In this document: positions 1 through 64,000 of the stretch, piece after piece
How the letters are laid out: each line of letters opens with the position of its first letter
Numbering within the stretch: position 1 is the stretch's first letter
NCBI GenBank assembly: GCA_016934395.1
Contig: JAFGSZ010000067.1
Coordinates: forward strand, 1 to 64,000
DNA: 64,000 nt
Direction of reading: 5' to 3'
From: Bacteroidales bacterium
GTDB lineage: Bacteria > Bacteroidota > Bacteroidia > Bacteroidales > UBA10428
The notes under the pieces: generated by a model
What the model was told of the DNA's origin: nothing
What the model saw: the letters and a program-made list of their open reading frames with translations, nothing else
Database searches by the model: none
Position numbers and translations under genes: made by a program

Positions 1-88
1 CCAGATTTACCCCCCGGTAAACATACCAAAAAAGTAAGATTCCAATAACAAAAAATAACAAAGCCTGTAGAAGTTTTTTTCTTTTCAT
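1..88 (-). CDS. N-terminus of a YbhN/LPG-synthase-TM-like flippase (partial)
   Basis: Only the first 29 codons are inside the window; the rest lies beyond the left edge. The minus-strand frame opens with ATG at 88 and reads a Lys/Arg-rich start followed by a hydrophobic segment and the end FWYVYRGVNL. This basic start, one membrane helix and a W-x-V-Y-R motif resemble the N-terminus of flippase-like integral membrane proteins (YbhN / lysylphosphatidylglycerol synthase TM region), which have many membrane segments and are thought to move lipids or lipid-linked intermediates. It is divergent from the gene at 237. The family call rests on a very short stretch; that a coding start is here is more certain than its identity. 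Confidence 0.5.
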   Translation of the reverse strand, partial: MKRKKLLQALLFFVIGILLFWYVYRGVNL

Positions 89-236
89 CCGGAAAATTTA
101 TTTAAAAATCAGATTAAAAATTTTTAAGGCGTAAAAATAAGATTAACTTACATTTTACCGGTAACAAATTAAAGATAATATAGAGGTTTATTTTTATTTT
201 AACTCGATAATATTTCAACAACGTATATTTTAACCT

Positions 237-662
237 ATGGAAAAATTTAAATTTTTAATTGGTACATGGGATCTGAAGTATAATATCCCGAAAAGTTTTA
301 TGAGCATTCCGGATACCGGAAGCGGTAAAGGAACCTTTAAACGGGCACTCGATAATAAATATGTTTACTTTGACTATTCCGGAACGTTAAGCACCGGGCC
401 GTTTTCAGCACATGCAGTATTTGCCCGGGATAAACATGAGGATTTGTACAGGTTCTGGTGGTTCGAAAATTCAGGTAGCTATGAGACGGCGAGCTGTAGC
501 TTTTTAAACGAAGATACCCTGTATATTAACTGGCATAACGGCCTGCTTCAGCAAACTTTTAAAAAAGCGGAACCGGGCAAAGTTATCTTACATATGGAAC
601 ATCCGAATGCGGAGGGAAAATTTGATTTGTTACTCGAAGTTATTCTGACCAAAGAACTTTAA
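237..662 (+). CDS. small DUF1579-like protein of unknown function
   Basis: A 141-residue protein without signal peptide or membrane segment, so probably cytoplasmic. It opens MEKFKFLIGTW; a Phe-Leu-Ile-Gly-Thr-Trp start followed by alternating beta-strand-like segments is typical of small calycin-like beta-barrel proteins such as the DUF1579 group. No catalytic motif can be seen. It is preceded by about 150 bp of AT-rich DNA that probably holds its promoter, and it runs towards the convergent gene ending at 693, 30 bp away. The reading frame is convincing; the family assignment is weak and no function can be given. Confidence 0.7.
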   Translation: MEKFKFLIGTWDLKYNIPKSFMSIPDTGSGKGTFKRALDNKYVYFDYSGTLSTGPFSAHAVFARDKHEDLYRFWWFENSGSYETASCSFLNEDTLYINWHNGLLQQTFKKAEPGKVILHMEHPNAEGKFDLLLEVILTKEL

Positions 663-692
663 ACTTAGGATTTATTTATCCTTCAGTGTCGC

Positions 693-2534
693 TTACTTAC
701 CCAAAAGGATGCTTATATTGTCATAAAAATTCTTTAAAGAATACCCCATTTTGTTAAACCTTAATATCAAAACAAGAATAATCAGTGTCAGAATCAGTAA
801 TGTAAATCCAAGCAGAGGTTGCTTATTGTCTTTGGTATTTTTTTGCTTTGCCAGGGTATAAAAATAGGCCGGAGTGCCATCATTTTTAAACAAATACAAA
901 TTGCAAAAAACATTACCGAGGTAGGCCACTACAATTGCCAGTGCCAGGCTTCCGAAAATAACCATCCAAAATCCCGCAAAGAGAAACAATAAAGAAATCT
1001 GCCTTTTTTTCGCTATTAGAAAATTTATATCAAGTTCAGATTTAGCAATTATTAATTCTTTATCCCCCTTAATCTTACTAAAATTTTTTTCCAGTGTAAG
1101 CTTCGAATTTTTTAATACGGTAATTTCATCATTATACCCCGAATTAATTGAATTCTCCAATTGGCTTAAATGCGAATTAATTTCATTTAGCTGATTACTA
1201 TTTTCTTCTTCAAGTTTTAAAAGTTCAGCTTTCTCAAAATTCAGATCGTCTTCAATATATTTAATCTCGAAATCGATGGTATTACGGTTTAACATTTCCT
1301 GTGAAATTCCTACCGGGAAAAGTTTTAAAAACCTGAGGTTTTCAATCTTTTTATCAATCCTGTATGCATCAAGTTCGGTTTCCATACTAAGCTGCGTACG
1401 TCTGTGCGATTCAATTTTAATGTTAAGAATACCATCCTTAACCGACATGGTAAACCAAAAAGCAACAATAAGTATAAGTATGGGGATAATTGAAATTATA
1501 ACACTAAAAATTGCAGACGGCAAAAGAACTAAAACATATTGCAGCCCTTTGCCTATTATCTGTTTAATAAAAATAATGGTGTCTGATAAACTGGTTTCAC
1601 TAAAGTCAATGTATAATCTATAGGTTGGAATGATCAATCCGCCGAGGAAAATAATTAAGAACAAAAAAATCAGAACAAGCGAAATCAATGAGTTAATAGT
1701 AAAACTTAATCCGATTAAGCTAATACCGACGTTAGAAAACCATCCAAACAGATTAAATACGGCTTGTAATAATATTAGTATAACAAAAAGTGTAATATAA
1801 AAAAGAAGGCTGCGTACCGATTCAATTCCATTTCGAAAATTTGCTTTTACCGTAGAAAAACTTTCATGTTCCAGGTTTTTTCCACGAACCGAAGATATTT
1901 CACCAAATGCCCAGGTTAATGGCAATAAGGATAAGACTGTTCCAATAACAAATAAATAAGGGATTTCAAATACTATACCCATGTAATAAAAAAGAAACAA
2001 CAGCAGGAGGGCCAGAAATGTACCCCGGAATGCAAGCAGGTAGTAATTTTTGTTCCATCCACTTTTAACATTTTTAAATGCAATTTCATATAACCACCAA
2101 ACCCAGCGGATAAAATAATGGATAAAGGAATAAAACAAAATCACCACCGCAGGCAGATAGAGTTTTAATACCCATAATACAGCATAGATAATCCAGAAAA
2201 AAATAATTTTAACCAGCCTGAAAATGTCAACAATTACATCAAAAATCAGGTAAACACCCCAGACCAACCATACCAGCACATCATATAAAAATCCAAATAA
2301 GGTAACGATGAGCCTTAATAAATCCCTGAGGCCACCCTTGTTAAAATATTCATTAGTATTATCGAAACTAAACAGGTGTGGTGGTTTTTTACCTGTAATT
2401 GTAAAGTCAATAACCGAGAAGATCAATAATAATATCGGGATACAGATATATATCTCAAGAAATGGAGCACAATAAATTCCCGCAGATACGCAAATACCGA
2501 GAGTTAATATTCTTTTGATATATTGGTGAACCAT
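693..2534 (-). CDS. large polytopic membrane protein with cytoplasmic-type coiled coil, unknown
   Basis: A 613-residue protein that I do not recognise. Roughly ten hydrophobic stretches occupy residues 8-45, 70-150, 165-210, 235-300 and 325-365. A charged, Leu/Glu/Lys/Asn-rich region at about 375-500 has strong heptad character and looks like a long coiled coil, and two further membrane segments follow at about 510-545 and 578-600. The region at 70-150 is very rich in aromatic residues (Trp, Phe, Tyr). No transporter, kinase or glycosyltransferase motif was seen. It stands alone, convergent with the gene at 237 and about 100 bp downstream of hldD on the same strand. Whether it is read with hldD is unclear. 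Confidence 0.75.
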   Translation of the reverse strand: MVHQYIKRILTLGICVSAGIYCAPFLEIYICIPILLLIFSVIDFTITGKKPPHLFSFDNTNEYFNKGGLRDLLRLIVTLFGFLYDVLVWLVWGVYLIFDVIVDIFRLVKIIFFWIIYAVLWVLKLYLPAVVILFYSFIHYFIRWVWWLYEIAFKNVKSGWNKNYYLLAFRGTFLALLLLFLFYYMGIVFEIPYLFVIGTVLSLLPLTWAFGEISSVRGKNLEHESFSTVKANFRNGIESVRSLLFYITLFVILILLQAVFNLFGWFSNVGISLIGLSFTINSLISLVLIFLFLIIFLGGLIIPTYRLYIDFSETSLSDTIIFIKQIIGKGLQYVLVLLPSAIFSVIISIIPILILIVAFWFTMSVKDGILNIKIESHRRTQLSMETELDAYRIDKKIENLRFLKLFPVGISQEMLNRNTIDFEIKYIEDDLNFEKAELLKLEEENSNQLNEINSHLSQLENSINSGYNDEITVLKNSKLTLEKNFSKIKGDKELIIAKSELDINFLIAKKRQISLLFLFAGFWMVIFGSLALAIVVAYLGNVFCNLYLFKNDGTPAYFYTLAKQKNTKDNKQPLLGFTLLILTLIILVLILRFNKMGYSLKNFYDNISILLGK

Positions 2535-2631
2535 ATTTATGGTATATACAAAAACTGTTTTATTATATACAATTATACTAAATAATTAAAGCTTTTCCTA
2601 AGCCACCCCTATATCCCGTTCTGATTTTTAG

Positions 2632-3597
2632 CTAATTATATTTATGCTCACTTAAATAATTCTTTACATAATCATCAATACCCTGTTCCAGCGGATGAAA
2701 CGGAATATCGTAGCCGGCTCTGAACAATTTATCCATGCGGGCCTGGGTAAAGTATTGATACGTGTCTCTAATATCTTCGGGAGTGTCAATAAATTCAATA
2801 TTTTCTTCAATTCCCATCGACCGGAAAACAGATTTTCCCAGGTCGAGAAAAGTACGGGCTTTACCCGTACCGAGGTTCATAATGCCCGAACGTTTTCCTT
2901 CTCTCATTAAATAATACAATACATCCACCACGTCTTTAACATATACAAAGTCCCTTTTCTGCTCACCGTCATTAAATTCCGGATTGTGCGAACGGAATAA
3001 TTTTAATTTACCGGTTTCAACAATCTGGTTAAAGGCATGAAAAACCACTGATGCCATCCTGTTTTTATGATATTCGTTGGGTCCGTAAACATTAAAAAAT
3101 TTCATTCCTGCCCAATAGGGCGGCTGATCTTCCTGAACAAGCGCCCATTTATCAAAATCATTTTTTGATTCACCGTAAGGATTCAGGGGTTTTAGATTTT
3201 CTATAACCTCATGATTGTCGCTATAACCAAATTCTCCGGCACCGTAGGTGGCGGCTGATGATGCATAAATCATTGAAATGCATTTGGATGCACAAATTCT
3301 CCAAACCTCTTTGGAATAATTCAGGTTTAATTCATCAAAGATCAATTTATCAAATTCCGAGGTGTCGGTTCTGGCGCCTATATGAAATACAAACTCTATA
3401 TCTTCTGAGGTCTCTTCAAACCAGGATAAAAATTTATCCCGCTCTATTTTTGAGCTAAATTTTTTCCCTTTAAGATTATTTTCTTTAGCCTGCTTTGTAA
3501 AATCATCCACCAGGATGAGTTCATTAAGGCCTTCATTATTTAATTTTTTAACCAAATTACTGCCAATAAAACCAGCAGCTCCAGTAACTACAATCAT
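2632..3597 (-). CDS. hldD: ADP-L-glycero-D-manno-heptose-6-epimerase
   Basis: Epimerises ADP-D-glycero-manno-heptose to the L-glycero form, the last step in making the activated heptose used in the LPS inner core; cytoplasmic. The 321-residue protein is an extended short-chain dehydrogenase. It has the NAD(P)-binding GAAGFIGSN at residues 6-14, YASSAATYG at 111-119, and the catalytic Tyr141-x3-Lys145 in NPYGESK. The later FFNVYGPNE, KRDFVYVKD and MNLGTGKARTF motifs match HldD more closely than GalE. Length agrees with the family (about 310). A GT9 heptosyltransferase-like gene at 23771 fits heptose use in this organism. The next gene on the strand is the unknown membrane protein. Confidence 0.93.
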   Translation of the reverse strand: MIVVTGAAGFIGSNLVKKLNNEGLNELILVDDFTKQAKENNLKGKKFSSKIERDKFLSWFEETSEDIEFVFHIGARTDTSEFDKLIFDELNLNYSKEVWRICASKCISMIYASSAATYGAGEFGYSDNHEVIENLKPLNPYGESKNDFDKWALVQEDQPPYWAGMKFFNVYGPNEYHKNRMASVVFHAFNQIVETGKLKLFRSHNPEFNDGEQKRDFVYVKDVVDVLYYLMREGKRSGIMNLGTGKARTFLDLGKSVFRSMGIEENIEFIDTPEDIRDTYQYFTQARMDKLFRAGYDIPFHPLEQGIDDYVKNYLSEHKYN

Positions 3598-3711
3598 GTT
3601 TAATAGTTTATAAATTAATTCTACTACAAAGAAAAAAATATTTTGGCTAAAATATCACTTACTATATAAATTCCGGCTCTATTCATTTAAATTGATATCT
3701 GAATTATTTTA

Positions 3712-4401
3712 TTAATCAATACTCAATTCCTTAAAAATATACATTACCGATTCTGTAAGACTATCAATTGCCAAAGGGATATTCCAGTTTTCTATTTTTT
3801 TTATTTCAACAAAATACGAAATAGCTCTCAACTGAAGAAAGGGTACTTTCTCCTGCAAACAAACATACATAAACGCGGCTCCTTCAGTTGTTTCAATTTC
3901 AGCGTTAAATTTTTCCTTTACTCTTGAAATACTTGCCGGAGCGCTTAACAGCGTATTTACGGTAATTCCTTTTACCGGTATTAATGCCTCCACTTCTTCA
4001 ATTTCAAAGTTTCCCAAACTTTTAATTACCCCATCGTTAAAAGGATACTCATCACGGTCCATCAACTCCATTTCGTACATTGTAAAAAACCCTTCCTTGT
4101 CTTCAAATCCGAGATCAGAAAACTGATCCTGGATAACATTTACAACAAAACCCTGTTCAAGGAAATGATCAAAACTACCTGCCATTCCAATGTTCAAAAC
4201 AAGATCATAACTCGATTTATCCAATGCTTTGGTTAGATAATAAGCAGTAAATACACTACCCATTCCTGTGATGAGAATATCGATCTGCAGGTTACTAAAA
4301 TGATACGTTTCCATATTCATATCTGTTCGTTGAACAAATTGGAATTGTTCTTTTAGTCCCTTAACGATCCTGTTTGTTGCACTTACTAATAATATCTTCA
4401 A
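3712..4401 (-). CDS. mqnB: futalosine hydrolase
   Basis: Cleaves futalosine to dehypoxanthinyl futalosine and hypoxanthine in the futalosine route to menaquinone; cytoplasmic. The 229-residue protein belongs to the nucleoside phosphorylase/MTA-SAH nucleosidase superfamily: ILITGMGSV (42-50), LNIGMAGSF (69-77), and a TEGAAF motif (Glu173) corresponding to the family's MEGAA purine/ribose-binding motif. The downstream RAISYFVE...NWNIPLAI stretch is characteristic of MqnB and separates it from Pfs/MTAN. It is divergent from folE, with about 220 bp between the two starts. No other menaquinone gene is in the window. The family is clear; the exact substrate follows from homology. Confidence 0.88.
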   Translation of the reverse strand: MKILLVSATNRIVKGLKEQFQFVQRTDMNMETYHFSNLQIDILITGMGSVFTAYYLTKALDKSSYDLVLNIGMAGSFDHFLEQGFVVNVIQDQFSDLGFEDKEGFFTMYEMELMDRDEYPFNDGVIKSLGNFEIEEVEALIPVKGITVNTLLSAPASISRVKEKFNAEIETTEGAAFMYVCLQEKVPFLQLRAISYFVEIKKIENWNIPLAIDSLTESVMYIFKELSID

Positions 4402-4624
4402 AATTCCACACTTTAATTGATTTTCTAGCTTGGGAAAAGTTTTTATCTTTACCTCCCAAATCAGTCTAAAGATAATTAATTTTTTTTCACAAGAATATGA
4501 ATTTTTTTTAAGGGATCATGTGAAAACTTTCGGCTGACAGACATTTCTATAAAATATATAATTTGCGCCTCTTATAATTCATAGTCTGCCTATTATTTAA
4601 TTGCCACATTAAAACAGCTATCTT

Positions 4625-5260
4625 ATGGACAATAATTCGGATTTACAGGATTTATATAAAGAAGGGTATGAGTTCCCGGAAAATTTTGATCCCGAAAAAA
4701 CAAACCGGTTAGCCTCACTTTATAAAGATATTATTGGAAATCTCGGAGAAGACACCTCAAGAGAAGGCTTGTTAAAAACACCGGAAAGAGTAGCCAAATC
4801 GATGCAATTTTTAACCCATGGCTATGGTGTTGATCCGACAAAAATGATCCAGTCGGCGAGATTTAAAGAAGATTACCAGCAGATGGTACTGGTTAAAGAT
4901 ATCGAATTGTATTCCTTATGTGAACATCATATGATTCCTTTTTTTGGGAAAGCACATGTGGCCTATATTCCCAACGGACATATTACCGGCCTCAGCAAAA
5001 TTGCCCGTGTGGTAGATGCATTTTCCCGACGGCTGCAGGTTCAGGAACGACTTACTATTCAGATAAGGGATTGTATTCAGCAAGCCTTAGACCCACTCGG
5101 TGTAGCTGTAGTAATTGAAGCCAGACACTTATGTATGATAATGCGGGGTATTCAAAAACAAAATTCAGTAACTACCACTTCCGCATTCACCGGATGTTTC
5201 TTAAAAGAACACCGTACACGCGAAGAATTTATCCATCTTATCGGAGTTTCTTTAATATAA
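4625..5260 (+). CDS. folE: GTP cyclohydrolase I
   Basis: Converts GTP to 7,8-dihydroneopterin triphosphate, the first step of folate synthesis and, in queuosine-making bacteria, of the preQ0 route; cytoplasmic homodecamer. The 211-residue length is typical. Zinc and active-site residues are visible: LCEHH at 98-102 (Cys99, His102) and RHLCMIMRG with Cys170. [23 protein letters not shown] is the conserved helix after the zinc site. The start ATG at 4625 follows about 220 bp of non-coding DNA shared with the divergent mqnB. A tRNA-guanine transglycosylase gene (33235) elsewhere in the window fits a queuosine role, although folate alone would explain it. Confidence 0.97.
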
Positions 5261-5296
5261 AGATACCCATCGTATTTCTGCTTAAATTGTTTTTAT

Positions 5297-5304
5297 TACT
5301 TTTG
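5297..5304 (+). promoter_or_regulatory. Bacteroidota -7 promoter element of fabD
   Basis: TACTTTTG matches the TAnnTTTG -7 consensus of the Bacteroidota primary sigma factor. It lies 24 bp before the fabD ATG, leaving room for a short leader. A clear TTG -33 element at the ideal spacing is absent (CTG at 5278-5280 is nearest). It implies that fabD is transcribed on its own as well as, or instead of, with folE. Confidence 0.45.
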
Positions 5305-5328
5305 CCAAAATTTTTTAAAATAAATTTT

Positions 5329-6207
5329 ATGAAGGCATATGTATTTCCCGGACAGGGGGCACAATTTGTAGGTATGGGCAGTGACCTGTACAATACGTCG
5401 GATGTTGCGAAAGAATTTTTTGAAAAAGCCAATAATATCCTGGGGTTTAAAATTACCGACCTGATGTTTTCAGGTACTGAAGAAGATTTAAAACAAACTA
5501 AAGTTACTCAACCAGCCATATTTTTGCATTCTGTAATACTTGCAAAAACCCTGGGTGAGGATTTTCATCCCGAAATGGCAGCCGGACATTCATTAGGTGA
5601 GTTTTCTGCCCTGGTTGCCGCAGAGGCTATTTCTTTCGAGGATGGATTGCTGCTGGTTTCAAAAAGAGCCCTGGCCATGCAAAAAGCATGTGAGCTAAAT
5701 CCTTCTGCCATGGCTGCTATTCTGGGCCTGGATGATGAAATTGTGGAAAATATTTGTAAGGAAATTCCGGAAATTGTGGTTCCGGCAAATTATAACAGCC
5801 CCGGACAAATTGTAATTTCCGGATCGGTTGAAGGAATTGACAGGGCCATTGAAAAACTGAACGCTGCCGGTGCAAAACGTGCAATAAAACTGAATGTGGG
5901 TGGAGCTTTTCATTCGCCCTTAATGGAACCTGCAAGAATAGAATTGGAAAAGGCTATTGATAGCACAATTTTTAGTCACCCCGTTTGCCCGGTATTCCAG
6001 AATGTGGATGCTCTACCCTATACAGATCCCCAAAAAATAAAGGAGAACCTGAAATTACAGTTAACAGCCCCGGTGCGCTGGACCCAGACCGTAAAAAATA
6101 TGCTTGCCGATGGGGCAACATCCTTTGCTGAAGTCGGGCCGGGAACAGTTTTACAGGGTCTGATAAAAAAGGTAGACAGACAGGTTCTGACTGAAAGTGC
6201 GGTATAA
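5329..6207 (+). CDS. fabD: malonyl-CoA:ACP transacylase
   Basis: Moves malonyl from CoA to acyl carrier protein for type II fatty acid synthesis; cytoplasmic. The 292-residue protein starts MKAYVFPGQGAQ, the conserved N-terminus of the family. Nucleophile Ser88 sits in GHSLGEFSAL, and His195 in GGAFHSPLM is the second catalytic residue. The frame is open upstream to 5131, but that part overlaps folE out of frame and has no family similarity, so ATG 5329 is chosen; a -7 promoter element sits just before it. The gene ends 21 bp before a strong intrinsic terminator. Confidence 0.96.
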   Translation: MKAYVFPGQGAQFVGMGSDLYNTSDVAKEFFEKANNILGFKITDLMFSGTEEDLKQTKVTQPAIFLHSVILAKTLGEDFHPEMAAGHSLGEFSALVAAEAISFEDGLLLVSKRALAMQKACELNPSAMAAILGLDDEIVENICKEIPEIVVPANYNSPGQIVISGSVEGIDRAIEKLNAAGAKRAIKLNVGGAFHSPLMEPARIELEKAIDSTIFSHPVCPVFQNVDALPYTDPQKIKENLKLQLTAPVRWTQTVKNMLADGATSFAEVGPGTVLQGLIKKVDRQVLTESAV

Positions 6208-6227
6208 ATCACGTCAGTAAAATAAAC

Positions 6228-6249
6228 AGGGGCCTGAGCCCCTTTTTTT
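6228..6249 (+). terminator. intrinsic terminator after fabD
   Basis: A perfect 6-bp stem (AGGGGC / GCCCCT) with the tetraloop CTGA is followed at once by an unbroken T run (6243-6249). It separates fabD from the threonine operon beginning at 6299. Confidence 0.85.
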
Positions 6250-6298
6250 ATAGCAATTTCTTACCTATTTTTAAGGTCGTTTTTAAGCATAAAATCCG

Positions 6299-8728
6299 AT
6301 GAAAATATTAAAATTTGGCGGCTCTTCAGTAAAATCACCGGAAAAAATCCGGGATGTTAAAAATATTATCGAAAACCAAACAGAAAAACTTGTTGTTGTA
6401 GTATCTGCATTTCAGGGAATAACAAACAATCTTGTGGAATTAAGCAGACTGGCTTCTGAAAAAGATAATGCTTATAAAGAAACATTAGAACACATAAAAA
6501 AAATTCATATAGACTTTACTCGGGAGCTTATTGAAAAATCGAAGCTTCAGCAGGTACTTCAGCAGGTAACCGCTCTGCTCAGCGAACTTGAAAATATCAG
6601 CGCAGGAGTATTTTTGTTAAACGACCTTACTCCTAAAATTATGGACCGTATCCTGAGTTTTGGTGAGCGGCTGTCTGCATATATCATCAGCAATGTAATT
6701 ACAAACGGTGAATATGCAGACAGCAGGGATTTTATTAAAACTGATAATTCTTTTGGAAATGCAAAAGTATATACAGAACAATCTTATCCATTGATTGCAG
6801 GTTTTTTTAAAGGAAAAGACAACACCTTTGTGGTTCCTGGTTTCATAAGCAGCACAGTTCATAACGAAACAACAACCTTAGGGCGTGGTGGCTCGGATTA
6901 TACAGCAGCGCTTTTTGCTGCCGCTCTTCATGCAAAATTGCTTGAAATCTGGACTGATGTTGATGGATTTATGACTGCCGATCCGAGAAAAGTTTCCAAA
7001 GCTTTTGCCATTGAATCCCTCAGTTATCCTGAAGCTATGGAATTATCGCATTTTGGCGCCAAAGTAATTTATACTCCCACTATTCAGCCTGTTTATAAAT
7101 TAAATATTCCTATTGTAATTAAAAATACCTATAATCCAGATGCTGCCGGAACTTATATTACCAGGGAAGCCAAATCTGTTGGGAAATCACTCATAAAAGG
7201 AATTTCATCTATTGATGATATTAACCTGATTACCCTGCAGGGACCCGGTATGGTGGGAGTAAAAGGTATCTCTATGCGTATGTTTGGTGCACTGGCAAAC
7301 AGTAATATCAACATTATACTGATAACCCAGGCATCATCAGAATATTCTATAAGCCTGGCAATAAATCCTGAGGATATAGAAAAAGCAATTACTGCTCTCG
7401 AAAATGAATTTGAACCGGAAATTAAATTACGAAACGAGGTTGTAATCCAGGTTGAAAAAGAACTTTCTATTATTGCCATTGTGGGTGAACAAATGAAAAA
7501 CACACCCGGCATTTCAGCTACATTGTTCCGGTCACTGGGCCGGAATGGCATTAGTGTTATTGCCACTGCCCAGGGTTCTTCGGAGCTGAACATTTCAGTG
7601 GTAATTAAAAAGGAAAGCCTGCGGAAAGCCATGAATGTTATTCACGAGGGATTTTTCCTGTCGCATTATAAAGAATTGCATATTTATCTTGTGGGAATTG
7701 GTACCGTAGGAGGTATTTTATTACAACAGATTTACCAGCAGCAGGAAAAACTCATGAAGGAACATCAGTTAAAAGTTAATGTAGTTGGAATTAGCAATTC
7801 AAGAAAAATGCTGATTAATCCGGATGGTATAAACATCTTCAACTTCAGAGAGCAGCTGGATAACTCAGGTACAGAAGCCAACCTGAGTAAATTTATAGCA
7901 ACCATAAAAAAACTGAACCTCCGCAATAGCGTTTTTATCGATTGCACTGCCAGCCAACAAACTGCTGCTGCTTATAAACAGGTTCTCGAATCTTTTATTT
8001 CAATTGTTGCGGCCAATAAAATTGCCTGTTCATCCGATTATTCAGTTTATAAAGAACTGAAATCCGCTGCGCTGAGTAAGAATGTTAAGTTTATGTACGA
8101 AACTAATGTAGGGGCCGGCCTTCCCATTATCAGTACAATAAACGATCTGATCAGAAGCGGCGATAAAATTTTGAAGCTGGAAGCCGTACTTTCCGGAACA
8201 TTAAATTTTATATTTAATGAATTAGGCAGCACTGTATCCATGAGCAAAGCAATTCGTCTGGCCAAAGAGAAGGGGTTCTCAGAGCCCGATCCAAGAATTG
8301 ACCTGAGCGGTACCGACGTGGTAAGAAAACTCTTGATACTGGCCAGGGAATCAGGGTACCCGCTCGAATATAACGATATAAAAGTGGAACCCTTCTTACC
8401 CTCAGAATGTTTTGAAGGTAATCTTGTAGATTTCTGGAAAAAAGTGGAAAAATACGACCAGCAATTTGAGACAAACCGGCAAAACCTGGAGAAAGAAGGT
8501 AAAAAATGGCGTTTTGTTGCCCTTCTTGATGAAGGAAAAGCACGTGTTTCACTGCAGGAAGTTGATAAATCACATCCTGCATTCCCGCTCGAAGGGAGTA
8601 ATAATATTCTGTTAATAACCACTGAACGATATCGTGATCAACCCATGATCATCAGAGGATACGGAGCGGGCGCTGAAGTAACCGCAGCCGGGGTTTTTGC
8701 AGATACAATACGGGTAGCCAATGTATAA
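6299..8728 (+). CDS. thrA: bifunctional aspartokinase I / homoserine dehydrogenase
   Basis: Catalyses the first and third steps of threonine/methionine synthesis: phosphorylation of aspartate and NAD(P)H reduction of aspartate semialdehyde to homoserine. The 809-residue length matches the ThrA fusion. Residues 1-290 are the aspartokinase domain, with KFGGSSV at 5-11 and GRGGSDYTA. Two ACT regulatory domains follow at about 300-450. The homoserine dehydrogenase domain begins near 460 with YLVGIGTVGG (Rossmann), continues with the NVGAGLPII substrate-site motif, and has SGTDVVRKLLILARE near the end. It is the first gene of a five-gene operon and its last 8 bp overlap the following HAD gene, implying translational coupling. 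Threonine feedback is expected from the ACT domains but cannot be read from sequence. Confidence 0.97.
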   Translation: MKILKFGGSSVKSPEKIRDVKNIIENQTEKLVVVVSAFQGITNNLVELSRLASEKDNAYKETLEHIKKIHIDFTRELIEKSKLQQVLQQVTALLSELENISAGVFLLNDLTPKIMDRILSFGERLSAYIISNVITNGEYADSRDFIKTDNSFGNAKVYTEQSYPLIAGFFKGKDNTFVVPGFISSTVHNETTTLGRGGSDYTAALFAAALHAKLLEIWTDVDGFMTADPRKVSKAFAIESLSYPEAMELSHFGAKVIYTPTIQPVYKLNIPIVIKNTYNPDAAGTYITREAKSVGKSLIKGISSIDDINLITLQGPGMVGVKGISMRMFGALANSNINIILITQASSEYSISLAINPEDIEKAITALENEFEPEIKLRNEVVIQVEKELSIIAIVGEQMKNTPGISATLFRSLGRNGISVIATAQGSSELNISVVIKKESLRKAMNVIHEGFFLSHYKELHIYLVGIGTVGGILLQQIYQQQEKLMKEHQLKVNVVGISNSRKMLINPDGINIFNFREQLDNSGTEANLSKFIATIKKLNLRNSVFIDCTASQQTAAAYKQVLESFISIVAANKIACSSDYSVYKELKSAALSKNVKFMYETNVGAGLPIISTINDLIRSGDKILKLEAVLSGTLNFIFNELGSTVSMSKAIRLAKEKGFSEPDPRIDLSGTDVVRKLLILARESGYPLEYNDIKVEPFLPSECFEGNLVDFWKKVEKYDQQFETNRQNLEKEGKKWRFVALLDEGKARVSLQEVDKSHPAFPLEGSNNILLITTERYRDQPMIIRGYGAGAEVTAAGVFADTIRVANV

Positions 8729-9398
8729 AAATGATAAGATAGAAGCCGTAATTTTTGATCTTGATGGTGTACTGATCGATTCGGAACCCCTATGGAAAAT
8801 TGCTGAAAAAAAAGTTTTCCAGACAGTGGGCGTTCACCTTACAGAAGAGATGTGCAGGCAAACTACCGGCCTAAATACTTTGGATACCATAAAATACTGG
8901 TTTAAAAGATATCCCTGGCAGGGAACATCCCTGGAAGAAGTAGAAAAATTATTAATTGAAGAAGTAAAACGTCTGATAAAAAGCAGCGGTAAACTAATTC
9001 CCGGGGTATTGCAAGTACTAAAACTTCTTAAACAAAAGGGAATAAAAATGGCCATTGCTTCCGGATCACCTGCATCGTTAATACAACTTGTTATTGATGT
9101 TTTTAATTTACATGAATTCTTTTTATCATATCATACCTGCGATGATGAATTGTATGCCAAACCACATCCGGCAGTGTACCTGACTCTGGCAAAACGTTTG
9201 GACGCTGATCCGATACATTGCGTAGCTGTTGAAGATTCATTCTACGGTATATTATCCGCCAAATCAGCACGTATGAAAGTAATTGCACTACTCGAAGAAG
9301 AGTTGTATAATAATTCGCGATTTGATTTTGCTGATTACAAAATCAAATCCTATGAAGAACTTTTAAAATCAGACTTTAAAATATTATTTTCGAATTAG
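8721..9398 (+). CDS. HAD-superfamily sugar-phosphate phosphatase, HxpB-like
   Basis: A 225-residue HAD hydrolase with the beta-phosphoglucomutase-type cap. Motif I is FDLDGVLIDSEPLW (nucleophile Asp13, acid Asp15), motif II is the Ser of IASGSP, motif III is the Lys of YAKPHPAVY, and motif IV lies in VAVEDSFYG. The YPW stretch in the cap and the overall spacing resemble hexitol/2-deoxyglucose-6-phosphate phosphatase (HxpB). It starts inside the last codons of thrA and ends 18 bp before thrC, occupying the slot where a homoserine kinase gene often lies. A phosphatase would not be expected to make homoserine phosphate, so its role in the operon is unexplained; it could be a house-cleaning phosphatase. 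Confidence 0.85.
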   Translation: MYKNDKIEAVIFDLDGVLIDSEPLWKIAEKKVFQTVGVHLTEEMCRQTTGLNTLDTIKYWFKRYPWQGTSLEEVEKLLIEEVKRLIKSSGKLIPGVLQVLKLLKQKGIKMAIASGSPASLIQLVIDVFNLHEFFLSYHTCDDELYAKPHPAVYLTLAKRLDADPIHCVAVEDSFYGILSAKSARMKVIALLEEELYNNSRFDFADYKIKSYEELLKSDFKILFSN

Positions 9399-9416
9399 AA
9401 TTTTAATTAAACCGGT

Positions 9417-10787
9417 ATGGAGGAAAAGTTGCTCTATTATTCAACAAATCTTAAAACAAAAAAACTGGGTTTTCGTGATGCTCTGCTCACAGGGCTGGCT
9501 CCCGACAGGGGATTATTTATGCCTGAACGGATTCCAAAACTATCTGCCGGGGAATTAAGCGATATGGCAACCATGCAATACTATGAAATTGCCCATGTGG
9601 TTGGCAATAAATTTTTAGCCGACGAAATTCCATCTTCTGATTTGTTGAAGCTTGTAAAAGATGCTTATAATTTTTCCATACCTCTCGAGAGAGTCTATGA
9701 CAGGAAATATATTATGCGTCTTGATCAGGGCCCTACCGCATCGTTTAAAGATTTTGCAGCACGTATGATGGGCAGGTTAATGCAATATTTTCTCTCGGTT
9801 CAAAATAAAAAACTGGTAATACTCACAGCAACTTCAGGAGATACAGGAAGCGCCATTGCCAACGCGTTTTACGGTCTGGATAATATTAAGGTAATAATTC
9901 TCTATCCGGAAAAAGAAGTAACTGAGCGGCAACGAAAACAAATGACTACCCTTGATAAAAACATTTCAATTATCGCCATAAACGGTAAGTTCGACGATTG
10001 CCAGGCTATGGTAAAACGTGCATTTGCTGATCCTGAACTCTCGTATCAGGAACTTTCATCAGCGAATTCAATAAATATTGGCCGGTTGATTCCTCAATCG
10101 ATGTATTATATCTGGGCATATACTCAACTTGCCGATATAAATAAAAATGAAAATATCATTTTTTCAGTTCCCTCCGGTAATTTTGGTGATCTTATGGGCG
10201 GCTTGATAGCAAAAAATATGGGAGTGCCGGTAAAACGTTTTGTAATTTCAACCAATAGGAACGATGAAGTGCCCGTGTACTGGCAAACCGGAAAATATAA
10301 AACTATAGTGCCTTCGGTAAATTGTATATCAAGCGCCATGAACGTGGGCCACCCGAGCAACATGTCAAGAATAGTGGCATTATACGGAGGTATAATGGAT
10401 GAAATCGGTAAAATACATAAAGAACCTGACCTGGAAAAAATGCGACAACACATGTATGCTGTAAGCTTAAGCGATGAAACAACCCGCGAAACCATCAAAA
10501 GTGCCTGGGCAAATTATAAATTGTTGCTGGAGCCACATGGCGCTGTGGGATGGTCCGGATTGCATAAAAATTTTACCATTCATCCCCAGGATGGAACCGC
10601 AGACCAGCTAAGTGTGTGTCTGGAAACTGCGCATCCGGCAAAATTTCCGGAAGAAATTAATGCTGTCCTTGGTTTTGATCCCGACCTTCCTGAAAGTTTG
10701 AAAGGTCTGGATGATAAAACCGAAAACTTTGAAAAGCTTGACAATAATTATGATATATTTAAAACTTTTTTAAAGGATAAATTCTAA
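9417..10787 (+). CDS. thrC: threonine synthase
   Basis: PLP enzyme converting O-phospho-L-homoserine to L-threonine and phosphate; cytoplasmic. The 456-residue protein belongs to the long class with an N-terminal domain: MEEKLLYYSTN, then LAPDRGLFMPERIP at about 26-39. PLP lysine lies in TASFKDFAARMM, and LTATSGDTGSAIA is the phosphate-binding loop region. The SANSINIGRLIPQ stretch and GNFGDLMGG are typical of the family. The substrate must be supplied as homoserine phosphate, for which the only candidate nearby is ThrH, 10 bp downstream. Third gene of the operon. Confidence 0.97.
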   Translation: MEEKLLYYSTNLKTKKLGFRDALLTGLAPDRGLFMPERIPKLSAGELSDMATMQYYEIAHVVGNKFLADEIPSSDLLKLVKDAYNFSIPLERVYDRKYIMRLDQGPTASFKDFAARMMGRLMQYFLSVQNKKLVILTATSGDTGSAIANAFYGLDNIKVIILYPEKEVTERQRKQMTTLDKNISIIAINGKFDDCQAMVKRAFADPELSYQELSSANSINIGRLIPQSMYYIWAYTQLADINKNENIIFSVPSGNFGDLMGGLIAKNMGVPVKRFVISTNRNDEVPVYWQTGKYKTIVPSVNCISSAMNVGHPSNMSRIVALYGGIMDEIGKIHKEPDLEKMRQHMYAVSLSDETTRETIKSAWANYKLLLEPHGAVGWSGLHKNFTIHPQDGTADQLSVCLETAHPAKFPEEINAVLGFDPDLPESLKGLDDKTENFEKLDNNYDIFKTFLKDKF

Positions 10788-10797
10788 ATAAAAATTT

Positions 10798-11403
10798 ATG
10801 CATATTGTATGTTCCGATCTTGAAGGAGTATGGGTTCCTGAAGTATGGATTAATGTCGCCAAAAAAACAGGCATAGAAAAGCTTAAATTAACCACGCGCG
10901 ATATTAAAGATTACGATGAGTTAATGATATACAGGCTAAAAATACTCAAGGAACATAATTTAAAAATAAAAGATATTCAAAATGTTATTGAAACCATCGA
11001 ACCTTTAGAAGGCGCTTTGGATATGTTACGCTGGCTTAAAGAAGTAACGCGCCTTATTGTGGTGTCTGATACTTTTGTTGAGTTTGCCGAACCGTTGATG
11101 AGGAAACTGGAACGCCCTACCCTGTTCTGCCATAATCTGAATATTGATGATGAAGGAAACATTTATGGTTATACATTACGTCAGAAAGATCCGAAGAAAA
11201 AAGTTATTCAGTCCTTAAAAAGCCTGAACTATCACGTTATCGCTTTTGGTGATTCCTATAACGATGTATCCATGCTAAAGGAAGCAGACAGCGCCATCCT
11301 GTTTCGGCCCCCGCAAAATGTAATTGATGATTTTCCGGAGTTCCCGGTTGTAAAGGAATATGCAGAATTAAAAAAAATGCTGCAGCAAATTATGAATCAT
11401 TAA
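10798..11403 (+). CDS. thrH: ThrH: phosphoserine phosphatase / phosphoserine:homoserine phosphotransferase
   Basis: A 201-residue HAD-family protein that matches Pseudomonas ThrH along its whole length. Visible features are the nucleophile motif CSDLEGVWVPE (Asp7), the TTRDIKDYDELM substrate region, motif II in VVSDTF, the LRQKDPKKKV segment with the motif III Lys, and GDSYNDVSMLKEA (motif IV). In Pseudomonas ThrH hydrolyses phosphoserine and can also transfer its phosphate to homoserine, giving homoserine phosphate. It sits 10 bp after thrC and 25 bp before a D-2-hydroxyacid dehydrogenase. Since no GHMP homoserine kinase is in the operon, it plausibly supplies the ThrC substrate; that role is inferred from context. 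Confidence 0.93.
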   Translation: MHIVCSDLEGVWVPEVWINVAKKTGIEKLKLTTRDIKDYDELMIYRLKILKEHNLKIKDIQNVIETIEPLEGALDMLRWLKEVTRLIVVSDTFVEFAEPLMRKLERPTLFCHNLNIDDEGNIYGYTLRQKDPKKKVIQSLKSLNYHVIAFGDSYNDVSMLKEADSAILFRPPQNVIDDFPEFPVVKEYAELKKMLQQIMNH

Positions 11404-11428
11404 GTTCGTTTTTATTAAATAATTTTTT

Positions 11429-12388
11429 ATGAAAATTGTTGTCCTTGACGGATATACCCTTAATCCCGGCGACTTATCCTGGGACGAACTAAAACGGCTT
11501 GGAGACTGTGACTGTACAATATACGACCGCACACCTCCTGAAGATACCTATACAAGATCAAAACATGCTGAGATAATTCTTACCAACAAAACCCTGTTAA
11601 CAAAGGATATACTGATTCGTTTGCCCGATCTGAAATACATTAGAGTGCTGGCCACCGGCTACAATGTGGTTGATCTTAAAGCTGCCACTGAAAATAAAAT
11701 TATAGTAACCAATATTCCCGCATATAGTACCGATTCCGTGGCACAAATGGTTTTTGCACATATCCTGAACCTGACTCAAAGAGTGGCAGCTCATGCCAGT
11801 TCAGTAAATGAGGGTAAATGGAGTAAGAGTATCGATTTTTGTTATTGGGATTTTCCACAAATAGAACTAACCGGTAAAACCCTGGGGCTGATAGGCTTTG
11901 GTAAAATTGCCCGTACCACGGCAAATATTGCACAGGCTTTTGGCATGAAAATACTTGTTTATACCAGATCTGTACCTGCAAAAAAACCTGAGAATATCTT
12001 GTTTACGGATATAAAAACCATTTTTCAACAAAGTGACATTGTGAGTTTACATTGTCCGCTAACACCAGAAACAGAAAACCTGGTAAATTATGACAAATTA
12101 AAACTGATGAAAAAATCTGCGTTTCTGATAAACACCGGTCGCGGCCCCTTGGTGAATGAAACAGCCCTTGCAGAAATGCTAAATTCAGGAAAAATTGCCG
12201 GTGCCGGACTGGATGTGCTTTCTGCTGAACCTCCTTCAAAAAACAATCCTCTTATAGGTGCGGCAAACTGTTTTATAACGCCGCATATTGCATGGGCTAC
12301 ATATTCAGCCAGATCAAGGTTATTGCACATTGCCCTGGAAAACATAAAAGCTTTTCTGAAGGGGAATCCTGTGCATGTTGTAAATTAA
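11429..12388 (+). CDS. D-2-hydroxyacid dehydrogenase (glycerate/hydroxypyruvate reductase-like)
   Basis: A 319-residue NAD(P)-dependent dehydrogenase of the D-isomer 2-hydroxyacid family. The Rossmann motif is GLIGFGKIA at about 151-159. The catalytic Arg is in NTGRGPLVNE, the Glu in the AGLDVLSAEPP region, and the His in ITPHIAWAT. Length and the TPHIAW ending resemble glycerate dehydrogenase HprA; it lacks the C-terminal ACT domain of long SerA enzymes. It is the last gene of the threonine operon, 25 bp after thrH. Because ThrH uses phosphoserine, a link to 3-carbon hydroxyacid or serine metabolism is attractive, but the true substrate is unknown. Confidence 0.9.
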   Translation: MKIVVLDGYTLNPGDLSWDELKRLGDCDCTIYDRTPPEDTYTRSKHAEIILTNKTLLTKDILIRLPDLKYIRVLATGYNVVDLKAATENKIIVTNIPAYSTDSVAQMVFAHILNLTQRVAAHASSVNEGKWSKSIDFCYWDFPQIELTGKTLGLIGFGKIARTTANIAQAFGMKILVYTRSVPAKKPENILFTDIKTIFQQSDIVSLHCPLTPETENLVNYDKLKLMKKSAFLINTGRGPLVNETALAEMLNSGKIAGAGLDVLSAEPPSKNNPLIGAANCFITPHIAWATYSARSRLLHIALENIKAFLKGNPVHVVN

Positions 12389-12861
12389 AATTTTTTAGTA
12401 CAATTCAAATACCTGGCTAATTGAATTAAACAAAGATTTTACCAGGTCCCTTATAAAAAAAACCGGGACAGAAGTCCCGGATCGAAGAAATAATTGTAGC
12501 ATTATGTCAGGCCCTGTTTGATCTAATGTTACATGAAGTGGATATCAATTTCAAAATAAAATCATATTAAATTTCTTACTTTTTTTTAAATTCTGCACTA
12601 AACATTTTAATGATATTGCTCACCTTTTTACAAAAATACTTGTGGAAAGCTCCTGAAAAATTCTTCACCAAATGATTCAAAGTTGATTTATATTCCTAAT
12701 TATCTGATATTTATAAAAATCATCCGGATAAATTCTCAGAGAACATGTACAATTTTTTGGATTTGGCATTATATGAATTAATCGCCTAAAAACTGTAACT
12801 TAATAACGTTGGTTAAGTAAAAATTAGACAATATTATATGTATAAGTAAAGATTTTTGTTA
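12389..12861. other. 473-bp intergenic region between threonine operon and kinase pair
   Basis: No convincing gene was found on either strand. The left third holds the GC-rich hairpin at 12463-12480. The rest is very AT-rich and probably contains the promoter of the receiver/kinase gene that follows; I could not fix a clear TAnnTTTG element. Confidence 0.5.
12463..12480 (-). terminator. hairpin with U-tract only in minus-strand orientation
   Basis: A perfect 7-bp stem (CCGGGAC / GTCCCGG) with loop AGAA lies 75 bp after the end of the threonine operon. The A run immediately upstream on the plus strand (12453-12462) would be a U tract only for a transcript coming from the right. On the plus strand no T run follows, so as a terminator for the operon it would be weak or factor-dependent. 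Confidence 0.4.
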
Positions 12862-14385
12862 GTGAAGATAGAGACCAAAATTCTAATTGTAGATGATATC
12901 AGCAGTAATATTGAATATCTGGAGGCATTATTGGAAGATCTCGATATTACAATTCTTACAGCATTATCCGGATACGAAGGAATTGAAATTGTAAAACAAA
13001 ATGAACTTGCCCTGATAATTCTTGACGTTCAAATGCCAGGAATTGACGGATTTCAAACACTTGAGAAAATTCGCCAAATGCCAGGAAATGAAAATCTCCC
13101 GGCTATTTTTGTTTCAGGTATTTATTCAGAAGACCGTTTTAAAATTAAAGGACTTGAAAGCGGAGCTGTGGATTTTATTTCTAAACCCGTTAATGGAGAT
13201 ATTCTGATAGGAAAGGTAAAAGTTTTTATTAAACTTTTCTATCAGAAAAAGGGACTTGATAACCTGGTTAGTGAACTCAAAAATACAAACCTTAAACTTA
13301 GGGAAAGCGAAGACAGGTTTAAGAAAATATCAACTGCTGCTGCAGATGCCATAATTGTTCTCGACAATAATGGCGTTATAATTTATTGGAATAATGCTGC
13401 TGAGAAAATTTTTGGATATACAGAAAATGAGGCTGCAGCCATTAATTTCAGATTACTTTTTTCAGAACAACAGGACCACGCAGACGGACCATTTGATTTA
13501 AAGCATTTTTTCGATACAAAATCCGGAACAAATGTTGGAAATACAGTTGAATTAGTAGCAGTAAATAAGCAGGGAATAAAATTCCCCGTAGAATTATCAT
13601 TTTCACCTTTCCTTGTAGAAAATAACCTGAATGCTGCATGTATAATACGGGATATTTCAAAACGGAAAAAAATTGAGCAGGAGTTGCTTAAAACAAAAGA
13701 ACTTAAAGAAGCCAACAAGGTGATGAGAGAATTTATTGACAACCTGAATCATGAAATTCGAACTCCTTTAAACGGAATACTCGGAATTTCAGGAAGCCTT
13801 GTGAAACACGAAAAAGGTAATCTCACAGATAAGCATTTTGAGGCCATTCAGCATATTTACACCAGCGCTGACCGACTTAATGTGTTAATAGAACGATTGT
13901 TTGAATTTCGGAGTTCAAGCGAAGTAAAGATTTCAGATTTTAGCTCCAATGATTTTATTGATGAAGTTTATAACCATGCACTAAAAATTCTAAATAATAA
14001 AGATGTTAAATTTGAAATCAGGAAAGAAGATACATTACCTGCAAACTTTAAAACTGATAAAGAGAAATATTTTGAAATCCTGGTAAATATTATCGAAAAT
14101 TCAATAAAATTTACGAACAAAGGCACAATACTTATCCGGTTTTTTGCCTCTGATAATTTAATTGTATGTAAAATAGCAGATACAGGAATTGGAATCAGCG
14201 AATCCGATTTAAAAAATATCTTTGATCAATTTGTTCAAATTGATGGTACTTCGTCCAGAAAATATGGGGGTACGGGTCTTGGATTAGCGCTTGCCAATAA
14301 ACTGATTAAAATGTTATATGGTAATATTATTGTAGAAAGTGAATTATCTAAAGGAACAACCGTTACGGTGAAACTGCCTGTCTAG
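12856..14385 (+). CDS. receiver-PAS-histidine kinase hybrid
   Basis: A 509-residue cytoplasmic signalling protein without membrane segments. Order: response-regulator receiver at about 8-125 (acidic pocket Asp13/Asp14, phospho-acceptor Asp57, PGIDGF, Lys in SKPVNGD); a coiled linker; PAS domain at about 150-275; then a kinase core with His299 in NLNHEIRTPLNG, N box NIIENSIKFTNKG, G1 DTGIGISE and G2 GGTGLGLALA. The receiver-first layout suggests that it is switched by a phosphate relay and by a PAS ligand rather than by a periplasmic signal. The frame can start only at TTG 12856 or GTG 12862, as a stop lies at 12847; GTG may be the real start. No DNA-binding domain is attached. The next gene is a second receiver-kinase. 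Confidence 0.92.
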   Translation: MLVKIETKILIVDDISSNIEYLEALLEDLDITILTALSGYEGIEIVKQNELALIILDVQMPGIDGFQTLEKIRQMPGNENLPAIFVSGIYSEDRFKIKGLESGAVDFISKPVNGDILIGKVKVFIKLFYQKKGLDNLVSELKNTNLKLRESEDRFKKISTAAADAIIVLDNNGVIIYWNNAAEKIFGYTENEAAAINFRLLFSEQQDHADGPFDLKHFFDTKSGTNVGNTVELVAVNKQGIKFPVELSFSPFLVENNLNAACIIRDISKRKKIEQELLKTKELKEANKVMREFIDNLNHEIRTPLNGILGISGSLVKHEKGNLTDKHFEAIQHIYTSADRLNVLIERLFEFRSSSEVKISDFSSNDFIDEVYNHALKILNNKDVKFEIRKEDTLPANFKTDKEKYFEILVNIIENSIKFTNKGTILIRFFASDNLIVCKIADTGIGISESDLKNIFDQFVQIDGTSSRKYGGTGLGLALANKLIKMLYGNIIVESELSKGTTVTVKLPV

Positions 14386-14447
14386 ATAATTTAAAATTCT
14401 TTTAAGAATCCGTTAATTAAAAACATGGCAAACCAAAAAAGAAGATC

Positions 14448-15536
14448 ATGGAAAAATTCTTAAATTCAGAGATTCTAATTGTTGATGATGAACCGGCAAA
14501 TATTTTTTTTCTTGAAAATCTTTTGTTGAACGAAGGGTATAAGGTAACCACCGCTTCAAGTGGAAGAGAATGTATCAGAGTACTTTCAAACTTTATCCCG
14601 GATGTTATTTTGCTGGACATTATGATGCCTGAGATGGATGGTCTGGATGTGCTGGATAATATTATGCACGATTCCCGCCTGAAAGAAATCCCTGTAATTA
14701 TGGTTACTGCCAAAACTGAATCGCTGGATGTAGAGCAGGCATTAGACAAAGGAGCCATGGAATACATTAAAAAACCTATTGATGAAATTGAACTTTTAGC
14801 AAGAATAAGGGCCTCATTAAGAATAAAAAAGCAGGAAGACCACCTGAAAGATCTGGTGAAATCTAAAGAAGAATTTATTAAAATTATATCTCAGGACCTG
14901 CGCACACCTTTTACTTCCATTTCAGGATATGCAGAAATGCTCTATTACGATGCAGCTCTTGCCACAACGCTTGATAAAGAGCATAAAGATTTTCTTAAAT
15001 TTATTATTGACACTTCCAATAACGTGGTCTCTTATTTTAATAAACTCTTAAACTGGACCAATATTGAGGCAAAAGAAATTAATCTGAAAATTACACCTTC
15101 TAAACTTTCAAGAATTGTAAATGCCTCCCGGATAATATTGCAAAAAGAAATTTCGGAGAAAGAACTTTCCGTAGTATCTGAAATTGATGATAATTTTACT
15201 GTGAATATCGATGAAACTTATTTCGGACAGGTTGTGCGTAATTTATTAAGTAATGCTGTAAAATATACTTCTAAAGGGGGTAAAATCAGAATTTTCATCA
15301 GAACACAGAATACCCAAACCCAGCTGGTAATTTCAGACAACGGTGTAGGCATCAGAAATATTACCCCGGAGGAAATGTTCAGTAAAAAAATAAATAAATC
15401 TACCCGTGGTACCCAGGGTGAAACAGGCACCGGAATTGGTCTGGGTATATGCAAAAAAATTATAGATGCCCATGGATTTCAAATTACTTTTAAATCAGAA
15501 ATTGCAGAAGGAACAGATGTAATAATTACTCTTTAA
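14448..15536 (+). CDS. receiver-histidine kinase-like protein lacking the H-box His
   Basis: A 362-residue soluble protein: receiver at 8-125 (Asp13/Asp14, phospho-acceptor Asp57, PEMDG, Lys in KKPIDE), dimerisation helices at about 135-205, and an ATP-binding domain at about 250-362 with N box VVRNLLSNAVKYTSKGG, G1 SDNGVGI and G2 GTGIGLGICKKI. The dimerisation helix reads IISQDLRTPFTS: Gln149 stands where the autophosphorylated His normally lies (codon CAG). The ATP site looks intact. It may therefore be a pseudokinase, an allosteric partner of the kinase 62 bp upstream, or a phosphatase/receiver sink. The gene starts at ATG 14448, 62 bp after the first kinase, and is probably co-transcribed. 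Confidence 0.9.
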   Translation: MEKFLNSEILIVDDEPANIFFLENLLLNEGYKVTTASSGRECIRVLSNFIPDVILLDIMMPEMDGLDVLDNIMHDSRLKEIPVIMVTAKTESLDVEQALDKGAMEYIKKPIDEIELLARIRASLRIKKQEDHLKDLVKSKEEFIKIISQDLRTPFTSISGYAEMLYYDAALATTLDKEHKDFLKFIIDTSNNVVSYFNKLLNWTNIEAKEINLKITPSKLSRIVNASRIILQKEISEKELSVVSEIDDNFTVNIDETYFGQVVRNLLSNAVKYTSKGGKIRIFIRTQNTQTQLVISDNGVGIRNITPEEMFSKKINKSTRGTQGETGTGIGLGICKKIIDAHGFQITFKSEIAEGTDVIITL

Positions 15537-15584
15537 AATAGATTGATTATATAAAATGTTATTGAAAGATTTTTAAAATTGTTT

Positions 15585-16049
15585 TCAATTCTGTACATCC
15601 CAGGATCCGGGATTTAACATCCAGTCTTCCATCGGAATTTCCTCCTCAACAATATTATTGGGTAAAGATTCATTATTTAACTGATTACAAAATTCTTTAA
15701 ACATCCAGCTTTCAAGTTTTAATTCTTCCTCTTTTTCTTCCTGAAGAATATAATCCAGGTATGTATAATCTGATACTCTCGACCAGGTAGATAAATCGCA
15801 CATCCAGTATTCTACTTGCAGCATATTTTCTTCTGAATTTTCTTTGTTATCCGTGCTGTAAATTACAATAACTTTCAGAGGAGCCGTATTCTGGATATCT
15901 GAAATAAGTTTTTCTATATCCATATACTTTTCTTTAACTTCAAAATCATACGAAGATTGTGCACAAATTCCCTTTATAGAAATGAAAAAAACAAATACCA
16001 GGATTATCAACCAGGCTGAAGTTTTAAATTTCTTATGTAGATTATTCAT
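15585..16049 (-). CDS. secreted protein with repeated Trp-Met motifs, unknown
   Basis: A 154-residue protein starting at MNNLHKKFKTS with a signal peptide (hydrophobic stretch about 12-28, cleavage likely after ICAQ). An in-frame ATG 24 bp upstream (16073) is possible but would put an extension before the signal. The mature part is acidic. Its C-terminal half carries three short repeats: EYWMCDLSTW, ESWMFKEF and EDWMLNPGSW, with E-x-W-M as the common core. I know of no assigned function; similar E-x-W-M repeats occur, as far as I recall, in small secreted Bacteroidota proteins. It is convergent with the kinase pair, with 48 bp between the ends, so it could belong to the same signalling patch. 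Confidence 0.75.
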   Translation of the reverse strand: MNNLHKKFKTSAWLIILVFVFFISIKGICAQSSYDFEVKEKYMDIEKLISDIQNTAPLKVIVIYSTDNKENSEENMLQVEYWMCDLSTWSRVSDYTYLDYILQEEKEEELKLESWMFKEFCNQLNNESLPNNIVEEEIPMEDWMLNPGSWDVQN

Positions 16050-16262
16050 GACGGTAGATTTATAATGCGACATGCCTTATTCACGTTCTGTGCCAAATCT
16101 TATATAAATCTGAAAATGTGTTTCTTATAATTAAAACAGTTTAATCGGAAGCGTAGCAGGATGAACGGTTTCGATACAAGGATTGCCCGAATACGAACAA
16201 TTTTTAGAATACAAAATAAAAAAAACACTGTCTGAAAACAAATTCCCGAATCCTGATCAGCG

Positions 16263-16934
16263 CTAAATCCCGGGATGAACAATAATCACAATTTCTCCTT
16301 TTATGTCTTTATTTTTGAAATACTCCGTTACTTCGGTAATACTTCCGCGAACCGTTTCTTCATGGATTTTTGTCAATTCGCGCGAAATGGAAATACTGGT
16401 TTCAGGGCTAAAATATTCCGCTAACTGCTCCAATGTTTTTATCAGGCGAAAAGGAGCTTCATATAACACAATTGTTCTTGATTCTTCCGCAAGGATTTTT
16501 AGCTTTTTTGTCCTTCCTTTCTTTTGAGGCAGAAAACCCTCAAAGCAAAAACGATCGGTTGGAAAGCCGGAATTCACCAATGCCGGTACAAAAGCAGTAG
16601 CGCCGGGCAAACACTCAACAGGCACATCATGTTCAATACACGAACGGGTAATTAAAAACCCGGGATCCGAAATACTGGGGGTACCAGCATCAGAAACCAG
16701 CGCCATGGTTTCACCGCCCTGAATACGGGAAACTATCTGATCAACAATTCTGTGTTCATTAAATTTATGATAGGATTGAAGCCTTGTTGAAATCTGGAAA
16801 TGAGTTAACAGAATTTTGGTTTTGCGGGTATCTTCAGCAAGAATAACATCTACCTCTTTTAATACTCTGAGTGATCGAAGGGTAATGTCTTCGAGATTTC
16901 CGATGGGTGTCGGGACAATATATAATTTACTCAT
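16263..16934 (-). CDS. rsmI: 16S rRNA (cytidine(1402)-2'-O)-methyltransferase
   Basis: Methylates the 2'-O of C1402 in 16S rRNA using S-adenosylmethionine. The 223-residue protein has the tetrapyrrole-methylase fold with MSKLYIVPTPIGNLEDITLR at the N-terminus, LAEDTRKTKILL, and VSDAGTPSISDPG, all diagnostic of RsmI. It is slightly shorter than E. coli RsmI (286 residues) and lacks its C-terminal extension, as is usual for Bacteroidota. Its first 8 bp overlap the end of the upstream hypothetical gene at 16927, implying coupled translation. Confidence 0.95.
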   Translation of the reverse strand: MSKLYIVPTPIGNLEDITLRSLRVLKEVDVILAEDTRKTKILLTHFQISTRLQSYHKFNEHRIVDQIVSRIQGGETMALVSDAGTPSISDPGFLITRSCIEHDVPVECLPGATAFVPALVNSGFPTDRFCFEGFLPQKKGRTKKLKILAEESRTIVLYEAPFRLIKTLEQLAEYFSPETSISISRELTKIHEETVRGSITEVTEYFKNKDIKGEIVIIVHPGI

Positions 16935-17631
16935 TCTTACTTATTATCAGCTTTCTTCTAATCAGCTCAAGGAGCTTTTGTACAATTTCACTATCCATAT
17001 CCCAATCGAAATTTTCCACGAGATAATTAAATGCTTCATTAAAATTTGATGCACTGTTAAGCATCAACAATGTCTCATTGTACTGATCCGCATTCCCGTT
17101 AAAAAGTGTTTTAATAATCAGAAACTTGTCATTTAATCCTATAGCATTGGCTATATTAGATATGGGTTTTGATTGTAATTGTGATGATAAATCTTTACGG
17201 TAGGCTGTTTTCCCAAGATTTTCATTTATTGAGGTTGATTTGGATTTAAACCGATCGGAAATTATGCGGGGTTCTGAATCCTGCAAAGGTTTACTGATAT
17301 GTTCACTTGTTGTTTTAGCTACTTCTTCTTCCTTTACAGGATTTTGCTCTTTTATATTTTCTAATTCAAGTTCAATATTTTCCGAAGCCTGGGATTTTTC
17401 TTGCGTTATACCTTTTCCGGCGGTTTCTGATTTATGCTCCGTTTCAAGGGCGAGTCTCTGAGTTTCCGAATGCTTAATCATTAACAATACATCGTAAAGG
17501 TTTCTTATTTTGGATAATGCAAGGTCCATCTCAATAGCAGGAATTTTTTTTAAATTGTAAAAATTCGAAATCATTTCATTTACTTCCTGCAAATGTTCCG
17601 AAACAATTTCTAATGTATTTTTATATTCCAT
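16927..17631 (-). CDS. conserved protein linked to rsmI, unknown function
   Basis: A 234-residue soluble protein in three parts: an N-terminal helical segment (1-65), a low-complexity Glu/Lys/Ser-rich linker (66-155), and a C-terminal module at about 155-230 containing AIGLNDKFLIIKTLFNG, YNETLLMLN and AFNYLVENFDWD. This C-terminal module resembles a conserved domain of unnamed Bacteroidota proteins often found by rsmI (from memory, unverified). No enzymatic motif was seen. It overlaps rsmI by 8 bp on the same strand and is first in that two-gene unit. The linker composition suggests a flexible adaptor rather than an enzyme. Confidence 0.8.
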   Translation of the reverse strand: MEYKNTLEIVSEHLQEVNEMISNFYNLKKIPAIEMDLALSKIRNLYDVLLMIKHSETQRLALETEHKSETAGKGITQEKSQASENIELELENIKEQNPVKEEEVAKTTSEHISKPLQDSEPRIISDRFKSKSTSINENLGKTAYRKDLSSQLQSKPISNIANAIGLNDKFLIIKTLFNGNADQYNETLLMLNSASNFNEAFNYLVENFDWDMDSEIVQKLLELIRRKLIISKNE

Positions 17632-17749
17632 TTGAGTTTATCTTACTTTTATCATTTAAAAATCAAAACGTAAATAATTATGTCATGTTGTGGATTCTTA
17701 AAATTAAGATTAAATTTAAGCATTTTTCACCCATGATTACTGATGCCTT

Positions 17750-18559
17750 ATGTTAAAGTTTGTAACAAAGTTATTTCTTAAAATTGCTGGCGTTTTATCG
17801 TCCCTGCCTTATGTATTTCATTTTATATTAAGCAAAGATATAGGTTCCTTTTATCAAATAGGGATTATTAAAAAAATTAAAATTTTAAATGTATTTAGAA
17901 AGAATAAAAAGCGACTGGATGCATTAAGTTCATGGCTTGAACATATTGAAATGGCGAAAACACTGCTTGCAATTTCACCCTCAGTTAAGGGAGATGTTAT
18001 TGAATGTGGATGTTACAGGGGAGGCAGCACCGTAAACCTCTCATTAATTTGTTCAATGGTTAACAGAAAACTTATTGTATGCGATTCATTTCAGGGTTTA
18101 CCCGAACCTGAAGCGAACGATGCAGCACATCATAATATATTATCAGACCATGTGGATCAATATTATGAAGGCCGGTTTTCAGCCTCTCTCGAAGAAGTGA
18201 AAAATAACATTACAAAATACGGTAGTATCGATTTATGTGAATTTGTTGTTGGCTATTTTGAGGATACCCTGCCGAAACTCAACCGTCAAACGGTAATGGC
18301 GTTTCTGGATGTTGATTTGGTACAATCACTAAAGCCTTGTATTCTTGGTATCTGGCCAAATCTTCAGCAGGGGTGCAAGGTATTTGTTCATGAAGCACAA
18401 AGTTTAACGTTGGCAGCTTTATTTTTTGATACGGAGTGGTGGAAAAAAAATCTTCATACGCAACCCCCTGGTTTTGTCGGGGCAGGTACCGGACTTCCTT
18501 TAAAATCAATGACCGGCTCAGAACTTGGATTTGCCCTGAAAATACTTCAAGAAAAATAA
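17750..18559 (+). CDS. TylF/MycF-like SAM-dependent O-methyltransferase
   Basis: A 269-residue protein with the class I methyltransferase signature GDVIECGCYRGGST at about 80-93 (SAM-binding loop), CDSFQGLPEPE (acidic residue binding the ribose, common to the TylF/macrocin methyltransferase family), and AFLDVDLVQS (metal/catalytic Asp region). The N-terminus is hydrophobic at about residues 8-27 and may associate with the membrane. Members methylate sugar hydroxyls in natural products or surface glycans. Its position upstream of the envelope cluster at 18.8-24.8 kb, 248 bp away, makes a surface-polysaccharide substrate plausible but unproven. Confidence 0.82.
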   Translation: MLKFVTKLFLKIAGVLSSLPYVFHFILSKDIGSFYQIGIIKKIKILNVFRKNKKRLDALSSWLEHIEMAKTLLAISPSVKGDVIECGCYRGGSTVNLSLICSMVNRKLIVCDSFQGLPEPEANDAAHHNILSDHVDQYYEGRFSASLEEVKNNITKYGSIDLCEFVVGYFEDTLPKLNRQTVMAFLDVDLVQSLKPCILGIWPNLQQGCKVFVHEAQSLTLAALFFDTEWWKKNLHTQPPGFVGAGTGLPLKSMTGSELGFALKILQEK

Positions 18560-18806
18560 TTTTCTGCAGATTCCGGAACAGTTTCGTAAACACAAAAACA
18601 GTTTTCCACATAATGCCGGTTCCAAATTGCCCAATCGGGCATAAATTTATAAACCATCCTTCCCTGATGTTTACCTAAAATTCGTATTTCAGATATTTGT
18701 ACAGAGTATGGATTGAAGTAATTAGAGCTTGTAATAAGTATTGACCTACTTTTATATTTTAAAATAAATAAATTATAACTTTAGGGATTTTGAACCGGTA
18801 AACCCA

Positions 18807-21272
18807 ATGAGTGGATATTTAATTAGTGACATTTCAAACATAATATCAGGCAGGTTATTCCTGAAAAAAGATACACGAATAGAAGAAATTTATACCGACA
18901 GCAGGAAAATGTTTTCTTCTGATAAAGGTCTTTTTTTTACCATTCCCGGTAAAAACCATGATGGCCATAATTATATCGAAGAAATGCTCCACAGGGGAAT
19001 TTTGAACTTTGTGGTATCTAAAATTCCCGATGTACTTAATACACACCAGGAAGCTAATGTAATCCTGGTGCCTGATGTAATTCAAGCCTTGCAGAAATTA
19101 GCTGCCCATCATCGCGGTAAAATGGGATTCCCAGTTATCGGAATTACCGGAAGTAATGGAAAAACCATTGTAAAAGAGTGGTTATACCAATGTCTGAGCT
19201 CAGAATACCGGGTTACCAGGAATCCGAAAAGTTATAATTCACAAATTGGCGTCCCGTTATCTGTATGGCTTTTAAACGAAAAAGATAATCTCGGTATTTT
19301 TGAAGCGGGTATTTCACTTCCCGGTGAAATGGAAAAACTTGAAAAAATTATAAAACCAAACATTGGTATTTTCACAAATATTGGTCAGGCCCACCAGGAA
19401 AATTTCAAAAACCTTGAAGAAAAAATACTTGAAAAAATTCAATTATTTCGGAAATCAGATGTATTGATCTATTGCAAAGACCACACTTTGATTGACAACA
19501 ACGTGCAATCTTTTTTTAAAAATACAAAAACGCTGCTGTTTAACTGGTCTCAAAAGGAGCATGCCAACGTAATTATATCCGGCATTATTAAAAAGAAAAA
19601 ATCAACTGAAATCTCGGTATCCACGAATAGTATAAATACTACCATTGTTTTACCCTTTACAGATTCGGCATCTATAGAAAACAGTATTCATGTAATTACA
19701 TTGCTGCTGTACTTAAAAATTCCGGTCGAAAAAATTTGCCGCCAGATAAGTCAGTTATTACCCGTTGCCATGCGGCTGGAACAGAAAAAAGGACTCTTTA
19801 ACTGCACATTAATTAACGACAGTTACAATTCAGATTTTAACTCACTTACTATTGCTCTTGATTTTGTAAAACAACAATCACAGCATAAAAAACAAACCCT
19901 GATATTATCAGACATACTACAGAGCGGACGAGATGAAAAATCACTTTACCAGGATGTGTCATCGTTAATTAAATCATACAAAATTCAGCGTTTCGTAGGT
20001 GTAGGACCTGCCATCTGCAGACAAAAAAAATCATTTCCCGGTGATTCGTTGTTTTTTGAGAATACGGATTTATTCCTTGCTGATCTTTCACAGATAAAAT
20101 TTAACAATGAAACTATTTTAATAAAAGGAGCAAGAATATTTGAATTTGAAAAAATTACCGCCCGGCTTGAAGAAAAATTACATCGTTCGGTTTTAGAAAT
20201 CAATTTAAATGCATTGGTGTTTAACCTCAATTACTTCAGGTCGTTATTAAAACCACGCACCAAAATTATGGTCATGGTAAAAGCGCTTGGTTATGGTTCA
20301 GGTTCCTACGAGATTGCTAATGAATTGCAACATCAGCGGGTAGATTATCTTGCCGTGGCCTATACCGACGAAGGGATTGAATTGCGAAATGCCGGCATTC
20401 ATCTGCCGGTTATGGTCATGAATCCGGATGAAAATACTTTTGATGCACTTATTGCATATAAGCTCGAACCGGAAATTTTCAGTCTCAGGACGTTAAAAAA
20501 GTTTATTGAAGCGCTAGACCATCATCAGGAAATGAAATATCCGGTACACCTGAAAATAGATACAGGAATGCACCGACAGGGATTTTTGGATCACGAAATA
20601 CCTGAACTCATCTCTGTTATTAAAGATAATAAAGTGCTCAGCATAATCTCGATATTTTCGCATCTGGCTGCCAGTGATGATCCAAAGCATGATGATTTTA
20701 CGCTTCGGCAAATCGGAATTTTTGAACATATCTGTAATACCATTTGTGCGGCATGTGCTATTCAACCCATGCGGCATATAATGAATTCAGCCGGAATTGA
20801 ACGCTTTCCGGAATATCATTTCGAGATGGTACGTTTGGGTATCGGGTTACATGGCCTCAGCGCTGCACATGCTAAAAACCTTATGCCTGTTAGTTCTTTT
20901 AAAAGTACAATTTCTCAGATTAAAGAAATACCTGCCAGGGAAACCATTGGTTATAACCGCAGAGGAAAATACGATAAAAAAACTACGATTGGAATTGTCC
21001 CCGTGGGATATGCCGACGGCCTCAACAGAAAATTCGGAAACGAAACGGGTTATTTTATCGTGAATGGCGAAAAAGCTAAAATTGTGGGTGATGTTTGTAT
21101 GGATATGTGTATGGTTAACCTTACGGGAATTCAAGCCGGTGAAGGGGATGAAGTGGTGTTTTTCGGAAAAGAAAATCCCGTTCAGGAAGTAAGCAAATTA
21201 ATAGATACCATACCCTACGAAATTTTAACCAATATTTCTTCACGGGTAAAAAGAGTATATTTTAAGGAGTAA
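18807..21272 (+). CDS. MurF-alanine racemase fusion
   Basis: An 821-residue bifunctional protein. Residues 1-450 form UDP-MurNAc-tripeptide:D-Ala-D-Ala ligase (MurF): ATP-binding GITGSNGKT at 112-120 and an LINDSYNSDFNS segment typical of Mur ligases. Residues about 455-821 form a PLP alanine racemase: Lys492 in VMVKALGYGSG is the PLP lysine and Tyr716 in IGYNRRG is the second catalytic base. The fusion would couple D-alanine formation to its use in peptidoglycan. Such fusions are known from Bacteroidota. It heads an envelope cluster; the O-antigen ligase gene starts 30 bp downstream. In the racemase motif the usual Ala-Asp-Ala/Tyr is Ala-Leu-Gly-Tyr. Confidence 0.95.
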   Translation: MSGYLISDISNIISGRLFLKKDTRIEEIYTDSRKMFSSDKGLFFTIPGKNHDGHNYIEEMLHRGILNFVVSKIPDVLNTHQEANVILVPDVIQALQKLAAHHRGKMGFPVIGITGSNGKTIVKEWLYQCLSSEYRVTRNPKSYNSQIGVPLSVWLLNEKDNLGIFEAGISLPGEMEKLEKIIKPNIGIFTNIGQAHQENFKNLEEKILEKIQLFRKSDVLIYCKDHTLIDNNVQSFFKNTKTLLFNWSQKEHANVIISGIIKKKKSTEISVSTNSINTTIVLPFTDSASIENSIHVITLLLYLKIPVEKICRQISQLLPVAMRLEQKKGLFNCTLINDSYNSDFNSLTIALDFVKQQSQHKKQTLILSDILQSGRDEKSLYQDVSSLIKSYKIQRFVGVGPAICRQKKSFPGDSLFFENTDLFLADLSQIKFNNETILIKGARIFEFEKITARLEEKLHRSVLEINLNALVFNLNYFRSLLKPRTKIMVMVKALGYGSGSYEIANELQHQRVDYLAVAYTDEGIELRNAGIHLPVMVMNPDENTFDALIAYKLEPEIFSLRTLKKFIEALDHHQEMKYPVHLKIDTGMHRQGFLDHEIPELISVIKDNKVLSIISIFSHLAASDDPKHDDFTLRQIGIFEHICNTICAACAIQPMRHIMNSAGIERFPEYHFEMVRLGIGLHGLSAAHAKNLMPVSSFKSTISQIKEIPARETIGYNRRGKYDKKTTIGIVPVGYADGLNRKFGNETGYFIVNGEKAKIVGDVCMDMCMVNLTGIQAGEGDEVVFFGKENPVQEVSKLIDTIPYEILTNISSRVKRVYFKE

Positions 21273-21302
21273 AACAAATCGAATTTCTATACTTTCGCAG
21301 GC

Positions 21303-22925
21303 ATGTTAAATTTTCGAGATAAGATTTCCTATTCCAATCTGTATTATTGGTTGCTGCTTGCAATTGCAGTAGGTTTGCCCCTCTCCCCTTTTCTCGTTTC
21401 TGCATCACAATTTGCACTTGCCTTAGTTTGGTTTATTGAAGGAAATTACACCCAAAAGCTTAAAAAACTTGCCGGTCAAAAAGCGCTTATTGCTTTTTTG
21501 GGGATATACTTTATCCATATTGCAGGCCTTTTGTATTCAAGTAACTGGAGTTATGGTTTAAACGACCTTAAAATAAAAGCGCCCTTATTTGTGATCCCTT
21601 TCATTCTTGGAACAACAGATTCCCTTTCATTAAAAAAAACACAAAACATATTACTTGCCTTTACCGGAGCAGTTACCACCGGAACCATAATAAGCCTGGC
21701 CTTTTATTTTGGAATTGGAACATTTGAATATTCAGATATCCGGGAGATTTCAAGAATTATTTCACATATCCGGTTCTCCCTTCAGATTGTATTGTCTATC
21801 CAGATTTTATTGTATGTATTATGGACCGGAAGAAGAACACTAAAGACTTATTGGAAAATATTCTTTTGCACGGTTGCAATATGGCTTACTGTGTTTCTTT
21901 TTATCCTGCAATCCTTGTCGGGAATTATCATTCTTTTCATTAGCACTTTTATATTTATTTTATGGGTGGTTGGGATTACAAAAAAGATCCCGTTAAAAAT
22001 CGGAGGAATAGTATTGCTGATGCTGCTTATTCTGCTCACATCCGTTTCTATACTTTCCACCTATCGCGATTTTTATACGGTGCAACCTGTAGACCGTGAA
22101 AATATTGAACAACTTACCCGGTCGGGTAATAAATATTTTCACGACTTTAACAACAAACAACTGGAAAATGGAAACTATATCGGGTTGTATATTTGTGAAA
22201 AAGAACTCCATACGGTCTGGAATTTGCGCAGCAATATCGACTTCTACGGAAAAGATAAAAAAAACCAGAACATCCAGTATACCCTTATGCGGTATCTTAC
22301 TTCCAAAGGATTTCGAAAAGATGCAGATGGTGTAAACAGCCTTAATGAAAAAGATATTAAATTTATAGAACAAGGTTGCACAAATTACCGTTTTGCCGGG
22401 AAAATAGGCTTCACCAAGAGAATCTATCAGACCATTTGGGAGGTTCATAGTTTTAAAAACGGGGGAAATCCTTCGTATAGCACAACCATACAGCGGTATG
22501 TATATACAAAAGCTGCATTGGCTATTATTAAAGACCATTTTTGGCGGGGCACAGGAACCGGAGATGTAAATACCACCTTCCAGGAATACTATGAAAAAAC
22601 CCATTCACAACTGGTACCTGAACGGCGAAAAAGGGCACATAACCAGTTTCTTACTTTTTTTCTTTCTTTCGGAGTTTTTGGATTCATGCTCATTTTATTT
22701 TTTATGTGTTACCCTGTTTATAGGTTTCGTAATCGTTTATCGTGGATATTCTATATTTTTTTCATTATTGTCGGCCTTTCCATGCTGGGCGAAGATACAC
22801 TGGAAACTCAGGCAGGAGCGACATTTTTTGCTTACTTTTATAGCTTTTTAGTATTTTCAGCCTTTAAAGAAGTACCATTATTTAAAGATTCGGGGATATT
22901 TATTTTCAAGTCAAAAACCAAATAA
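21303..22925 (+). CDS. O-antigen ligase / Wzy-type membrane protein
   Basis: A 540-residue inner-membrane protein with about ten hydrophobic segments, most in the first 260 residues and the rest after 440. A long soluble stretch at about 258-430 forms the periplasmic loop. The AHNQFLTFFLSFGVFG motif at about 438-453, and GTGTGDVN just before it, are typical of the O-antigen ligase (WaaL/Wzy_C) family, which moves undecaprenyl-linked glycan to lipid A-core or polymerises it. It lies between murF-alr and a WaaE-like glycosyltransferase with small gaps (30 and 15 bp). Ligase and polymerase cannot be told apart from sequence alone. Confidence 0.82.
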   Translation: MLNFRDKISYSNLYYWLLLAIAVGLPLSPFLVSASQFALALVWFIEGNYTQKLKKLAGQKALIAFLGIYFIHIAGLLYSSNWSYGLNDLKIKAPLFVIPFILGTTDSLSLKKTQNILLAFTGAVTTGTIISLAFYFGIGTFEYSDIREISRIISHIRFSLQIVLSIQILLYVLWTGRRTLKTYWKIFFCTVAIWLTVFLFILQSLSGIIILFISTFIFILWVVGITKKIPLKIGGIVLLMLLILLTSVSILSTYRDFYTVQPVDRENIEQLTRSGNKYFHDFNNKQLENGNYIGLYICEKELHTVWNLRSNIDFYGKDKKNQNIQYTLMRYLTSKGFRKDADGVNSLNEKDIKFIEQGCTNYRFAGKIGFTKRIYQTIWEVHSFKNGGNPSYSTTIQRYVYTKAALAIIKDHFWRGTGTGDVNTTFQEYYEKTHSQLVPERRKRAHNQFLTFFLSFGVFGFMLILFFMCYPVYRFRNRLSWIFYIFFIIVGLSMLGEDTLETQAGATFFAYFYSFLVFSAFKEVPLFKDSGIFIFKSKTK

Positions 22926-22940
22926 ACATAAAATACAACC

Positions 22941-23717
22941 ATGGTAAAAATTACTGCCATAATTCCAACCGGTAACGAAGAGGAGAATATTGAAAAGGCT
23001 ATACAGTCGGTTCAATTCGTTGATGAAATTATTGTTGTGGATTCATTTAGCACAGACCGCACGGTAGAAATTGCTAAAAAATATACTCCCAGGGTAATCC
23101 AGCATGAATATGTAAATTCAGCCACACAAAAAAACTGGACCATACCGCAAGCCTCCCACAACTGGATTCTTTTGTTGGATGCCGATGAACGTGTTACACC
23201 CGAATTGCAGGAAGAAATCCAGGAACTCCTACAAAACGAACCGGAAGAAGTAGCTTACTGGATATACAGGAAGAATTATTTTATGGGCCGCCATCTAAAA
23301 CATGGAGGATGGAACCGTGATAAGGTAATCCGTTTGTTTAGAAAAGATAAATGCGGGTACGAGGAAAAACATGTACATGCAGAAATTATTGCCAACGGAA
23401 AAACAGGGATACTTAAAAATAAATTAATACATAATACCTATCCCGGTTTCGACCGCTATGTGGCCAAAGTAAACCGCTATTCATGGTGGTCGGCCAGAGA
23501 TTACGACAAAAAAATAGGCAAATTAAGTTGTTATCATTTTTTTGTTAAGCCATCTTTCCGGTTTTTTAAACACTACATTCTTCAGGGAGGATTTCGTGAC
23601 GGAATTCCCGGACTAACGGTTGCCTTTCTGGCTTTTTATGCATTAATGACCCGATATATTAAACTGTGGCTGATACGCAATAATTCGTTAGAAGACAATA
23701 AACAGATCAATTTATAA
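22941..23717 (+). CDS. family 2 glycosyltransferase, WaaE/KdtX-like
   Basis: A 258-residue cytoplasmic GT-A enzyme. N-terminal ITAIIPTGNEEENIEKAI, VDEIIVVDSFSTDRT and LLLDADERVTPE (the metal/nucleotide-binding D-A-D) are the GT2 hallmarks. FMGRHLKHGGWNRDKVIRLF and the later VHAEI are specific to the LPS-core WaaE/KdtX subgroup (beta-1,4-glucosyltransferase type). In most GT2 enzymes the first motif reads P-T-Y/F-N; here it is P-T-G-N. It is placed between the O-antigen ligase gene (15 bp) and a GT9 gene (53 bp), which supports an LPS-core role. Confidence 0.9.
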   Translation: MVKITAIIPTGNEEENIEKAIQSVQFVDEIIVVDSFSTDRTVEIAKKYTPRVIQHEYVNSATQKNWTIPQASHNWILLLDADERVTPELQEEIQELLQNEPEEVAYWIYRKNYFMGRHLKHGGWNRDKVIRLFRKDKCGYEEKHVHAEIIANGKTGILKNKLIHNTYPGFDRYVAKVNRYSWWSARDYDKKIGKLSCYHFFVKPSFRFFKHYILQGGFRDGIPGLTVAFLAFYALMTRYIKLWLIRNNSLEDNKQINL

Positions 23718-23770
23718 TTGTAATTACAATACGATTGATTATTTAATCGAATAAGATAAATTTTAAATTA

Positions 23771-24796
23771 ATGCAGCCTGATTTTAAACGTATAATCATC
23801 AGCCGCACCGACAGCCTTGGAGATGTTGTACTTACCCTGCCGCTTGCAGGATACCTCAAACAACAAATCCCGGGTGTTTCTTTACTTTTTCTTGGAAATT
23901 CTTATACACGGCCATTAATAGAGGCATGTGAACATATTGACCATTTTTTAAACTGGGAAAAAATTAGAGATTTGCCTTTTTCTGAACAGGTGAACACACT
24001 CAGAAACCTTCAGGCTGATGTAATTTTGCATGTGTTTCCAAACAAATCGGTTGCAAGAGCTGCCAAAAAAGCCGGGATCACTTTGAGGATTGGCACCAGC
24101 CACCGTTTATACCACTGGTATACCTGTAATAAACCGGTGAATTACAGCCGGAAAAAATCTGACTTGCATGAGGCTCAGCTAAATTTTAAGTTATTGTTGC
24201 CTCTTGGATTGCCTACAGAGATCGCCTTAGTCGAAATTCCTGAGTTGTATGGGTTAAAAAGAATTCCCAAACTGCCGAAAAAGTTTTCAGAGTTACTAAG
24301 CCGTAGTTATTTTAACCTTATCGTGCATCCAAAATCTAAAGGTTCGGCACGGGAATGGGGCCTGGAGAATTTTGCAAAACTTATCGAACTATTACCAAGT
24401 GATAAATTTAAAATTTTTGTTACCGGCACCAATGAGGAGGGTACAGAAATGGAAGCTTTCCTTAAAGAAAATGAACGGCAGGTTTTTGACCTCACCGGTA
24501 AATTAACCCTGGATGAGCTTATAGCCTTTATTTCTGCCTGCGATGGTATGGTGGCTGCCAGTACCGGACCTTTACATATTGCTGCGGCATTAAAAAAGGT
24601 AGTTGTTGGTTTATATGCACCCATGCATCCGATACATCCGGGCAGGTGGGCGCCGCTGGGAAAAAACACTTCGTATCTCGTTTTGGATAAAACATGCAGT
24701 GATTGCCGAAAATCTATGGATTGCGAATGCATCAGAAGTATTTCTCCGGGAGAAGTATTTAGCATTCTGAAAAATAAATATAATTCCAGGGATTGA
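23771..24796 (+). CDS. family 9 glycosyltransferase (ADP-heptose:LPS heptosyltransferase-like)
   Basis: A 341-residue GT-B enzyme of the WaaC/WaaF family. The N-terminal RIIISRTDSLGDVVLTLPLAGYL is the family's acceptor-domain signature, and the C-terminal ADP-sugar site shows AASTGPLHIAAALKK and GLYAPMHPIHPGRW. A Cys-rich tail (CSDCRKSMDCEC) near the C-terminus resembles that of Bacteroidota heptosyltransferases. With hldD in the same window, transfer of L,D-heptose to the LPS core is likely, but the sugar is inferred. Last gene of the plus-strand envelope cluster; a terminator hairpin follows at 24851. Confidence 0.9.
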   Translation: MQPDFKRIIISRTDSLGDVVLTLPLAGYLKQQIPGVSLLFLGNSYTRPLIEACEHIDHFLNWEKIRDLPFSEQVNTLRNLQADVILHVFPNKSVARAAKKAGITLRIGTSHRLYHWYTCNKPVNYSRKKSDLHEAQLNFKLLLPLGLPTEIALVEIPELYGLKRIPKLPKKFSELLSRSYFNLIVHPKSKGSAREWGLENFAKLIELLPSDKFKIFVTGTNEEGTEMEAFLKENERQVFDLTGKLTLDELIAFISACDGMVAASTGPLHIAAALKKVVVGLYAPMHPIHPGRWAPLGKNTSYLVLDKTCSDCRKSMDCECIRSISPGEVFSILKNKYNSRD

Positions 24797-24850
24797 TGAT
24801 TATTGTTTTAGTATAGTTCCAGTGCATCTGCATAAAAATAGAAACAAAAA

Positions 24851-24887
24851 GGTCCAAGGGAATCCTTGAACCAGTTTTTGTTTTTTT
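24851..24887. terminator. bidirectional intrinsic terminator between GT9 and GT-C genes
   Basis: A 9-bp stem with one mismatch (GGTCCAAGG / CCTTGAACC, loop GAAT) is followed by a T-rich run on the plus strand (24875-24887) and preceded by A-rich DNA serving the minus strand. It lies between two convergent gene ends. Confidence 0.75.
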
Positions 24888-24898
24888 CTGAAAGCATC

Positions 24899-26401
24899 TT
24901 AATTTTTTTCTTGATTCTGATTCTCCATCAGCCTTGTATTTTCAAAAATAAAGGCCGAATCTTTTGCTGTAACCAATTTATAATTGTTTATAACATCATC
25001 CAACCGAATCGTTTCGGGCTGAATTTCCTTATATAGTTTTCCATTCATAAAGTACCAGTCAATAAGAATATACCGGTCATTGTTTTTATCTGCAAATTCA
25101 AAGAAATCGTAAATATCAGGCTTATAACCCGGCCGGTTGCTGGAAAAATAATACCGGTATGCTATTGGTCCGTTTATGGTATAATTTTTTATCTCATTAA
25201 AAATAAAGGTCTCAAAGGCCATTACCTTGTGCCCGCCCTGAGGCAATAATGAAGCCATATAACGGTTTCGTTCGGGAACATTTACGGTCTTTTTTATTAT
25301 CCGGATATTAAAATAAAGATTTAATCCTGTAAAAATTACCAGTAGAGGGATCATCAGGTAACTGAATACTTTTTTGTGTTCACGGATCCTTAAAATTCCA
25401 ATTGAAATAATAATCGCCATAAAAGGATAATACAGTAAAGCATATTTTGGCGTATGTGAATGTGAAATTACTGCCAGACCAACCATTGCGCCCAGCGTAT
25501 AAATCAGTAAATTAAAATACCGCTTTCTTAAATATTTAAAATTATACCCCAAACATATAAAAAACAACAGCGAAAAAAGGGTTTCTTTAGGACTGTGAAA
25601 AAAACGTACATATTCAGTAAACATCCGAAGCAATGGATGCGATTGCTTTTGTGCGAGGCTGGGTTCATTAAAAAACTGGTATACAAATCCACTAAATTCT
25701 GCTTTGCTTAGTAAATCGTAAAAATACAGCGATGAGACTACCCCGCTGATAACCCCAAAAATCAATGCTGCTTTATATTTTTTGTTAAACAGGTAGGTGC
25801 TAAATCCTGCAAACACAAAAATCAATCCATTAAGGTGGGTAAATACAGACAATCCGGCGAATATAGCACTTAAAACCAAATAGTGTACAGACCTGGATTT
25901 CAGGTTTTTATCCATAAAAAAGAATGCGGTAAACCCAAATAGCATTAATACCACCTCGGGTCGATAAATAAAAATATAGTCGTAAAAAACATTGTTTATC
26001 AACAAGATAAATACAGATAATAAAAATAGCAGGTAATTTTTATTTTCTTTGAGTGGTTTAGAATACAAATAGAAAATACAGGTAAACAGCAGGAAAAATA
26101 CCACGGATGATATGCGAAAGTGGTATATTGAATACCCGAATAACTTAATAATAACCATCCCGATTATTACAAAAAACTTATGATAGTGAAATTGCCTAAC
26201 CTCCCAGCCGTACCCAAATCCCTCCCATAAATTACTCTTTGCATATCCAAGCCTGCTTAGAAAATAGGCATGTTCGCCCATTATACCTTCGTCACTGTTC
26301 GGAAATCGTGTAAAAATGCTCAATATATATACAATAACTATTCCCGCAACCAATAAGAATAAAATCAGGGCGGTTGTTTTTGCAGATAATTTTTTACTCA
26401 T
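24899..26401 (-). CDS. GT-C (family 39/ArnT-like) membrane glycosyltransferase
   Basis: A 500-residue polytopic membrane protein starting at MSKKLSAKTTALIL; in-frame Mets lie upstream as far as 26494, but this Met directly precedes the first membrane helix. About eleven hydrophobic segments fill residues 8-400, and a short soluble tail follows. In the first periplasmic loop FPNSDEGIMGEHA carries the Asp-Glu pair typical of GT-C enzymes that use polyprenyl-phosphate sugars. The substrate is unknown; such enzymes decorate lipid A, glycans or proteins. It is convergent with the LPS cluster, sharing a terminator. Confidence 0.8.
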   Translation of the reverse strand: MSKKLSAKTTALILFLLVAGIVIVYILSIFTRFPNSDEGIMGEHAYFLSRLGYAKSNLWEGFGYGWEVRQFHYHKFFVIIGMVIIKLFGYSIYHFRISSVVFFLLFTCIFYLYSKPLKENKNYLLFLLSVFILLINNVFYDYIFIYRPEVVLMLFGFTAFFFMDKNLKSRSVHYLVLSAIFAGLSVFTHLNGLIFVFAGFSTYLFNKKYKAALIFGVISGVVSSLYFYDLLSKAEFSGFVYQFFNEPSLAQKQSHPLLRMFTEYVRFFHSPKETLFSLLFFICLGYNFKYLRKRYFNLLIYTLGAMVGLAVISHSHTPKYALLYYPFMAIIISIGILRIREHKKVFSYLMIPLLVIFTGLNLYFNIRIIKKTVNVPERNRYMASLLPQGGHKVMAFETFIFNEIKNYTINGPIAYRYYFSSNRPGYKPDIYDFFEFADKNNDRYILIDWYFMNGKLYKEIQPETIRLDDVINNYKLVTAKDSAFIFENTRLMENQNQEKN

Positions 26402-26654
26402 TAGCATGCCTTTAATTTCTAACATTTTTACACTTAAATTTATATTGTTGGCGAAAATACACATACTGTATTTTTTTACCACCATTTTAAGCATATAATT
26501 ATGTACTTTATAAACATAAAGTATCGCTCTTAAGATAGATTCTCTTCTGACTATGATTGCTAATTTTTGACTATATCGGCCATTTTTTGTAACTTACATA
26601 AAGATTTTCCCACAACCTTTCTCAAGTTTTTCTTTTAAACTAAAATCAATTGCG

Positions 26655-27656
26655 ATGAAAAAAACTATGTATACATTCGTACGCTTTGTACTGGTTATTT
26701 TTCTGATACTTTCTGCATGCACAGATAAAGTGACCATCGGCCTGCTTATGGACAATTATGAACAAGACCGGTGGCAAAAGGATAAAGACATTTTTGTCAG
26801 AAGGATTCAGGAACTTGGCAGCAATGTGCTGGTTGAAGTTGCGGACGGGGATTTCGATAAACAATTGGAACAGGCCAGAAAACTACTGGATGCAGGTGTT
26901 GATTTGCTGGTTGTGGTTCCGGCAGATTTAAACCGTGCCGCCGAAATCGTGCTTGAAGCACATAAAAAAAACGTTCGTGTGCTTTCATACGACCGGCTGA
27001 TAAAAAACTGCAACCTCGATTTTTATATATCATTTGATAACGTGGAGGTGGGCAAACTTCAGGCCGACTATATTACTTCAATCTGTCCGCAGGGAAAGTA
27101 TGCTATTATCGGAGGTGCAGTATCAGATAACAATTCTTTTTTGCTTCGTCTGGGGCAGATGAGCGTGCTGGAACCCTTGATTGAGAAAGGAGATATTCAA
27201 CTGGTATATGATCAGTATGTAGACCAGTGGAATGAATCGGAAGGGTATAAACATATGAAACAATGCCTTGAGAAAAATAAATCATGCCCAAATGCTGTGC
27301 TGGCTGCCAATGACGAACTTGCCAGGGGAGTTTTAAAAGCTTTGGATGAAGCAACTATGGGTGGAAAGGTTTATATCTGTGGCCAGGATGCCGAATTGGA
27401 TGCCATCCAACGTATTGTGGCAGGCACACAAACTATGACCGTTTACAAACCCATTGAAGCTATTGCCACTACAGCCGCTGAACTGGCGCTAAAACTGGCA
27501 CATGATGAAGACATTCCTAACATACATATATCGGTAAATAACGGGAAAAAAATGGTACCTTCGATTCTGTTGCCATCCATGGTGGTAAACAAAGAAACTA
27601 TAAAACTTACGGTAATTGCAGACGGGTATCTGAAAGAAAATAAAATTTACCCATAG
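26655..27656 (+). CDS. periplasmic sugar-binding lipoprotein, XylF-like
   Basis: A 333-residue protein with a lipoprotein signal: hydrophobic stretch then LILSACTDK, Cys22 being the lipidated residue. The mature part is a type I periplasmic binding fold: VTIGLLMDNYEQDRWQKD, DLLVVVPADLNRAAE, VLSYDRLI, AVLAANDELARGVLKAL and MTVYKPIEA, closest to D-xylose-binding XylF. No ABC permease or ATPase gene is nearby, so it is an orphan; it could feed a distant transporter or act as a sensor. Its stop codon directly abuts the stop of the Crp/Fnr gene on the opposite strand (no bases between). Confidence 0.88.
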   Translation: MKKTMYTFVRFVLVIFLILSACTDKVTIGLLMDNYEQDRWQKDKDIFVRRIQELGSNVLVEVADGDFDKQLEQARKLLDAGVDLLVVVPADLNRAAEIVLEAHKKNVRVLSYDRLIKNCNLDFYISFDNVEVGKLQADYITSICPQGKYAIIGGAVSDNNSFLLRLGQMSVLEPLIEKGDIQLVYDQYVDQWNESEGYKHMKQCLEKNKSCPNAVLAANDELARGVLKALDEATMGGKVYICGQDAELDAIQRIVAGTQTMTVYKPIEAIATTAAELALKLAHDEDIPNIHISVNNGKKMVPSILLPSMVVNKETIKLTVIADGYLKENKIYP

Positions 27657-28370
27657 TTATCCCAGGTTGCTTATTTGTTCAAGCTTTTGATAATCGACCA
27701 CTTTAATTTTTTTACCTGAAAGTTCAATTACCCCTTCCTGAGAAAACTTTGATAATGTTCGAATAGCATTGGAGGTAGTCATACTCGACAAATTGGCAAT
27801 TTCCTCACGGCTAAGACATACTTTTAATGTTTTTCCGTCGCTATCCATGCCATAGGTATCGATTAAAAACAGCAATGATTCTGCCAGCCTTCCGCGAATA
27901 TGTTTTTGTGTAAGTGTTACCGTTCTGTTTATTGTAAATCCCAGTTCAGATGCAAAAGCTTTAATAATCTGCATGGCCAGGATGCTGTTTTTCTGAAGCA
28001 CAGCGTAGAGGCTTTCTTTTAGAAAAATACAAATTGTGGAATCTTCCAGGGCTACTGCTGTAGCTGTATGGTTTTCTTCAGCAAATAATGCGCGATACCC
28101 GATAAATCCAACCGGACGCGCCAACCGCACAATCTGGTCCCTGCCGCCCATACCTTCTTTAAATACTTTTACTTTTCCCGAAGATAAACAAATGAGCCCT
28201 TTAGGCTTCTCTCCTTCTTTGAAAATTATTTCACCCCTTTTTACAAATTTACACTTATAATCTTGCTTTAAAATCTGTCTTTCATCCTCCGAAAGTACCC
28301 TGAAAACTGAATTCGTGTTTGTGACGCAATTCCAACAATTCTTGTCCATTTGAAAATATCTAATCTGCAA
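27657..28370 (-). CDS. Crp/Fnr-family transcription regulator
   Basis: A 237-residue regulator: cyclic-nucleotide-binding-type beta-roll at about 30-145 (KRGEIIFKEGEKPKGLICLSSGKVKVF), dimer helix at about 150-175, and a Crp-type winged HTH at about 190-235 with LSREEIANLSSMTTSNAIRTL as the recognition region. An N-terminal pair of cysteines (Cys9, Cys12) is present, but the full set of Fnr iron-sulphur cysteines is not evident. It is the last gene of a six-gene minus-strand operon, 24 bp after nadE. The ligand and targets are unknown; redox or energy status would be a reasonable guess. Confidence 0.92.
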   Translation of the reverse strand: MQIRYFQMDKNCWNCVTNTNSVFRVLSEDERQILKQDYKCKFVKRGEIIFKEGEKPKGLICLSSGKVKVFKEGMGGRDQIVRLARPVGFIGYRALFAEENHTATAVALEDSTICIFLKESLYAVLQKNSILAMQIIKAFASELGFTINRTVTLTQKHIRGRLAESLLFLIDTYGMDSDGKTLKVCLSREEIANLSSMTTSNAIRTLSKFSQEGVIELSGKKIKVVDYQKLEQISNLG

Positions 28371-28394
28371 TAAATTTTAATTCCTGAGAATATC

Positions 28395-30050
28395 TCAATA
28401 TCTGGCAACCAGGGGCATTCTCCTTCCAAATCCAAATGCCTTGGATGAAACCCTTAAAATTGGGGGTGTCTGAAAACGCTTATACTCATTCGCATTAACC
28501 ATTCGAATCACTTTATCCACAACACCCTGGTCTATGCCGCTTTGAATAATATCTTCTGCCGATTGTTTTAATTCAACATAGTGGTATAACACATCATCAA
28601 GCAGATCGTACTCCGGAAGTGAATCCGTATCTTTCTGATCGGGCCTTAACTCAGCCGAAGGGGGTTTTTTAATTGTATTTTCCGGGATCACTTCTTCAAT
28701 TCGATTGATGAATTTCGCCAATTTATAAACATCGGTTTTGTATACATCTCCCAATACAGACAGTCCCCCATTCATATCGCCATATAAAGTGCCATATCCC
28801 ACGGCCACTTCACTTTTATTGGAAGTATTTAATAAAATGGTATTAAACTTATTTGAGATTGCCATCAGCAATGTTCCCCGAATTCTTGCCTGTATGTTTT
28901 CTTCGGCAACATCAGGGGATAATTTTTTAAATACAGGCTGTAAAACCTTTTCGAAATTTTCGGCGATATCTTTTATCCCGATAATATCATGCTGTATCCC
29001 CATTTTTTCAGTAAGTTTTAGGGCATCAGTAACTGAATGATCTGAAGAATATTTAGACGGCAGAAGTAATACTCTTACATTTTCTTTACCCAGTGCCCTT
29101 ACGGTAAGTACACAGGTAACGGCTGAATCAATCCCGCCGGATAATCCGATAACTGCCTTTTTAAAATTCATTTTGCTGAAATAGTCCCGGATTCCCAAAA
29201 CCAGGGCATCGTGAATTTCTTCGATTATGTTACGTTCTTTTCGTACGGTTGTGGTCTGATTGTTTTTTAATATTTCTTCCACATCAAAATAGCGTACCTC
29301 TTCTTTAAAAAAATCCATCTGGTGAATGGTATACCCCAGGGAGTTTACCACACGCGAACCGCCATCAAAAATTAACTCGGTTTGTGCACCTACCTGGTTC
29401 ACATAAAATACCGGAAGTTGGTACAATTTTGCAGTGTTTATCAGTATCTGGTGTTTAATATCTTCCTGTGGATAAGAAAATGGCGAACCGGCAATATTAA
29501 TAATAAAATCAGGCTGCTGCTCAACCAGCTTTTTCATGGGATTTACAGTGTACATTTTATTTTTACCAAAATTGGTAAGTAAAGGCTGGTTGTACCATAA
29601 ATCTTCGCAAATAGTGAGCGCGATTTTATACCCTTTAAATTCAATAAGGCTGGTATTGGCGCCGGATTCAAAATACCTGTACTCGTCAAAAATATCGTAG
29701 GTAGGCAACAGCGACTTGTCTGTAATTTTAAAGACCGATTTATTATATAAAAAGAATGCCGCGTTAAAAAGGTTTTTCCCCTTATTGTGGTCGTTGATTC
29801 TTGGTGCACCAATTATGGCGCCAATATTTTCGGTTTCTGTTGCAATAACCTGAACAGCCTTTTCGCATTTCTCAATAAAGTATTTGTGCTCCAGTAAATC
29901 AAGCGGAGGATACCCGCACACCGACAATTCAGAAAAAACTATTAAATCGGCCTTTTGTTCCCTGGCTTTACGCACAGCATTAATAATAGCCTTTGTATTT
30001 AAATCAAAAGCTCCAATAATATAATTAAGCTGGGCTAGGGCAATTTTCAT
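28395..30050 (-). CDS. nadE: glutamine-dependent NAD+ synthetase
   Basis: Makes NAD+ from deamido-NAD+, ATP and glutamine. The 551-residue protein has an N-terminal nitrilase-type glutaminase domain (1-260; LIVFSELSVCGYPP, catalytic Cys in LTICEDLW, INIAGSPF) and a C-terminal synthetase domain with the ATP pyrophosphatase loop SGGIDS at 304-309, NTSNKSEVAVGYGTLYGDMNGG, and the KKPPSAELRPDQ motif. Length is standard for the glutamine-using two-domain form. It is flanked at 14 and 24 bp by the PorT-like and Crp/Fnr genes on the same strand. Confidence 0.97.
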   Translation of the reverse strand: MKIALAQLNYIIGAFDLNTKAIINAVRKAREQKADLIVFSELSVCGYPPLDLLEHKYFIEKCEKAVQVIATETENIGAIIGAPRINDHNKGKNLFNAAFFLYNKSVFKITDKSLLPTYDIFDEYRYFESGANTSLIEFKGYKIALTICEDLWYNQPLLTNFGKNKMYTVNPMKKLVEQQPDFIINIAGSPFSYPQEDIKHQILINTAKLYQLPVFYVNQVGAQTELIFDGGSRVVNSLGYTIHQMDFFKEEVRYFDVEEILKNNQTTTVRKERNIIEEIHDALVLGIRDYFSKMNFKKAVIGLSGGIDSAVTCVLTVRALGKENVRVLLLPSKYSSDHSVTDALKLTEKMGIQHDIIGIKDIAENFEKVLQPVFKKLSPDVAEENIQARIRGTLLMAISNKFNTILLNTSNKSEVAVGYGTLYGDMNGGLSVLGDVYKTDVYKLAKFINRIEEVIPENTIKKPPSAELRPDQKDTDSLPEYDLLDDVLYHYVELKQSAEDIIQSGIDQGVVDKVIRMVNANEYKRFQTPPILRVSSKAFGFGRRMPLVARY

Positions 30051-30064
30051 TTTAATTCATTCTT

Positions 30065-30754
30065 CTAAAACATTATTCCTAAACGAATCGCTAAATCTCT
30101 TGTGGTGATCTTATATGGATTTTCAGTAATATCAAGAAATCCGTTGGTATAAATAAGGCCGAGCATCAGGGATGTTTCCGAGCTAATGGAATATTCAATT
30201 CCCCCTCCAAAAAAATATCCTGCATTAAAAAATTTAATCGATTTTAAAATATTATCATTCTTTATATTCTCCGAGGCAACATCGGCCCGGGCACTTATAT
30301 TAATTTTACCCGAAAAACCCACCTGGGCAAAATAAGTAAAATAACCTATCTGATTAGTTTTAAGTTTTAAGCCTAGAGGTATGGTAATATACTTCAACTT
30401 ATAATTAACCGTAGATCCGGCCGGCAGCGTATCCACCTCGTCATACACCTGTAATAATACCTCATCATCATACTGTAATGATCCACCCTGTGTGCCAATA
30501 GAAATGCCCGAATATAAGGCATAATTTTTCTGAAAATACCGGTTGATCATCAATCCACCATTTAAACCAAAATCCATAGCTTCTTTTTCCACATTTTTCG
30601 CATCGGGATACAACCATGATAACTGCGGATCGATAAATACTCCAAGTTTTATATTTTGCGAAAACGAAGGAATACAAACAATAATCAGCGTAACCACCAG
30701 GGAAAAAAACCTGGTCTTTTGTTTAACCTGTAGCTTATGTATTAATTTTAACAT
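30065..30754 (-). CDS. PorT-family outer-membrane beta-barrel protein
   Basis: A 229-residue exported protein: signal peptide at about 15-33 (VVTLIIVCIPSFSQ) and a mature part of alternating strands ending in Phe, typical of small outer-membrane barrels. GVFIDPQLSWL, NGGLMINRYFQKNYALYSGISIG, LKYITIPLGLKLKT and the final RLGIMF resemble the PorT/OMP_b-brl_2 family. P. gingivalis PorT is needed for T9SS secretion, but the family also contains unrelated porin-like barrels, so a T9SS role is only suggested. It overlaps the upstream rsmG gene by 20 bp and ends 14 bp before nadE. Confidence 0.8.
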   Translation of the reverse strand: MLKLIHKLQVKQKTRFFSLVVTLIIVCIPSFSQNIKLGVFIDPQLSWLYPDAKNVEKEAMDFGLNGGLMINRYFQKNYALYSGISIGTQGGSLQYDDEVLLQVYDEVDTLPAGSTVNYKLKYITIPLGLKLKTNQIGYFTYFAQVGFSGKINISARADVASENIKNDNILKSIKFFNAGYFFGGGIEYSISSETSLMLGLIYTNGFLDITENPYKITTRDLAIRLGIMF

Positions 30755-31361
30755 GTATAATATTTTTTGTAGTAAAGTAAGGTTCTGAAAAAAAATCCTG
30801 AATAGTAAACACGGTGATTTTTTGTTTTATTGTTTTAAGCTCCTCACTAAAATCTCCACCCTTCAGGTATAAAATACCATTGGGCAGCTGGTGTTTTGAT
30901 CCGGAATGAATTTTACCCTTCACCCAATTTACAAAATTAGGCAAATTTGTAACAGCGCGACTAACAATAAAATCGAATTTTTTCCCCACATCTTCTGCCC
31001 TGGTCTTTTCTGCAGTACAATTTTTTAGTCCCAGTTCATGAATAAGAGTATTTACAACTTTAATTTTTTTCCCGATTGAATCGATCAGATAAAAATGTGC
31101 CTCAGGAAACATAATGGCCAGGGGAATTCCCGGGAAGCCGCCCCCGGTGCCAACATCCATTATAGATGTTCCGGGTTTAAAATTTATAAGTTTTGCAATT
31201 GACAATGAGTGTAACATATGATGCAGATAAATTTCATCAATATCCTTGCGTGAAATCAGGTTGATCTTTGAATTCCAGTTTCTGTAAAACGGCTCCAGTT
31301 GCTGATATTGAAGATATTGTTCCGGTATCAGGTCCGGAAAATAGTTAAAGATTGACTGCAT
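30735..31361 (-). CDS. rsmG: 16S rRNA (guanine(527)-N7)-methyltransferase
   Basis: SAM-dependent methyltransferase for G527 of 16S rRNA. The 208-residue protein has NLISRKDIDEIYLHHMLHSL, the SAM-binding MDVGTGGGFPGIPLA, FYLIDSIGKKIKVV and FDFIVSRAVTNL, all RsmG signatures. Length is normal for the family. It starts 8 bp after the sigma-factor gene and its end overlaps the next gene by 20 bp, so it is translated within the same operon. Confidence 0.95.
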   Translation of the reverse strand: MQSIFNYFPDLIPEQYLQYQQLEPFYRNWNSKINLISRKDIDEIYLHHMLHSLSIAKLINFKPGTSIMDVGTGGGFPGIPLAIMFPEAHFYLIDSIGKKIKVVNTLIHELGLKNCTAEKTRAEDVGKKFDFIVSRAVTNLPNFVNWVKGKIHSGSKHQLPNGILYLKGGDFSEELKTIKQKITVFTIQDFFSEPYFTTKNIIHVKINT

Positions 31362-31369
31362 CCCAAACT

Positions 31370-31972
31370 TTAAATTTTGCTGCCGGTATGCTTCAAAATA
31401 TTAAAAAGTAATTCCCGTGCCCTGAACAACTGGGCTTTTACGGTTCCAATAGGCAATTCAAGTTCTTCCGCTATTTCCTCGTACGAGAATTCTTTAAAAT
31501 ACCGCAATTCTATTAATTTCCTGTACCGGGGTTTTAATTTTGCCACAACATCGCGCATTAGCTTTGCCTTTTGCTGAGTAATAAGATGTTCTTCCGGATC
31601 AGGGGTATTTGATTGAATATTATGTGATGCGGCCTTTTCATGTTCCTCATCCTGGTGGTCGAGTGAAACATGATTCATTTTCTTTTTCCTGATAAAATCG
31701 ATACAATTGTTGGTGGCAATTTTAAACAACCAGGTGCTAAATGCGTAATTTGGCGCATATTGGTTGATATTTTTAAATGCTTTGCCAAAAGCTTCGATAG
31801 TAAGATCTTCAGCGTCACTCGGGTTGTTCACCATTTTTAATAACATAAAATAAATGGCGTCCCGATAACGCCCCATTAAATCTGCATAGGCTTTCTGATC
31901 ACCCTTTGATGCTCTCTGTACAAGCAGAAAATCGCGCTGTGCCTTTTCTGAAAGGTTAGTATTTACTTCCAT
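31370..31972 (-). CDS. ECF-type sigma-70 family factor
   Basis: A 200-residue RNA polymerase sigma factor with only regions 2 and 4. Region 2 (about 25-95) contains DAEDLTIEAFGKAFKNI and FSTWLFKIATNNCIDFIRKK; region 4 (about 140-195) contains LKPRYRKLIELRYFKEFSYEEIAEELELPIGTVKAQLFRARELL. An acidic, His-rich linker joins them. No anti-sigma gene (single membrane helix with zinc motif) is adjacent. It overlaps the GT2 gene by 10 bp and precedes rsmG by 8 bp. The targets are unknown; the operon context suggests envelope functions. Confidence 0.94.
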   Translation of the reverse strand: MEVNTNLSEKAQRDFLLVQRASKGDQKAYADLMGRYRDAIYFMLLKMVNNPSDAEDLTIEAFGKAFKNINQYAPNYAFSTWLFKIATNNCIDFIRKKKMNHVSLDHQDEEHEKAASHNIQSNTPDPEEHLITQQKAKLMRDVVAKLKPRYRKLIELRYFKEFSYEEIAEELELPIGTVKAQLFRARELLFNILKHTGSKI

Positions 31973-33105
31973 TTAATTCTTCTTCGTCTTAATCTAATTG
32001 AACCGTATAATATACTGTTAATTAATAACCCTACAAAATCAAAAAAAAGCGAAGTTAGTAATAAATACTTCTCATTCAAAAGCTTCGTTACTTTTTTAAA
32101 AAAAATTAATTGGACCAAAAGCCTGAAACCGAATGCCGGTAAGACAAAAAGAATAAAGTTTAAACTTAGAATCAGGTACAAAAAACAGGAGTAATAGATA
32201 AACCTGCTGATATTTTCAAGTCCAAGTAAAAATTTATGATTCTTTTTATAATATTTCCCCGTGGTAAAATGACGAGCTTTTTGCTGAAACCATTCTCCCC
32301 AGTTTTCTTTTGGCAGACTGCGTGTAAAACTATCTGCAGCAACTTCAATGGCAGTATTGTGCTTATTGGCAGTTTCATTAACAAACAAATCATCATCGCC
32401 TGAAAATAAATGATAGTGATTTGCAAATCCTTTATTTTGAAAAAAAAGGGATTTTCTGTAAGCTAAATTTCTTCCGATACCCATATACGGAATTTTGGCC
32501 AGAGCAAAACTAAAATATTGCATGGCAATAAAAAGCGTATCGTATCTTATATAATTATTCAGGAAAGTAGGCCTTGGAAAGTATCCGCCATAGCCAAGAA
32601 CAATATCAGTTTTTTTTGTAAAATTCCGCTGAATTCTGGATAGCCATTTATTGCTTACAGGTTCACAATCGGCATCCGTAAAAACAAGAATTTCGTTTTT
32701 TGCCGCTTTAATACCTACTGTAACAGCAAGCTTCTTTCCATGTGAAAATTTATTATCAGAGGGTATGCTGGTAGTTCTTAAATTCTTATATTTTTTTAGG
32801 AATTGGCTGATTACTTCGTCTGTTTCATCGGTTGAACAGTCATTTACTACAATAACTTCATAATCTTTATAATCCTGGGATAATATTGAGGGCAGAAATT
32901 TTTTTAAATTCTCCGCCTCATTCTTGGCACAGATTATTACTGATACCGGCTCTTTTTTAGCCCGAGGAGGAGTCTTTTTGTTATAAAAAACAATACGACT
33001 GTAAATGAAGAAATAAAAGAACAACTGGATAACTAAGGTTGTGAAAAAAATCCCAAGTATTATATAATTAATATGACCTAAAATACCAGAAATAACATCC
33101 CCCAT
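31963..33105 (-). CDS. membrane-bound family 2 glycosyltransferase
   Basis: A 380-residue protein with an N-terminal membrane helix (about 10-35), a cytoplasmic GT-A domain (about 50-270) and two or three C-terminal membrane segments (about 300-375). GT2 motifs: VSVIICAKNEAENL, VIVVNDCSTDET, FTDADCEP (the D-A-D metal site) and a late FSGDDDLFVNETA with the QKARHF acceptor-site motif (Q-x-x-R-W-like). This layout is that of processive or membrane-product transferases. First gene of the six-gene minus-strand operon and divergent from tgt. Confidence 0.88.
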   Translation of the reverse strand: MGDVISGILGHINYIILGIFFTTLVIQLFFYFFIYSRIVFYNKKTPPRAKKEPVSVIICAKNEAENLKKFLPSILSQDYKDYEVIVVNDCSTDETDEVISQFLKKYKNLRTTSIPSDNKFSHGKKLAVTVGIKAAKNEILVFTDADCEPVSNKWLSRIQRNFTKKTDIVLGYGGYFPRPTFLNNYIRYDTLFIAMQYFSFALAKIPYMGIGRNLAYRKSLFFQNKGFANHYHLFSGDDDLFVNETANKHNTAIEVAADSFTRSLPKENWGEWFQQKARHFTTGKYYKKNHKFLLGLENISRFIYYSCFLYLILSLNFILFVLPAFGFRLLVQLIFFKKVTKLLNEKYLLLTSLFFDFVGLLINSILYGSIRLRRRRIKWK

Positions 33106-33206
33106 GAATACGCTTTTTGAACAGTTTTATAATGATATTAAAACTATATAAAGTAAATGAAAAATTATCAATTTTTATGATCAATATTTTATTCAGTCTA
33201 AGTTTT

Positions 33207-33214
33207 TATCTTTG
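33207..33214 (+). promoter_or_regulatory. Bacteroidota -7 promoter element of tgt
   Basis: TATCTTTG is a perfect match to TAnnTTTG and lies 20 bp before the tgt ATG. No clear TTG -33 element is seen at the usual 19-bp spacing. Confidence 0.5.
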
Positions 33215-33234
33215 AGCCTTCTTAAATATTTATA

Positions 33235-34365
33235 ATGCAATTTAATATTAAATCAAACGATAAAGAATCGAAAGCAAGAACCGGTGTAATAACTACAGCT
33301 CACGGAAAAATTGAGACCCCTGTTTTTATGCCTGTAGGAACAGCCGGATCTGTAAAAGCAGTTCACCAGCGGGAACTGGAACATGATATAAAAGCGCAAA
33401 TTATTCTGGGGAACACCTATCATTTGTATTTACGTCCGGGAACAAACATTATTGAAAAAGCAGGAGGTTTGCATAAATTTATTAACTGGCCGTATCCCAT
33501 ACTTACCGACAGCGGAGGCTACCAGGTGTTTTCCCTTGCCGATAACCGCAAACTGAAAGAAGATGGCGCCCATTTTCAATCCCATATCGACGGATCAAAA
33601 CAAATTTTTACTCCTGAAAATATTGTAGATATACAACGGCAAATCGGAGCAGATATTATTATGGCTTTTGATGAATGTACACCATATCCGAGCGACTATA
33701 AATATGCTAAAGATTCTATGGGACTTACGCACAGATGGTTGAAGCGGGGAATTGATCAATTTAACCAGACGACTCCCCTGTTTGGATATGATCAAAGTTT
33801 TTTCCCAATTGTACAGGGAAGTACATACAAAGATCTTCGTTTGCAATCTGCTGAAACAATTGCTTCTTTTCAAATGGAGGGCAACGCTATAGGCGGATTA
33901 TCGGTTGGTGAACCAGCTGAAAAAATGTACGAAATGCTGGATGTAATTACTCCCATACTTCCGTTAGATAAACCCAGGTACCTTATGGGAGTTGGTATGC
34001 CCGATAATATTCTCGAAGCTATAGCTTTTGGAATTGACATGTTTGACTGTGTGATCCCTACACGAAACGGAAGAAACGGCATGCTCTTTACATCTGAAGG
34101 TATTATTAATATCAAAAATGAAAAGTGGAAAAACGACCTTTCCCCAATCGATGAGAGCGGAGGGTCATTTGTTGATACACAATATTCTAAAGCCTATCTG
34201 CGTCATTTAATCATATCGAAAGAAATACTGGGAGCTCAAATAGCAAGTATTCATAATCTGAGTTTTTATATGTGGCTGGTAGCGGAGGCAAGAGAAAAAA
34301 TAAAAGAAGGCTCTTTTTTAAACTGGAAAAATAAAATGATATCAACGTTAACATCCAGGCTGTAG
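33235..34365 (+). CDS. tgt: tRNA-guanine(34) transglycosylase
   Basis: Exchanges guanine for preQ1 at wobble position 34 of GUN tRNAs in queuosine synthesis. The 376-residue length is normal. The catalytic residues appear in TDSGGYQVFSL (substrate-recognition Asp) and MFDCVIPTRNGRNG (nucleophile Asp), with GGLSVGE in the pocket. The zinc site is unusual: where the family has C-x-C-x2-C, this protein has Gly309, Ser311 and Asp314, while the later His of SIHNL is kept. The active site itself is intact. It probably forms a unit with the lptG/F gene 106 bp downstream. Confidence 0.96.
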   Translation: MQFNIKSNDKESKARTGVITTAHGKIETPVFMPVGTAGSVKAVHQRELEHDIKAQIILGNTYHLYLRPGTNIIEKAGGLHKFINWPYPILTDSGGYQVFSLADNRKLKEDGAHFQSHIDGSKQIFTPENIVDIQRQIGADIIMAFDECTPYPSDYKYAKDSMGLTHRWLKRGIDQFNQTTPLFGYDQSFFPIVQGSTYKDLRLQSAETIASFQMEGNAIGGLSVGEPAEKMYEMLDVITPILPLDKPRYLMGVGMPDNILEAIAFGIDMFDCVIPTRNGRNGMLFTSEGIINIKNEKWKNDLSPIDESGGSFVDTQYSKAYLRHLIISKEILGAQIASIHNLSFYMWLVAEAREKIKEGSFLNWKNKMISTLTSRL

Positions 34366-34471
34366 AATGAAATTTAATCAATTAAATTGAATTGTTATTT
34401 TACATTAATTACTTTTATGCAAAATTCAGAGTTTATATTAAAACAGGATCAAAAAAAATTGAATTAACCCC

Positions 34472-35569
34472 ATGAGAAAATTAGGAATCAAAACGCTGGA
34501 TCTGTATATTATTAAAAAATTTCTGGGGACCTTTTTCTTTGCGCTAATTTTAATTATTGGCATTGCTATTATTTTCGATTTTTCGGAAAAAATTGATGAT
34601 TTTTTGGAAAATAATGCTCCGTTTAAGTTAGTAATTACTGAATATTACTTTAATTTCATTCCTTATTTTGCAGTATTATTCAGCTCGCTGTTTACGTTTA
34701 TCGCCGTTATATTTTTTACGTCACGTATGGCATTTAACACTGAAATTATCGCCATATTAAGCAGCGGCGTGAGCTTCAAACGATTGCTAGTACCCTATTT
34801 TATTTCCGCTTTAATTATTGCTGCTTTTTCTTTTGTACTTAATAATTATGTTATTCCGGTGGCCAATCAAAAACGTTTTGCATTTGAAGATATGTATTAC
34901 CATAAAAGGCCCCAATCCTTTAAAGAAAAAGATGTACATAAGCAAATAGAGCCTGGAATAGTAGTATATCTCGAAAGTTATAATACCACACACAATTATG
35001 GCCGTAAATTTTCCATTGAAAAATATGAAGACGGTCAGCTTAAGTCCAAATTACTCTCCGATGATATTCGTTGGGATACCATAAAAAACAAGTGGATCGT
35101 AAGAAATTATTATATCCGGGACTATTTAGATAACGGAAATCAACACATTACTACCGGGTTCGCTATTGATACTGCAATTAACATGAAACCCGAAGAATTC
35201 AGCCGGAGGGAAAATGCCAAAGAAGCCATGAAATTGAAGGAACTTAATGAATATATCGATAACCAGAAACTTCAGGGTTCGGGTATTGTTACCGACTTGT
35301 TAATAGAAAAGTACAAACGTTTTTCATTTCCCTTTGCTACATTTATTCTTACCCTTATCGGCGTTTCTGTTTCGAGCCGCAAAATCAGGGGTGGACTGGG
35401 CATGCATATTGGTATTGGTTTACTCATAAGTTTTTCATATTTGCTCTTTCTCCAGTTTTCCTCACAGTTTGCAATAGGTGGTTCTATTCCTCCATTATTA
35501 GCCGTGTGGATACCCAATATAGTATTCTCCTTTGTAGCCGTTTACCTGTATAGCCTTACTCCCAAATAA
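34472..35569 (+). CDS. LptF/LptG-family LPS export permease (YjgP/YjgQ)
   Basis: A 365-residue inner-membrane protein with the family layout: membrane helices at about 15-40, 60-85 and 100-125, a periplasmic beta-jellyroll domain (about 130-270), and three C-terminal helices (about 285-360). N-terminal LDLYIIKKFLGTFFFAL and the AILSSGVSFKRLL coupling helix identify the YjgP/YjgQ family, which with LptB drives LPS from inner membrane to the Lpt bridge. LptF and LptG cannot be told apart here. It follows tgt in the same direction. Confidence 0.92.
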   Translation: MRKLGIKTLDLYIIKKFLGTFFFALILIIGIAIIFDFSEKIDDFLENNAPFKLVITEYYFNFIPYFAVLFSSLFTFIAVIFFTSRMAFNTEIIAILSSGVSFKRLLVPYFISALIIAAFSFVLNNYVIPVANQKRFAFEDMYYHKRPQSFKEKDVHKQIEPGIVVYLESYNTTHNYGRKFSIEKYEDGQLKSKLLSDDIRWDTIKNKWIVRNYYIRDYLDNGNQHITTGFAIDTAINMKPEEFSRRENAKEAMKLKELNEYIDNQKLQGSGIVTDLLIEKYKRFSFPFATFILTLIGVSVSSRKIRGGLGMHIGIGLLISFSYLLFLQFSSQFAIGGSIPPLLAVWIPNIVFSFVAVYLYSLTPK

Positions 35570-35891
35570 TGAGGGTGTCTAATAAGAAATTATTTCTCGC
35601 GAAGACGATAACAGGTTAGCAGTTGATAACCAAACATTTGCGACTTAGCGGTTTTGCATGAATTCCTTGTGTTCTGACTTATTGGACAGCCTCTTTCTAA
35701 TCAGGCCATTTTTTAACAGGCAAATTTTAATAAATTGTGATTTAAATACTTATCATTATCCGTTAAGCTTAATCAGGTAAAAATTTTTTTAATTACCGGG
35801 GATTTATTAACGTTGTACTCTTTTTTCAAAAAAATTATCCCAGTAATTTTTTATACAGACCAACAATAAAGTATTCATTAATATTAATAAA
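35570..35891. other. 322-bp intergenic region holding a MITE-like element
   Basis: No gene was found. The left part (35571-35693) is bounded by near-identical inverted repeats and is described separately. The right part is AT-rich leader DNA ahead of the carboxyltransferase gene, where a promoter is expected but not clearly identified. Confidence 0.6.
35571..35693. repeat. MITE-like element with 16-bp terminal inverted repeats
   Basis: The left end GAGGGTGTCTAATAAG (35571-35586) and the right end CTTATTGGACAGCCTC (35678-35693) are inverted copies matching at 14 of 16 positions. The 123-bp element has no coding capacity and starts 2 bp after the lptG/F stop codon. Ends of the type GAGG-TGTC-AATAAG look like those of transposase-mobilised elements. 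No clear target-site duplication is seen, and no transposase gene is present in the window. Confidence 0.5.
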
Positions 35892-37436
35892 ATGCCGTTA
35901 AAAAGAAAAATTCAGGAACTTAAAAAAAGACGGGAAGAAGTTATTAAAGGTGGGGGCGACAAAGCCATTGAAAAGCAAATGGCTATGGGAAAAATGACTG
36001 CCCGTGAGCGAATAAGAATGCTCCTGGATGATAATTCATTTCAGGAATATGATTTATTTGTGGAACATGAAGCCCGCGACTTTGATATGGATAAAAAAGT
36101 GCTGCACGGTGATGGTGTTGTTATTGGAACAGGAACAATTTATGGCGAGTCGGTATGTGTGTTTGCTCAGGATTTTACAGTTGCCGGAGGATCGCTTGGC
36201 GCCATGCATGCCCGGAAGATTACAAAGATTATGGACCATGCACTTAAAATGAGGGTTCCCCTGATTGGTATTAATGATTCAGGTGGCGCCAGAATTCAGG
36301 AAGGTGTAAATTCACTCGCCGGATACGGAGAAATCTTCTTTAGAAATACAATATCCTCCGGTGTTATCCCTCAAATATCCGTTATTCTCGGACCCTGTGC
36401 CGGTGGCGCTGTATATTCACCGGCCCTTACTGATTTTGTATTTGTTGTAGAAAATATTTCTAAAATGTTTATTACCGGACCTGAGGTGATTAAAACTGTT
36501 CTTGGTGAAGAAATATCTATGGAAGACCTTGGCGGTGCCAGAGTTCACAGCGAAATTACCGGGAATGCTCATTTTTTTGCCGAAAGTGAAAAAGAATGTT
36601 TTGAGCAAATAAAAAAGCTGATGACATTTATCCCCCGGAGTAATGACAGTAAAGCTAAGGCGCTGGAACCCAAAAATCCGAAACCGGCATACAAAATTGA
36701 TAGGATCGTCCCCGGAGACCCAAAACAACCTTATGATGTAAGGGATGTAATTAAATCAATTGTGGATAATTCTGATTTTTTCGAAATCCAGGAAAACTGG
36801 GCAGGTAATGTTGTTATCGGATTTGGACGTATGCAGGGCGAAACCTGTGGATTTGTTTGTAACCAGCCCCTGGTTCTGGCAGGAGTACTTGATGTGGATT
36901 CAAGTGATAAAACTGCCCGGTTTATAAGGTATTGCGATGCTTTTAACATTCCTATAATTACATTGGTAGATTTGCCGGGCTATCTTCCGGGTATTGATCA
37001 GGAACATGCCGGGGTAATCCGCCATGGCGCAAAAATTCTGTATGCATATAGTGAAGCTACTGTTCCTAAATTAACCGTAATTCTCCGAAAAGCTTATGGA
37101 GGAGGATACATTGCCATGGGATCAAGACACCTGCGCGCTGATTTTGTATTTGCTTGGCCCGGCGCTGAAATTGCAGTAATGGGGCCCGAAGGTGCCGCCA
37201 ATATCATTTTCAGAAAAGAAATTATGGAAGCTGCCAACCCGGAAAAAATGAGAAAACAAAAAGTGGAAGAATATAAAGAACGATTTGCAAATCCATATGT
37301 TGCCGCAGCAAAAGGATATGTCGATTCTGTAATTGAACCTTCTGAAACCCGGAAAATTTTATTACACGCTATTGACGTTGCTAAAACCAAATCCGTTGGC
37401 GGACCGAAAAAAAAACACGGAGTACCCCCATTTTAA
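35892..37436 (+). CDS. acyl-CoA carboxylase carboxyltransferase (propionyl-CoA carboxylase beta / methylmalonyl-CoA decarboxylase alpha type)
   Basis: A 514-residue carboxyltransferase that moves CO2 between biotin and propionyl- or methylmalonyl-CoA. The first half contains AMGKMTARERI, FTVAGGSLGAMHARKI and GINDSGGARIQEGV (acyl-CoA site). The second contains LVDLPGYLPGIDQEHAGVIRHGAKILYA and RKAYGGGYIAMGSRHL (biotin site oxyanion residues). It is followed after 10 bp by a biotin carrier gene. No biotin carboxylase or membrane decarboxylase beta subunit gene is adjacent, so direction and partner complex remain open. Confidence 0.94.
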   Translation: MPLKRKIQELKKRREEVIKGGGDKAIEKQMAMGKMTARERIRMLLDDNSFQEYDLFVEHEARDFDMDKKVLHGDGVVIGTGTIYGESVCVFAQDFTVAGGSLGAMHARKITKIMDHALKMRVPLIGINDSGGARIQEGVNSLAGYGEIFFRNTISSGVIPQISVILGPCAGGAVYSPALTDFVFVVENISKMFITGPEVIKTVLGEEISMEDLGGARVHSEITGNAHFFAESEKECFEQIKKLMTFIPRSNDSKAKALEPKNPKPAYKIDRIVPGDPKQPYDVRDVIKSIVDNSDFFEIQENWAGNVVIGFGRMQGETCGFVCNQPLVLAGVLDVDSSDKTARFIRYCDAFNIPIITLVDLPGYLPGIDQEHAGVIRHGAKILYAYSEATVPKLTVILRKAYGGGYIAMGSRHLRADFVFAWPGAEIAVMGPEGAANIIFRKEIMEAANPEKMRKQKVEEYKERFANPYVAAAKGYVDSVIEPSETRKILLHAIDVAKTKSVGGPKKKHGVPPF

Positions 37437-37446
37437 ACTTAATTTT

Positions 37447-37824
37447 ATGGTAAAAGATAAAACTAAAAATAAAAGTAATTCTGACGATAATAGTAAAGAG
37501 GAGCTTTGCGGCAAAAAGATAAAGTGTAAGACCCTGATTATTCATGGAACAAAATACAAGACCACATTAACAAAAAAATACGAGAACAGGAAAAAGTGGG
37601 AAAAACCCGATGAGAAAAAAATTGTATCTTATATACCGGGTACCATTATTGAATTATTTGTTAAAGAAGGTCAAACTGTGAAAAAAGGAGATAAGCTGCT
37701 TATCCTTGAAGCAATGAAAATGCAAAATATAATTTATAATTCCTGTGATGGAGTTTTAAAATCTGTAAACATCAAGGTTGGCGAGCGTATACCAAAAAAT
37801 TTCTTGATGATCGAATATAAATAA
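37447..37824 (+). CDS. biotin carboxyl carrier protein
   Basis: A 125-residue protein starting at ATG 37447, MVKDKTKNK; the frame is open further upstream but only inside the preceding gene. The N-terminal 57 residues are very Lys-rich. Residues about 58-125 form a biotinyl domain with EAMKMQN; Lys91 is the biotinylation site, preceded by the hallmark VKEGQTVKKGD turn. It serves the carboxyltransferase encoded 10 bp upstream. The lysine-rich head, without the usual Pro/Ala linker, is odd. The gene ends 13 bp from the convergent ispE stop. Confidence 0.92.
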   Translation: MVKDKTKNKSNSDDNSKEELCGKKIKCKTLIIHGTKYKTTLTKKYENRKKWEKPDEKKIVSYIPGTIIELFVKEGQTVKKGDKLLILEAMKMQNIIYNSCDGVLKSVNIKVGERIPKNFLMIEYK

Positions 37825-37837
37825 TCTTTATTTACTA

Positions 37838-38668
37838 TTATTCAAGATTAAAATACCAGGAAGAATAGTTTTTAAATATACTCCTGAAATTAAATCCTGT
37901 TTCCCTGAAAATGCCATAAATAGCAGACCCGCTGCCTGACATGGATGCGTAAAGCGCGCCATTTTGATACAGCAGATCTTTAATTAATTTTAATTCAGGA
38001 TAATCCCGGAAAATTCCGGGTTCGAAATCATTTGTTATTACATGCTTCCATTCTTCGACTGGTGTTTCTGTTATTCTTTTTACCAATGGAATTTTGGGTA
38101 TTGCCGGTTTTATGGATGCATAAGCCTCAGCAGTGCCAATATGAAGATTTGGGAAAACCAACACAATACTACAGCCTGCAAGTGAAATAGGTGCAGGTAA
38201 TAATTTATCTCCTTTGTCTTTGGCAAAGGCAGGTTTGTTTTTAATAAAAAATGCACAATCACTTCCCAGTTTTGAAGCAAAATTTTCTAATTGTTTATCG
38301 GGTATTCCCAGCTTAAAAGTCTGGTTGAGTAATGTAAGCATAAACGCTCCATCTGCTGAACCTCCTCCTAAACCTGCACCAACCGGAATCACTTTATGCA
38401 AATGAATATTCAGCTCGGGCAGTGAATAATCTTTTTTTAGCAAATGATAGGCTTTCAGGCATAAATTATGGTCAGACGCACCGTTAATGTTTATACCCGT
38501 AATGTTTATCGCTGTTTTTTTGTCCCCGGGCTGTTCAACAATTTCCAATACATCACTTAAACCAACCGGATAAAATAAAGTTTCCAGATTATGAAATCCA
38601 TCATTGCGTTTTTCAATAATGTTTAATCCGATATTAATTTTTGCATTTGGAAACAATATCATATTCAT
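37838..38668 (-). CDS. ispE: 4-diphosphocytidyl-2-C-methyl-D-erythritol kinase
   Basis: GHMP kinase of the MEP isoprenoid pathway, phosphorylating CDP-methylerythritol. The 276-residue protein has NAKINIGLNIIEKRNDGFHNLET at the N-terminus, the ATP-binding VGAGLGGGSADGAFML at about 96-111, and GSDCAFF, followed by SGSGSAIYGIF near the C-terminus. All are standard for IspE. The organism therefore uses the MEP route. It is convergent with the biotin carrier gene and divergent from dnaB. Confidence 0.95.
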   Translation of the reverse strand: MNMILFPNAKINIGLNIIEKRNDGFHNLETLFYPVGLSDVLEIVEQPGDKKTAINITGININGASDHNLCLKAYHLLKKDYSLPELNIHLHKVIPVGAGLGGGSADGAFMLTLLNQTFKLGIPDKQLENFASKLGSDCAFFIKNKPAFAKDKGDKLLPAPISLAGCSIVLVFPNLHIGTAEAYASIKPAIPKIPLVKRITETPVEEWKHVITNDFEPGIFRDYPELKLIKDLLYQNGALYASMSGSGSAIYGIFRETGFNFRSIFKNYSSWYFNLE

Positions 38669-38812
38669 TAAAATTATTAACCAGGCTATTCTCCAAAGTA
38701 TTACAAAAAAATAAAATATTTATCAACAAATGTTCAAACATTTACTGTAAAAACTGTTTATAAAGAAACAGAAAAAAAACCAATTTAAAAAAAATCACTC
38801 TTTACATTTGTG

Positions 38813-38820
38813 AATACTAT
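38813..38820 (+). promoter_or_regulatory. Bacteroidota -7 promoter element of dnaB
   Basis: TACATTTG matches TAnnTTTG exactly and lies 48 bp ahead of the dnaB ATG in the divergent ispE/dnaB spacer. No convincing TTG -33 element was found. Confidence 0.4.
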
Positions 38821-38868
38821 TTTATCCGGAACAAAACACTTATTTCTTTATATTTCAACTTATTAGAT

Positions 38869-40404
38869 ATGGCCCAAAAGAAACCCGCACAATCCCCAAA
38901 ACTCGATCCGGTGAATCTTGAATTCGGAAAAATTCCACCTCAGGCTATTGAAATGGAAGAAGCTGTATTGGGTGCCGTGATGCTCGAAAAAGATGCGATT
39001 ATTGAAATTATCGACATATTAAAACCTGAAAGTTTTTACAAAGACGAACACCAGAAAATTTTTGGGGCCATTATGGATTTATCGATGAACGATAAAGCCA
39101 TTGACATATTAACTGTAACCGAAGAACTTCGAAAACGCAGTGAACTGGAAGAAATTGGCGGGCCGCTTTACATCACTCAATTAACCGGTAAAGTGGCTTC
39201 GGCGGCCCATGTCGAATTTCATGCCCGGATTGTGGCCCAGAAATTTATTCAAAGGGAATTAATACGTGTTGCCTCTGAAATTCAAAACCGTTCGTTTGAC
39301 GAGAGTATCGATGTAAACGATCTTCTCGATTTTTCTGAAGCTGAACTTTTTAATATTGCCCAGGGAAATATTAAAAAAGAAACAGCAAAAATGAATGTGC
39401 TCCTTAAAGAAGCCATCAGTCAGATTGAAGAAGCCAGCAAACGTGAAGATAACCTGAGCGGTGTGCCTTCGGGATACACCAAACTTGACCGGTTGACCGG
39501 AGGCTGGCAAAAATCAGACCTGGTTATTGTTGCCGCGCGTCCCTCAATGGGTAAAACCGCCCTGGTATTATCCATGGCCCGTAATATTGCCGTTGAACAT
39601 AAACGCCCGTTGGCTATATTTTCTCTTGAAATGTCGTCAATACAATTGGTAAACCGTTTAATTGTAAGTGAAACCGAACTTCCGTCCGATCGCATTCGAA
39701 ACGGTAAACTTGCCGATTACGAGTGGGAACAACTCGATTATAAAATCAAAAACTTTGAAGATGCCCCAATTTTTATCGATGACACTCCTGCTATTTCAAT
39801 ATTTGAATTGCGCGCGAAATGCCGGCGGCTTAAACGGCAGCACGATATTGAACTGATCATTATCGATTACCTGCAGCTGATGACCGGAACCCCGGACACA
39901 AAAGGTAACCGGGAGCAGGAAGTAAGTACCATATCGAGGTCGTTAAAAGGTATAGCTAAAGAACTTGATGTGCCGGTAATTGCCCTCTCACAGTTAAACC
40001 GTTCAGTTGAAGTCCGCTCGGGCAGTAAAAGGCCCCAGCTTTCAGATTTAAGGGAATCCGGTGCCATTGAGCAGGATGCCGATATGGTAATATTTATCCA
40101 CAGGCCTGAGAAATACGGATTTCTTGAAGATGAAGAAGGAAATTCTCTAAAAGGTATTGCTGAAATTATCCTGGCGAAACATCGTAACGGCCCTATCGGG
40201 GATGTCCATCTGCGATTCAGGGATGAATTTGCCAAATTTGTGGAACTTGACGATGAATTCCTTGCCCCCATTATGGGCGATGGAATGAATCTGCCCGGCG
40301 CTGTAACTTTTGGTTCAAAAATGAATGAGGGCAAGGATTCCCGTAGCTTTACCGAACGTGATTTTGACAGCAATAGTGATTTTAGCGAAGAAGTTCCGTT
40401 TTAG
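38869..40404 (+). CDS. dnaB: replicative DNA helicase
   Basis: Hexameric 5'-3' helicase of the replication fork. The 511-residue protein has an N-terminal collar domain (about 20-125; PPQAIEMEEAVLGAVML) and a RecA-like motor (about 190-470). The motor has Walker A ARPSMGKTAL, Walker B LIIIDYLQLMTG, the LSQLNRSVEVR motif and the Arg-finger region RESGAIEQDAD. There is no intein. An acidic tail ends in EEVPF, a composition common for DnaB C-termini. It is followed by an AT-rich accessory pair in the same direction. Confidence 0.97.
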   Translation: MAQKKPAQSPKLDPVNLEFGKIPPQAIEMEEAVLGAVMLEKDAIIEIIDILKPESFYKDEHQKIFGAIMDLSMNDKAIDILTVTEELRKRSELEEIGGPLYITQLTGKVASAAHVEFHARIVAQKFIQRELIRVASEIQNRSFDESIDVNDLLDFSEAELFNIAQGNIKKETAKMNVLLKEAISQIEEASKREDNLSGVPSGYTKLDRLTGGWQKSDLVIVAARPSMGKTALVLSMARNIAVEHKRPLAIFSLEMSSIQLVNRLIVSETELPSDRIRNGKLADYEWEQLDYKIKNFEDAPIFIDDTPAISIFELRAKCRRLKRQHDIELIIIDYLQLMTGTPDTKGNREQEVSTISRSLKGIAKELDVPVIALSQLNRSVEVRSGSKRPQLSDLRESGAIEQDADMVIFIHRPEKYGFLEDEEGNSLKGIAEIILAKHRNGPIGDVHLRFRDEFAKFVELDDEFLAPIMGDGMNLPGAVTFGSKMNEGKDSRSFTERDFDSNSDFSEEVPF

Positions 40405-40481
40405 GAAAAAATTTAAAAAAGTATTTCTAAACTTTACATTAAAAACATTTAACAATATATAAAGATAATATAATCTTATAT

Positions 40482-41066
40482 ATGAATTTGAGAAGTATTA
40501 GAGCCTCAAATATAATCTCAATATTAGCAATAATAATATCATTTTTTGGTGGTATACCTGGAAGTATTCAAAGTTTTAGGACAAAAACTAAACCAACTAT
40601 TGAATATATTACGATGCAAGCAGGTATGGCTTACTTAAACGACACAAATCATATAATTTCTTATACATTGATAATTTTTTCTATAGGTAATATTGGAAAA
40701 TATAATTTATCAAAGATGGGTAATCCAAAACTTGAATTTGATATTCTGAAAACGTGGTTTGAATTTGATATAGATTGGGTAAATAAATCCATTTATAATA
40801 ATATTGACCCTAATTTACAAAGATGGATAAGTGCATTTAACGTACTCGATTTTTATGCTAAGAATCCTGAAATTATTCCAGGCACAACAAGACAGTTTTT
40901 TCTTTTTGGGACAAATCAGAATATTAATATTAATCAATTATTACTAATAAATAATTGTAGAATTCGATTTAAAGATAGTTACGGAAAAGATCATTCCTTA
41001 GTATTTAAGGTAATTAAATCTGACATATCAGAAAAAGATTCAAATTTCATTTATGAAAAGAAATAA
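40482..41066 (+). CDS. membrane-anchored protein of unknown function, copy A of a tandem pair
   Basis: A 194-residue protein with one N-terminal membrane helix (about 10-30, ILAIIISFFGG) and a predicted outside beta-rich domain. I do not recognise a family. It is clearly related to the next protein: shared blocks are S-F/L-x-G-G near the helix, S-x-x-N-I-G-x-x-x-x-S in the middle, N-P-x-I-x-P-G-T (residues about 133-141) and D-S-Y-G-K (about 170). The coding sequence is far more AT-rich than its neighbours and rich in Asn, Ile and Lys, suggesting transfer. It ends inside the first codons of copy B (14-bp overlap). Confidence 0.75.
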   Translation: MNLRSIRASNIISILAIIISFFGGIPGSIQSFRTKTKPTIEYITMQAGMAYLNDTNHIISYTLIIFSIGNIGKYNLSKMGNPKLEFDILKTWFEFDIDWVNKSIYNNIDPNLQRWISAFNVLDFYAKNPEIIPGTTRQFFLFGTNQNININQLLLINNCRIRFKDSYGKDHSLVFKVIKSDISEKDSNFIYEKK

Positions 41067-41628
41067 AAGTAATTCGCAAAAATATGCAAATCAAATTGCA
41101 ATTATTGCATTATTGGTATCTCTGGTTGGGGGTTACTCAGGTGTGAAAAATATTTTATCACCCAGAATTAAATTACTTGTTACACCAAGAAGTATAATGT
41201 TTCTCGAGGCCAATAAGGTCGAAAATTTGAAAATTAAAAAGAGTGTAGCATTATTGTCATTTTCCATCTCAAATATTGGGCGACAACCTTTTTCACAATT
41301 AAAACCTCCACCAAAGGTGAAAATTTATATTGATAATAAAATTTATGATCTGAATGTTAACAGAGTTTCATCTGATATTTTTAAATTTATGAATAAAGAT
41401 ATATTGATGATTTATAATGGATTAGGAGCCATTGACTTTGGTATACAAAACCCCACTATAGATCCTGGTACAAGCAAAGATGTACTATTAGTAATTGAAT
41501 CATTTAAATTAAGTATAAAAGAGTTGGAAAAAACCGATAAAATTGAAATTAATGTAATAGATAGTTACGGTAAAATGCATAAATTTAATTTCATTGCAGA
41601 TCAATTCAAAGTCCTTTCGTTAGAATAA
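41053..41628 (+). CDS. membrane-anchored protein of unknown function, copy B of a tandem pair
   Basis: A 191-residue paralogue of the preceding protein. It has the same plan: a short basic start, one membrane helix at about 12-32 (IAIIALLVSLVGG), then a beta-rich domain with SISNIGRQPFSQL (about 76-88), NPTIDPGTSKD (about 137-147) and IDSYGKMHKF (about 172-181). The N-x-G-x-x-P/S pattern recalls immunoglobulin-like or CARDB-type beta-sandwiches, but this is only a visual resemblance. No catalytic motif was seen. The two genes overlap by 14 bp, implying coupled translation and perhaps a heteromeric complex. Confidence 0.75.
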   Translation: MKRNKSNSQKYANQIAIIALLVSLVGGYSGVKNILSPRIKLLVTPRSIMFLEANKVENLKIKKSVALLSFSISNIGRQPFSQLKPPPKVKIYIDNKIYDLNVNRVSSDIFKFMNKDILMIYNGLGAIDFGIQNPTIDPGTSKDVLLVIESFKLSIKELEKTDKIEINVIDSYGKMHKFNFIADQFKVLSLE

Positions 41629-41934
41629 AAATCTGTCTAATAAAATAACAAATCTGATGCGGTTTATAAAGGGGGACACTCTTTTTACTTTCACATATAC
41701 ATTATCCCTCTAAAAACACTCAATTAAAACTCATTTCTATATTAAATTTTACTTTATTAACTAATCTATTACCATATTCTTTATATTCCAGACGAAGCAC
41801 AGCGAAGTTCTGGAATCCAGGATTATAGATAATCAATAATCTGGATTCCGGAATTCCATTTCATTACATCCGGAAGGTTATTTTAAATGAATTAAACAAT
41901 AGGCACATACTAAAAATACAATTATTTACTTTTA
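41629..41934. other. 306-bp intergenic region with palindromic repeats
   Basis: No gene was found. The region separates the tandem unknown pair from a convergent HAD gene and contains the nested palindromes at 41785-41851. There is no strong T-tract hairpin, although the palindromes might act as transcription barriers. Confidence 0.55.
41785..41851. repeat. nested palindromic (REP-like) repeat
   Basis: Two interleaved inverted repeats: ATTCCAGA (41785-41792) pairs with TCTGGAAT (41809-41816), and CTGGAATCCAG (41810-41820) pairs, with one mismatch, with CTGGATTCCGG (41841-41851). The two share sequence, so the folds are mutually exclusive. The motif resembles intergenic REP-like elements found in many copies in some genomes; copy number cannot be judged from one window. 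Confidence 0.5.
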
Positions 41935-42627
41935 TTAAAGAATTTTCTTTAACTCCAACAACGTGTTTATTTCAAATGTAACCGAAAAATTATGATTTTC
42001 TCCATTGGGATTAAAATACACCTGATCAATCCCTGCTTTTTTAGCTCCTAAAATATCCACATCCAGATCATCGCCAATCATCAGGCTTTGCGATTTCCTG
42101 GCATGAACCGCTGAAAGGGAATGATTAAAAATTTCTGTCCGGGGTTTTTGAAATCCTATGCCGTCTGAAGTAAATACTTTTTTAAAAAATCCTGTCAATC
42201 CGCAATTATCCAGTTTTTGATGCTGCACTTCTTTAAATCCGTTGGTAATAATATAAAGGGAATAACGCTTGTGCAAATATTCAAGGATTTCAAGAGTATG
42301 GGGCACCATTATTGTTTTTGCCGGACTTAAAGCGATATATGAATCCCCGATTAATTGAACAAGCTGTTCATCGTATATGTTAAACTCAGCCAGCGTTTTC
42401 CTGAACCGTTCTGATCTTAAAAACTCTTTTTTTATCAATCCCTTCCTGTATTTCTCCCATAGTATTTCATTCCGGGCTGCATAGGTATCAACAAATAAAT
42501 CAAAATCAGAGATCACTGAATGTAAGGAATAGTTATTGAAAATCTCAGATAAGGCAGCCCGTGCATTGGCTTTAAAATCCCACAAGGTCCCGTCAAGGTC
42601 AAAAAAAAGATGTATATAATGCCCCAT
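41935..42627 (-). CDS. YjjG-family HAD nucleotidase/phosphatase
   Basis: A 230-residue HAD hydrolase with motif I LFFDLDGTLWDF (Asp10, Asp12), motif II in YIITNGFKEVQHQKL, motif III Lys in GFQKPRTEIF, and motif IV MIGDDLDVDILGAKKAG. The TLWDF and TNGF-x-x-V-Q motifs are characteristic of the YjjG/YfnB subfamily, which dephosphorylates non-canonical pyrimidine nucleotides as house-cleaning enzymes. It is convergent with the tandem unknown pair and divergent from the DUF5020 gene, 71 bp away. Confidence 0.9.
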   Translation of the reverse strand: MGHYIHLFFDLDGTLWDFKANARAALSEIFNNYSLHSVISDFDLFVDTYAARNEILWEKYRKGLIKKEFLRSERFRKTLAEFNIYDEQLVQLIGDSYIALSPAKTIMVPHTLEILEYLHKRYSLYIITNGFKEVQHQKLDNCGLTGFFKKVFTSDGIGFQKPRTEIFNHSLSAVHARKSQSLMIGDDLDVDILGAKKAGIDQVYFNPNGENHNFSVTFEINTLLELKKIL

Positions 42628-42698
42628 TATTCTTAAAAAATAGTGAAATTTAAAAATAGACTTTTATACTTTTACGGCCTCAAAAAAACAAATAAATT

Positions 42699-43397
42699 AT
42701 GAAAAGGAATTTGCTGCTTGGAGTTGGATTAATTGGGTGTTTTGCACTGGAAGCCCAGAACATTCAGTTACATTATGATTTTGGAAAAGACAGGAACTAT
42801 TTAACCTCAACGGTTGAAATGTTTAAACCCGACAAATTCGGATCGACATTCTTTTTTATCGATATGGATTATGATGTAAATAAAGTAAAAGGAGTAAGCA
42901 TGGCCTATTGGGAAATTGCGCGCGATTTAAAATTCTGGGAGGCGCCTTTTGCATGGCATGCAGAGTACAATGGAGGCTTTGGCCAGTTTTATACTCCCAC
43001 AGCCAATCAGGCCTATACAATTAATGATTCCTGGTTAACCGGAGCAACCTATACCTGGAACAATGCAGATTTTTCAAAAGGATTCGCGGTTCAGGCTTTA
43101 TATAAATATATTAGGGATAAACACGATTTATCATTTCAATTAACAGGAATCTGGTACCTGCATATGCTGGATCACAAAATTTCCTTCGCGGGTTTTGCCG
43201 ATTTCTGGCGCGAGGATATGGATTTTAATTTTGACGGGGAACGTGATACCAAATTTATTTTTCTTGCTGAACCCCAGATATGGTATAATTTTAATGTACA
43301 CTTTTCTTTGGGAAGTGAAATTGAACTGGCCAATAATTTTGGAACTGTAAAAGGATTTAAAATTTGCCCTACCCTGGGCGTGAAATATGAATTTTAA
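42699..43397 (+). CDS. DUF5020 / Tsx-like outer-membrane channel protein
   Basis: A 232-residue exported protein: signal peptide at 1-19 (GVGLIGCFALEAQ), then a beta-barrel of about twelve alternating strands ending in VKYEF with a C-terminal Phe. LHYDFGKDRNYLTSTVEMFKPD and TFFFIDMDYD are signatures of the DUF5020 family, which is related to the nucleoside channel Tsx. A purine permease gene follows after 41 bp, so the pair could carry nucleosides or nucleobases across outer and inner membranes in sequence. A near-consensus -7 element (TACTTTTA) lies about 25 bp before the ATG. Confidence 0.87.
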   Translation: MKRNLLLGVGLIGCFALEAQNIQLHYDFGKDRNYLTSTVEMFKPDKFGSTFFFIDMDYDVNKVKGVSMAYWEIARDLKFWEAPFAWHAEYNGGFGQFYTPTANQAYTINDSWLTGATYTWNNADFSKGFAVQALYKYIRDKHDLSFQLTGIWYLHMLDHKISFAGFADFWREDMDFNFDGERDTKFIFLAEPQIWYNFNVHFSLGSEIELANNFGTVKGFKICPTLGVKYEF

Positions 43398-43438
43398 TGA
43401 AAACTAATAACTTTAAAAGTTAACCACAAATATTAATT

Positions 43439-44731
43439 ATGCTAGAAAAAATATTCCAACTAAAGAGAAACGGCACAAATGTAAGGACTGAAATTATTGC
43501 CGGTCTCACTACCTTTATGACCATGGCTTATATACTTGCTGTAAATCCCTCCATACTTAGTAATACAGGTATGGACAAAGGCGCTCTTTTTACGGCAACA
43601 GCGTTGGCATCACTTATCGGAACACTGGTGATGGCTCTTTGGGCGCGGTTACCTTTTGCCCTGGCTCCCGGAATGGGTTTAAATGCATTTTTTGCATTTA
43701 CGGTGGTACTGGGTATGGGATATAGCTGGCAGATGGCTTTAACCGCTGTATTTATTGAAGGTCTGATTTTTATACTGCTTACTGCTTTTAATATTCGCGA
43801 AGCCATTGTTAATGCCATTCCCTTACCCATAAAACACGCCATATCCGTTGGGATCGGTTTGTTTATTGCGTTTATCGGATTACAAAATGCAGGGATAATT
43901 GTAAACAATGAGGCAACGCTGGTAACCCTGGGTAATATGGCTGATCACAGGGTTTGGATCGCCCTCACCGGATTGATCATCAGTGGTGTTCTATTAATAA
44001 TACGGGTTAAAGGAGCTTTACTTATTGGTATAATTGCAGCAGCTTTTATAGGTATACCATTAGGGATTACACATTTGCCCGAAGGATCTTTTATTAGCGC
44101 CCCGCCTTCTCTCAGCCCGATTTTTTTGAAATTTGAATTTTCAAAAATTTTCACACTGAATATGCTGATGGTTATATTTATATTTTTATTCGTGGATATG
44201 TTCGATACCGTGGGAACACTCGTGGGCGTTTCATCCAAAGCCGGTTTTCTTGATAATAAAGGACGAATTCCAAGAGTGAAACAGGCGCTGTTTGCCGATG
44301 CCATTGCAACAACTGTGGGCGCTGTTCTTGGAACCAGCACCACTACAACCTATGTAGAAAGCGCTTCAGGAGTTGCCGAGGGAGGACGTACCGGAATGAC
44401 TGCCCTTGTGGTAGCCCTGTTTTTTGCCCTGGCATTATTATTATCTCCGGTATTTATTATGATTCCCGGGGCTGCTACAGCGCCGGCTCTAATACTGGTA
44501 GGATTATTTATGATGTCGCCAATTAAAAAAGTAAATCTCGAAGATTTTACCGAATCCATTCCCGCATTTCTGACTATTATTATGATGCCGCTGGCATATA
44601 GTATTTCTGAAGGTATTGTTTTTGGAACACTAAGCTTTGTAATTCTTAAAACATTAACAGGAAAACTAAAAGAGGTTACCTGGATGATGTATGTGCTTGC
44701 CGCATTTTTTATACTGAAATTTATTCTTTAA
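43439..44731 (+). CDS. NCS2/AzgA-like purine nucleobase permease
   Basis: A 430-residue inner-membrane permease with about twelve to fourteen hydrophobic segments. RTEIIAGLTTFMTMAYILAVNPSIL at the N-terminus, ALAPGMGLNAFFAFTVV, VSVGIGLFIAFIGLQNAGI, the FVDMFDTVGTLVGV motif in TM8 and TSTTTTYVESASGVAEGGRTG in TM10 are hallmarks of the AzgA branch (adenine, guanine, hypoxanthine uptake by proton symport). It follows the DUF5020 gene and its end overlaps the convergent aminopeptidase gene by 11 bp. Confidence 0.94.
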   Translation: MLEKIFQLKRNGTNVRTEIIAGLTTFMTMAYILAVNPSILSNTGMDKGALFTATALASLIGTLVMALWARLPFALAPGMGLNAFFAFTVVLGMGYSWQMALTAVFIEGLIFILLTAFNIREAIVNAIPLPIKHAISVGIGLFIAFIGLQNAGIIVNNEATLVTLGNMADHRVWIALTGLIISGVLLIIRVKGALLIGIIAAAFIGIPLGITHLPEGSFISAPPSLSPIFLKFEFSKIFTLNMLMVIFIFLFVDMFDTVGTLVGVSSKAGFLDNKGRIPRVKQALFADAIATTVGAVLGTSTTTTYVESASGVAEGGRTGMTALVVALFFALALLLSPVFIMIPGAATAPALILVGLFMMSPIKKVNLEDFTESIPAFLTIIMMPLAYSISEGIVFGTLSFVILKTLTGKLKEVTWMMYVLAAFFILKFIL

Positions 44732-46718
44732 ACGCTCTGTATTTCGTCCAGAAATAAACCAAAGAATTTACCGGGGCTCCTTCAGGGTCACGGTTTTGAT
44801 TATAAAAATTAAAGGTTGCGGTATTTTTCAGGCGAAATACCTGATCTGAAGCAGTTCCTTCCAGCCGTATACTTTTGTTATTATCAAGAGCAAGGGCAAA
44901 GGGCATGCTAAAGCCCGGTTCCACATCATCCCATCGGTATGTGAAAATAATTTCCGAACCTTCTCTTTTATAATTATAATTTAATACCGGAAGCCCGGTA
45001 TCGTAAATGAATTTATGGAACAATGCGCTATAATCGGTTTGTGTATACTTATTAACATATGCAATAAAGGCTTCAGTAGTCAGGTTCTTATATTTAAAAT
45101 CGAGACTTATATCTTTGATCATTTTAAAGAATAAGGAATCATTATTCATGGTACAACGTAAATTGTGGATCATGCTTGCCCCTTTAACATAAACATCGTT
45201 ACTGGCAAAGGCATTTTCATTTACATCCCGGTTCTCAGACATGGGCCAGAAATTAAACACCGTATTCATAGTCCGTGAAATTTCATACAGGTATTCAGTA
45301 TAGCCGTAAATATGTTCCAGAAAAATATGTTCTGCATAAGTAGCAAAACCTTCATGAATCCAGATATCAGCCATATCGCCGGCCGTAACGGAATTGCCCC
45401 ACCATTCGTGTGCTGCTTCGTGGACAATAATGTCATCGTAGGTTTTTTTCCTGTACTCACTGTTTTTATTGTCAAATCCATTACCGTAAGCTATGGCTGA
45501 CTGATGTTCCATCCCTTCATAAAAAGATTCCACCAGGCCAAAACCATCATTCCAAAACGGAAATTCACCAAAAGTTTCCATGTAAAATTCAAGGATTTCC
45601 CTGCTTTGTTTAAAGTGTTCTTTTGCTTTTTCAGCACTCCATGGAAAAACATAATAATTTAATTGCAAAGGCTTATTATTGAATAGAAGTGTATCGGTAA
45701 TTGTGGTGTAATTTCCCATATAAAATGTAACATTGTAGTTGACTATAGGATAACTGACAAACCACTCATATCTGATAAACTTATCGTTAACAGGTATCTC
45801 ATTTCTCAAACTGCCATTAGCTATTACTTTAAACCGGTCCGGCACTTCAATATTTATGCCCATTGAATCGGGTTTATCACTCAAATGATCTTTATTTGGC
45901 CACCATACGCTGGCGCCAAGATGTTCACAGGCTACTCCGGCCCAATGCTTTAGTGACTTATCACGCTTCCAGATAAATCCTCCCCGCCAGGGCGGATTTT
46001 TAGCCACCAGCGGATGGCCTTCATACTCAACATGTATTATATGATCCTCTCCTTTTATCAATCTCTCAGGGAAGGATACAAATACAGCATCAAATTTACG
46101 CTGAAACTGAAGGGGCTTACCTTTCCAGGTTATCTTCCCGATTTTTAAATTTTCAAATAAATCAATCTGCAGGGTTTCTGTGTCTTCAACCACATGAAAA
46201 TAAATACTGTTGTTCCCTTTAATTTTTCTCAGGGCAGGGAATATTCTGACAGTAAGGTTATAAAAATATACATCAAAACATGTCCGTTCGAATCTCAGGG
46301 CGCCCCGTAAAGTATCTTTAAGGGTATAAGCCGGTCGGTATCCTTCTTCGGGAATAAGATGCTCGCCAGGGTAAAATTGCCGTTGTAATAATCTGAGCTT
46401 AAATTCCGGTGTACATAATAAATTTCTGAATCTTATATGTTTATTAAATTTCAGATCTGAGGCTGCAGAAAAATCCGCACATGCCCCGTCAATATCCCCC
46501 ATCTGATATCTCGACACTGCCCGGTTATAATACGCAGCCCCGCTTTCAGGGTTAAGCCTTATAAAAAGGCTCATTTTTTCTATAGTGCCCAGATAATCCT
46601 GCCGGTTAAAATCGCTAATACCTTCATGCCAAAGGTTTGTAATTTCTTGTGCCGGAGAAGTATATGTAATAACGCTAAACAGGAAAATATTTAAAATATA
46701 GTAGTTTATTCTAACCAC
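44721..46718 (-). CDS. exported M1-family zinc aminopeptidase with N-terminal TPR
   Basis: A 665-residue protein with a signal peptide (1-23, ending TSPAQ), a short TPR-like helical region (about 27-105), a beta-saddle domain and a gluzincin catalytic domain. The zinc site is HEAAHEWWG (His433, His437) with Glu456 18 residues later, and GMEHQSAIAYG stands in place of the canonical G-x-M-E-N exopeptidase motif. The Glu of that motif is kept but Asn is replaced by His. It likely trims peptides in the periplasm or at the surface. It is 3 bp downstream of gldB on the same strand. Confidence 0.92.
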   Translation of the reverse strand: MVRINYYILNIFLFSVITYTSPAQEITNLWHEGISDFNRQDYLGTIEKMSLFIRLNPESGAAYYNRAVSRYQMGDIDGACADFSAASDLKFNKHIRFRNLLCTPEFKLRLLQRQFYPGEHLIPEEGYRPAYTLKDTLRGALRFERTCFDVYFYNLTVRIFPALRKIKGNNSIYFHVVEDTETLQIDLFENLKIGKITWKGKPLQFQRKFDAVFVSFPERLIKGEDHIIHVEYEGHPLVAKNPPWRGGFIWKRDKSLKHWAGVACEHLGASVWWPNKDHLSDKPDSMGINIEVPDRFKVIANGSLRNEIPVNDKFIRYEWFVSYPIVNYNVTFYMGNYTTITDTLLFNNKPLQLNYYVFPWSAEKAKEHFKQSREILEFYMETFGEFPFWNDGFGLVESFYEGMEHQSAIAYGNGFDNKNSEYRKKTYDDIIVHEAAHEWWGNSVTAGDMADIWIHEGFATYAEHIFLEHIYGYTEYLYEISRTMNTVFNFWPMSENRDVNENAFASNDVYVKGASMIHNLRCTMNNDSLFFKMIKDISLDFKYKNLTTEAFIAYVNKYTQTDYSALFHKFIYDTGLPVLNYNYKREGSEIIFTYRWDDVEPGFSMPFALALDNNKSIRLEGTASDQVFRLKNTATFNFYNQNRDPEGAPVNSLVYFWTKYRAFKE

Positions 46719-46721
46719 AGT

Positions 46722-47726
46722 CTATGGATTATATTTTGAAAGATTCAGCATTTTCTGATAATTGGTTTCATGTAAAACTTCCTGAAACTGTAAATTATTA
46801 TATTTTGCATAAGAACTTACAATATGGTACCCCAGCCAAACAGCTGCACGTGCCGGGGAATTTTGTCCGAAATCTTTGGTAAATGGCCCGTCAATTATAT
46901 ATTTAGAAACTGTAAATTTTTCGGCATTAAAAAGTAATTTGTTCTCAACAAGGTAGGTCCACATTTGTTCTTCGTTGGCTTCACAAAATTTAAGCTGTTG
47001 CGATGAAAAACCCCAGAGTAAAGTATCAGGAGCAAATGGCATCATAGCTTTCACAAAATACATAATTTTACCTTCGTAAATCATATTGTTGATCAGATTA
47101 TTCGAAGGATTGCCAAATTCGAATTCTGTGCTTCCCCAGGCCCTCATACAATCGGGCACTATTTTTTCACTGCGCATCTGAGCACGCATATACTGAGGAA
47201 AGGGAGGATTTACCCTGTTATACAATTCTTCATTTTCTCCCAGGTATTTATCCAGGCTAATTCCAACCATGTTTTCAGCCGTTACCACCGACTGGTTAAA
47301 TCCGGAGATATAGGTAACAATTTCAGGAACTGTTTTTTCGGGGAAATAATACAAATAATACCGGAATGCGGTTTCAAGTTCTTTTTGCAGATTGTCGAGC
47401 CTGGGAAATACCTCGGATGTGCGTGTATAAATATTATAAATTGAATAATCGGTAACAAACGATTTTAATAAATCCGCATATCCCGGATTTTCGCTGGACC
47501 CAATATTAATAATCTTATAATTAAATAATGGTAAAAAGTCTTTATATTCATTTCTTAAATAAGGAATTTTTTCGTCAAGGCTGTCTAGGGGTGTTGAAAA
47601 CAATTCATGATCAAAACGTTTAATTTCAAGTTTTAAGTTTATCCCGGAAATATCCACATCAAAGCTGTTTCTGCTGCATGAACCGGTAAATAATATTAAA
47701 CATAAAAAAACTATATTTTTTCCCAT
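46722..47726 (-). CDS. gldB: gliding motility lipoprotein GldB
   Basis: A 334-residue lipoprotein starting at MGKNIVFLCLIL with the lipobox TGSC (Cys17). The frame is open 135 bp further upstream, but that part lacks family features and would bury the signal. LKIKRFD-like start of the mature part (LKLEIKRFDHELF), the conserved acidic helices, and the C-terminal GPFTKDFGQNSPARAAVWLGYHIVSSY are GldB features. GldB was found in Flavobacterium as essential for gliding; homologues occur in non-gliding Bacteroidota, so motility is not implied. It precedes the aminopeptidase by 3 bp and diverges from rpmH. Confidence 0.9.
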   Translation of the reverse strand: MGKNIVFLCLILFTGSCSRNSFDVDISGINLKLEIKRFDHELFSTPLDSLDEKIPYLRNEYKDFLPLFNYKIINIGSSENPGYADLLKSFVTDYSIYNIYTRTSEVFPRLDNLQKELETAFRYYLYYFPEKTVPEIVTYISGFNQSVVTAENMVGISLDKYLGENEELYNRVNPPFPQYMRAQMRSEKIVPDCMRAWGSTEFEFGNPSNNLINNMIYEGKIMYFVKAMMPFAPDTLLWGFSSQQLKFCEANEEQMWTYLVENKLLFNAEKFTVSKYIIDGPFTKDFGQNSPARAAVWLGYHIVSSYAKYNNLQFQEVLHETNYQKMLNLSKYNP

Positions 47727-47823
47727 TTTGATATCAAAATAACAGTTAAATACATTTTTAAAACAGAAAACGAAGATAACAAACCCCTGTGGCATTGTAA
47801 ATATAAATGAATTAATTTTTAAT

Positions 47824-47853
47824 TTGGATGAAATAAAAAAAGCATTAACTTTG
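47824..47853 (+). promoter_or_regulatory. full Bacteroidota-type promoter of rpmH
   Basis: TTG at 47824-47826 and TAACTTTG at 47846-47853 are separated by exactly 19 bp, matching the phylum's TTG-N19-TAnnTTTG consensus at every fixed position. Transcription would begin near 47859, giving a leader of about 30 bases before the rpmH ATG. Confidence 0.8.
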
Positions 47854-47887
47854 CAGCTCATTTTAAAAAAAATAAAATTTTATTCTG

Positions 47888-48043
47888 ATGAAACGGACAT
47901 TTCAACCTTCAAACAGAAAAAGAAGAAATAAACACGGATTTAGAGAAAGAATGTCTTCTGCTAATGGTAGAAAAGTACTTGCTAGAAGAAGAGCTAAAGG
48001 CAGAAAAAGACTAACCGTATCTGACGAAATCAGGCAAAAATAA
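47888..48043 (+). CDS. rpmH: 50S ribosomal protein L34
   Basis: A 51-residue highly basic protein reading [20 protein letters not shown] at its start, then [22 protein letters not shown], the universal L34 sequence. It has a short C-terminal extension (TVSDEIRQK) as in other Bacteroidota. It has its own strong promoter and its own terminator. The usual neighbours dnaA, rnpA or yidC are not present, so it is monocistronic here. Confidence 0.98.
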
Positions 48044-48067
48044 TATTGCTCATACAATTTATTATAT

Positions 48068-48104
48068 AAAATGGAAGATACCTGTATCTTCCATTTTTTG
48101 TTTT
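48068..48104 (+). terminator. intrinsic terminator after rpmH
   Basis: A perfect 14-bp inverted repeat (AAAATGGAAGATAC / GTATCTTCCATTTT, 48068-48081 and 48084-48097) runs directly into TTGTTTT. The two-base loop means that the innermost pairs are probably open. It ends the rpmH transcript. Confidence 0.85.
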
Positions 48105-48173
48105 ATCATTTCTTAAGATTATTAAAGAATAGTTACTTTTAAGGGCTGTAAATTTTAAAACCTTATATTACAT

Positions 48174-49619
48174 ATGCGAAAGATCAATACCGAATGTTGT
48201 GTGTTAGGTGCAGGCCCTGCAGGTTTGGCGGCTGCTCTCGAACTTTCGAAAAAAGGAATTAAAGACATTGTTATTGTTGAAAAGAATAGTATTGTCGGAG
48301 GGTTATCCAGAACCGAAATACGCGATAACTACCGCTTTGATGTTGGTCCTCATCGTTTCTTCACAAAAAATAAAGAAATTAATGCCTTATGGCACAACAC
48401 CCTGGGCAAAGATTTTATTCCCGTGGAAAGACTAACCAGGATCTATTATAAAAATAAATTTTTTAATTATCCGATAAAAGCTGGCGATGTAGTAACCAAG
48501 CTCGGGCCTGTGGAATTGTTTCATGCTATGGCTTCTTTTGCTTTGGCAAAATTGAAACCCAAAACAGAAGAAAATACATTTGAAGAATGGATTTCAAACC
48601 GTTTTGGCACTAAACTTTTTAATACCTTTTTTAAAACCTACACGGAAAAGGTTTGGGGAATACCCTGTAACGAAATCGGTGCCGAATGGGCAGCACAGCG
48701 TATCAAAGGACTGGATATTATTGAAGTAATTAAAAATTCTTTTGGTACCCGTTCTCAAAAAAAGATTAAAACCCTGGTTGACCAGTTTGATTATCCTCTT
48801 TTAGGTGCAGGCCAGATGTACGAAGCCTGGGCTGATAAAATACATGCTGCAGGCGCTGAAATTTTACTGTCAACTTCCGTAAAAAAATTCAATCTTAAAG
48901 ATTCTGCCATAGCATCTGTAATATGCGTAACCCCTTCCGGTGAAGAAGTTGAAATTATTGCCAATCAATATTTCAGCAGCATTCCTTTAACACATTTTTT
49001 TAAACTTACCGATGGATTCTCTGATGAGAAAATAAACCGCGCTGTTAATGCACTGTATTATCGCGACCATATTACGGTTGACCTGCTGATTGATGAGATA
49101 AATGTTTTTCCCGACCAATGGATTTACATTCACTCGCCTGAAGTAAAAATGGCCCGTATTGCCAATTATAATAACTTCTCGAAAAAAATGGTCAACCATG
49201 AAAATAAAACTGCCCTGTCTGTTGAATATTTTGCTTTTCAGACTGAAGAACTGTGGAAAACTAGCGATAACGACCTGATTGAACTGGCAAAAGACGAATT
49301 GAAATTTATGGGCCTGGCCGACCGGGAAAAAGTAGTAAAAGCATGGGTAGTGCGTGAGACCGAAAGTTACCCTACCTATTATCTTGGATTTAAAGAGCAT
49401 TACGAAACATTAAAAAATGAAATCGGTAAATTTACAAATCTGTATCCGGTGGGCAGAGGAGGAATGTATAAATATAACAATCAGGACCATTCGATAATGA
49501 GCGGCTTGCTGGCTGCACGAAATTATCTAACTAAAGGAGAAGACCCGTATAACCTTTGGGATATTAATGAGGATGCCGAATATCACGAAAGCGCCGCCAG
49601 AGAAAATAAAACCTCGTGA
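48174..49619 (+). CDS. FAD-dependent oxidoreductase, amine oxidase/protoporphyrinogen oxidase-like
   Basis: A 481-residue flavoprotein. The FAD-binding dinucleotide motif is VLGAGPAGLAAAL at about 10-22, then EKNSIVGGLSRT (second phosphate loop) and FDVGPHRFF, typical of the amine-oxidase/UDP-galactopyranose mutase-like superfamily. The C-terminal motif GRGGMYKYNNQDHSIMSGLLAARN contacts the flavin. There is no membrane segment. Close relatives are often found with polysaccharide genes, and the next gene is a membrane glycosyltransferase, so a role in glycan or lipid modification is more likely than heme synthesis; this is inference. Confidence 0.85.
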   Translation: MRKINTECCVLGAGPAGLAAALELSKKGIKDIVIVEKNSIVGGLSRTEIRDNYRFDVGPHRFFTKNKEINALWHNTLGKDFIPVERLTRIYYKNKFFNYPIKAGDVVTKLGPVELFHAMASFALAKLKPKTEENTFEEWISNRFGTKLFNTFFKTYTEKVWGIPCNEIGAEWAAQRIKGLDIIEVIKNSFGTRSQKKIKTLVDQFDYPLLGAGQMYEAWADKIHAAGAEILLSTSVKKFNLKDSAIASVICVTPSGEEVEIIANQYFSSIPLTHFFKLTDGFSDEKINRAVNALYYRDHITVDLLIDEINVFPDQWIYIHSPEVKMARIANYNNFSKKMVNHENKTALSVEYFAFQTEELWKTSDNDLIELAKDELKFMGLADREKVVKAWVVRETESYPTYYLGFKEHYETLKNEIGKFTNLYPVGRGGMYKYNNQDHSIMSGLLAARNYLTKGEDPYNLWDINEDAEYHESAARENKTS

Positions 49620-49733
49620 ACGATACGCGGAATATGTTTTTAACAGGATAAATTGTAAATCATCAGTGCTTTAACGTTGGAATAAATAATAAATTCTTAT
49701 TTTTAAACTTGTCTATCGAAGCACCGAAATACA

Positions 49734-52553
49734 ATGAAAAAACACGTACCAAAACAAAAAAAAAGAATTCCGGATACCCAGCCGTCTGCTCAAAATAATT
49801 TTGCTTTTTTGGTTCATGGCAATCTGGATAAATTAAAATTACTTAACAATAGTATTTTATCTATTAAAGATACGTACCAGGATTTGCTTGATATATATCT
49901 TTATGTTCCTGAAATTTCAGCCGAAACTATTCCTGCAGAGTTAGAGGCTTTAAAAGAACTTGCCAAAAAAAACAAGTTACACTTTTTAAATACTTCGATA
50001 ACTTTTGGAGAAGCACTGCAGCATATTTCCATGAATATTTCCAGCAATTATATTGCAATCCTTGAAATAAATAGTTGGGAACAATCCTGCAATCTCAACG
50101 AACTGTTTACAATTAAAAATAATCAACTTCATCCTGAAGCTGTTTTTAGTTTGTTTTTTCGTGATCCCGATTATGATATCCCAAAAAAATCGGGGATCTT
50201 TCTTTATCCTGAAAAAATTTTCAAATACCTGACAAACCATTCTTTTTCAATAAAGAATACCCTCCATCAGCACCTTAAATACAAAACCGAAAAATTACAA
50301 ATCCCTCTGGAGGAAATTAACCTGGCAGGAAAATTACCCCTCAATTCAGAATTTAGAAGTAAAAGGCCGAATTTCATTTTCAGGATAAGATTCTTTTTCG
50401 ACTGGTATTTTAGAACGCCGGTTTCGGAATTTAGGAATAAAAATATTGCAGGATTACACTTTATTAAAGAACCTTCTTTTTACCGTATGGGCTATGCGGT
50501 GATTATCCTGGCCCTGCTATTGCTAATGCCCATCTTAAGCCGGGATGCCGGAATTTCGGGAGATGAGGTGCGCCATTACCAGCATGCCGGGTATGTATAT
50601 AATTATTACATGACCCTCGGAAAAGATAAAACTGCCCTGAATACACCAACTACTCTGTTACATCATTACGGACAATCATTTGATAACATTACTTATTTTC
50701 TTGTACAGTGGTTCAAAATAGAAAATGTGTATGAATTCAGGCATTTTCTAAACTCACTGGCAGGCTGGCTGACCATTTTGTTTGCGAGTCTTATTGCAGT
50801 TTTTCTAGGAAATTACCGGGCAGGGATTATCACAGCTGTCCTGCTATTTATATCACCCAGATTTTTGGGACATTCGCTGAATAATCCTCTGGATATTCCC
50901 TATACTATGGCGAATATTTTTACCCTGTATTATATTTTTAAATTTAACAGAGAATTCCCTGCTCCCGCCATTAAAACCAGATTTTTGCTGGCCCTGGGTA
51001 TTGGTATGGCCATAAGTATGCGTATCGGTGGAATATTATTGATTGCCTATGCTTCATTTTTTATAGGGTTGGGATTTCTGGTTTCCACAGGAATAAAAAA
51101 TCTGCTAAAAAAAGAAAACCTTATCCGTCTTAGAAAATTAATCATGTTCCTGATCCCGGTTTTTATTGCCGGATACCTGATAGGATTATTGTTGTGGCCA
51201 TATGCTCTTCAGAACCCCCTTAAAAATCCCTTCGAATCGTTAAAAGCCATGACCAATATTTCAACTGCCCTCCGTCAGCTTTTTGAGGGGAAATTTATAT
51301 GGTCTGATAATGTTCCCTGGTATTATTCTGTTAAGTATATCGGGATCACTGTTCCTATAGTGGTATTCACCGGAATACTTTTGTTGATATTGTTTTTCAG
51401 AGGGGCGCTTAAAAAATACAAATCGCTCAATATATTTATTTTGGCGTTTACCATCATTTTTCCAATCGTTTATATTATATATAAAAAGTCGAATGTATAT
51501 GGCGGCTGGCGGCATTTATTGTTTATTTATCCACCCATGGTCATTTTATCGGGTCTTGGATTCGAACTGTTATTGCAAAAAATAAGAAATACTAAAATTT
51601 TAATTGCCACCGGCATTTTTATCCTGGCATTATCTTTTCATCCCATACGGCATATTATTGTAAATCATCCGCATGAATATGTTTATTTTAATGAAATTAT
51701 AGGGGGAGTAAATACGGCATATGGCAAATATGAGATGGATTATTATTTTCACAGTTTTAAAGCAGCCTCCGACTGGCTTATAGAAAATGAGCTGGAACCC
51801 AGTTTTGATAGTACACATGTAAAAATTGTAAGCGCGAATGCCGGTATCGATTATTATTACAGAAATATCCCCCAATATGCAAAACCATTGTATGTGAGGT
51901 ATTACCAGCGAGGAGAAAAAGACTGGGATTACGGCGTTTTTGCAAACAGCTACCTAAGCTCATTCCAGCAGGAACATGGAATCTATCCGCCAAAAGGTAC
52001 TATTCACACAATTAATGTTGACAAGGTTCCCATTTGTGCCATTGTTAAGCGGGAAGATAAAAATGATTATATAGGTTTTACGCTCACTTCAGAAAATAAA
52101 ATTCCTCAATCTATTGATTATTACATTAAAGCGCTGGAATACGATCCGAATAATGAAACCGCATTATTGCAGCTCACCTCGGCTTACGTAAATACCAACC
52201 AGTTAGATGACGCTATACTTACGGCAAACAAATGTTTAAAAATTTATCCCGATTATGATAAAGCGTTAAACCTGCTTGGAGTGGCATATATGAATAAGCG
52301 CGAATTTAATAATGCCCTGGGTGTATTTAACAGGATTATAAAAGTAAATGCAAAATTTGTTACTGCCTATTATAATGTAGGCCTTACCTATGCCCAGATG
52401 AATGATGCCGACAGGGCTCTGTATTTTTTAAACAAAGCTATTGAAGTTAATGGCAGGTTCAAACCCTCTTATTATTTAGCAGCACAAATACTTGAAAGAC
52501 TGGGAAAATCTGATCAGGCAAAAAGATATATGGATGCAGCCAATTCGATGTAA
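49734..52553 (+). CDS. fusion of degenerate GT-A domain, GT-C membrane transferase and TPR repeats
   Basis: A 939-residue protein with three parts. Residues 1-235 form a soluble alpha/beta domain beginning FAFLVHGNLDKLKLLNNSIL that looks like a GT2 fold, but the D-x-D site is absent (ILEINSW in its place). Residues about 250-680 contain about eleven membrane segments with SGDEVRHYQHAG in the first loop, the acidic pair expected of GT39-type enzymes. Residues about 765-939 hold at least four TPR repeats (YDPNNETALLQLTSAYV, YPDYDKALNLLGVAYM). It lies 114 bp after the FAD oxidoreductase gene. The sugar and acceptor are unknown. Confidence 0.83.
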   Translation: MKKHVPKQKKRIPDTQPSAQNNFAFLVHGNLDKLKLLNNSILSIKDTYQDLLDIYLYVPEISAETIPAELEALKELAKKNKLHFLNTSITFGEALQHISMNISSNYIAILEINSWEQSCNLNELFTIKNNQLHPEAVFSLFFRDPDYDIPKKSGIFLYPEKIFKYLTNHSFSIKNTLHQHLKYKTEKLQIPLEEINLAGKLPLNSEFRSKRPNFIFRIRFFFDWYFRTPVSEFRNKNIAGLHFIKEPSFYRMGYAVIILALLLLMPILSRDAGISGDEVRHYQHAGYVYNYYMTLGKDKTALNTPTTLLHHYGQSFDNITYFLVQWFKIENVYEFRHFLNSLAGWLTILFASLIAVFLGNYRAGIITAVLLFISPRFLGHSLNNPLDIPYTMANIFTLYYIFKFNREFPAPAIKTRFLLALGIGMAISMRIGGILLIAYASFFIGLGFLVSTGIKNLLKKENLIRLRKLIMFLIPVFIAGYLIGLLLWPYALQNPLKNPFESLKAMTNISTALRQLFEGKFIWSDNVPWYYSVKYIGITVPIVVFTGILLLILFFRGALKKYKSLNIFILAFTIIFPIVYIIYKKSNVYGGWRHLLFIYPPMVILSGLGFELLLQKIRNTKILIATGIFILALSFHPIRHIIVNHPHEYVYFNEIIGGVNTAYGKYEMDYYFHSFKAASDWLIENELEPSFDSTHVKIVSANAGIDYYYRNIPQYAKPLYVRYYQRGEKDWDYGVFANSYLSSFQQEHGIYPPKGTIHTINVDKVPICAIVKREDKNDYIGFTLTSENKIPQSIDYYIKALEYDPNNETALLQLTSAYVNTNQLDDAILTANKCLKIYPDYDKALNLLGVAYMNKREFNNALGVFNRIIKVNAKFVTAYYNVGLTYAQMNDADRALYFLNKAIEVNGRFKPSYYLAAQILERLGKSDQAKRYMDAANSM

Positions 52554-52613
52554 TTATATGGTAAGACATTATTGGGAAATAATTCCGTCCTTTCTATACT
52601 CTGAATATAATTT

Positions 52614-52621
52614 TATATTTG
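52614..52621 (+). promoter_or_regulatory. Bacteroidota -7 promoter element of the PASTA gene
   Basis: TATATTTG matches TAnnTTTG and lies 34 bp ahead of the chosen ATG (52656). No TTG -33 element is clear. It would drive the PASTA / T9SS cargo / rluD unit. Confidence 0.4.
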
Positions 52622-52655
52622 CTTAATCGTTTCTAATATATTGTTTCCGCATTTT

Positions 52656-53501
52656 ATGAAGAATTATAAAATTTTAGAATATTTAAAATCCCGGTACTTT
52701 TTAAAAAATCTTGGTTTTGCTGCCCTGATTACCCTCTTGGTACTGGTGCTTATTTTAATCTCCATCAGGATTTATACACATCATGGTGAGGCGTTCTCTG
52801 TCCCCGATTTTACGGGATTAACGGTTCCTGAAGTGGAAGAACTGGTTAAAAAAAGAGATCTTCGGTTTGAAGTTTTCGACTCGGTATATCTTAACAATTT
52901 TGATCGTGGTACGGTGGTGGAGCAATATCCTGTTCCGGGATTTAAGGTTAAAAAAAACAGGACCATTTTTTTAAAGCTTAACGCAATAGCCCCGGAACGA
53001 GTAGTTATGCCCAACCTTGTTGGTCATACTTTCAGACAGGCCAGAACCATTATGGAAGCCTCCGGACTAACTGTAGGCCAACTGGAATATATTTATGATA
53101 TCGGGAAAAATGTAGTGCTGGAACAAAAATATATGGGGGTACCCGTCTCCAAAGGCGACACATTAGTAAAAGGAGCATCCATCAATCTGGTGCTCGGAAA
53201 AGGATTGGGAACAGACAAAACTTCAGTTCCCAAACTCGTTTTGCTTACCCTCGAAGAAGCAAAAATTAAAGCTTCTGATAAATATTTACGGATAGGAGCT
53301 ACACTTTATGACGAAACGGATATGGGGAATTCCGATACTATAGTTGCAAGGATTTGGAAACAGGAACCAGGATTTGAAGATAACATTTTATTGCCCCTGG
53401 GCTCCTCAATAGATATTTGGCTAACCACTGACTCAACAAAATTCGAGATAGCACACGATTCCATTGATGAAGATATAAATGATGTATTCGAAGATATATA
53501 G
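52656..53501 (+). CDS. membrane-anchored protein with three PASTA domains
   Basis: A 281-residue protein starting at MKNYKILEYLKSRYF (ATG 52656; a TTG five codons upstream is possible). One membrane helix at about 20-42 is followed by three PASTA repeats, at about 45-112 (VPDFTGLTVPEVEELVKK), 115-185 (MPNLVGHTFRQARTIMEASG) and 190-262 (VPKLVLLTLEEAKIKASD). PASTA domains bind peptidoglycan fragments, usually on Ser/Thr kinases or PBPs; neither is attached here. An acidic tail follows. It overlaps the T9SS cargo gene by 23 bp, and rluD follows that. Confidence 0.92.
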   Translation: MKNYKILEYLKSRYFLKNLGFAALITLLVLVLILISIRIYTHHGEAFSVPDFTGLTVPEVEELVKKRDLRFEVFDSVYLNNFDRGTVVEQYPVPGFKVKKNRTIFLKLNAIAPERVVMPNLVGHTFRQARTIMEASGLTVGQLEYIYDIGKNVVLEQKYMGVPVSKGDTLVKGASINLVLGKGLGTDKTSVPKLVLLTLEEAKIKASDKYLRIGATLYDETDMGNSDTIVARIWKQEPGFEDNILLPLGSSIDIWLTTDSTKFEIAHDSIDEDINDVFEDI

Positions 53502-55353
53502 CCGGCTGTTTATTATTGCTTATGTTGTTCTTTGCCCCTCCTTTATTCAGGGCCAGGAATTAAGAGGAATTATTGAAAATCCCGTAATTAAATCATTTGA
53601 CCGGAATAACCAGTGGAAATTAAAAAGTACATCACAGGTTCAGGCTGTACTTTCCCTTCCTTTTTTCGATGATTTTTCATATTCCGGTATTTATCCTGAT
53701 CCGGATTTATGGATTGATAATAACGTTTTTATTAACAGGAACTATCCCGATACACCGATCTCTGTCGGAGCGGCCACCTTCGATGCCATTGACGAAAACG
53801 GTGATTTATATTCAATAAATTATACATCGGTTCCTTCAGATTATTTAACCTCACAGCCCATAGACCTGTTACCCTATGCCGGAAGTGCAGATACAGTGTT
53901 TTTAAGTTTTTTCTATCAGGCTATGGGCAAGGGTGAAATGCCTGATAAAACAGATTCTCTGGTTGTCGATTTTTTTTCTGCAAAGGATAATAAATGGATA
54001 AGGATTTGGGAAACTCCAGGTGATTCGGCAGCTTCTTTCGGGTTTACACAGGTTATTTTACCTGTGCATGATAGTTTGCTTCAGAGTAATTTTCAGTTTC
54101 GCTTTTTTAATTATACCAGTATCGACAACTTTTATAAAAGCAACGCCGATCACTGGAATGTGGATTACGTGCAGCTTGACCAGAAAACCAGGTTGGCACA
54201 CCAGCATTTAAACGAATTTATGTATGTAGACCCCTTACATTCCACCTTCCGTTTGTACGAAGCTATTCCCTGGGCCCATATATATTATGCCCAGTTTACC
54301 GGAAAAGAACCTTACATTACCACCCGTTTCAGAAATGCGTATCAGGATACTAAAAAGATGACCCGCTCCTACCTGGTAAAGGATCTGGTTCAGGGTACTT
54401 CTGAAATACCTGCCGAAGGAGGAAATGAAGACTTTGAGGCAGATTCGGTATTTGAACGTAATGATTATTTTAACTCCGGAATTTCGTATTATCCGGCTGA
54501 TTCGGGTAAATTCGAAATAAGGGCCTACCTTACTACGGATGCCGAAGAATTCAGGGGTAACGATACGGTAACCCGTATTGAAGTGTATAGTGATTATTAC
54601 GCTTATGATGACGGCACTGCTGAATTCGGATTTGGAATTACCGGGGAATCAGCAGTTGGTTCCAGTTTGGCCAGTCGTTTTAAAATCTACAAGCCCGACA
54701 CACTAAATGCAGTTGATATTTATTTTAACAAAACAGCAGAAGATGTAAATACAGCTATCCCTTTTTACATTAGTATATGGAAAAATAATTTCGAAATTCC
54801 GGGAAACAAGATTTACAATTCTCCCGAAATGGATTATGTAAATCCATCTCATGGGTTTTTGCAATTTCAACGTTTTGCCCTCGATTCTGTTATTGCAGTT
54901 TCAGATACTATTTTTATCGGCATTCAGCAGGCAGAAGATGCTTTTTTAAATATTGGTTACGATGTGAATAACAGCAATCTGGCAAACACATTTATTAATA
55001 CCGAGGGGTTGTGGTATTCACCGGCAAACAGTTTACGCGAAGGTACGTTAATGATACGGCCTGTTTTCGGTAATAAAATAATTACCGGCAATAATGACCA
55101 CAGGGATCCGGAATCCAACATTCTTGAAATATATCCGAACCCTGCCCGTGACTATATCCGGTTTGATTTTCAGGAAAATAATTTAAATATCCGATGGAAC
55201 ACCACCATATTTTCCCTGTCAGGTAAGATCGTATATTCTTCTGCGGAATATAAAAACACTATTGATATTAGTTTTTTAAATCCGGGGATTTATTTTCTAA
55301 AATTAGATAACCGGCAGAAAAGTGTTACCGGAAAATTTATTATTCTTCCTTAA
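53479..55353 (+). CDS. T9SS-secreted protein with type A C-terminal sorting domain
   Basis: A 624-residue exported protein: signal peptide at 1-26 (LFIIAYVVLCPSFIQGQ), a large acidic, Tyr/Asp-rich beta-structured body with no recognised enzyme domain, and a C-terminal sorting domain at about 548-624. The sorting domain has IYPNPARDYIRFDF, FSLSGKIVY and the ending LNPGIYFLKLDN...FIILP, the type A signal by which T9SS exports proteins and attaches them to the surface. It overlaps the PASTA gene by 23 bp and ends 5 bp before rluD, an order I recall as recurring in Bacteroidota. The function of the body is unknown. Confidence 0.88.
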   Translation: MMYSKIYSRLFIIAYVVLCPSFIQGQELRGIIENPVIKSFDRNNQWKLKSTSQVQAVLSLPFFDDFSYSGIYPDPDLWIDNNVFINRNYPDTPISVGAATFDAIDENGDLYSINYTSVPSDYLTSQPIDLLPYAGSADTVFLSFFYQAMGKGEMPDKTDSLVVDFFSAKDNKWIRIWETPGDSAASFGFTQVILPVHDSLLQSNFQFRFFNYTSIDNFYKSNADHWNVDYVQLDQKTRLAHQHLNEFMYVDPLHSTFRLYEAIPWAHIYYAQFTGKEPYITTRFRNAYQDTKKMTRSYLVKDLVQGTSEIPAEGGNEDFEADSVFERNDYFNSGISYYPADSGKFEIRAYLTTDAEEFRGNDTVTRIEVYSDYYAYDDGTAEFGFGITGESAVGSSLASRFKIYKPDTLNAVDIYFNKTAEDVNTAIPFYISIWKNNFEIPGNKIYNSPEMDYVNPSHGFLQFQRFALDSVIAVSDTIFIGIQQAEDAFLNIGYDVNNSNLANTFINTEGLWYSPANSLREGTLMIRPVFGNKIITGNNDHRDPESNILEIYPNPARDYIRFDFQENNLNIRWNTTIFSLSGKIVYSSAEYKNTIDISFLNPGIYFLKLDNRQKSVTGKFIILP

Positions 55354-55358
55354 TTCCT

Positions 55359-56402
55359 ATGGATCAGGATAACTCAGTAGACTTTAATGAACAAAGCGAA
55401 GACCTGTATGAACATTTCAGGTTTGAAGTGGACAAAGGACAAAGTTTACTGCGTATCGATAAATTTTTATCGAACCGGCTTGAAAATATTTCGCGAAACA
55501 AAATCCAGAATGCCGCCGCCGCTGGAAATATCCTGGTAAATCAGAAAGGCGTAAAATCAAATTATAAAGTAAAAGGCGGCGATATTATTTCTATTGTACT
55601 TCCTCATCCACCGAGAGAGCTTGAAATTTTACCTGAAAATATTCCTCTGAATATTGTGTATGAGGATGACGAAATTATTGTAATTAATAAAGAACCCGGA
55701 TTAGTGGTTCATCCAGGCCATGGAAATTACACAGGCACCATGGTAAATGCCCTAATGTATCATTTAAAGGACGAGCCCCTTTTTAGCAGCGGGGAAACCC
55801 GCCCCGGCCTGGTACATCGAATTGACAAGAACACTTCGGGTTTGCTGGTAGTTGCCAAAACCGAATATGCGCTGAATAAACTTGCCAAACAGTTTTTCGA
55901 TCGAACAACCACCCGTTCTTATATTGCAGTGGTTTGGGGAAATCTTGAAGAAGACGAAGGCACCATTACCGGGCATGTGGGGCGCAGTCCGAAAGACCGG
56001 ATGAAAATGTTTGTGTTTCCGGAAGGCGACCATGGAAAACATGCGGTTACTCATTTTAAAGTACTTGAACGGCTGGGGTATGTAAATGTTATCGAATGCA
56101 GGCTGGAAACCGGCCGTACCCATCAGATCAGGGTACACATGGAATATATCGGGCATCCCCTATTTAACGATGAGCGTTACGGAGGGGATAGAATTTTGAA
56201 AGGGACCACATTTACAAAATACAAACAATTTGTACAGAATTGTTTTACCATACTGCCCCGTCATGCTTTACACGCTAAAACGCTGGGATTTAAACACCCG
56301 AAAACCGAAAAAGAGATGGTTTTTAATTCTGAATTACCTGCCGACATGCAACAACTGATCGAAAAATGGAGATCGTATGTAGCAGGCAGAGAAATGGAAT
56401 GA
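55359..56402 (+). CDS. rluD: RluD-type ribosomal large-subunit pseudouridine synthase
   Basis: Isomerises uridines in 23S rRNA (helix 69 in the E. coli enzyme). The 347-residue protein has an S4 RNA-binding domain at about 28-88 (LRIDKFLSNRLENISRNKIQ) and the RluA-type catalytic domain, with Asp156 in LVHRIDKNTSGLLVVAK as the nucleophile. GRTHQIRVHMEYIGHPL is the second conserved motif. The N-terminus carries about 20 extra acidic residues. It follows the T9SS cargo gene by 5 bp. RluC/RluD distinction rests on the S4 domain and overall likeness. Confidence 0.94.
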   Translation: MDQDNSVDFNEQSEDLYEHFRFEVDKGQSLLRIDKFLSNRLENISRNKIQNAAAAGNILVNQKGVKSNYKVKGGDIISIVLPHPPRELEILPENIPLNIVYEDDEIIVINKEPGLVVHPGHGNYTGTMVNALMYHLKDEPLFSSGETRPGLVHRIDKNTSGLLVVAKTEYALNKLAKQFFDRTTTRSYIAVVWGNLEEDEGTITGHVGRSPKDRMKMFVFPEGDHGKHAVTHFKVLERLGYVNVIECRLETGRTHQIRVHMEYIGHPLFNDERYGGDRILKGTTFTKYKQFVQNCFTILPRHALHAKTLGFKHPKTEKEMVFNSELPADMQQLIEKWRSYVAGREME

Positions 56403-56425
56403 CTTTATTGAACACAAATTATTTC

Positions 56426-56433
56426 TATCTTTG
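56426..56433 (+). promoter_or_regulatory. Bacteroidota -7 promoter element of the DUF5686 gene
   Basis: TATCTTTG matches TAnnTTTG exactly, 43 bp before ATG 56477. A TTG lies 15 bp upstream (56408-56410), somewhat closer than the usual 19. Its position downstream of the rluD stop supports ATG 56477 over the upstream in-frame ATGs. Confidence 0.5.
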
Positions 56434-56476
56434 CCACTCAAATCAATTTTACCTGTTTATTCTCAATAATTTACAA

Positions 56477-58978
56477 ATGTTTAACAATACCATTTTAAAA
56501 AATACAGTTTCTGTATTATTGCTCTTATTCTTCTTTTTTAAAATTTCAGAGGCCCAGCAAACCGAAATATCAGGTCGGATTACGGATGCTGTTACAGGTG
56601 AATATCTGCCGTTTGTTAATATTGTATATAATGACAAAGGAAATGGCACAGTATCGGATATTGACGGGCGTTTTAAGTTTAATGCCTTACGTCTTCCTGA
56701 TTTTTTAAAATTCAGCTATGTGGGATATGAAACCAAAATCATGGAAGCCCAATCCGTTTCTGATTTTCAGAACCTGTCTGTTTCCCTGCAACCCAAAGCC
56801 TATCTCATTGATGAAATAAAGGTATTCCCGGGTATTAATCCTGCTCACAGAATCATCAATCTCGCTTCTGAAAACCGGAAAATCAATAATCCCGAAAATT
56901 TGAACTCATTTTCGTACGTGGCATATGATAAGATGCATTTTACATTCGATCCCGATAGTTTATCTGAACTTAAATCGAAAAAGGAAATTGAAAAAGATAA
57001 GAAAAAACGGCCTGAACGTTATACTGAATCTGTTGATTCATCAGATATAAATGCCCGTCAATTCATCCAAGACCAGCATTTGTTCATTATGGAATCCATC
57101 ATCGAACGAAAATTTAAGAAGCCCGATTTAAACAAAGAAATAATAATTTCTTCACGTGTTTCCGGATTTGAAAAACCTACATTTTTATTAATGGCTACCC
57201 AGTTTCAGTCGTTTTCATTTTATGACGACCTGATTATGGTAGGCGGAAAAAAATACCTGAATCCATTAAGCAGGGGCAGTACCACCGATTATTTTTTTCT
57301 TCTTGAAGATACCTTGTATACTGAAAGAAACGATACGGTTTTTATAATCTCATACCAGCCACATAAAAATAAAAACTTTAATGGCCTGAAGGGAATTTTG
57401 TATATTAATTCAAATAAATATGCCATACAAAATGTTATTGCCGAAGCTTCTAATCCTGAAAAGGAATTGTTCACGGTTAAAATACAACAGGAATACCAGC
57501 TGGTGGATAATCATTGGTTCCCATACCAGTTAAATACCAATATTATTTTTCATAATGCTGTTGTTGAAACTTCAACACGCAAGATGAAGTTGTTGGGTAT
57601 CGGTCGGTCATATATTTTAAACGTTCGCATTAACCCGGATCTGCCCAACAAAATTTTTGATGAAATAGCTCTGGAAATCAATAACCGGGGTGATACGCTG
57701 TCGCCTGAAACCTGGAATGCTTACAGAGTGGATTCCTTAACGGAAAAAGATCAAAGAACGTATCATATCATCGACAGTATCGGCAAAGCTGAAAAGTTTG
57801 ATTCGAAGTTTAGAAATATTGAAACCTTGTTGCTGGGTTATATCCCCTTAAAATATATTAATCTTGATTTAGGATCAATTCTCGATTATAACGATTACGA
57901 AGGATTTAGGCTGGGGATTGGCGGCAAAACCAATAAGAATATTTCAACGGTTTTTTCACTCGACGGACATGTTGCTTACGGATTTAAAGATAAGGCATTA
58001 AAATATGGCGCAGGATTTACACTTAATCTTAACCAAAAGCATGAAACCTTTCTTAAGCTCTCATACCTCGATGATCTTGCCGAATCCGGGGGATATCATT
58101 TTCTGGGAAGTGAGGAAATATTTAACTCTGAAAGTTACCGGAATTATATGCTTGAAAATATGGATCAGGTGGTTAAAAAAGAAATCCTGATCGGTTCGAG
58201 GCTGTTAAAATTTTTAACCCTGAATGCTTCTGTCAATCAGAGCTACAGGACTACAACCAACGATTATTCATTTGTAGTTAATGAAAGTAATCCGGTAATT
58301 ACCACCAATGGTTTCCAGTTCACCGAGTTAGCTTTACAATTTAAATATGCTTTTCGCGAACAATTTATGTTAAGCCCCTTGGGCAACCGGTTTTCTAACG
58401 GTACGAAATACCCTGTATTTTATGGAAATATTATAAAAGGAACCACAATTTTAAATGGAAATTATGAGTATTTAAAAGTTGAGGCAAAGATTACAAAATC
58501 AATAGAATATAAAAAATTAGGGACCACCAGGCTCCAGCTGGTCAGCGGTATGGCTTCGGGAGACCTGCCCTATCCGGTATTATATAACGGCCATGGCAGC
58601 TTCAAACACTTTACCCTCGAAAGTGAAAATTCATTTGCCACGATGAGGATGAATGAATTTCTGGCTGACAGATTTGTTTCCCTGTTTGTAAAACACGATT
58701 TTGGAAATTTATTTTTTCATTCAGAAGCTTTTCATCCCGATTTTCAACTGGTAAATAATATCAGTTTTGGTGAATTAAAAAAACCGTCTGTACATGCCAA
58801 TATAAATTTCCAGACGCTAAATAAAGGATATTATGAATGTGGTGTTTTGATAAACAATGTATTACGTCAAAATATTATAGGTTATGGTTTTGGCGTTTTC
58901 TATCGTTACGGACCCTATTCTTTTTCACAAATAAGTGATAACTTCGCCTACAAATTGACATTTTCTTTTAATTTATAA
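56477..58978 (+). CDS. outer-membrane protein with carboxypeptidase-like domain and DUF5686 barrel
   Basis: An 833-residue exported protein. The start at ATG 56477 (MFNNTILKNT) gives a proper signal peptide (hydrophobic 10-22, FKISEAQ); the frame extends 111 bp upstream into rluD without similarity. Residues about 27-115 are a CarboxypepD_reg-like beta-sandwich (EISGRITDAVTGEYLPFVNI, DGRFKF, FSYVGYET). The rest is a large beta-rich region ending in strands and KLTFSFNL, consistent with an outer-membrane barrel of the DUF5686 family. Such proteins resemble TonB-dependent receptors but lack the plug. Its ligand is unknown. era follows after 18 bp. Confidence 0.87.
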   Translation: MFNNTILKNTVSVLLLLFFFFKISEAQQTEISGRITDAVTGEYLPFVNIVYNDKGNGTVSDIDGRFKFNALRLPDFLKFSYVGYETKIMEAQSVSDFQNLSVSLQPKAYLIDEIKVFPGINPAHRIINLASENRKINNPENLNSFSYVAYDKMHFTFDPDSLSELKSKKEIEKDKKKRPERYTESVDSSDINARQFIQDQHLFIMESIIERKFKKPDLNKEIIISSRVSGFEKPTFLLMATQFQSFSFYDDLIMVGGKKYLNPLSRGSTTDYFFLLEDTLYTERNDTVFIISYQPHKNKNFNGLKGILYINSNKYAIQNVIAEASNPEKELFTVKIQQEYQLVDNHWFPYQLNTNIIFHNAVVETSTRKMKLLGIGRSYILNVRINPDLPNKIFDEIALEINNRGDTLSPETWNAYRVDSLTEKDQRTYHIIDSIGKAEKFDSKFRNIETLLLGYIPLKYINLDLGSILDYNDYEGFRLGIGGKTNKNISTVFSLDGHVAYGFKDKALKYGAGFTLNLNQKHETFLKLSYLDDLAESGGYHFLGSEEIFNSESYRNYMLENMDQVVKKEILIGSRLLKFLTLNASVNQSYRTTTNDYSFVVNESNPVITTNGFQFTELALQFKYAFREQFMLSPLGNRFSNGTKYPVFYGNIIKGTTILNGNYEYLKVEAKITKSIEYKKLGTTRLQLVSGMASGDLPYPVLYNGHGSFKHFTLESENSFATMRMNEFLADRFVSLFVKHDFGNLFFHSEAFHPDFQLVNNISFGELKKPSVHANINFQTLNKGYYECGVLINNVLRQNIIGYGFGVFYRYGPYSFSQISDNFAYKLTFSFNL

Positions 58979-58996
58979 AAAAAGCATATACAGATA

Positions 58997-59875
58997 ATGA
59001 ATCATCGATCGGGATTTGTAAATATTATCGGTAATCCAAATGTGGGTAAATCAACCATTATGAATGCCCTTGTGGGGGAACGCTTGTCCATAATTACCTC
59101 AAAAGCACAAACCACGCGCCACAGGATTATGGGTATTGTTAATGGTGAAGATTTTCAGATAATATATTCTGATACCCCGGGTATAATAAATCCCGCATAC
59201 AAACTGCAGGAATCAATGATGAAGTTCGTGCTTTCAGCGTTTGAAGATGCAGATATTTTTCTATACATAACGGATGTGATTGAAAGTATTGATAAAAATG
59301 AGCATTACATTTCGAAACTTCAAAAAACCAATATCCCCATTATTTTGGTTATTAATAAAATTGATCTTATAAATCAGGAAAAACTCGAGATGCTTATCGA
59401 CGAATGGGGAAAATTGCTGCCTAAAGCACGATTGCTGGCCGTTTCAGCCCTGAAAAATTTTAATATAAATGTGCTTTTTGATACTATACTTGAAAAACTC
59501 CCTGAGGGTCCTGAATATTTTCCTAAAGATTCGCTTACGGATAAGTCCGAACGATTTTTTGTTGCCGAAATTATCCGCGAAAAAATTTTAAAAAATTACA
59601 AAAAAGAAATTCCCTATTCAGTTGAAATAGAAATTGAATCTTTTAAGGAATCTGAAAAAATAGACCACATCAGGGCCAACATCCATGTGATGCGCGATTC
59701 TCAAAAAGGGATCATTATCGGTCACCAGGGAAGTATGTTAAAAAAAGTGGGCACCGAGGCCAGAAAGGATATCGAGTCTTTTCTTGATAAAAAAGTGTTC
59801 CTTGAATTGTTTGTTAAAGTAAATAAAGACTGGCGGGATAAGCCACTACAATTACGTAAATTCGGATATCAGTAA
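58997..59875 (+). CDS. era: GTPase Era
   Basis: Ras-like GTPase that binds 16S rRNA during 30S assembly. The 292-residue protein has G1 GNPNVGKSTI, switch II DTPGII, G4 NKIDL, SALK as G5, and a C-terminal KH domain at about 215-290 (RDSQKGIIIGHQGSMLKKVG...LFVKVNKDWRD). Length is normal. It is followed by a Dabb protein and then der, so two ribosome-assembly GTPases are nearly adjacent. Confidence 0.97.
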   Translation: MNHRSGFVNIIGNPNVGKSTIMNALVGERLSIITSKAQTTRHRIMGIVNGEDFQIIYSDTPGIINPAYKLQESMMKFVLSAFEDADIFLYITDVIESIDKNEHYISKLQKTNIPIILVINKIDLINQEKLEMLIDEWGKLLPKARLLAVSALKNFNINVLFDTILEKLPEGPEYFPKDSLTDKSERFFVAEIIREKILKNYKKEIPYSVEIEIESFKESEKIDHIRANIHVMRDSQKGIIIGHQGSMLKKVGTEARKDIESFLDKKVFLELFVKVNKDWRDKPLQLRKFGYQ

Positions 59876-59889
59876 AAATTTTTAAAATT

Positions 59890-60195
59890 ATGATTCGGCA
59901 TATTGTTTTATGGAAAATTGATGCTTCTTATTCTCAAACAGAAAAAGAAAATGCAGTACAATTAATATACAAAAGCCTTACGGGTATGAAGGGGAAAATC
60001 GATGAATTAAAATCCCTTGCTGTACACATTAATTCAGATGAGGCAGAAGATTCGAATTTCGATATTATACTGGAAACAACTTTTAACAGTATGGCTGACC
60101 TGAACCGGTATATTGAGCATCCTGAACATCAAAAAGTATCACAGATTATAAAGGAAGTGAAAAAGACCAGGGCGGCCATTGATTATTTAATTTAA
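59890..60195 (+). CDS. Dabb (stress-responsive A/B barrel) domain protein
   Basis: A 101-residue protein of the dimeric alpha/beta-barrel fold: MIRHIVLWKI start, an AxxLIxKSLxxMxGKI-type helix, a central strand with DIILETTFNSMADLNRYIEHPEHQKV, and a short tail. This arrangement and the Y-x-x-H-P-x-H motif define the Dabb family. Function is generally unknown; some members are small metabolite enzymes. It sits 14 bp after era and 16 bp before der, so it is read with both. Confidence 0.9.
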   Translation: MIRHIVLWKIDASYSQTEKENAVQLIYKSLTGMKGKIDELKSLAVHINSDEAEDSNFDIILETTFNSMADLNRYIEHPEHQKVSQIIKEVKKTRAAIDYLI

Positions 60196-60211
60196 TTAAT
60201 ATTATTTATTT

Positions 60212-61516
60212 GTGGGAAATATTGTAGCCATAGTAGGAAGGCCTAACGTAGGAAAATCAACATTATTTAATCGTCTTACGGAATCTCGTGATGCCATAGT
60301 GCATGAAACCAGCGGGGTAACCCGCGACCGGCATTACGGCAAGTCCATTTGGAACGGGCAGGAGTTTTCTGTAATTGATACCGGCGGATATGTGACCAAT
60401 TCGGAGGATGTTTTTGAGGAGGAAATTAAAAAACAGGCCATGTTGGCTATCGAGGAATCGGATGTAATCCTATTTCTTGTTGATGTGATTAGCGGAATTA
60501 CGGATCTTGATGATGCTATTGCAGAAATTCTGAGGCGTATTAATAAAAAGGTAATCCTGGTGGTTAACAAAGTGGATAATATTTCCCGAAATTACGATGC
60601 CAATATTTTTTACAGCCTAGGCCTTGGTGAAATCTTTTCTATTTCTTCAATTAACGGATCGGGAACAGGTGAATTACTCGATGCCGTAGTTGCAAGTTTT
60701 CAAAAAACCTCAGTAGAAGAGGAAGTTGATCTCCCGAAATTTGCCATAATCGGACGCCCCAATGTAGGTAAATCTTCATTAATCAATACGCTGATTGGTG
60801 CAGAAAGAAATATTGTAACGCCTATATCCGGTACAACCCGCGATTCTATTTATACCCGGTACAATAAATACAATTTTGATTTTTACCTTGTAGATACTGC
60901 CGGACTACGAAAAAAAGGCAAAGTTACCGAGAATATTGAATTTTATTCCGTAATGCGTTCTATAAGGGCTATTGAAAGCGCGGATGTTTGCCTGCTGTTA
61001 ATTGATGCCACAAGAGGAATACAAGCCCAGGATGTGAGCATTTTCAGTATTGTTAAAAAAAATCATAAAGGAATTGTGATCCTGGTGAATAAATGGGATC
61101 TGGTTGAAAAAGATACGCATACTACCAAACAGTTTTCAGAGTATATTAAAGCAAAAATTGCCCCCTTCGATGATGTACCTATCCTGTTTATTTCAGCTAT
61201 CACTAAGCAAAGGGTGCATAAGGTACTGGAAACCGCTATTGAAGTATTTGAAAACCGGAAGCGGCGCATTGCCACATCGCCATTAAATATCCTGATGCAG
61301 GAAACCGTTAAAAACTTTCCTCCTCCAAGTGTGAAAGGCAAATATGTTAAAATTAAATATTCCACGCAGCTTCCGTTGCGGTACCCGGCATTTGCCTTTT
61401 TCTGCAACCTGCCACAATATGTTAAAGAACCGTATAAACGATTTTTGGAAAACCGGCTGAGAGAAAATTATAATTTTACCGGTGTTCCTATTCAGATATT
61501 TTTTAGAAAAAAATAA
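60212..61516 (+). CDS. der: GTPase Der (EngA)
   Basis: Double GTPase for 50S assembly. The 434-residue protein carries two G domains, at about 3-165 ([24 protein letters not shown]) and 175-345 ([30 protein letters not shown]), and a C-terminal KH-like domain (about 350-434; [21 protein letters not shown]). The start codon is GTG at 60212, the only start that gives the conserved [13 protein letters not shown] beginning; no ATG is available there. Confidence 0.97.
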
Positions 61517-61581
61517 CTTTACATATGGTTTTGTATGATTTTTGTGAGACAAACCGGACTGGCATATAAACATTTTTTGCA

Positions 61582-62103
61582 ATGAAGTATACTTTTGTTG
61601 TTGTTTTAATTATAGTCCTGACCACTGCATGTCAACCCATTGAGAAGGTTAGCCCCGTTCCTGAAATTGAGTTTAAGAGTTTTGATCTATCGGAGCGGAT
61701 CGATCCAACCCTCGAAAACAAAGAAATTGTAGGGGAACTGGAAATATCTTTTATCGATGGGGATGCTGATCTGGGAGTATATGAAGAAGTTGCCGCCGAT
61801 ACTACCCTGCCCGATTCTATACGCAAAAATTTATTTCTTACAATTTTTGAAAAAGTGGATGGAAATTATTTTGAAATTGAAGCAGATTCCACATTACCAG
61901 ATAATTTTTATACTATACCTTATGATGAAAAACTGGATCGTGTAGGGCAGAATAAAACGGTAAAGGGTATTATTAAAGTTGATATCAGTTTCTTTTTTGA
62001 ACCTCCGTATGATACTATGCGATATGAAGTGTACATCCGCGACCGCGCATTAAATAAAAGTAATGTGGTAACTACCACTGATTTTGCTGTGAAGTTTGAT
62101 TGA
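61582..62103 (+). CDS. small lipoprotein of unknown function
   Basis: A 173-residue protein with a lipoprotein signal: basic start, hydrophobic stretch, and TTAC lipobox (Cys17). The mature domain begins with Pro-rich PVPEIEFKSFDLSE and contains SFIDGDADLG, an Asp-rich loop that could bind calcium, and beta-strand-like segments ending in TDFAVKFD. Proteins of this shape (E-I-E-x-K-S-F, F-x-D-G-D-x-D-L-G) are common uncharacterised Bacteroidota lipoproteins, from memory. It lies 65 bp after der and before a strong bidirectional terminator. Confidence 0.85.
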   Translation: MKYTFVVVLIIVLTTACQPIEKVSPVPEIEFKSFDLSERIDPTLENKEIVGELEISFIDGDADLGVYEEVAADTTLPDSIRKNLFLTIFEKVDGNYFEIEADSTLPDNFYTIPYDEKLDRVGQNKTVKGIIKVDISFFFEPPYDTMRYEVYIRDRALNKSNVVTTTDFAVKFD

Positions 62104-62111
62104 TATTCTAT

Positions 62112-62150
62112 AGCCCTGCGAGGGTTTGAAACCTCGCAGGGCTCTCTTTT
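62112..62150. terminator. bidirectional intrinsic terminator
   Basis: A perfect 12-bp stem (AGCCCTGCGAGG / CCTCGCAGGGCT, 62112-62123 and 62132-62143) with an 8-base loop is followed by CTCTTTT on the plus strand. It lies between the convergent lipoprotein and PorE-like genes and can serve both, with an AAAA-containing flank giving a short U run for the minus strand. Confidence 0.8.
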
Positions 62151-62164
62151 ACCAGGTTTTTTAT

Positions 62165-64000
62165 TTACTCCCCGTAATCCGTGCGCAACACCCTGAATTC
62201 CGTTCTCCTGTTTAAAAAATGGGCTAATTCCTGCTGATCAGCATCCGGGAGTTTGTTGATAAAGCTTTCTGTAAGCAGCGTATTTACCGGCAGGAAGGGA
62301 TAAGATTCATGATCTTTTGCATCCACAGTTTTTGGTTTGCTTTCACCATAACCTTTGGCCTCAAGCCTGTCGCGCTTTATACCTTTAGAAATTAAATAAT
62401 TTACAACCGATTGTGCCCTTCTTTTTGAAAGATCAAAGTTATATTCATCGCTGGCGCGTGAATCGGTATGAGCGCCAAGCTCAATAGTAACATTTGGATT
62501 ATCATTAAGTGTTTCCACCAGTTTATCAAGAGAAACCATTGACTCCGGCCTTAAATCGGCCTTATCGAGTTCAAAGAAAATATTTTCCAGTCTGATCGGT
62601 TCTTTAATTGAAGACAGGTAAATTTCCGTTTTAAATTCAGTACTTTTATCCAGGCCTTTAGTGGTTTCTCGTTCTTTGCCCTGCAGATAACCATCTTTTG
62701 AAGCCAGAAAAACATAATCTGTTCCGGGTTTCAATAAAAATTTAAATGTTCCGTCTTCTCCGGCTTTCGATTCAAGGGTAATACCGTCACTGCTAATTGA
62801 TTTTATTGTTGATTGTGGAATTGGCAGGTCGGTTTTTTCATCGATCACCACACCGGTAATACTAAATTTTAACGGGGGCAACATAAAGGCATAAATAGCA
62901 TCAACCTTCCCCTTTCGGGTGGAACTTAAAAACCCTGCCTCACGTTCAGCTTCAAATACTATCCCAAAATCATCTGATGATGAGTTAATCGGATATTTAA
63001 GATTTTCAACCTTCCACTGACCATTGTCTTGTTTTGTAGCTTTAAAAATATCAAGTCCCCCCATCCCGATATGTCCATCGGAAGAAAAATACAGCGTTCC
63101 GTCGTGATGCACATAAGGAAAAAGCTCATCGCCCGGTGTATTAATTGTTGTCCCCAAATTTTCAGGATTACCCCATTCTGCCATGGGACCCGAACGTGTA
63201 ACCCGCCATATATCTTTGCTGGGTTTTCCGGTACCGTCATCCACACTACCTTTAGCGTCAGATACAAAATATAAGGTAAGCTCATCGGGTGATATTGCCG
63301 GATGAGCAGCCACCAGGCTATCTTCAAAAAAAGGTATAGATTTCGCTTTATCCCATTGGTCTCCATCCCGCTTGGCCACCCATATATTACAGCCTTCGGC
63401 TTTCTTCTTATTATAAGTACATCGTGTAAAATATAGTGTATTAAAATCACTGCTCACCGATGGGGTCCCCTCTTCAGATTCGGTATTGATATTTTCATTC
63501 AGAGGTACCGGAGTACTCCATTTTCCCTTTCTGTCCATTGTAGAAGTAAAAATATCAGCAAAACCCTGTCCGGTGCCTCCATGCTCCATTTTCCCCAAAG
63601 TTTCATCCCGGGTGGAGGTAAACAATACAAGCCTGTAATCATCACGGCCATAGGCCGGACTGTAATCGCTAAACTTAGAATTGAAAAACTTCATTTCCTC
63701 CACTACATATCCATTGGGAAATTCCATCCATTCCAGGGCCATATTGCATGACAGTATTCCATCCGATCCTCTGGCATCTCCTGGAACCAGCTCCTTGTAT
63801 TTTTCATATTGATTTTTTGCTTCCTCATATTCTTCATTCATCTTTAATGCATCGGCATAGTATAAATAGATGATTGGCTTTTCATAATTTTTTGCAATAA
63901 CTTTTCCATACCATAAAGCCGCTTCCCTGGATTTATTTGTTTTACGATAGCATTCGGCTATATAAAACGCAATATCGAGCTTCTCTTTTTTATCGGTAAC
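62165..64000 (-). CDS. PorE-like T9SS protein: TPR, beta-propeller, CRD and OmpA domains (5' end beyond window)
   Basis: The frame is open to the right edge, so the start is missing; at least 611 residues are visible. Order from the visible N-terminus: TPR helices (including YEEAKNQYEKYKELVPGD), a WD40/PD40 beta-propeller (repeats such as DYRLVLFTSTRDE, LYFTRC, LTLYFVSDAKGS, GTLYFSSDGHIGMGG), a carboxypeptidase-regulatory-like beta-sandwich (FSITGVVIDEKTDLP), and a C-terminal OmpA peptidoglycan-binding domain (LENIFFELDKADLRPES, ELGAHTDSRAS, LSKRRAQSVVNYL). This is the domain order of PorE, which anchors the T9SS to peptidoglycan. PorE is about 670 residues, so little is missing. Related PD40-OmpA paralogues exist, so identity is probable rather than certain. 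Confidence 0.87.
   Translation of the reverse strand, partial: VTDKKEKLDIAFYIAECYRKTNKSREAALWYGKVIAKNYEKPIIYLYYADALKMNEEYEEAKNQYEKYKELVPGDARGSDGILSCNMALEWMEFPNGYVVEEMKFFNSKFSDYSPAYGRDDYRLVLFTSTRDETLGKMEHGGTGQGFADIFTSTMDRKGKWSTPVPLNENINTESEEGTPSVSSDFNTLYFTRCTYNKKKAEGCNIWVAKRDGDQWDKAKSIPFFEDSLVAAHPAISPDELTLYFVSDAKGSVDDGTGKPSKDIWRVTRSGPMAEWGNPENLGTTINTPGDELFPYVHHDGTLYFSSDGHIGMGGLDIFKATKQDNGQWKVENLKYPINSSSDDFGIVFEAEREAGFLSSTRKGKVDAIYAFMLPPLKFSITGVVIDEKTDLPIPQSTIKSISSDGITLESKAGEDGTFKFLLKPGTDYVFLASKDGYLQGKERETTKGLDKSTEFKTEIYLSSIKEPIRLENIFFELDKADLRPESMVSLDKLVETLNDNPNVTIELGAHTDSRASDEYNFDLSKRRAQSVVNYLISKGIKRDRLEAKGYGESKPKTVDAKDHESYPFLPVNTLLTESFINKLPDADQQELAHFLNRRTEFRVLRTDYGE

Follow-up and report, generated by a model that had tools for sequence, protein, structure and literature searches.

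ThrH as the sole known candidate for homoserine phosphorylation in a Bacteroidales genome

Described replacements for homoserine kinase

ThrH of P. aeruginosa is reported to be a phosphoserine phosphatase and a phosphoserine:homoserine phosphotransferase, and to be without ATP-kinase activity (PMC1079889). A HAD protein of Geobacter, Gmet_1630/GSU1694, has also been proposed as a phosphoserine:homoserine phosphotransferase; its gene lies between two threonine genes, and the passage on the proposal gives no exclusion pattern (PMC2700814). In Desulfovibrio, the shikimate-kinase-like homoserine kinase DvMF_0971 rescues E. coli thrB (PMC5764234). BT2402 of B. thetaiotaomicron, a member of the TIGR02535 family, is required for threonine-free growth, but failed to complement a thrB mutant of E. 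coli (PMC7311316). Few gaps in predicted amino-acid synthesis are as common as a missing homoserine kinase. Of 148 prototrophs analysed with GapMind, 29 had ThrB called at low confidence, with TIGR02535 present in 15 of the 29, and the article's passages on these ThrB gaps make no mention of ThrH (PMC7311316).

We describe a thrH gene within a threonine operon of a Bacteroidales bacterium. Its product belongs to the same family as P. aeruginosa ThrH (PDB 1rku, 1rkv; TIGR02137), with which it shares 58% identity. The genomic setting is different: in Pseudomonas, neither thrC nor hom was matched in the flanking sequence compared around thrH, which coexists with an APH-type ThrB and SerB, whereas the gene described here is part of a threonine operon and encodes the only known candidate for homoserine phosphorylation in its genome. 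TIGR02535, a proposed homoserine kinase related to phosphoglycerate mutase, scores as a family separate from ThrH and fills the same gap in the order. DvMF_0971 is another ThrB replacement, and a relative of shikimate kinase. A second shikimate kinase of the Desulfovibrio type was ruled out in the ThrH genomes of the order, 17 of 18 giving one match (the host among them) and G153 none. The reaction of ThrH in Pseudomonas and the similar proposal for Geobacter are published; the exclusion pattern and the slot swap reported below seem to be new.

The threonine operon and its genome

The window, a stretch of 64,000 nucleotides (contig JAFGSZ010000067.1 of assembly GCA_016934395.1), carries five intact genes in a tight cluster on the forward strand at 6299-12388. 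The packed arrangement given in the initial annotation was reproduced, with successive gaps of -8, 18, 10 and 25 bp. The first gene, thrA (6299-8728), encodes a bifunctional aspartate kinase/homoserine dehydrogenase (NF006959, 1028.5 bits; cut-off 726). It is overlapped by 8 bp by an HxpB-like HAD phosphatase gene (8721-9398), whose product is over the curated cut-off for the hexitol phosphatase HxpB (NF008087, 228.1 bits versus 191) and matches PDB 1te2 with 157 bits. The threonine synthase gene thrC (9417-10787; TIGR00260, 247.4 bits; cut-off 167.1) is followed by thrH (10798-11403), the proposed phosphoserine:homoserine phosphotransferase gene. ThrH is over both curated cut-offs (TIGR02137, 277.4 bits versus 223.4; NF010109, 304.4 versus 133) and matches 1rku with 248.5 bits.

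The last gene (11429-12388) encodes a D-2-hydroxyacid dehydrogenase over cut-off for PF02826 and PF00389. Its best NCBIfam match, NF005069, scores 327.3 bits against a cut-off of 448, and none of the models listed is over cut-off, so the protein was placed at superfamily level only. The dehydrogenase was found beside thrH here only, with no match in the other ThrH loci of the order or in the named loci, and it is not needed for the proposed role of ThrH. It was ruled out as the serA of this genome, since a serA-like gene adjoins serC on contig C143 (L059). Upstream of thrA, a terminator-like stem-loop with a T tail lies at 6228-6243 on the forward strand, between thrA and the preceding gene; this is a pattern match, and there are nine such sites versus 5.4 in shuffled sequences. 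Promoter-like sites were no commoner than in shuffles (23 versus 21.8). A known RNA leader 5' of thrA was also sought, and Rfam gave no match in positions 1-20000 of the window.

The host genome is 98.6% complete. No GHMP-type ThrB (TIGR00191) is over cut-off in the operon, as annotated, or anywhere in the genome (best match 34.9 bits versus 168.25), and the same is true of the apgM-like proposed homoserine kinase TIGR02535 (20.6 versus 446.3). The APH-type thrB_alt (TIGR00938) gave no match at E 0.001 in the host and is over cut-off in none of 22 genomes. The sole matches to SerB (TIGR00338, cut-off 144.15) were the ThrH protein at 57.5 bits and, at 28.9 bits, an 815-aa frame. These calls of absence, here and across the order, depend on score cut-offs and draft genomes.

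ThrH keeps the residues that align with the active site of phosphoserine phosphatase. D7, E9, E15, R46, K133, D152, N155 and D156, which we take to be HAD catalytic and phosphoserine-binding positions, are identical in all 18 proteins aligned, P. aeruginosa ThrH included. Among them are the nucleophile D7, the glutamate two residues past it (E9), and R46 and K133, which align with R56 and K144 of phosphoserine phosphatase 1f5s.

Exclusion and gene order across the order

Eighty-six genomes of the order carry a canonical thrC, defined as a match of at least 200 bits. TIGR02535 alone is present in 48 of these, thrB alone in 17, ThrH alone in 17 and none of them in four; no genome has two over cut-off (p = 1.5e-14, in a test made without a species tree). 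When one genome per family was taken (57 families), the median p was 1.5e-9, and two families contain ThrH genomes alongside thrB or TIGR02535 genomes. Over all 198 genomes of the order, thrB or TIGR02535 occurs in 0 of 18 ThrH genomes versus 84 of 180 others (p = 2.8e-5, likewise without a species tree). One ThrH genome, G046, has thrH split across contig ends and was assigned by hand; without it, the ThrH genomes with canonical thrC number 16. The main comparison leaves out 27 further genomes with thrC over cut-off at 169-198 bits, of which nine have thrB, 18 have nothing and none has ThrH or TIGR02535. A phylum-wide search of 395 genomes found ThrH over cut-off in the host genome only, and thus provided no independent sample.

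Among the four canonical-thrC genomes that have no candidate, thrC of G042 runs off a contig end, and thrH could be located there. The other three (G018, G021 and G139) have an uncut thrC and no known candidate for the step, which implies that other enzymes for the homoserine step exist in the order. For named genomes, the search for other enzymes of this step apart from thrB_alt covered 48 of 80 loci (15 Bacteroidota, 25 proteobacterial or myxococcal by title, three Spirochaetes and, as contrast, five Pseudomonadota). The genome of named locus L089 holds both ThrH and TIGR02535, and matches to TIGR02535 under cut-off were seen in L100, L103 and L115 (182-235 bits). Within the order, TIGR02535 scores 315.1 bits in the thrB genome G016, short of its cut-off.

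The gene thrH lies immediately 3' of thrC in 13 of the 18 ThrH genomes, a recurrence from which we conclude that the pairing is not due to chance. The HAD gene was seen in only five of 24 thrC-thrH operons (13 from the order and 11 from named loci, some cut by contig ends); being missing from most ThrH operons, it is accessory and not needed. In G123, G055, G096 and G004, as in the named loci L067, L069, L078 and L079, thrH is apart from thrC, and 19 of the 80 named loci, of deltaproteobacterial kinds, have the homoserine dehydrogenase gene hom followed by thrH.

According to the initial annotation, some Bacteroidota have an apgM-like gene between thrA and thrC. Such an architecture, thrA-apgM-thrC, is real (L060), but the operons most similar to that of the host have apgM after thrC, at the position of thrH. 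Among the 48 TIGR02535 genomes, apgM precedes thrC in 34, follows it in seven and is on another contig in seven. In the seven genomes in which it follows, it takes the thrH position behind the same upstream genes, in operons that otherwise match; the operon comparison covered 10 of the 48, a non-random set picked for ThrH-like thrC score and length. This common position supports TIGR02535 carrying out the same step as ThrH.

Proposed route, alternatives and significance

From the gene content, the operon, the absence of kinases, the exclusion pattern, the common slot and the active site, we infer that ThrH probably makes O-phosphohomoserine for threonine synthesis in the host. This is the best reading because known kinases are absent, exclusion is observed, serC and a short serA are encoded and active-site residues are kept. 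Threonine synthesis through ThrH, as initially suggested, is therefore largely supported. In the proposed route, ThrA would provide homoserine, and the phosphomonoester that phosphorylates Asp7 of ThrH would most likely be 3-phosphoserine, supplied by the serA-serC pathway. Phospho-ThrH would then pass the phosphate to homoserine, with serine released, and ThrC would convert O-phosphohomoserine to threonine. ThrH may have a double role and also hydrolyse surplus phosphoserine, given that the genome has no SerB over cut-off.

Phosphoserine is probably the donor here. A different donor, such as 3-phosphoglycerate, phosphoenolpyruvate or acetyl phosphate, is unlikely, although TIGRFAM curators proposed donors like phosphoenolpyruvate for TIGR02535, which occupies the same slot (PMC7311316), and serC is matched weakly in G043 (4.8e-40) and G154 (1.7e-29), where the donor may differ. 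Against this, serC is strongly matched in the other 16 of 18 ThrH genomes, the invariant R46 and K133 align with their 1f5s counterparts, and P. aeruginosa ThrH uses phosphoserine (PMC1079889).

It is slightly less probable still that ThrH is a phosphoserine phosphatase only, replacing SerB while an unknown kinase phosphorylates homoserine. Such a use of thrH has been suggested for Ilumatobacter (PMC3910706), SerB is over cut-off neither in the host nor in 12 of the 17 ThrH genomes with thrC, and G018, G021 and G139 point to further unknown enzymes. However, SerB is as scarce in genomes without ThrH (26 of 65 other thrC genomes have it, versus 5 of 17; p = 0.58), so that ThrH does not track SerB absence. 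What ThrH excludes is thrB and TIGR02535, not SerB; thrH is placed with thrC or hom, and G064 and G169 hold SerB together with thrC-thrH.

That the HAD protein makes O-phosphohomoserine is highly improbable: its gene overlaps thrA and precedes thrC in five ThrH operons, in what was annotated as a kinase slot, but the product scores as HxpB, 19 of the 24 thrC-thrH operons (some cut by contig ends) showed no such gene, and order genomes with HAD-less thrC-thrH operons likewise have no known kinase, which rules it out as a kinase substitute.

We further hypothesize, tentatively and at somewhat less than even chance, that a fixed stoichiometry links the serine branch to the threonine branch in ThrH-only bacteria, and that TIGR02535 is an unrelated donor-type phosphotransferase instead of an ATP kinase. 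If so, each threonine, and the isoleucine made from it, would take the phosphate of a phosphoserine and yield one serine, sparing the ATP of a kinase and a phosphoester otherwise wasted by SerB. ATP-independent homoserine phosphorylation would then be the commonest state in the order (ThrH or TIGR02535 in 65 of the 86 thrC genomes). With phosphoserine as donor, one phosphate would be common to two amino-acid pathways, which might suit energy-poor anaerobes. The three-way exclusion and slot swap yield a specific candidate for the missing step, and would mend false auxotrophy calls for ThrH genomes.

Threonine genes of the window and its genome

The five operon genes are intact in the window, as described, all on the forward strand: thrA (6299-8728), an HxpB-like HAD gene (8721-9398), thrC (9417-10787), thrH (10798-11403) and a D-2-hydroxyacid dehydrogenase gene (11429-12388). 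The first four each scored above the cut-off of their own curated profile model, and the last was assigned by superfamily (closest PDB match 5tx7, 333 bits). The intergenic gaps of -8, 18, 10 and 25 bp and a terminator-like pattern match at 6228-6243, just 5' of thrA, fit a single transcript that would start upstream of thrA. Genes for mtnN-like and FolE proteins (3712-6207) precede thrA here and in two genomes of the 198-genome order sample (G064 and G043), and precede thrC in a third (G042; fetched neighborhoods L034, L152 and L057). This neighborhood is conserved, and a link to threonine is not evident.

The initial annotation proposed that ThrH passes phosphate from phosphoserine to homoserine in place of ThrB. 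Genome-wide, neither GHMP thrB nor the apgM-like proposed homoserine kinase TIGR02535 scored above its curated cut-off in the source genome (4.53 Mb, 155 contigs, completeness 98.63%, contamination 4.32%), and the same held for the APH-type thrB_alt and for SerB; one shikimate kinase match was present. ThrA would supply homoserine, and ThrC would require O-phosphohomoserine. Since serC is present above cut-off (453.6 bits) and adjoins a 306-aa 3-phosphoglycerate dehydrogenase-like gene (TIGR01327 188 bits, below the 454-bit cut-off; serA was examined in this genome only), 3-phosphoserine is probably made.

The window's ThrH aligns with that of P. aeruginosa along residues 1-194, and D7, E9, E15, R46, K133, D152, N155 and D156 are invariant in 18/18 aligned ThrH proteins. 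In the alignment with phosphoserine phosphatase 1f5s, R46 pairs with R56 and K133 with K144; the conserved positions include HAD catalytic and phosphoserine-binding residues. Phosphoserine phosphatases typically carry Asp two residues after the nucleophile, a position held by Glu in all 18 ThrH proteins; our guess is that this Glu favors transfer over hydrolysis. Phosphate would pass from phosphoserine, the presumed donor, through phospho-Asp7 to homoserine, with a presumed flux along this route. Singh et al. 2004 is reportedly the primary paper on ThrH activity. The available text of PMC1079889 describes ThrH as a phosphatase and phosphotransferase with no ATP-kinase activity.

Distribution of ThrH, TIGR02535 and thrB

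ThrH, TIGR02535, thrB, SerB, thrC and serC were all counted over the same 198 genomes, with one split thrH (G046, at contig ends) entered as ThrH by hand. A canonical thrC (at least 200 bits) occurs in 86 genomes, which carry TIGR02535 only (48), thrB only (17), ThrH only (17) or none (4); no two of the three enzymes were found together above cut-off (0/86; Fisher p 1.5e-14). With 500 draws of one genome from each of the 57 families, p had a median of 1.5e-9 and was 7.9e-8 at worst. Across all 198 genomes, thrB or TIGR02535 is present in 0/18 ThrH genomes versus 84/180 others (p 2.8e-5). ThrH genomes are spread over 12 families, and the single one without canonical thrC (G154) is 78% complete, and just 53 bases lie between its thrH and the end of the contig. 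Because family f39 contains ThrH and thrB genomes and family f96 ThrH and TIGR02535 genomes, replacement likely happened more than once. Three genomes (G018, G021 and G139; loci L054-L056) have an uncut canonical thrC and none of thrB, TIGR02535, ThrH or thrB_alt above cut-off, so a further homoserine-phosphorylating enzyme of a new kind may exist there.

The survey of named genomes covered the top 80 relatives out of 586 or more. The closest ThrH loci among these (74% and 73%) are Bacteroidales MAGs, and we therefore infer that the order is Bacteroidales. thrC lies just 5' of thrH in 11 of the 15 loci among the 80 titled Bacteroidales, Bacteroidetes or Salinivirgaceae (for L134 a contig end leaves just a fragment of it), and not in L067, L069, L078 and L079. 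In 19 of the 80, titled Desulfobacter-like, Desulfosarcina, Deltaproteobacteria or (one) Proteobacteria, a homoserine dehydrogenase (hom) match is immediately 5' of thrH, with 30-294 bp between BLAST edges; two were confirmed by model (502 and 510 bits). No hom match was seen for six further loci, deltaproteobacterial or myxococcal (L089, L095, L110, L122, L127 and L075, the last cut too near for a verdict), and neither thrC nor hom was found in Pseudomonas thrH flanks among the best 80. No thrB exceeded the cut-off in the 48 named ThrH genomes searched (best 71.3 bits), and TIGR02535 did so in one, with matches below it (182-235 bits) in L100, L103 and L115. That one, L089, is a deltaproteobacterial MAG with ThrH away from hom and TIGR02535 at 552.9 bits, the one genome seen with both. 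In a tree of 98 ThrH proteins, all Bacteroidota form one group (support 93/69; 98% of bootstrap trees) that adjoins, with weak support, some Desulfobacterales.

Phosphoserine, SerB and earlier proposals

ThrH could be a phosphatase only, and the available text of Ilumatobacter and Roseburia papers invokes thrH for the SerB step. Against this reading, SerB is similarly frequent among thrC genomes with ThrH (5/17) and with thrB or TIGR02535 (26/65; p 0.58), and G064 and G169 retain thrC-thrH despite having SerB. serC is a strong match (E 9.0e-126 or better) in 16/18 ThrH genomes and weak in two of the same family, G043 (4.8e-40) and G154 (1.7e-29). Over the order sample, serC matches occur in 191/198 genomes (120 above cut-off) but SerB above cut-off in just 40/198, which probably means that a different phosphoserine phosphatase is widespread in the order.

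GapMind, in the text available, reports that BT2402 (TIGR02535 in B. thetaiotaomicron) is important for growth without threonine but failed to complement an E. coli thrB mutant; that text does not mention ThrH. The accessible part of a gut-genome survey describes thrB and thrB2 (apparently TIGR02535) as complementary, with ThrH unmentioned there, and that of a Geobacter metallireducens paper proposes a phosphoserine:homoserine phosphotransferase for an HAD gene between threonine genes. The idea of phosphate transfer to homoserine by such an enzyme is thus already in print. Neither the three-way exclusion nor the slot swap turned up in the literature searched, which includes only a minority of subscription papers. 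We consider it quite probable that ThrH makes O-phosphohomoserine in the window's organism, and to that degree the initial annotation's main proposal on ThrH stands; that phosphoserine is the donor in vivo we hold with less confidence.

The position after thrC

thrH is immediately 3' of thrC in 13/18 ThrH genomes, 8-272 bp away in the 12 unsplit cases (G046 being the split one), and not directly after it in G123, G055, G096 and G004; G154, with its contig end 53 bases away, was left out of judgement. The operons mainly take one of two forms: thrA-(HAD)-thrC-thrH or, in G145, G094, G086, G196 and G046, thrC and thrH behind an O-acetylhomoserine sulfhydrylase-like gene. TIGR02535 operons were fetched from 10/48 genomes, picked for a thrC resembling that of ThrH genomes. 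They read thrA-thrC-apgM in G006 and sulfhydrylase-like gene-thrC-apgM in six (G085, G157, G052, G140, G146 and G158); in G069, G160 and G027 the sulfhydrylase-like gene and thrC are together, with apgM on a separate contig. These matching layouts give two unrelated proteins, ThrH and TIGR02535, one slot after thrC behind the same upstream genes. In all 48 TIGR02535 genomes apgM lies after thrC in 7, before it in 34 and on another contig in 7, and the swap is limited to one operon type.

The window's HAD protein scores as HxpB, and its gene precedes thrC in three order genomes (G000, the window's own, G037 and G153) and, among named loci, in L063 and as a fragment in L062, making 5/24 thrC-thrH operons, some of them cut by contig ends. 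Of the gene order noted in the initial annotation, the thrC-thrH pairing recurs, the HAD gene between thrA and thrC mostly does not, and a kinase-like role for it is not supported. At the thresholds used, the window's dehydrogenase gene has no match next to thrH elsewhere, whether in the 17 order loci fetched or in the 80 named ones, the best of at least 586.

The sulfhydrylase-like gene (L033:4861-6324) is divergent, with TIGR01326 at 279 bits against a cut-off of 495, and is found just 5' of thrC in five ThrH loci (L033, L038, L040, L047 and L058) and in TIGR02535 loci L143-L151. Its product might make homocysteine from O-phosphohomoserine, and if so the threonine and methionine routes would diverge at O-phosphohomoserine.
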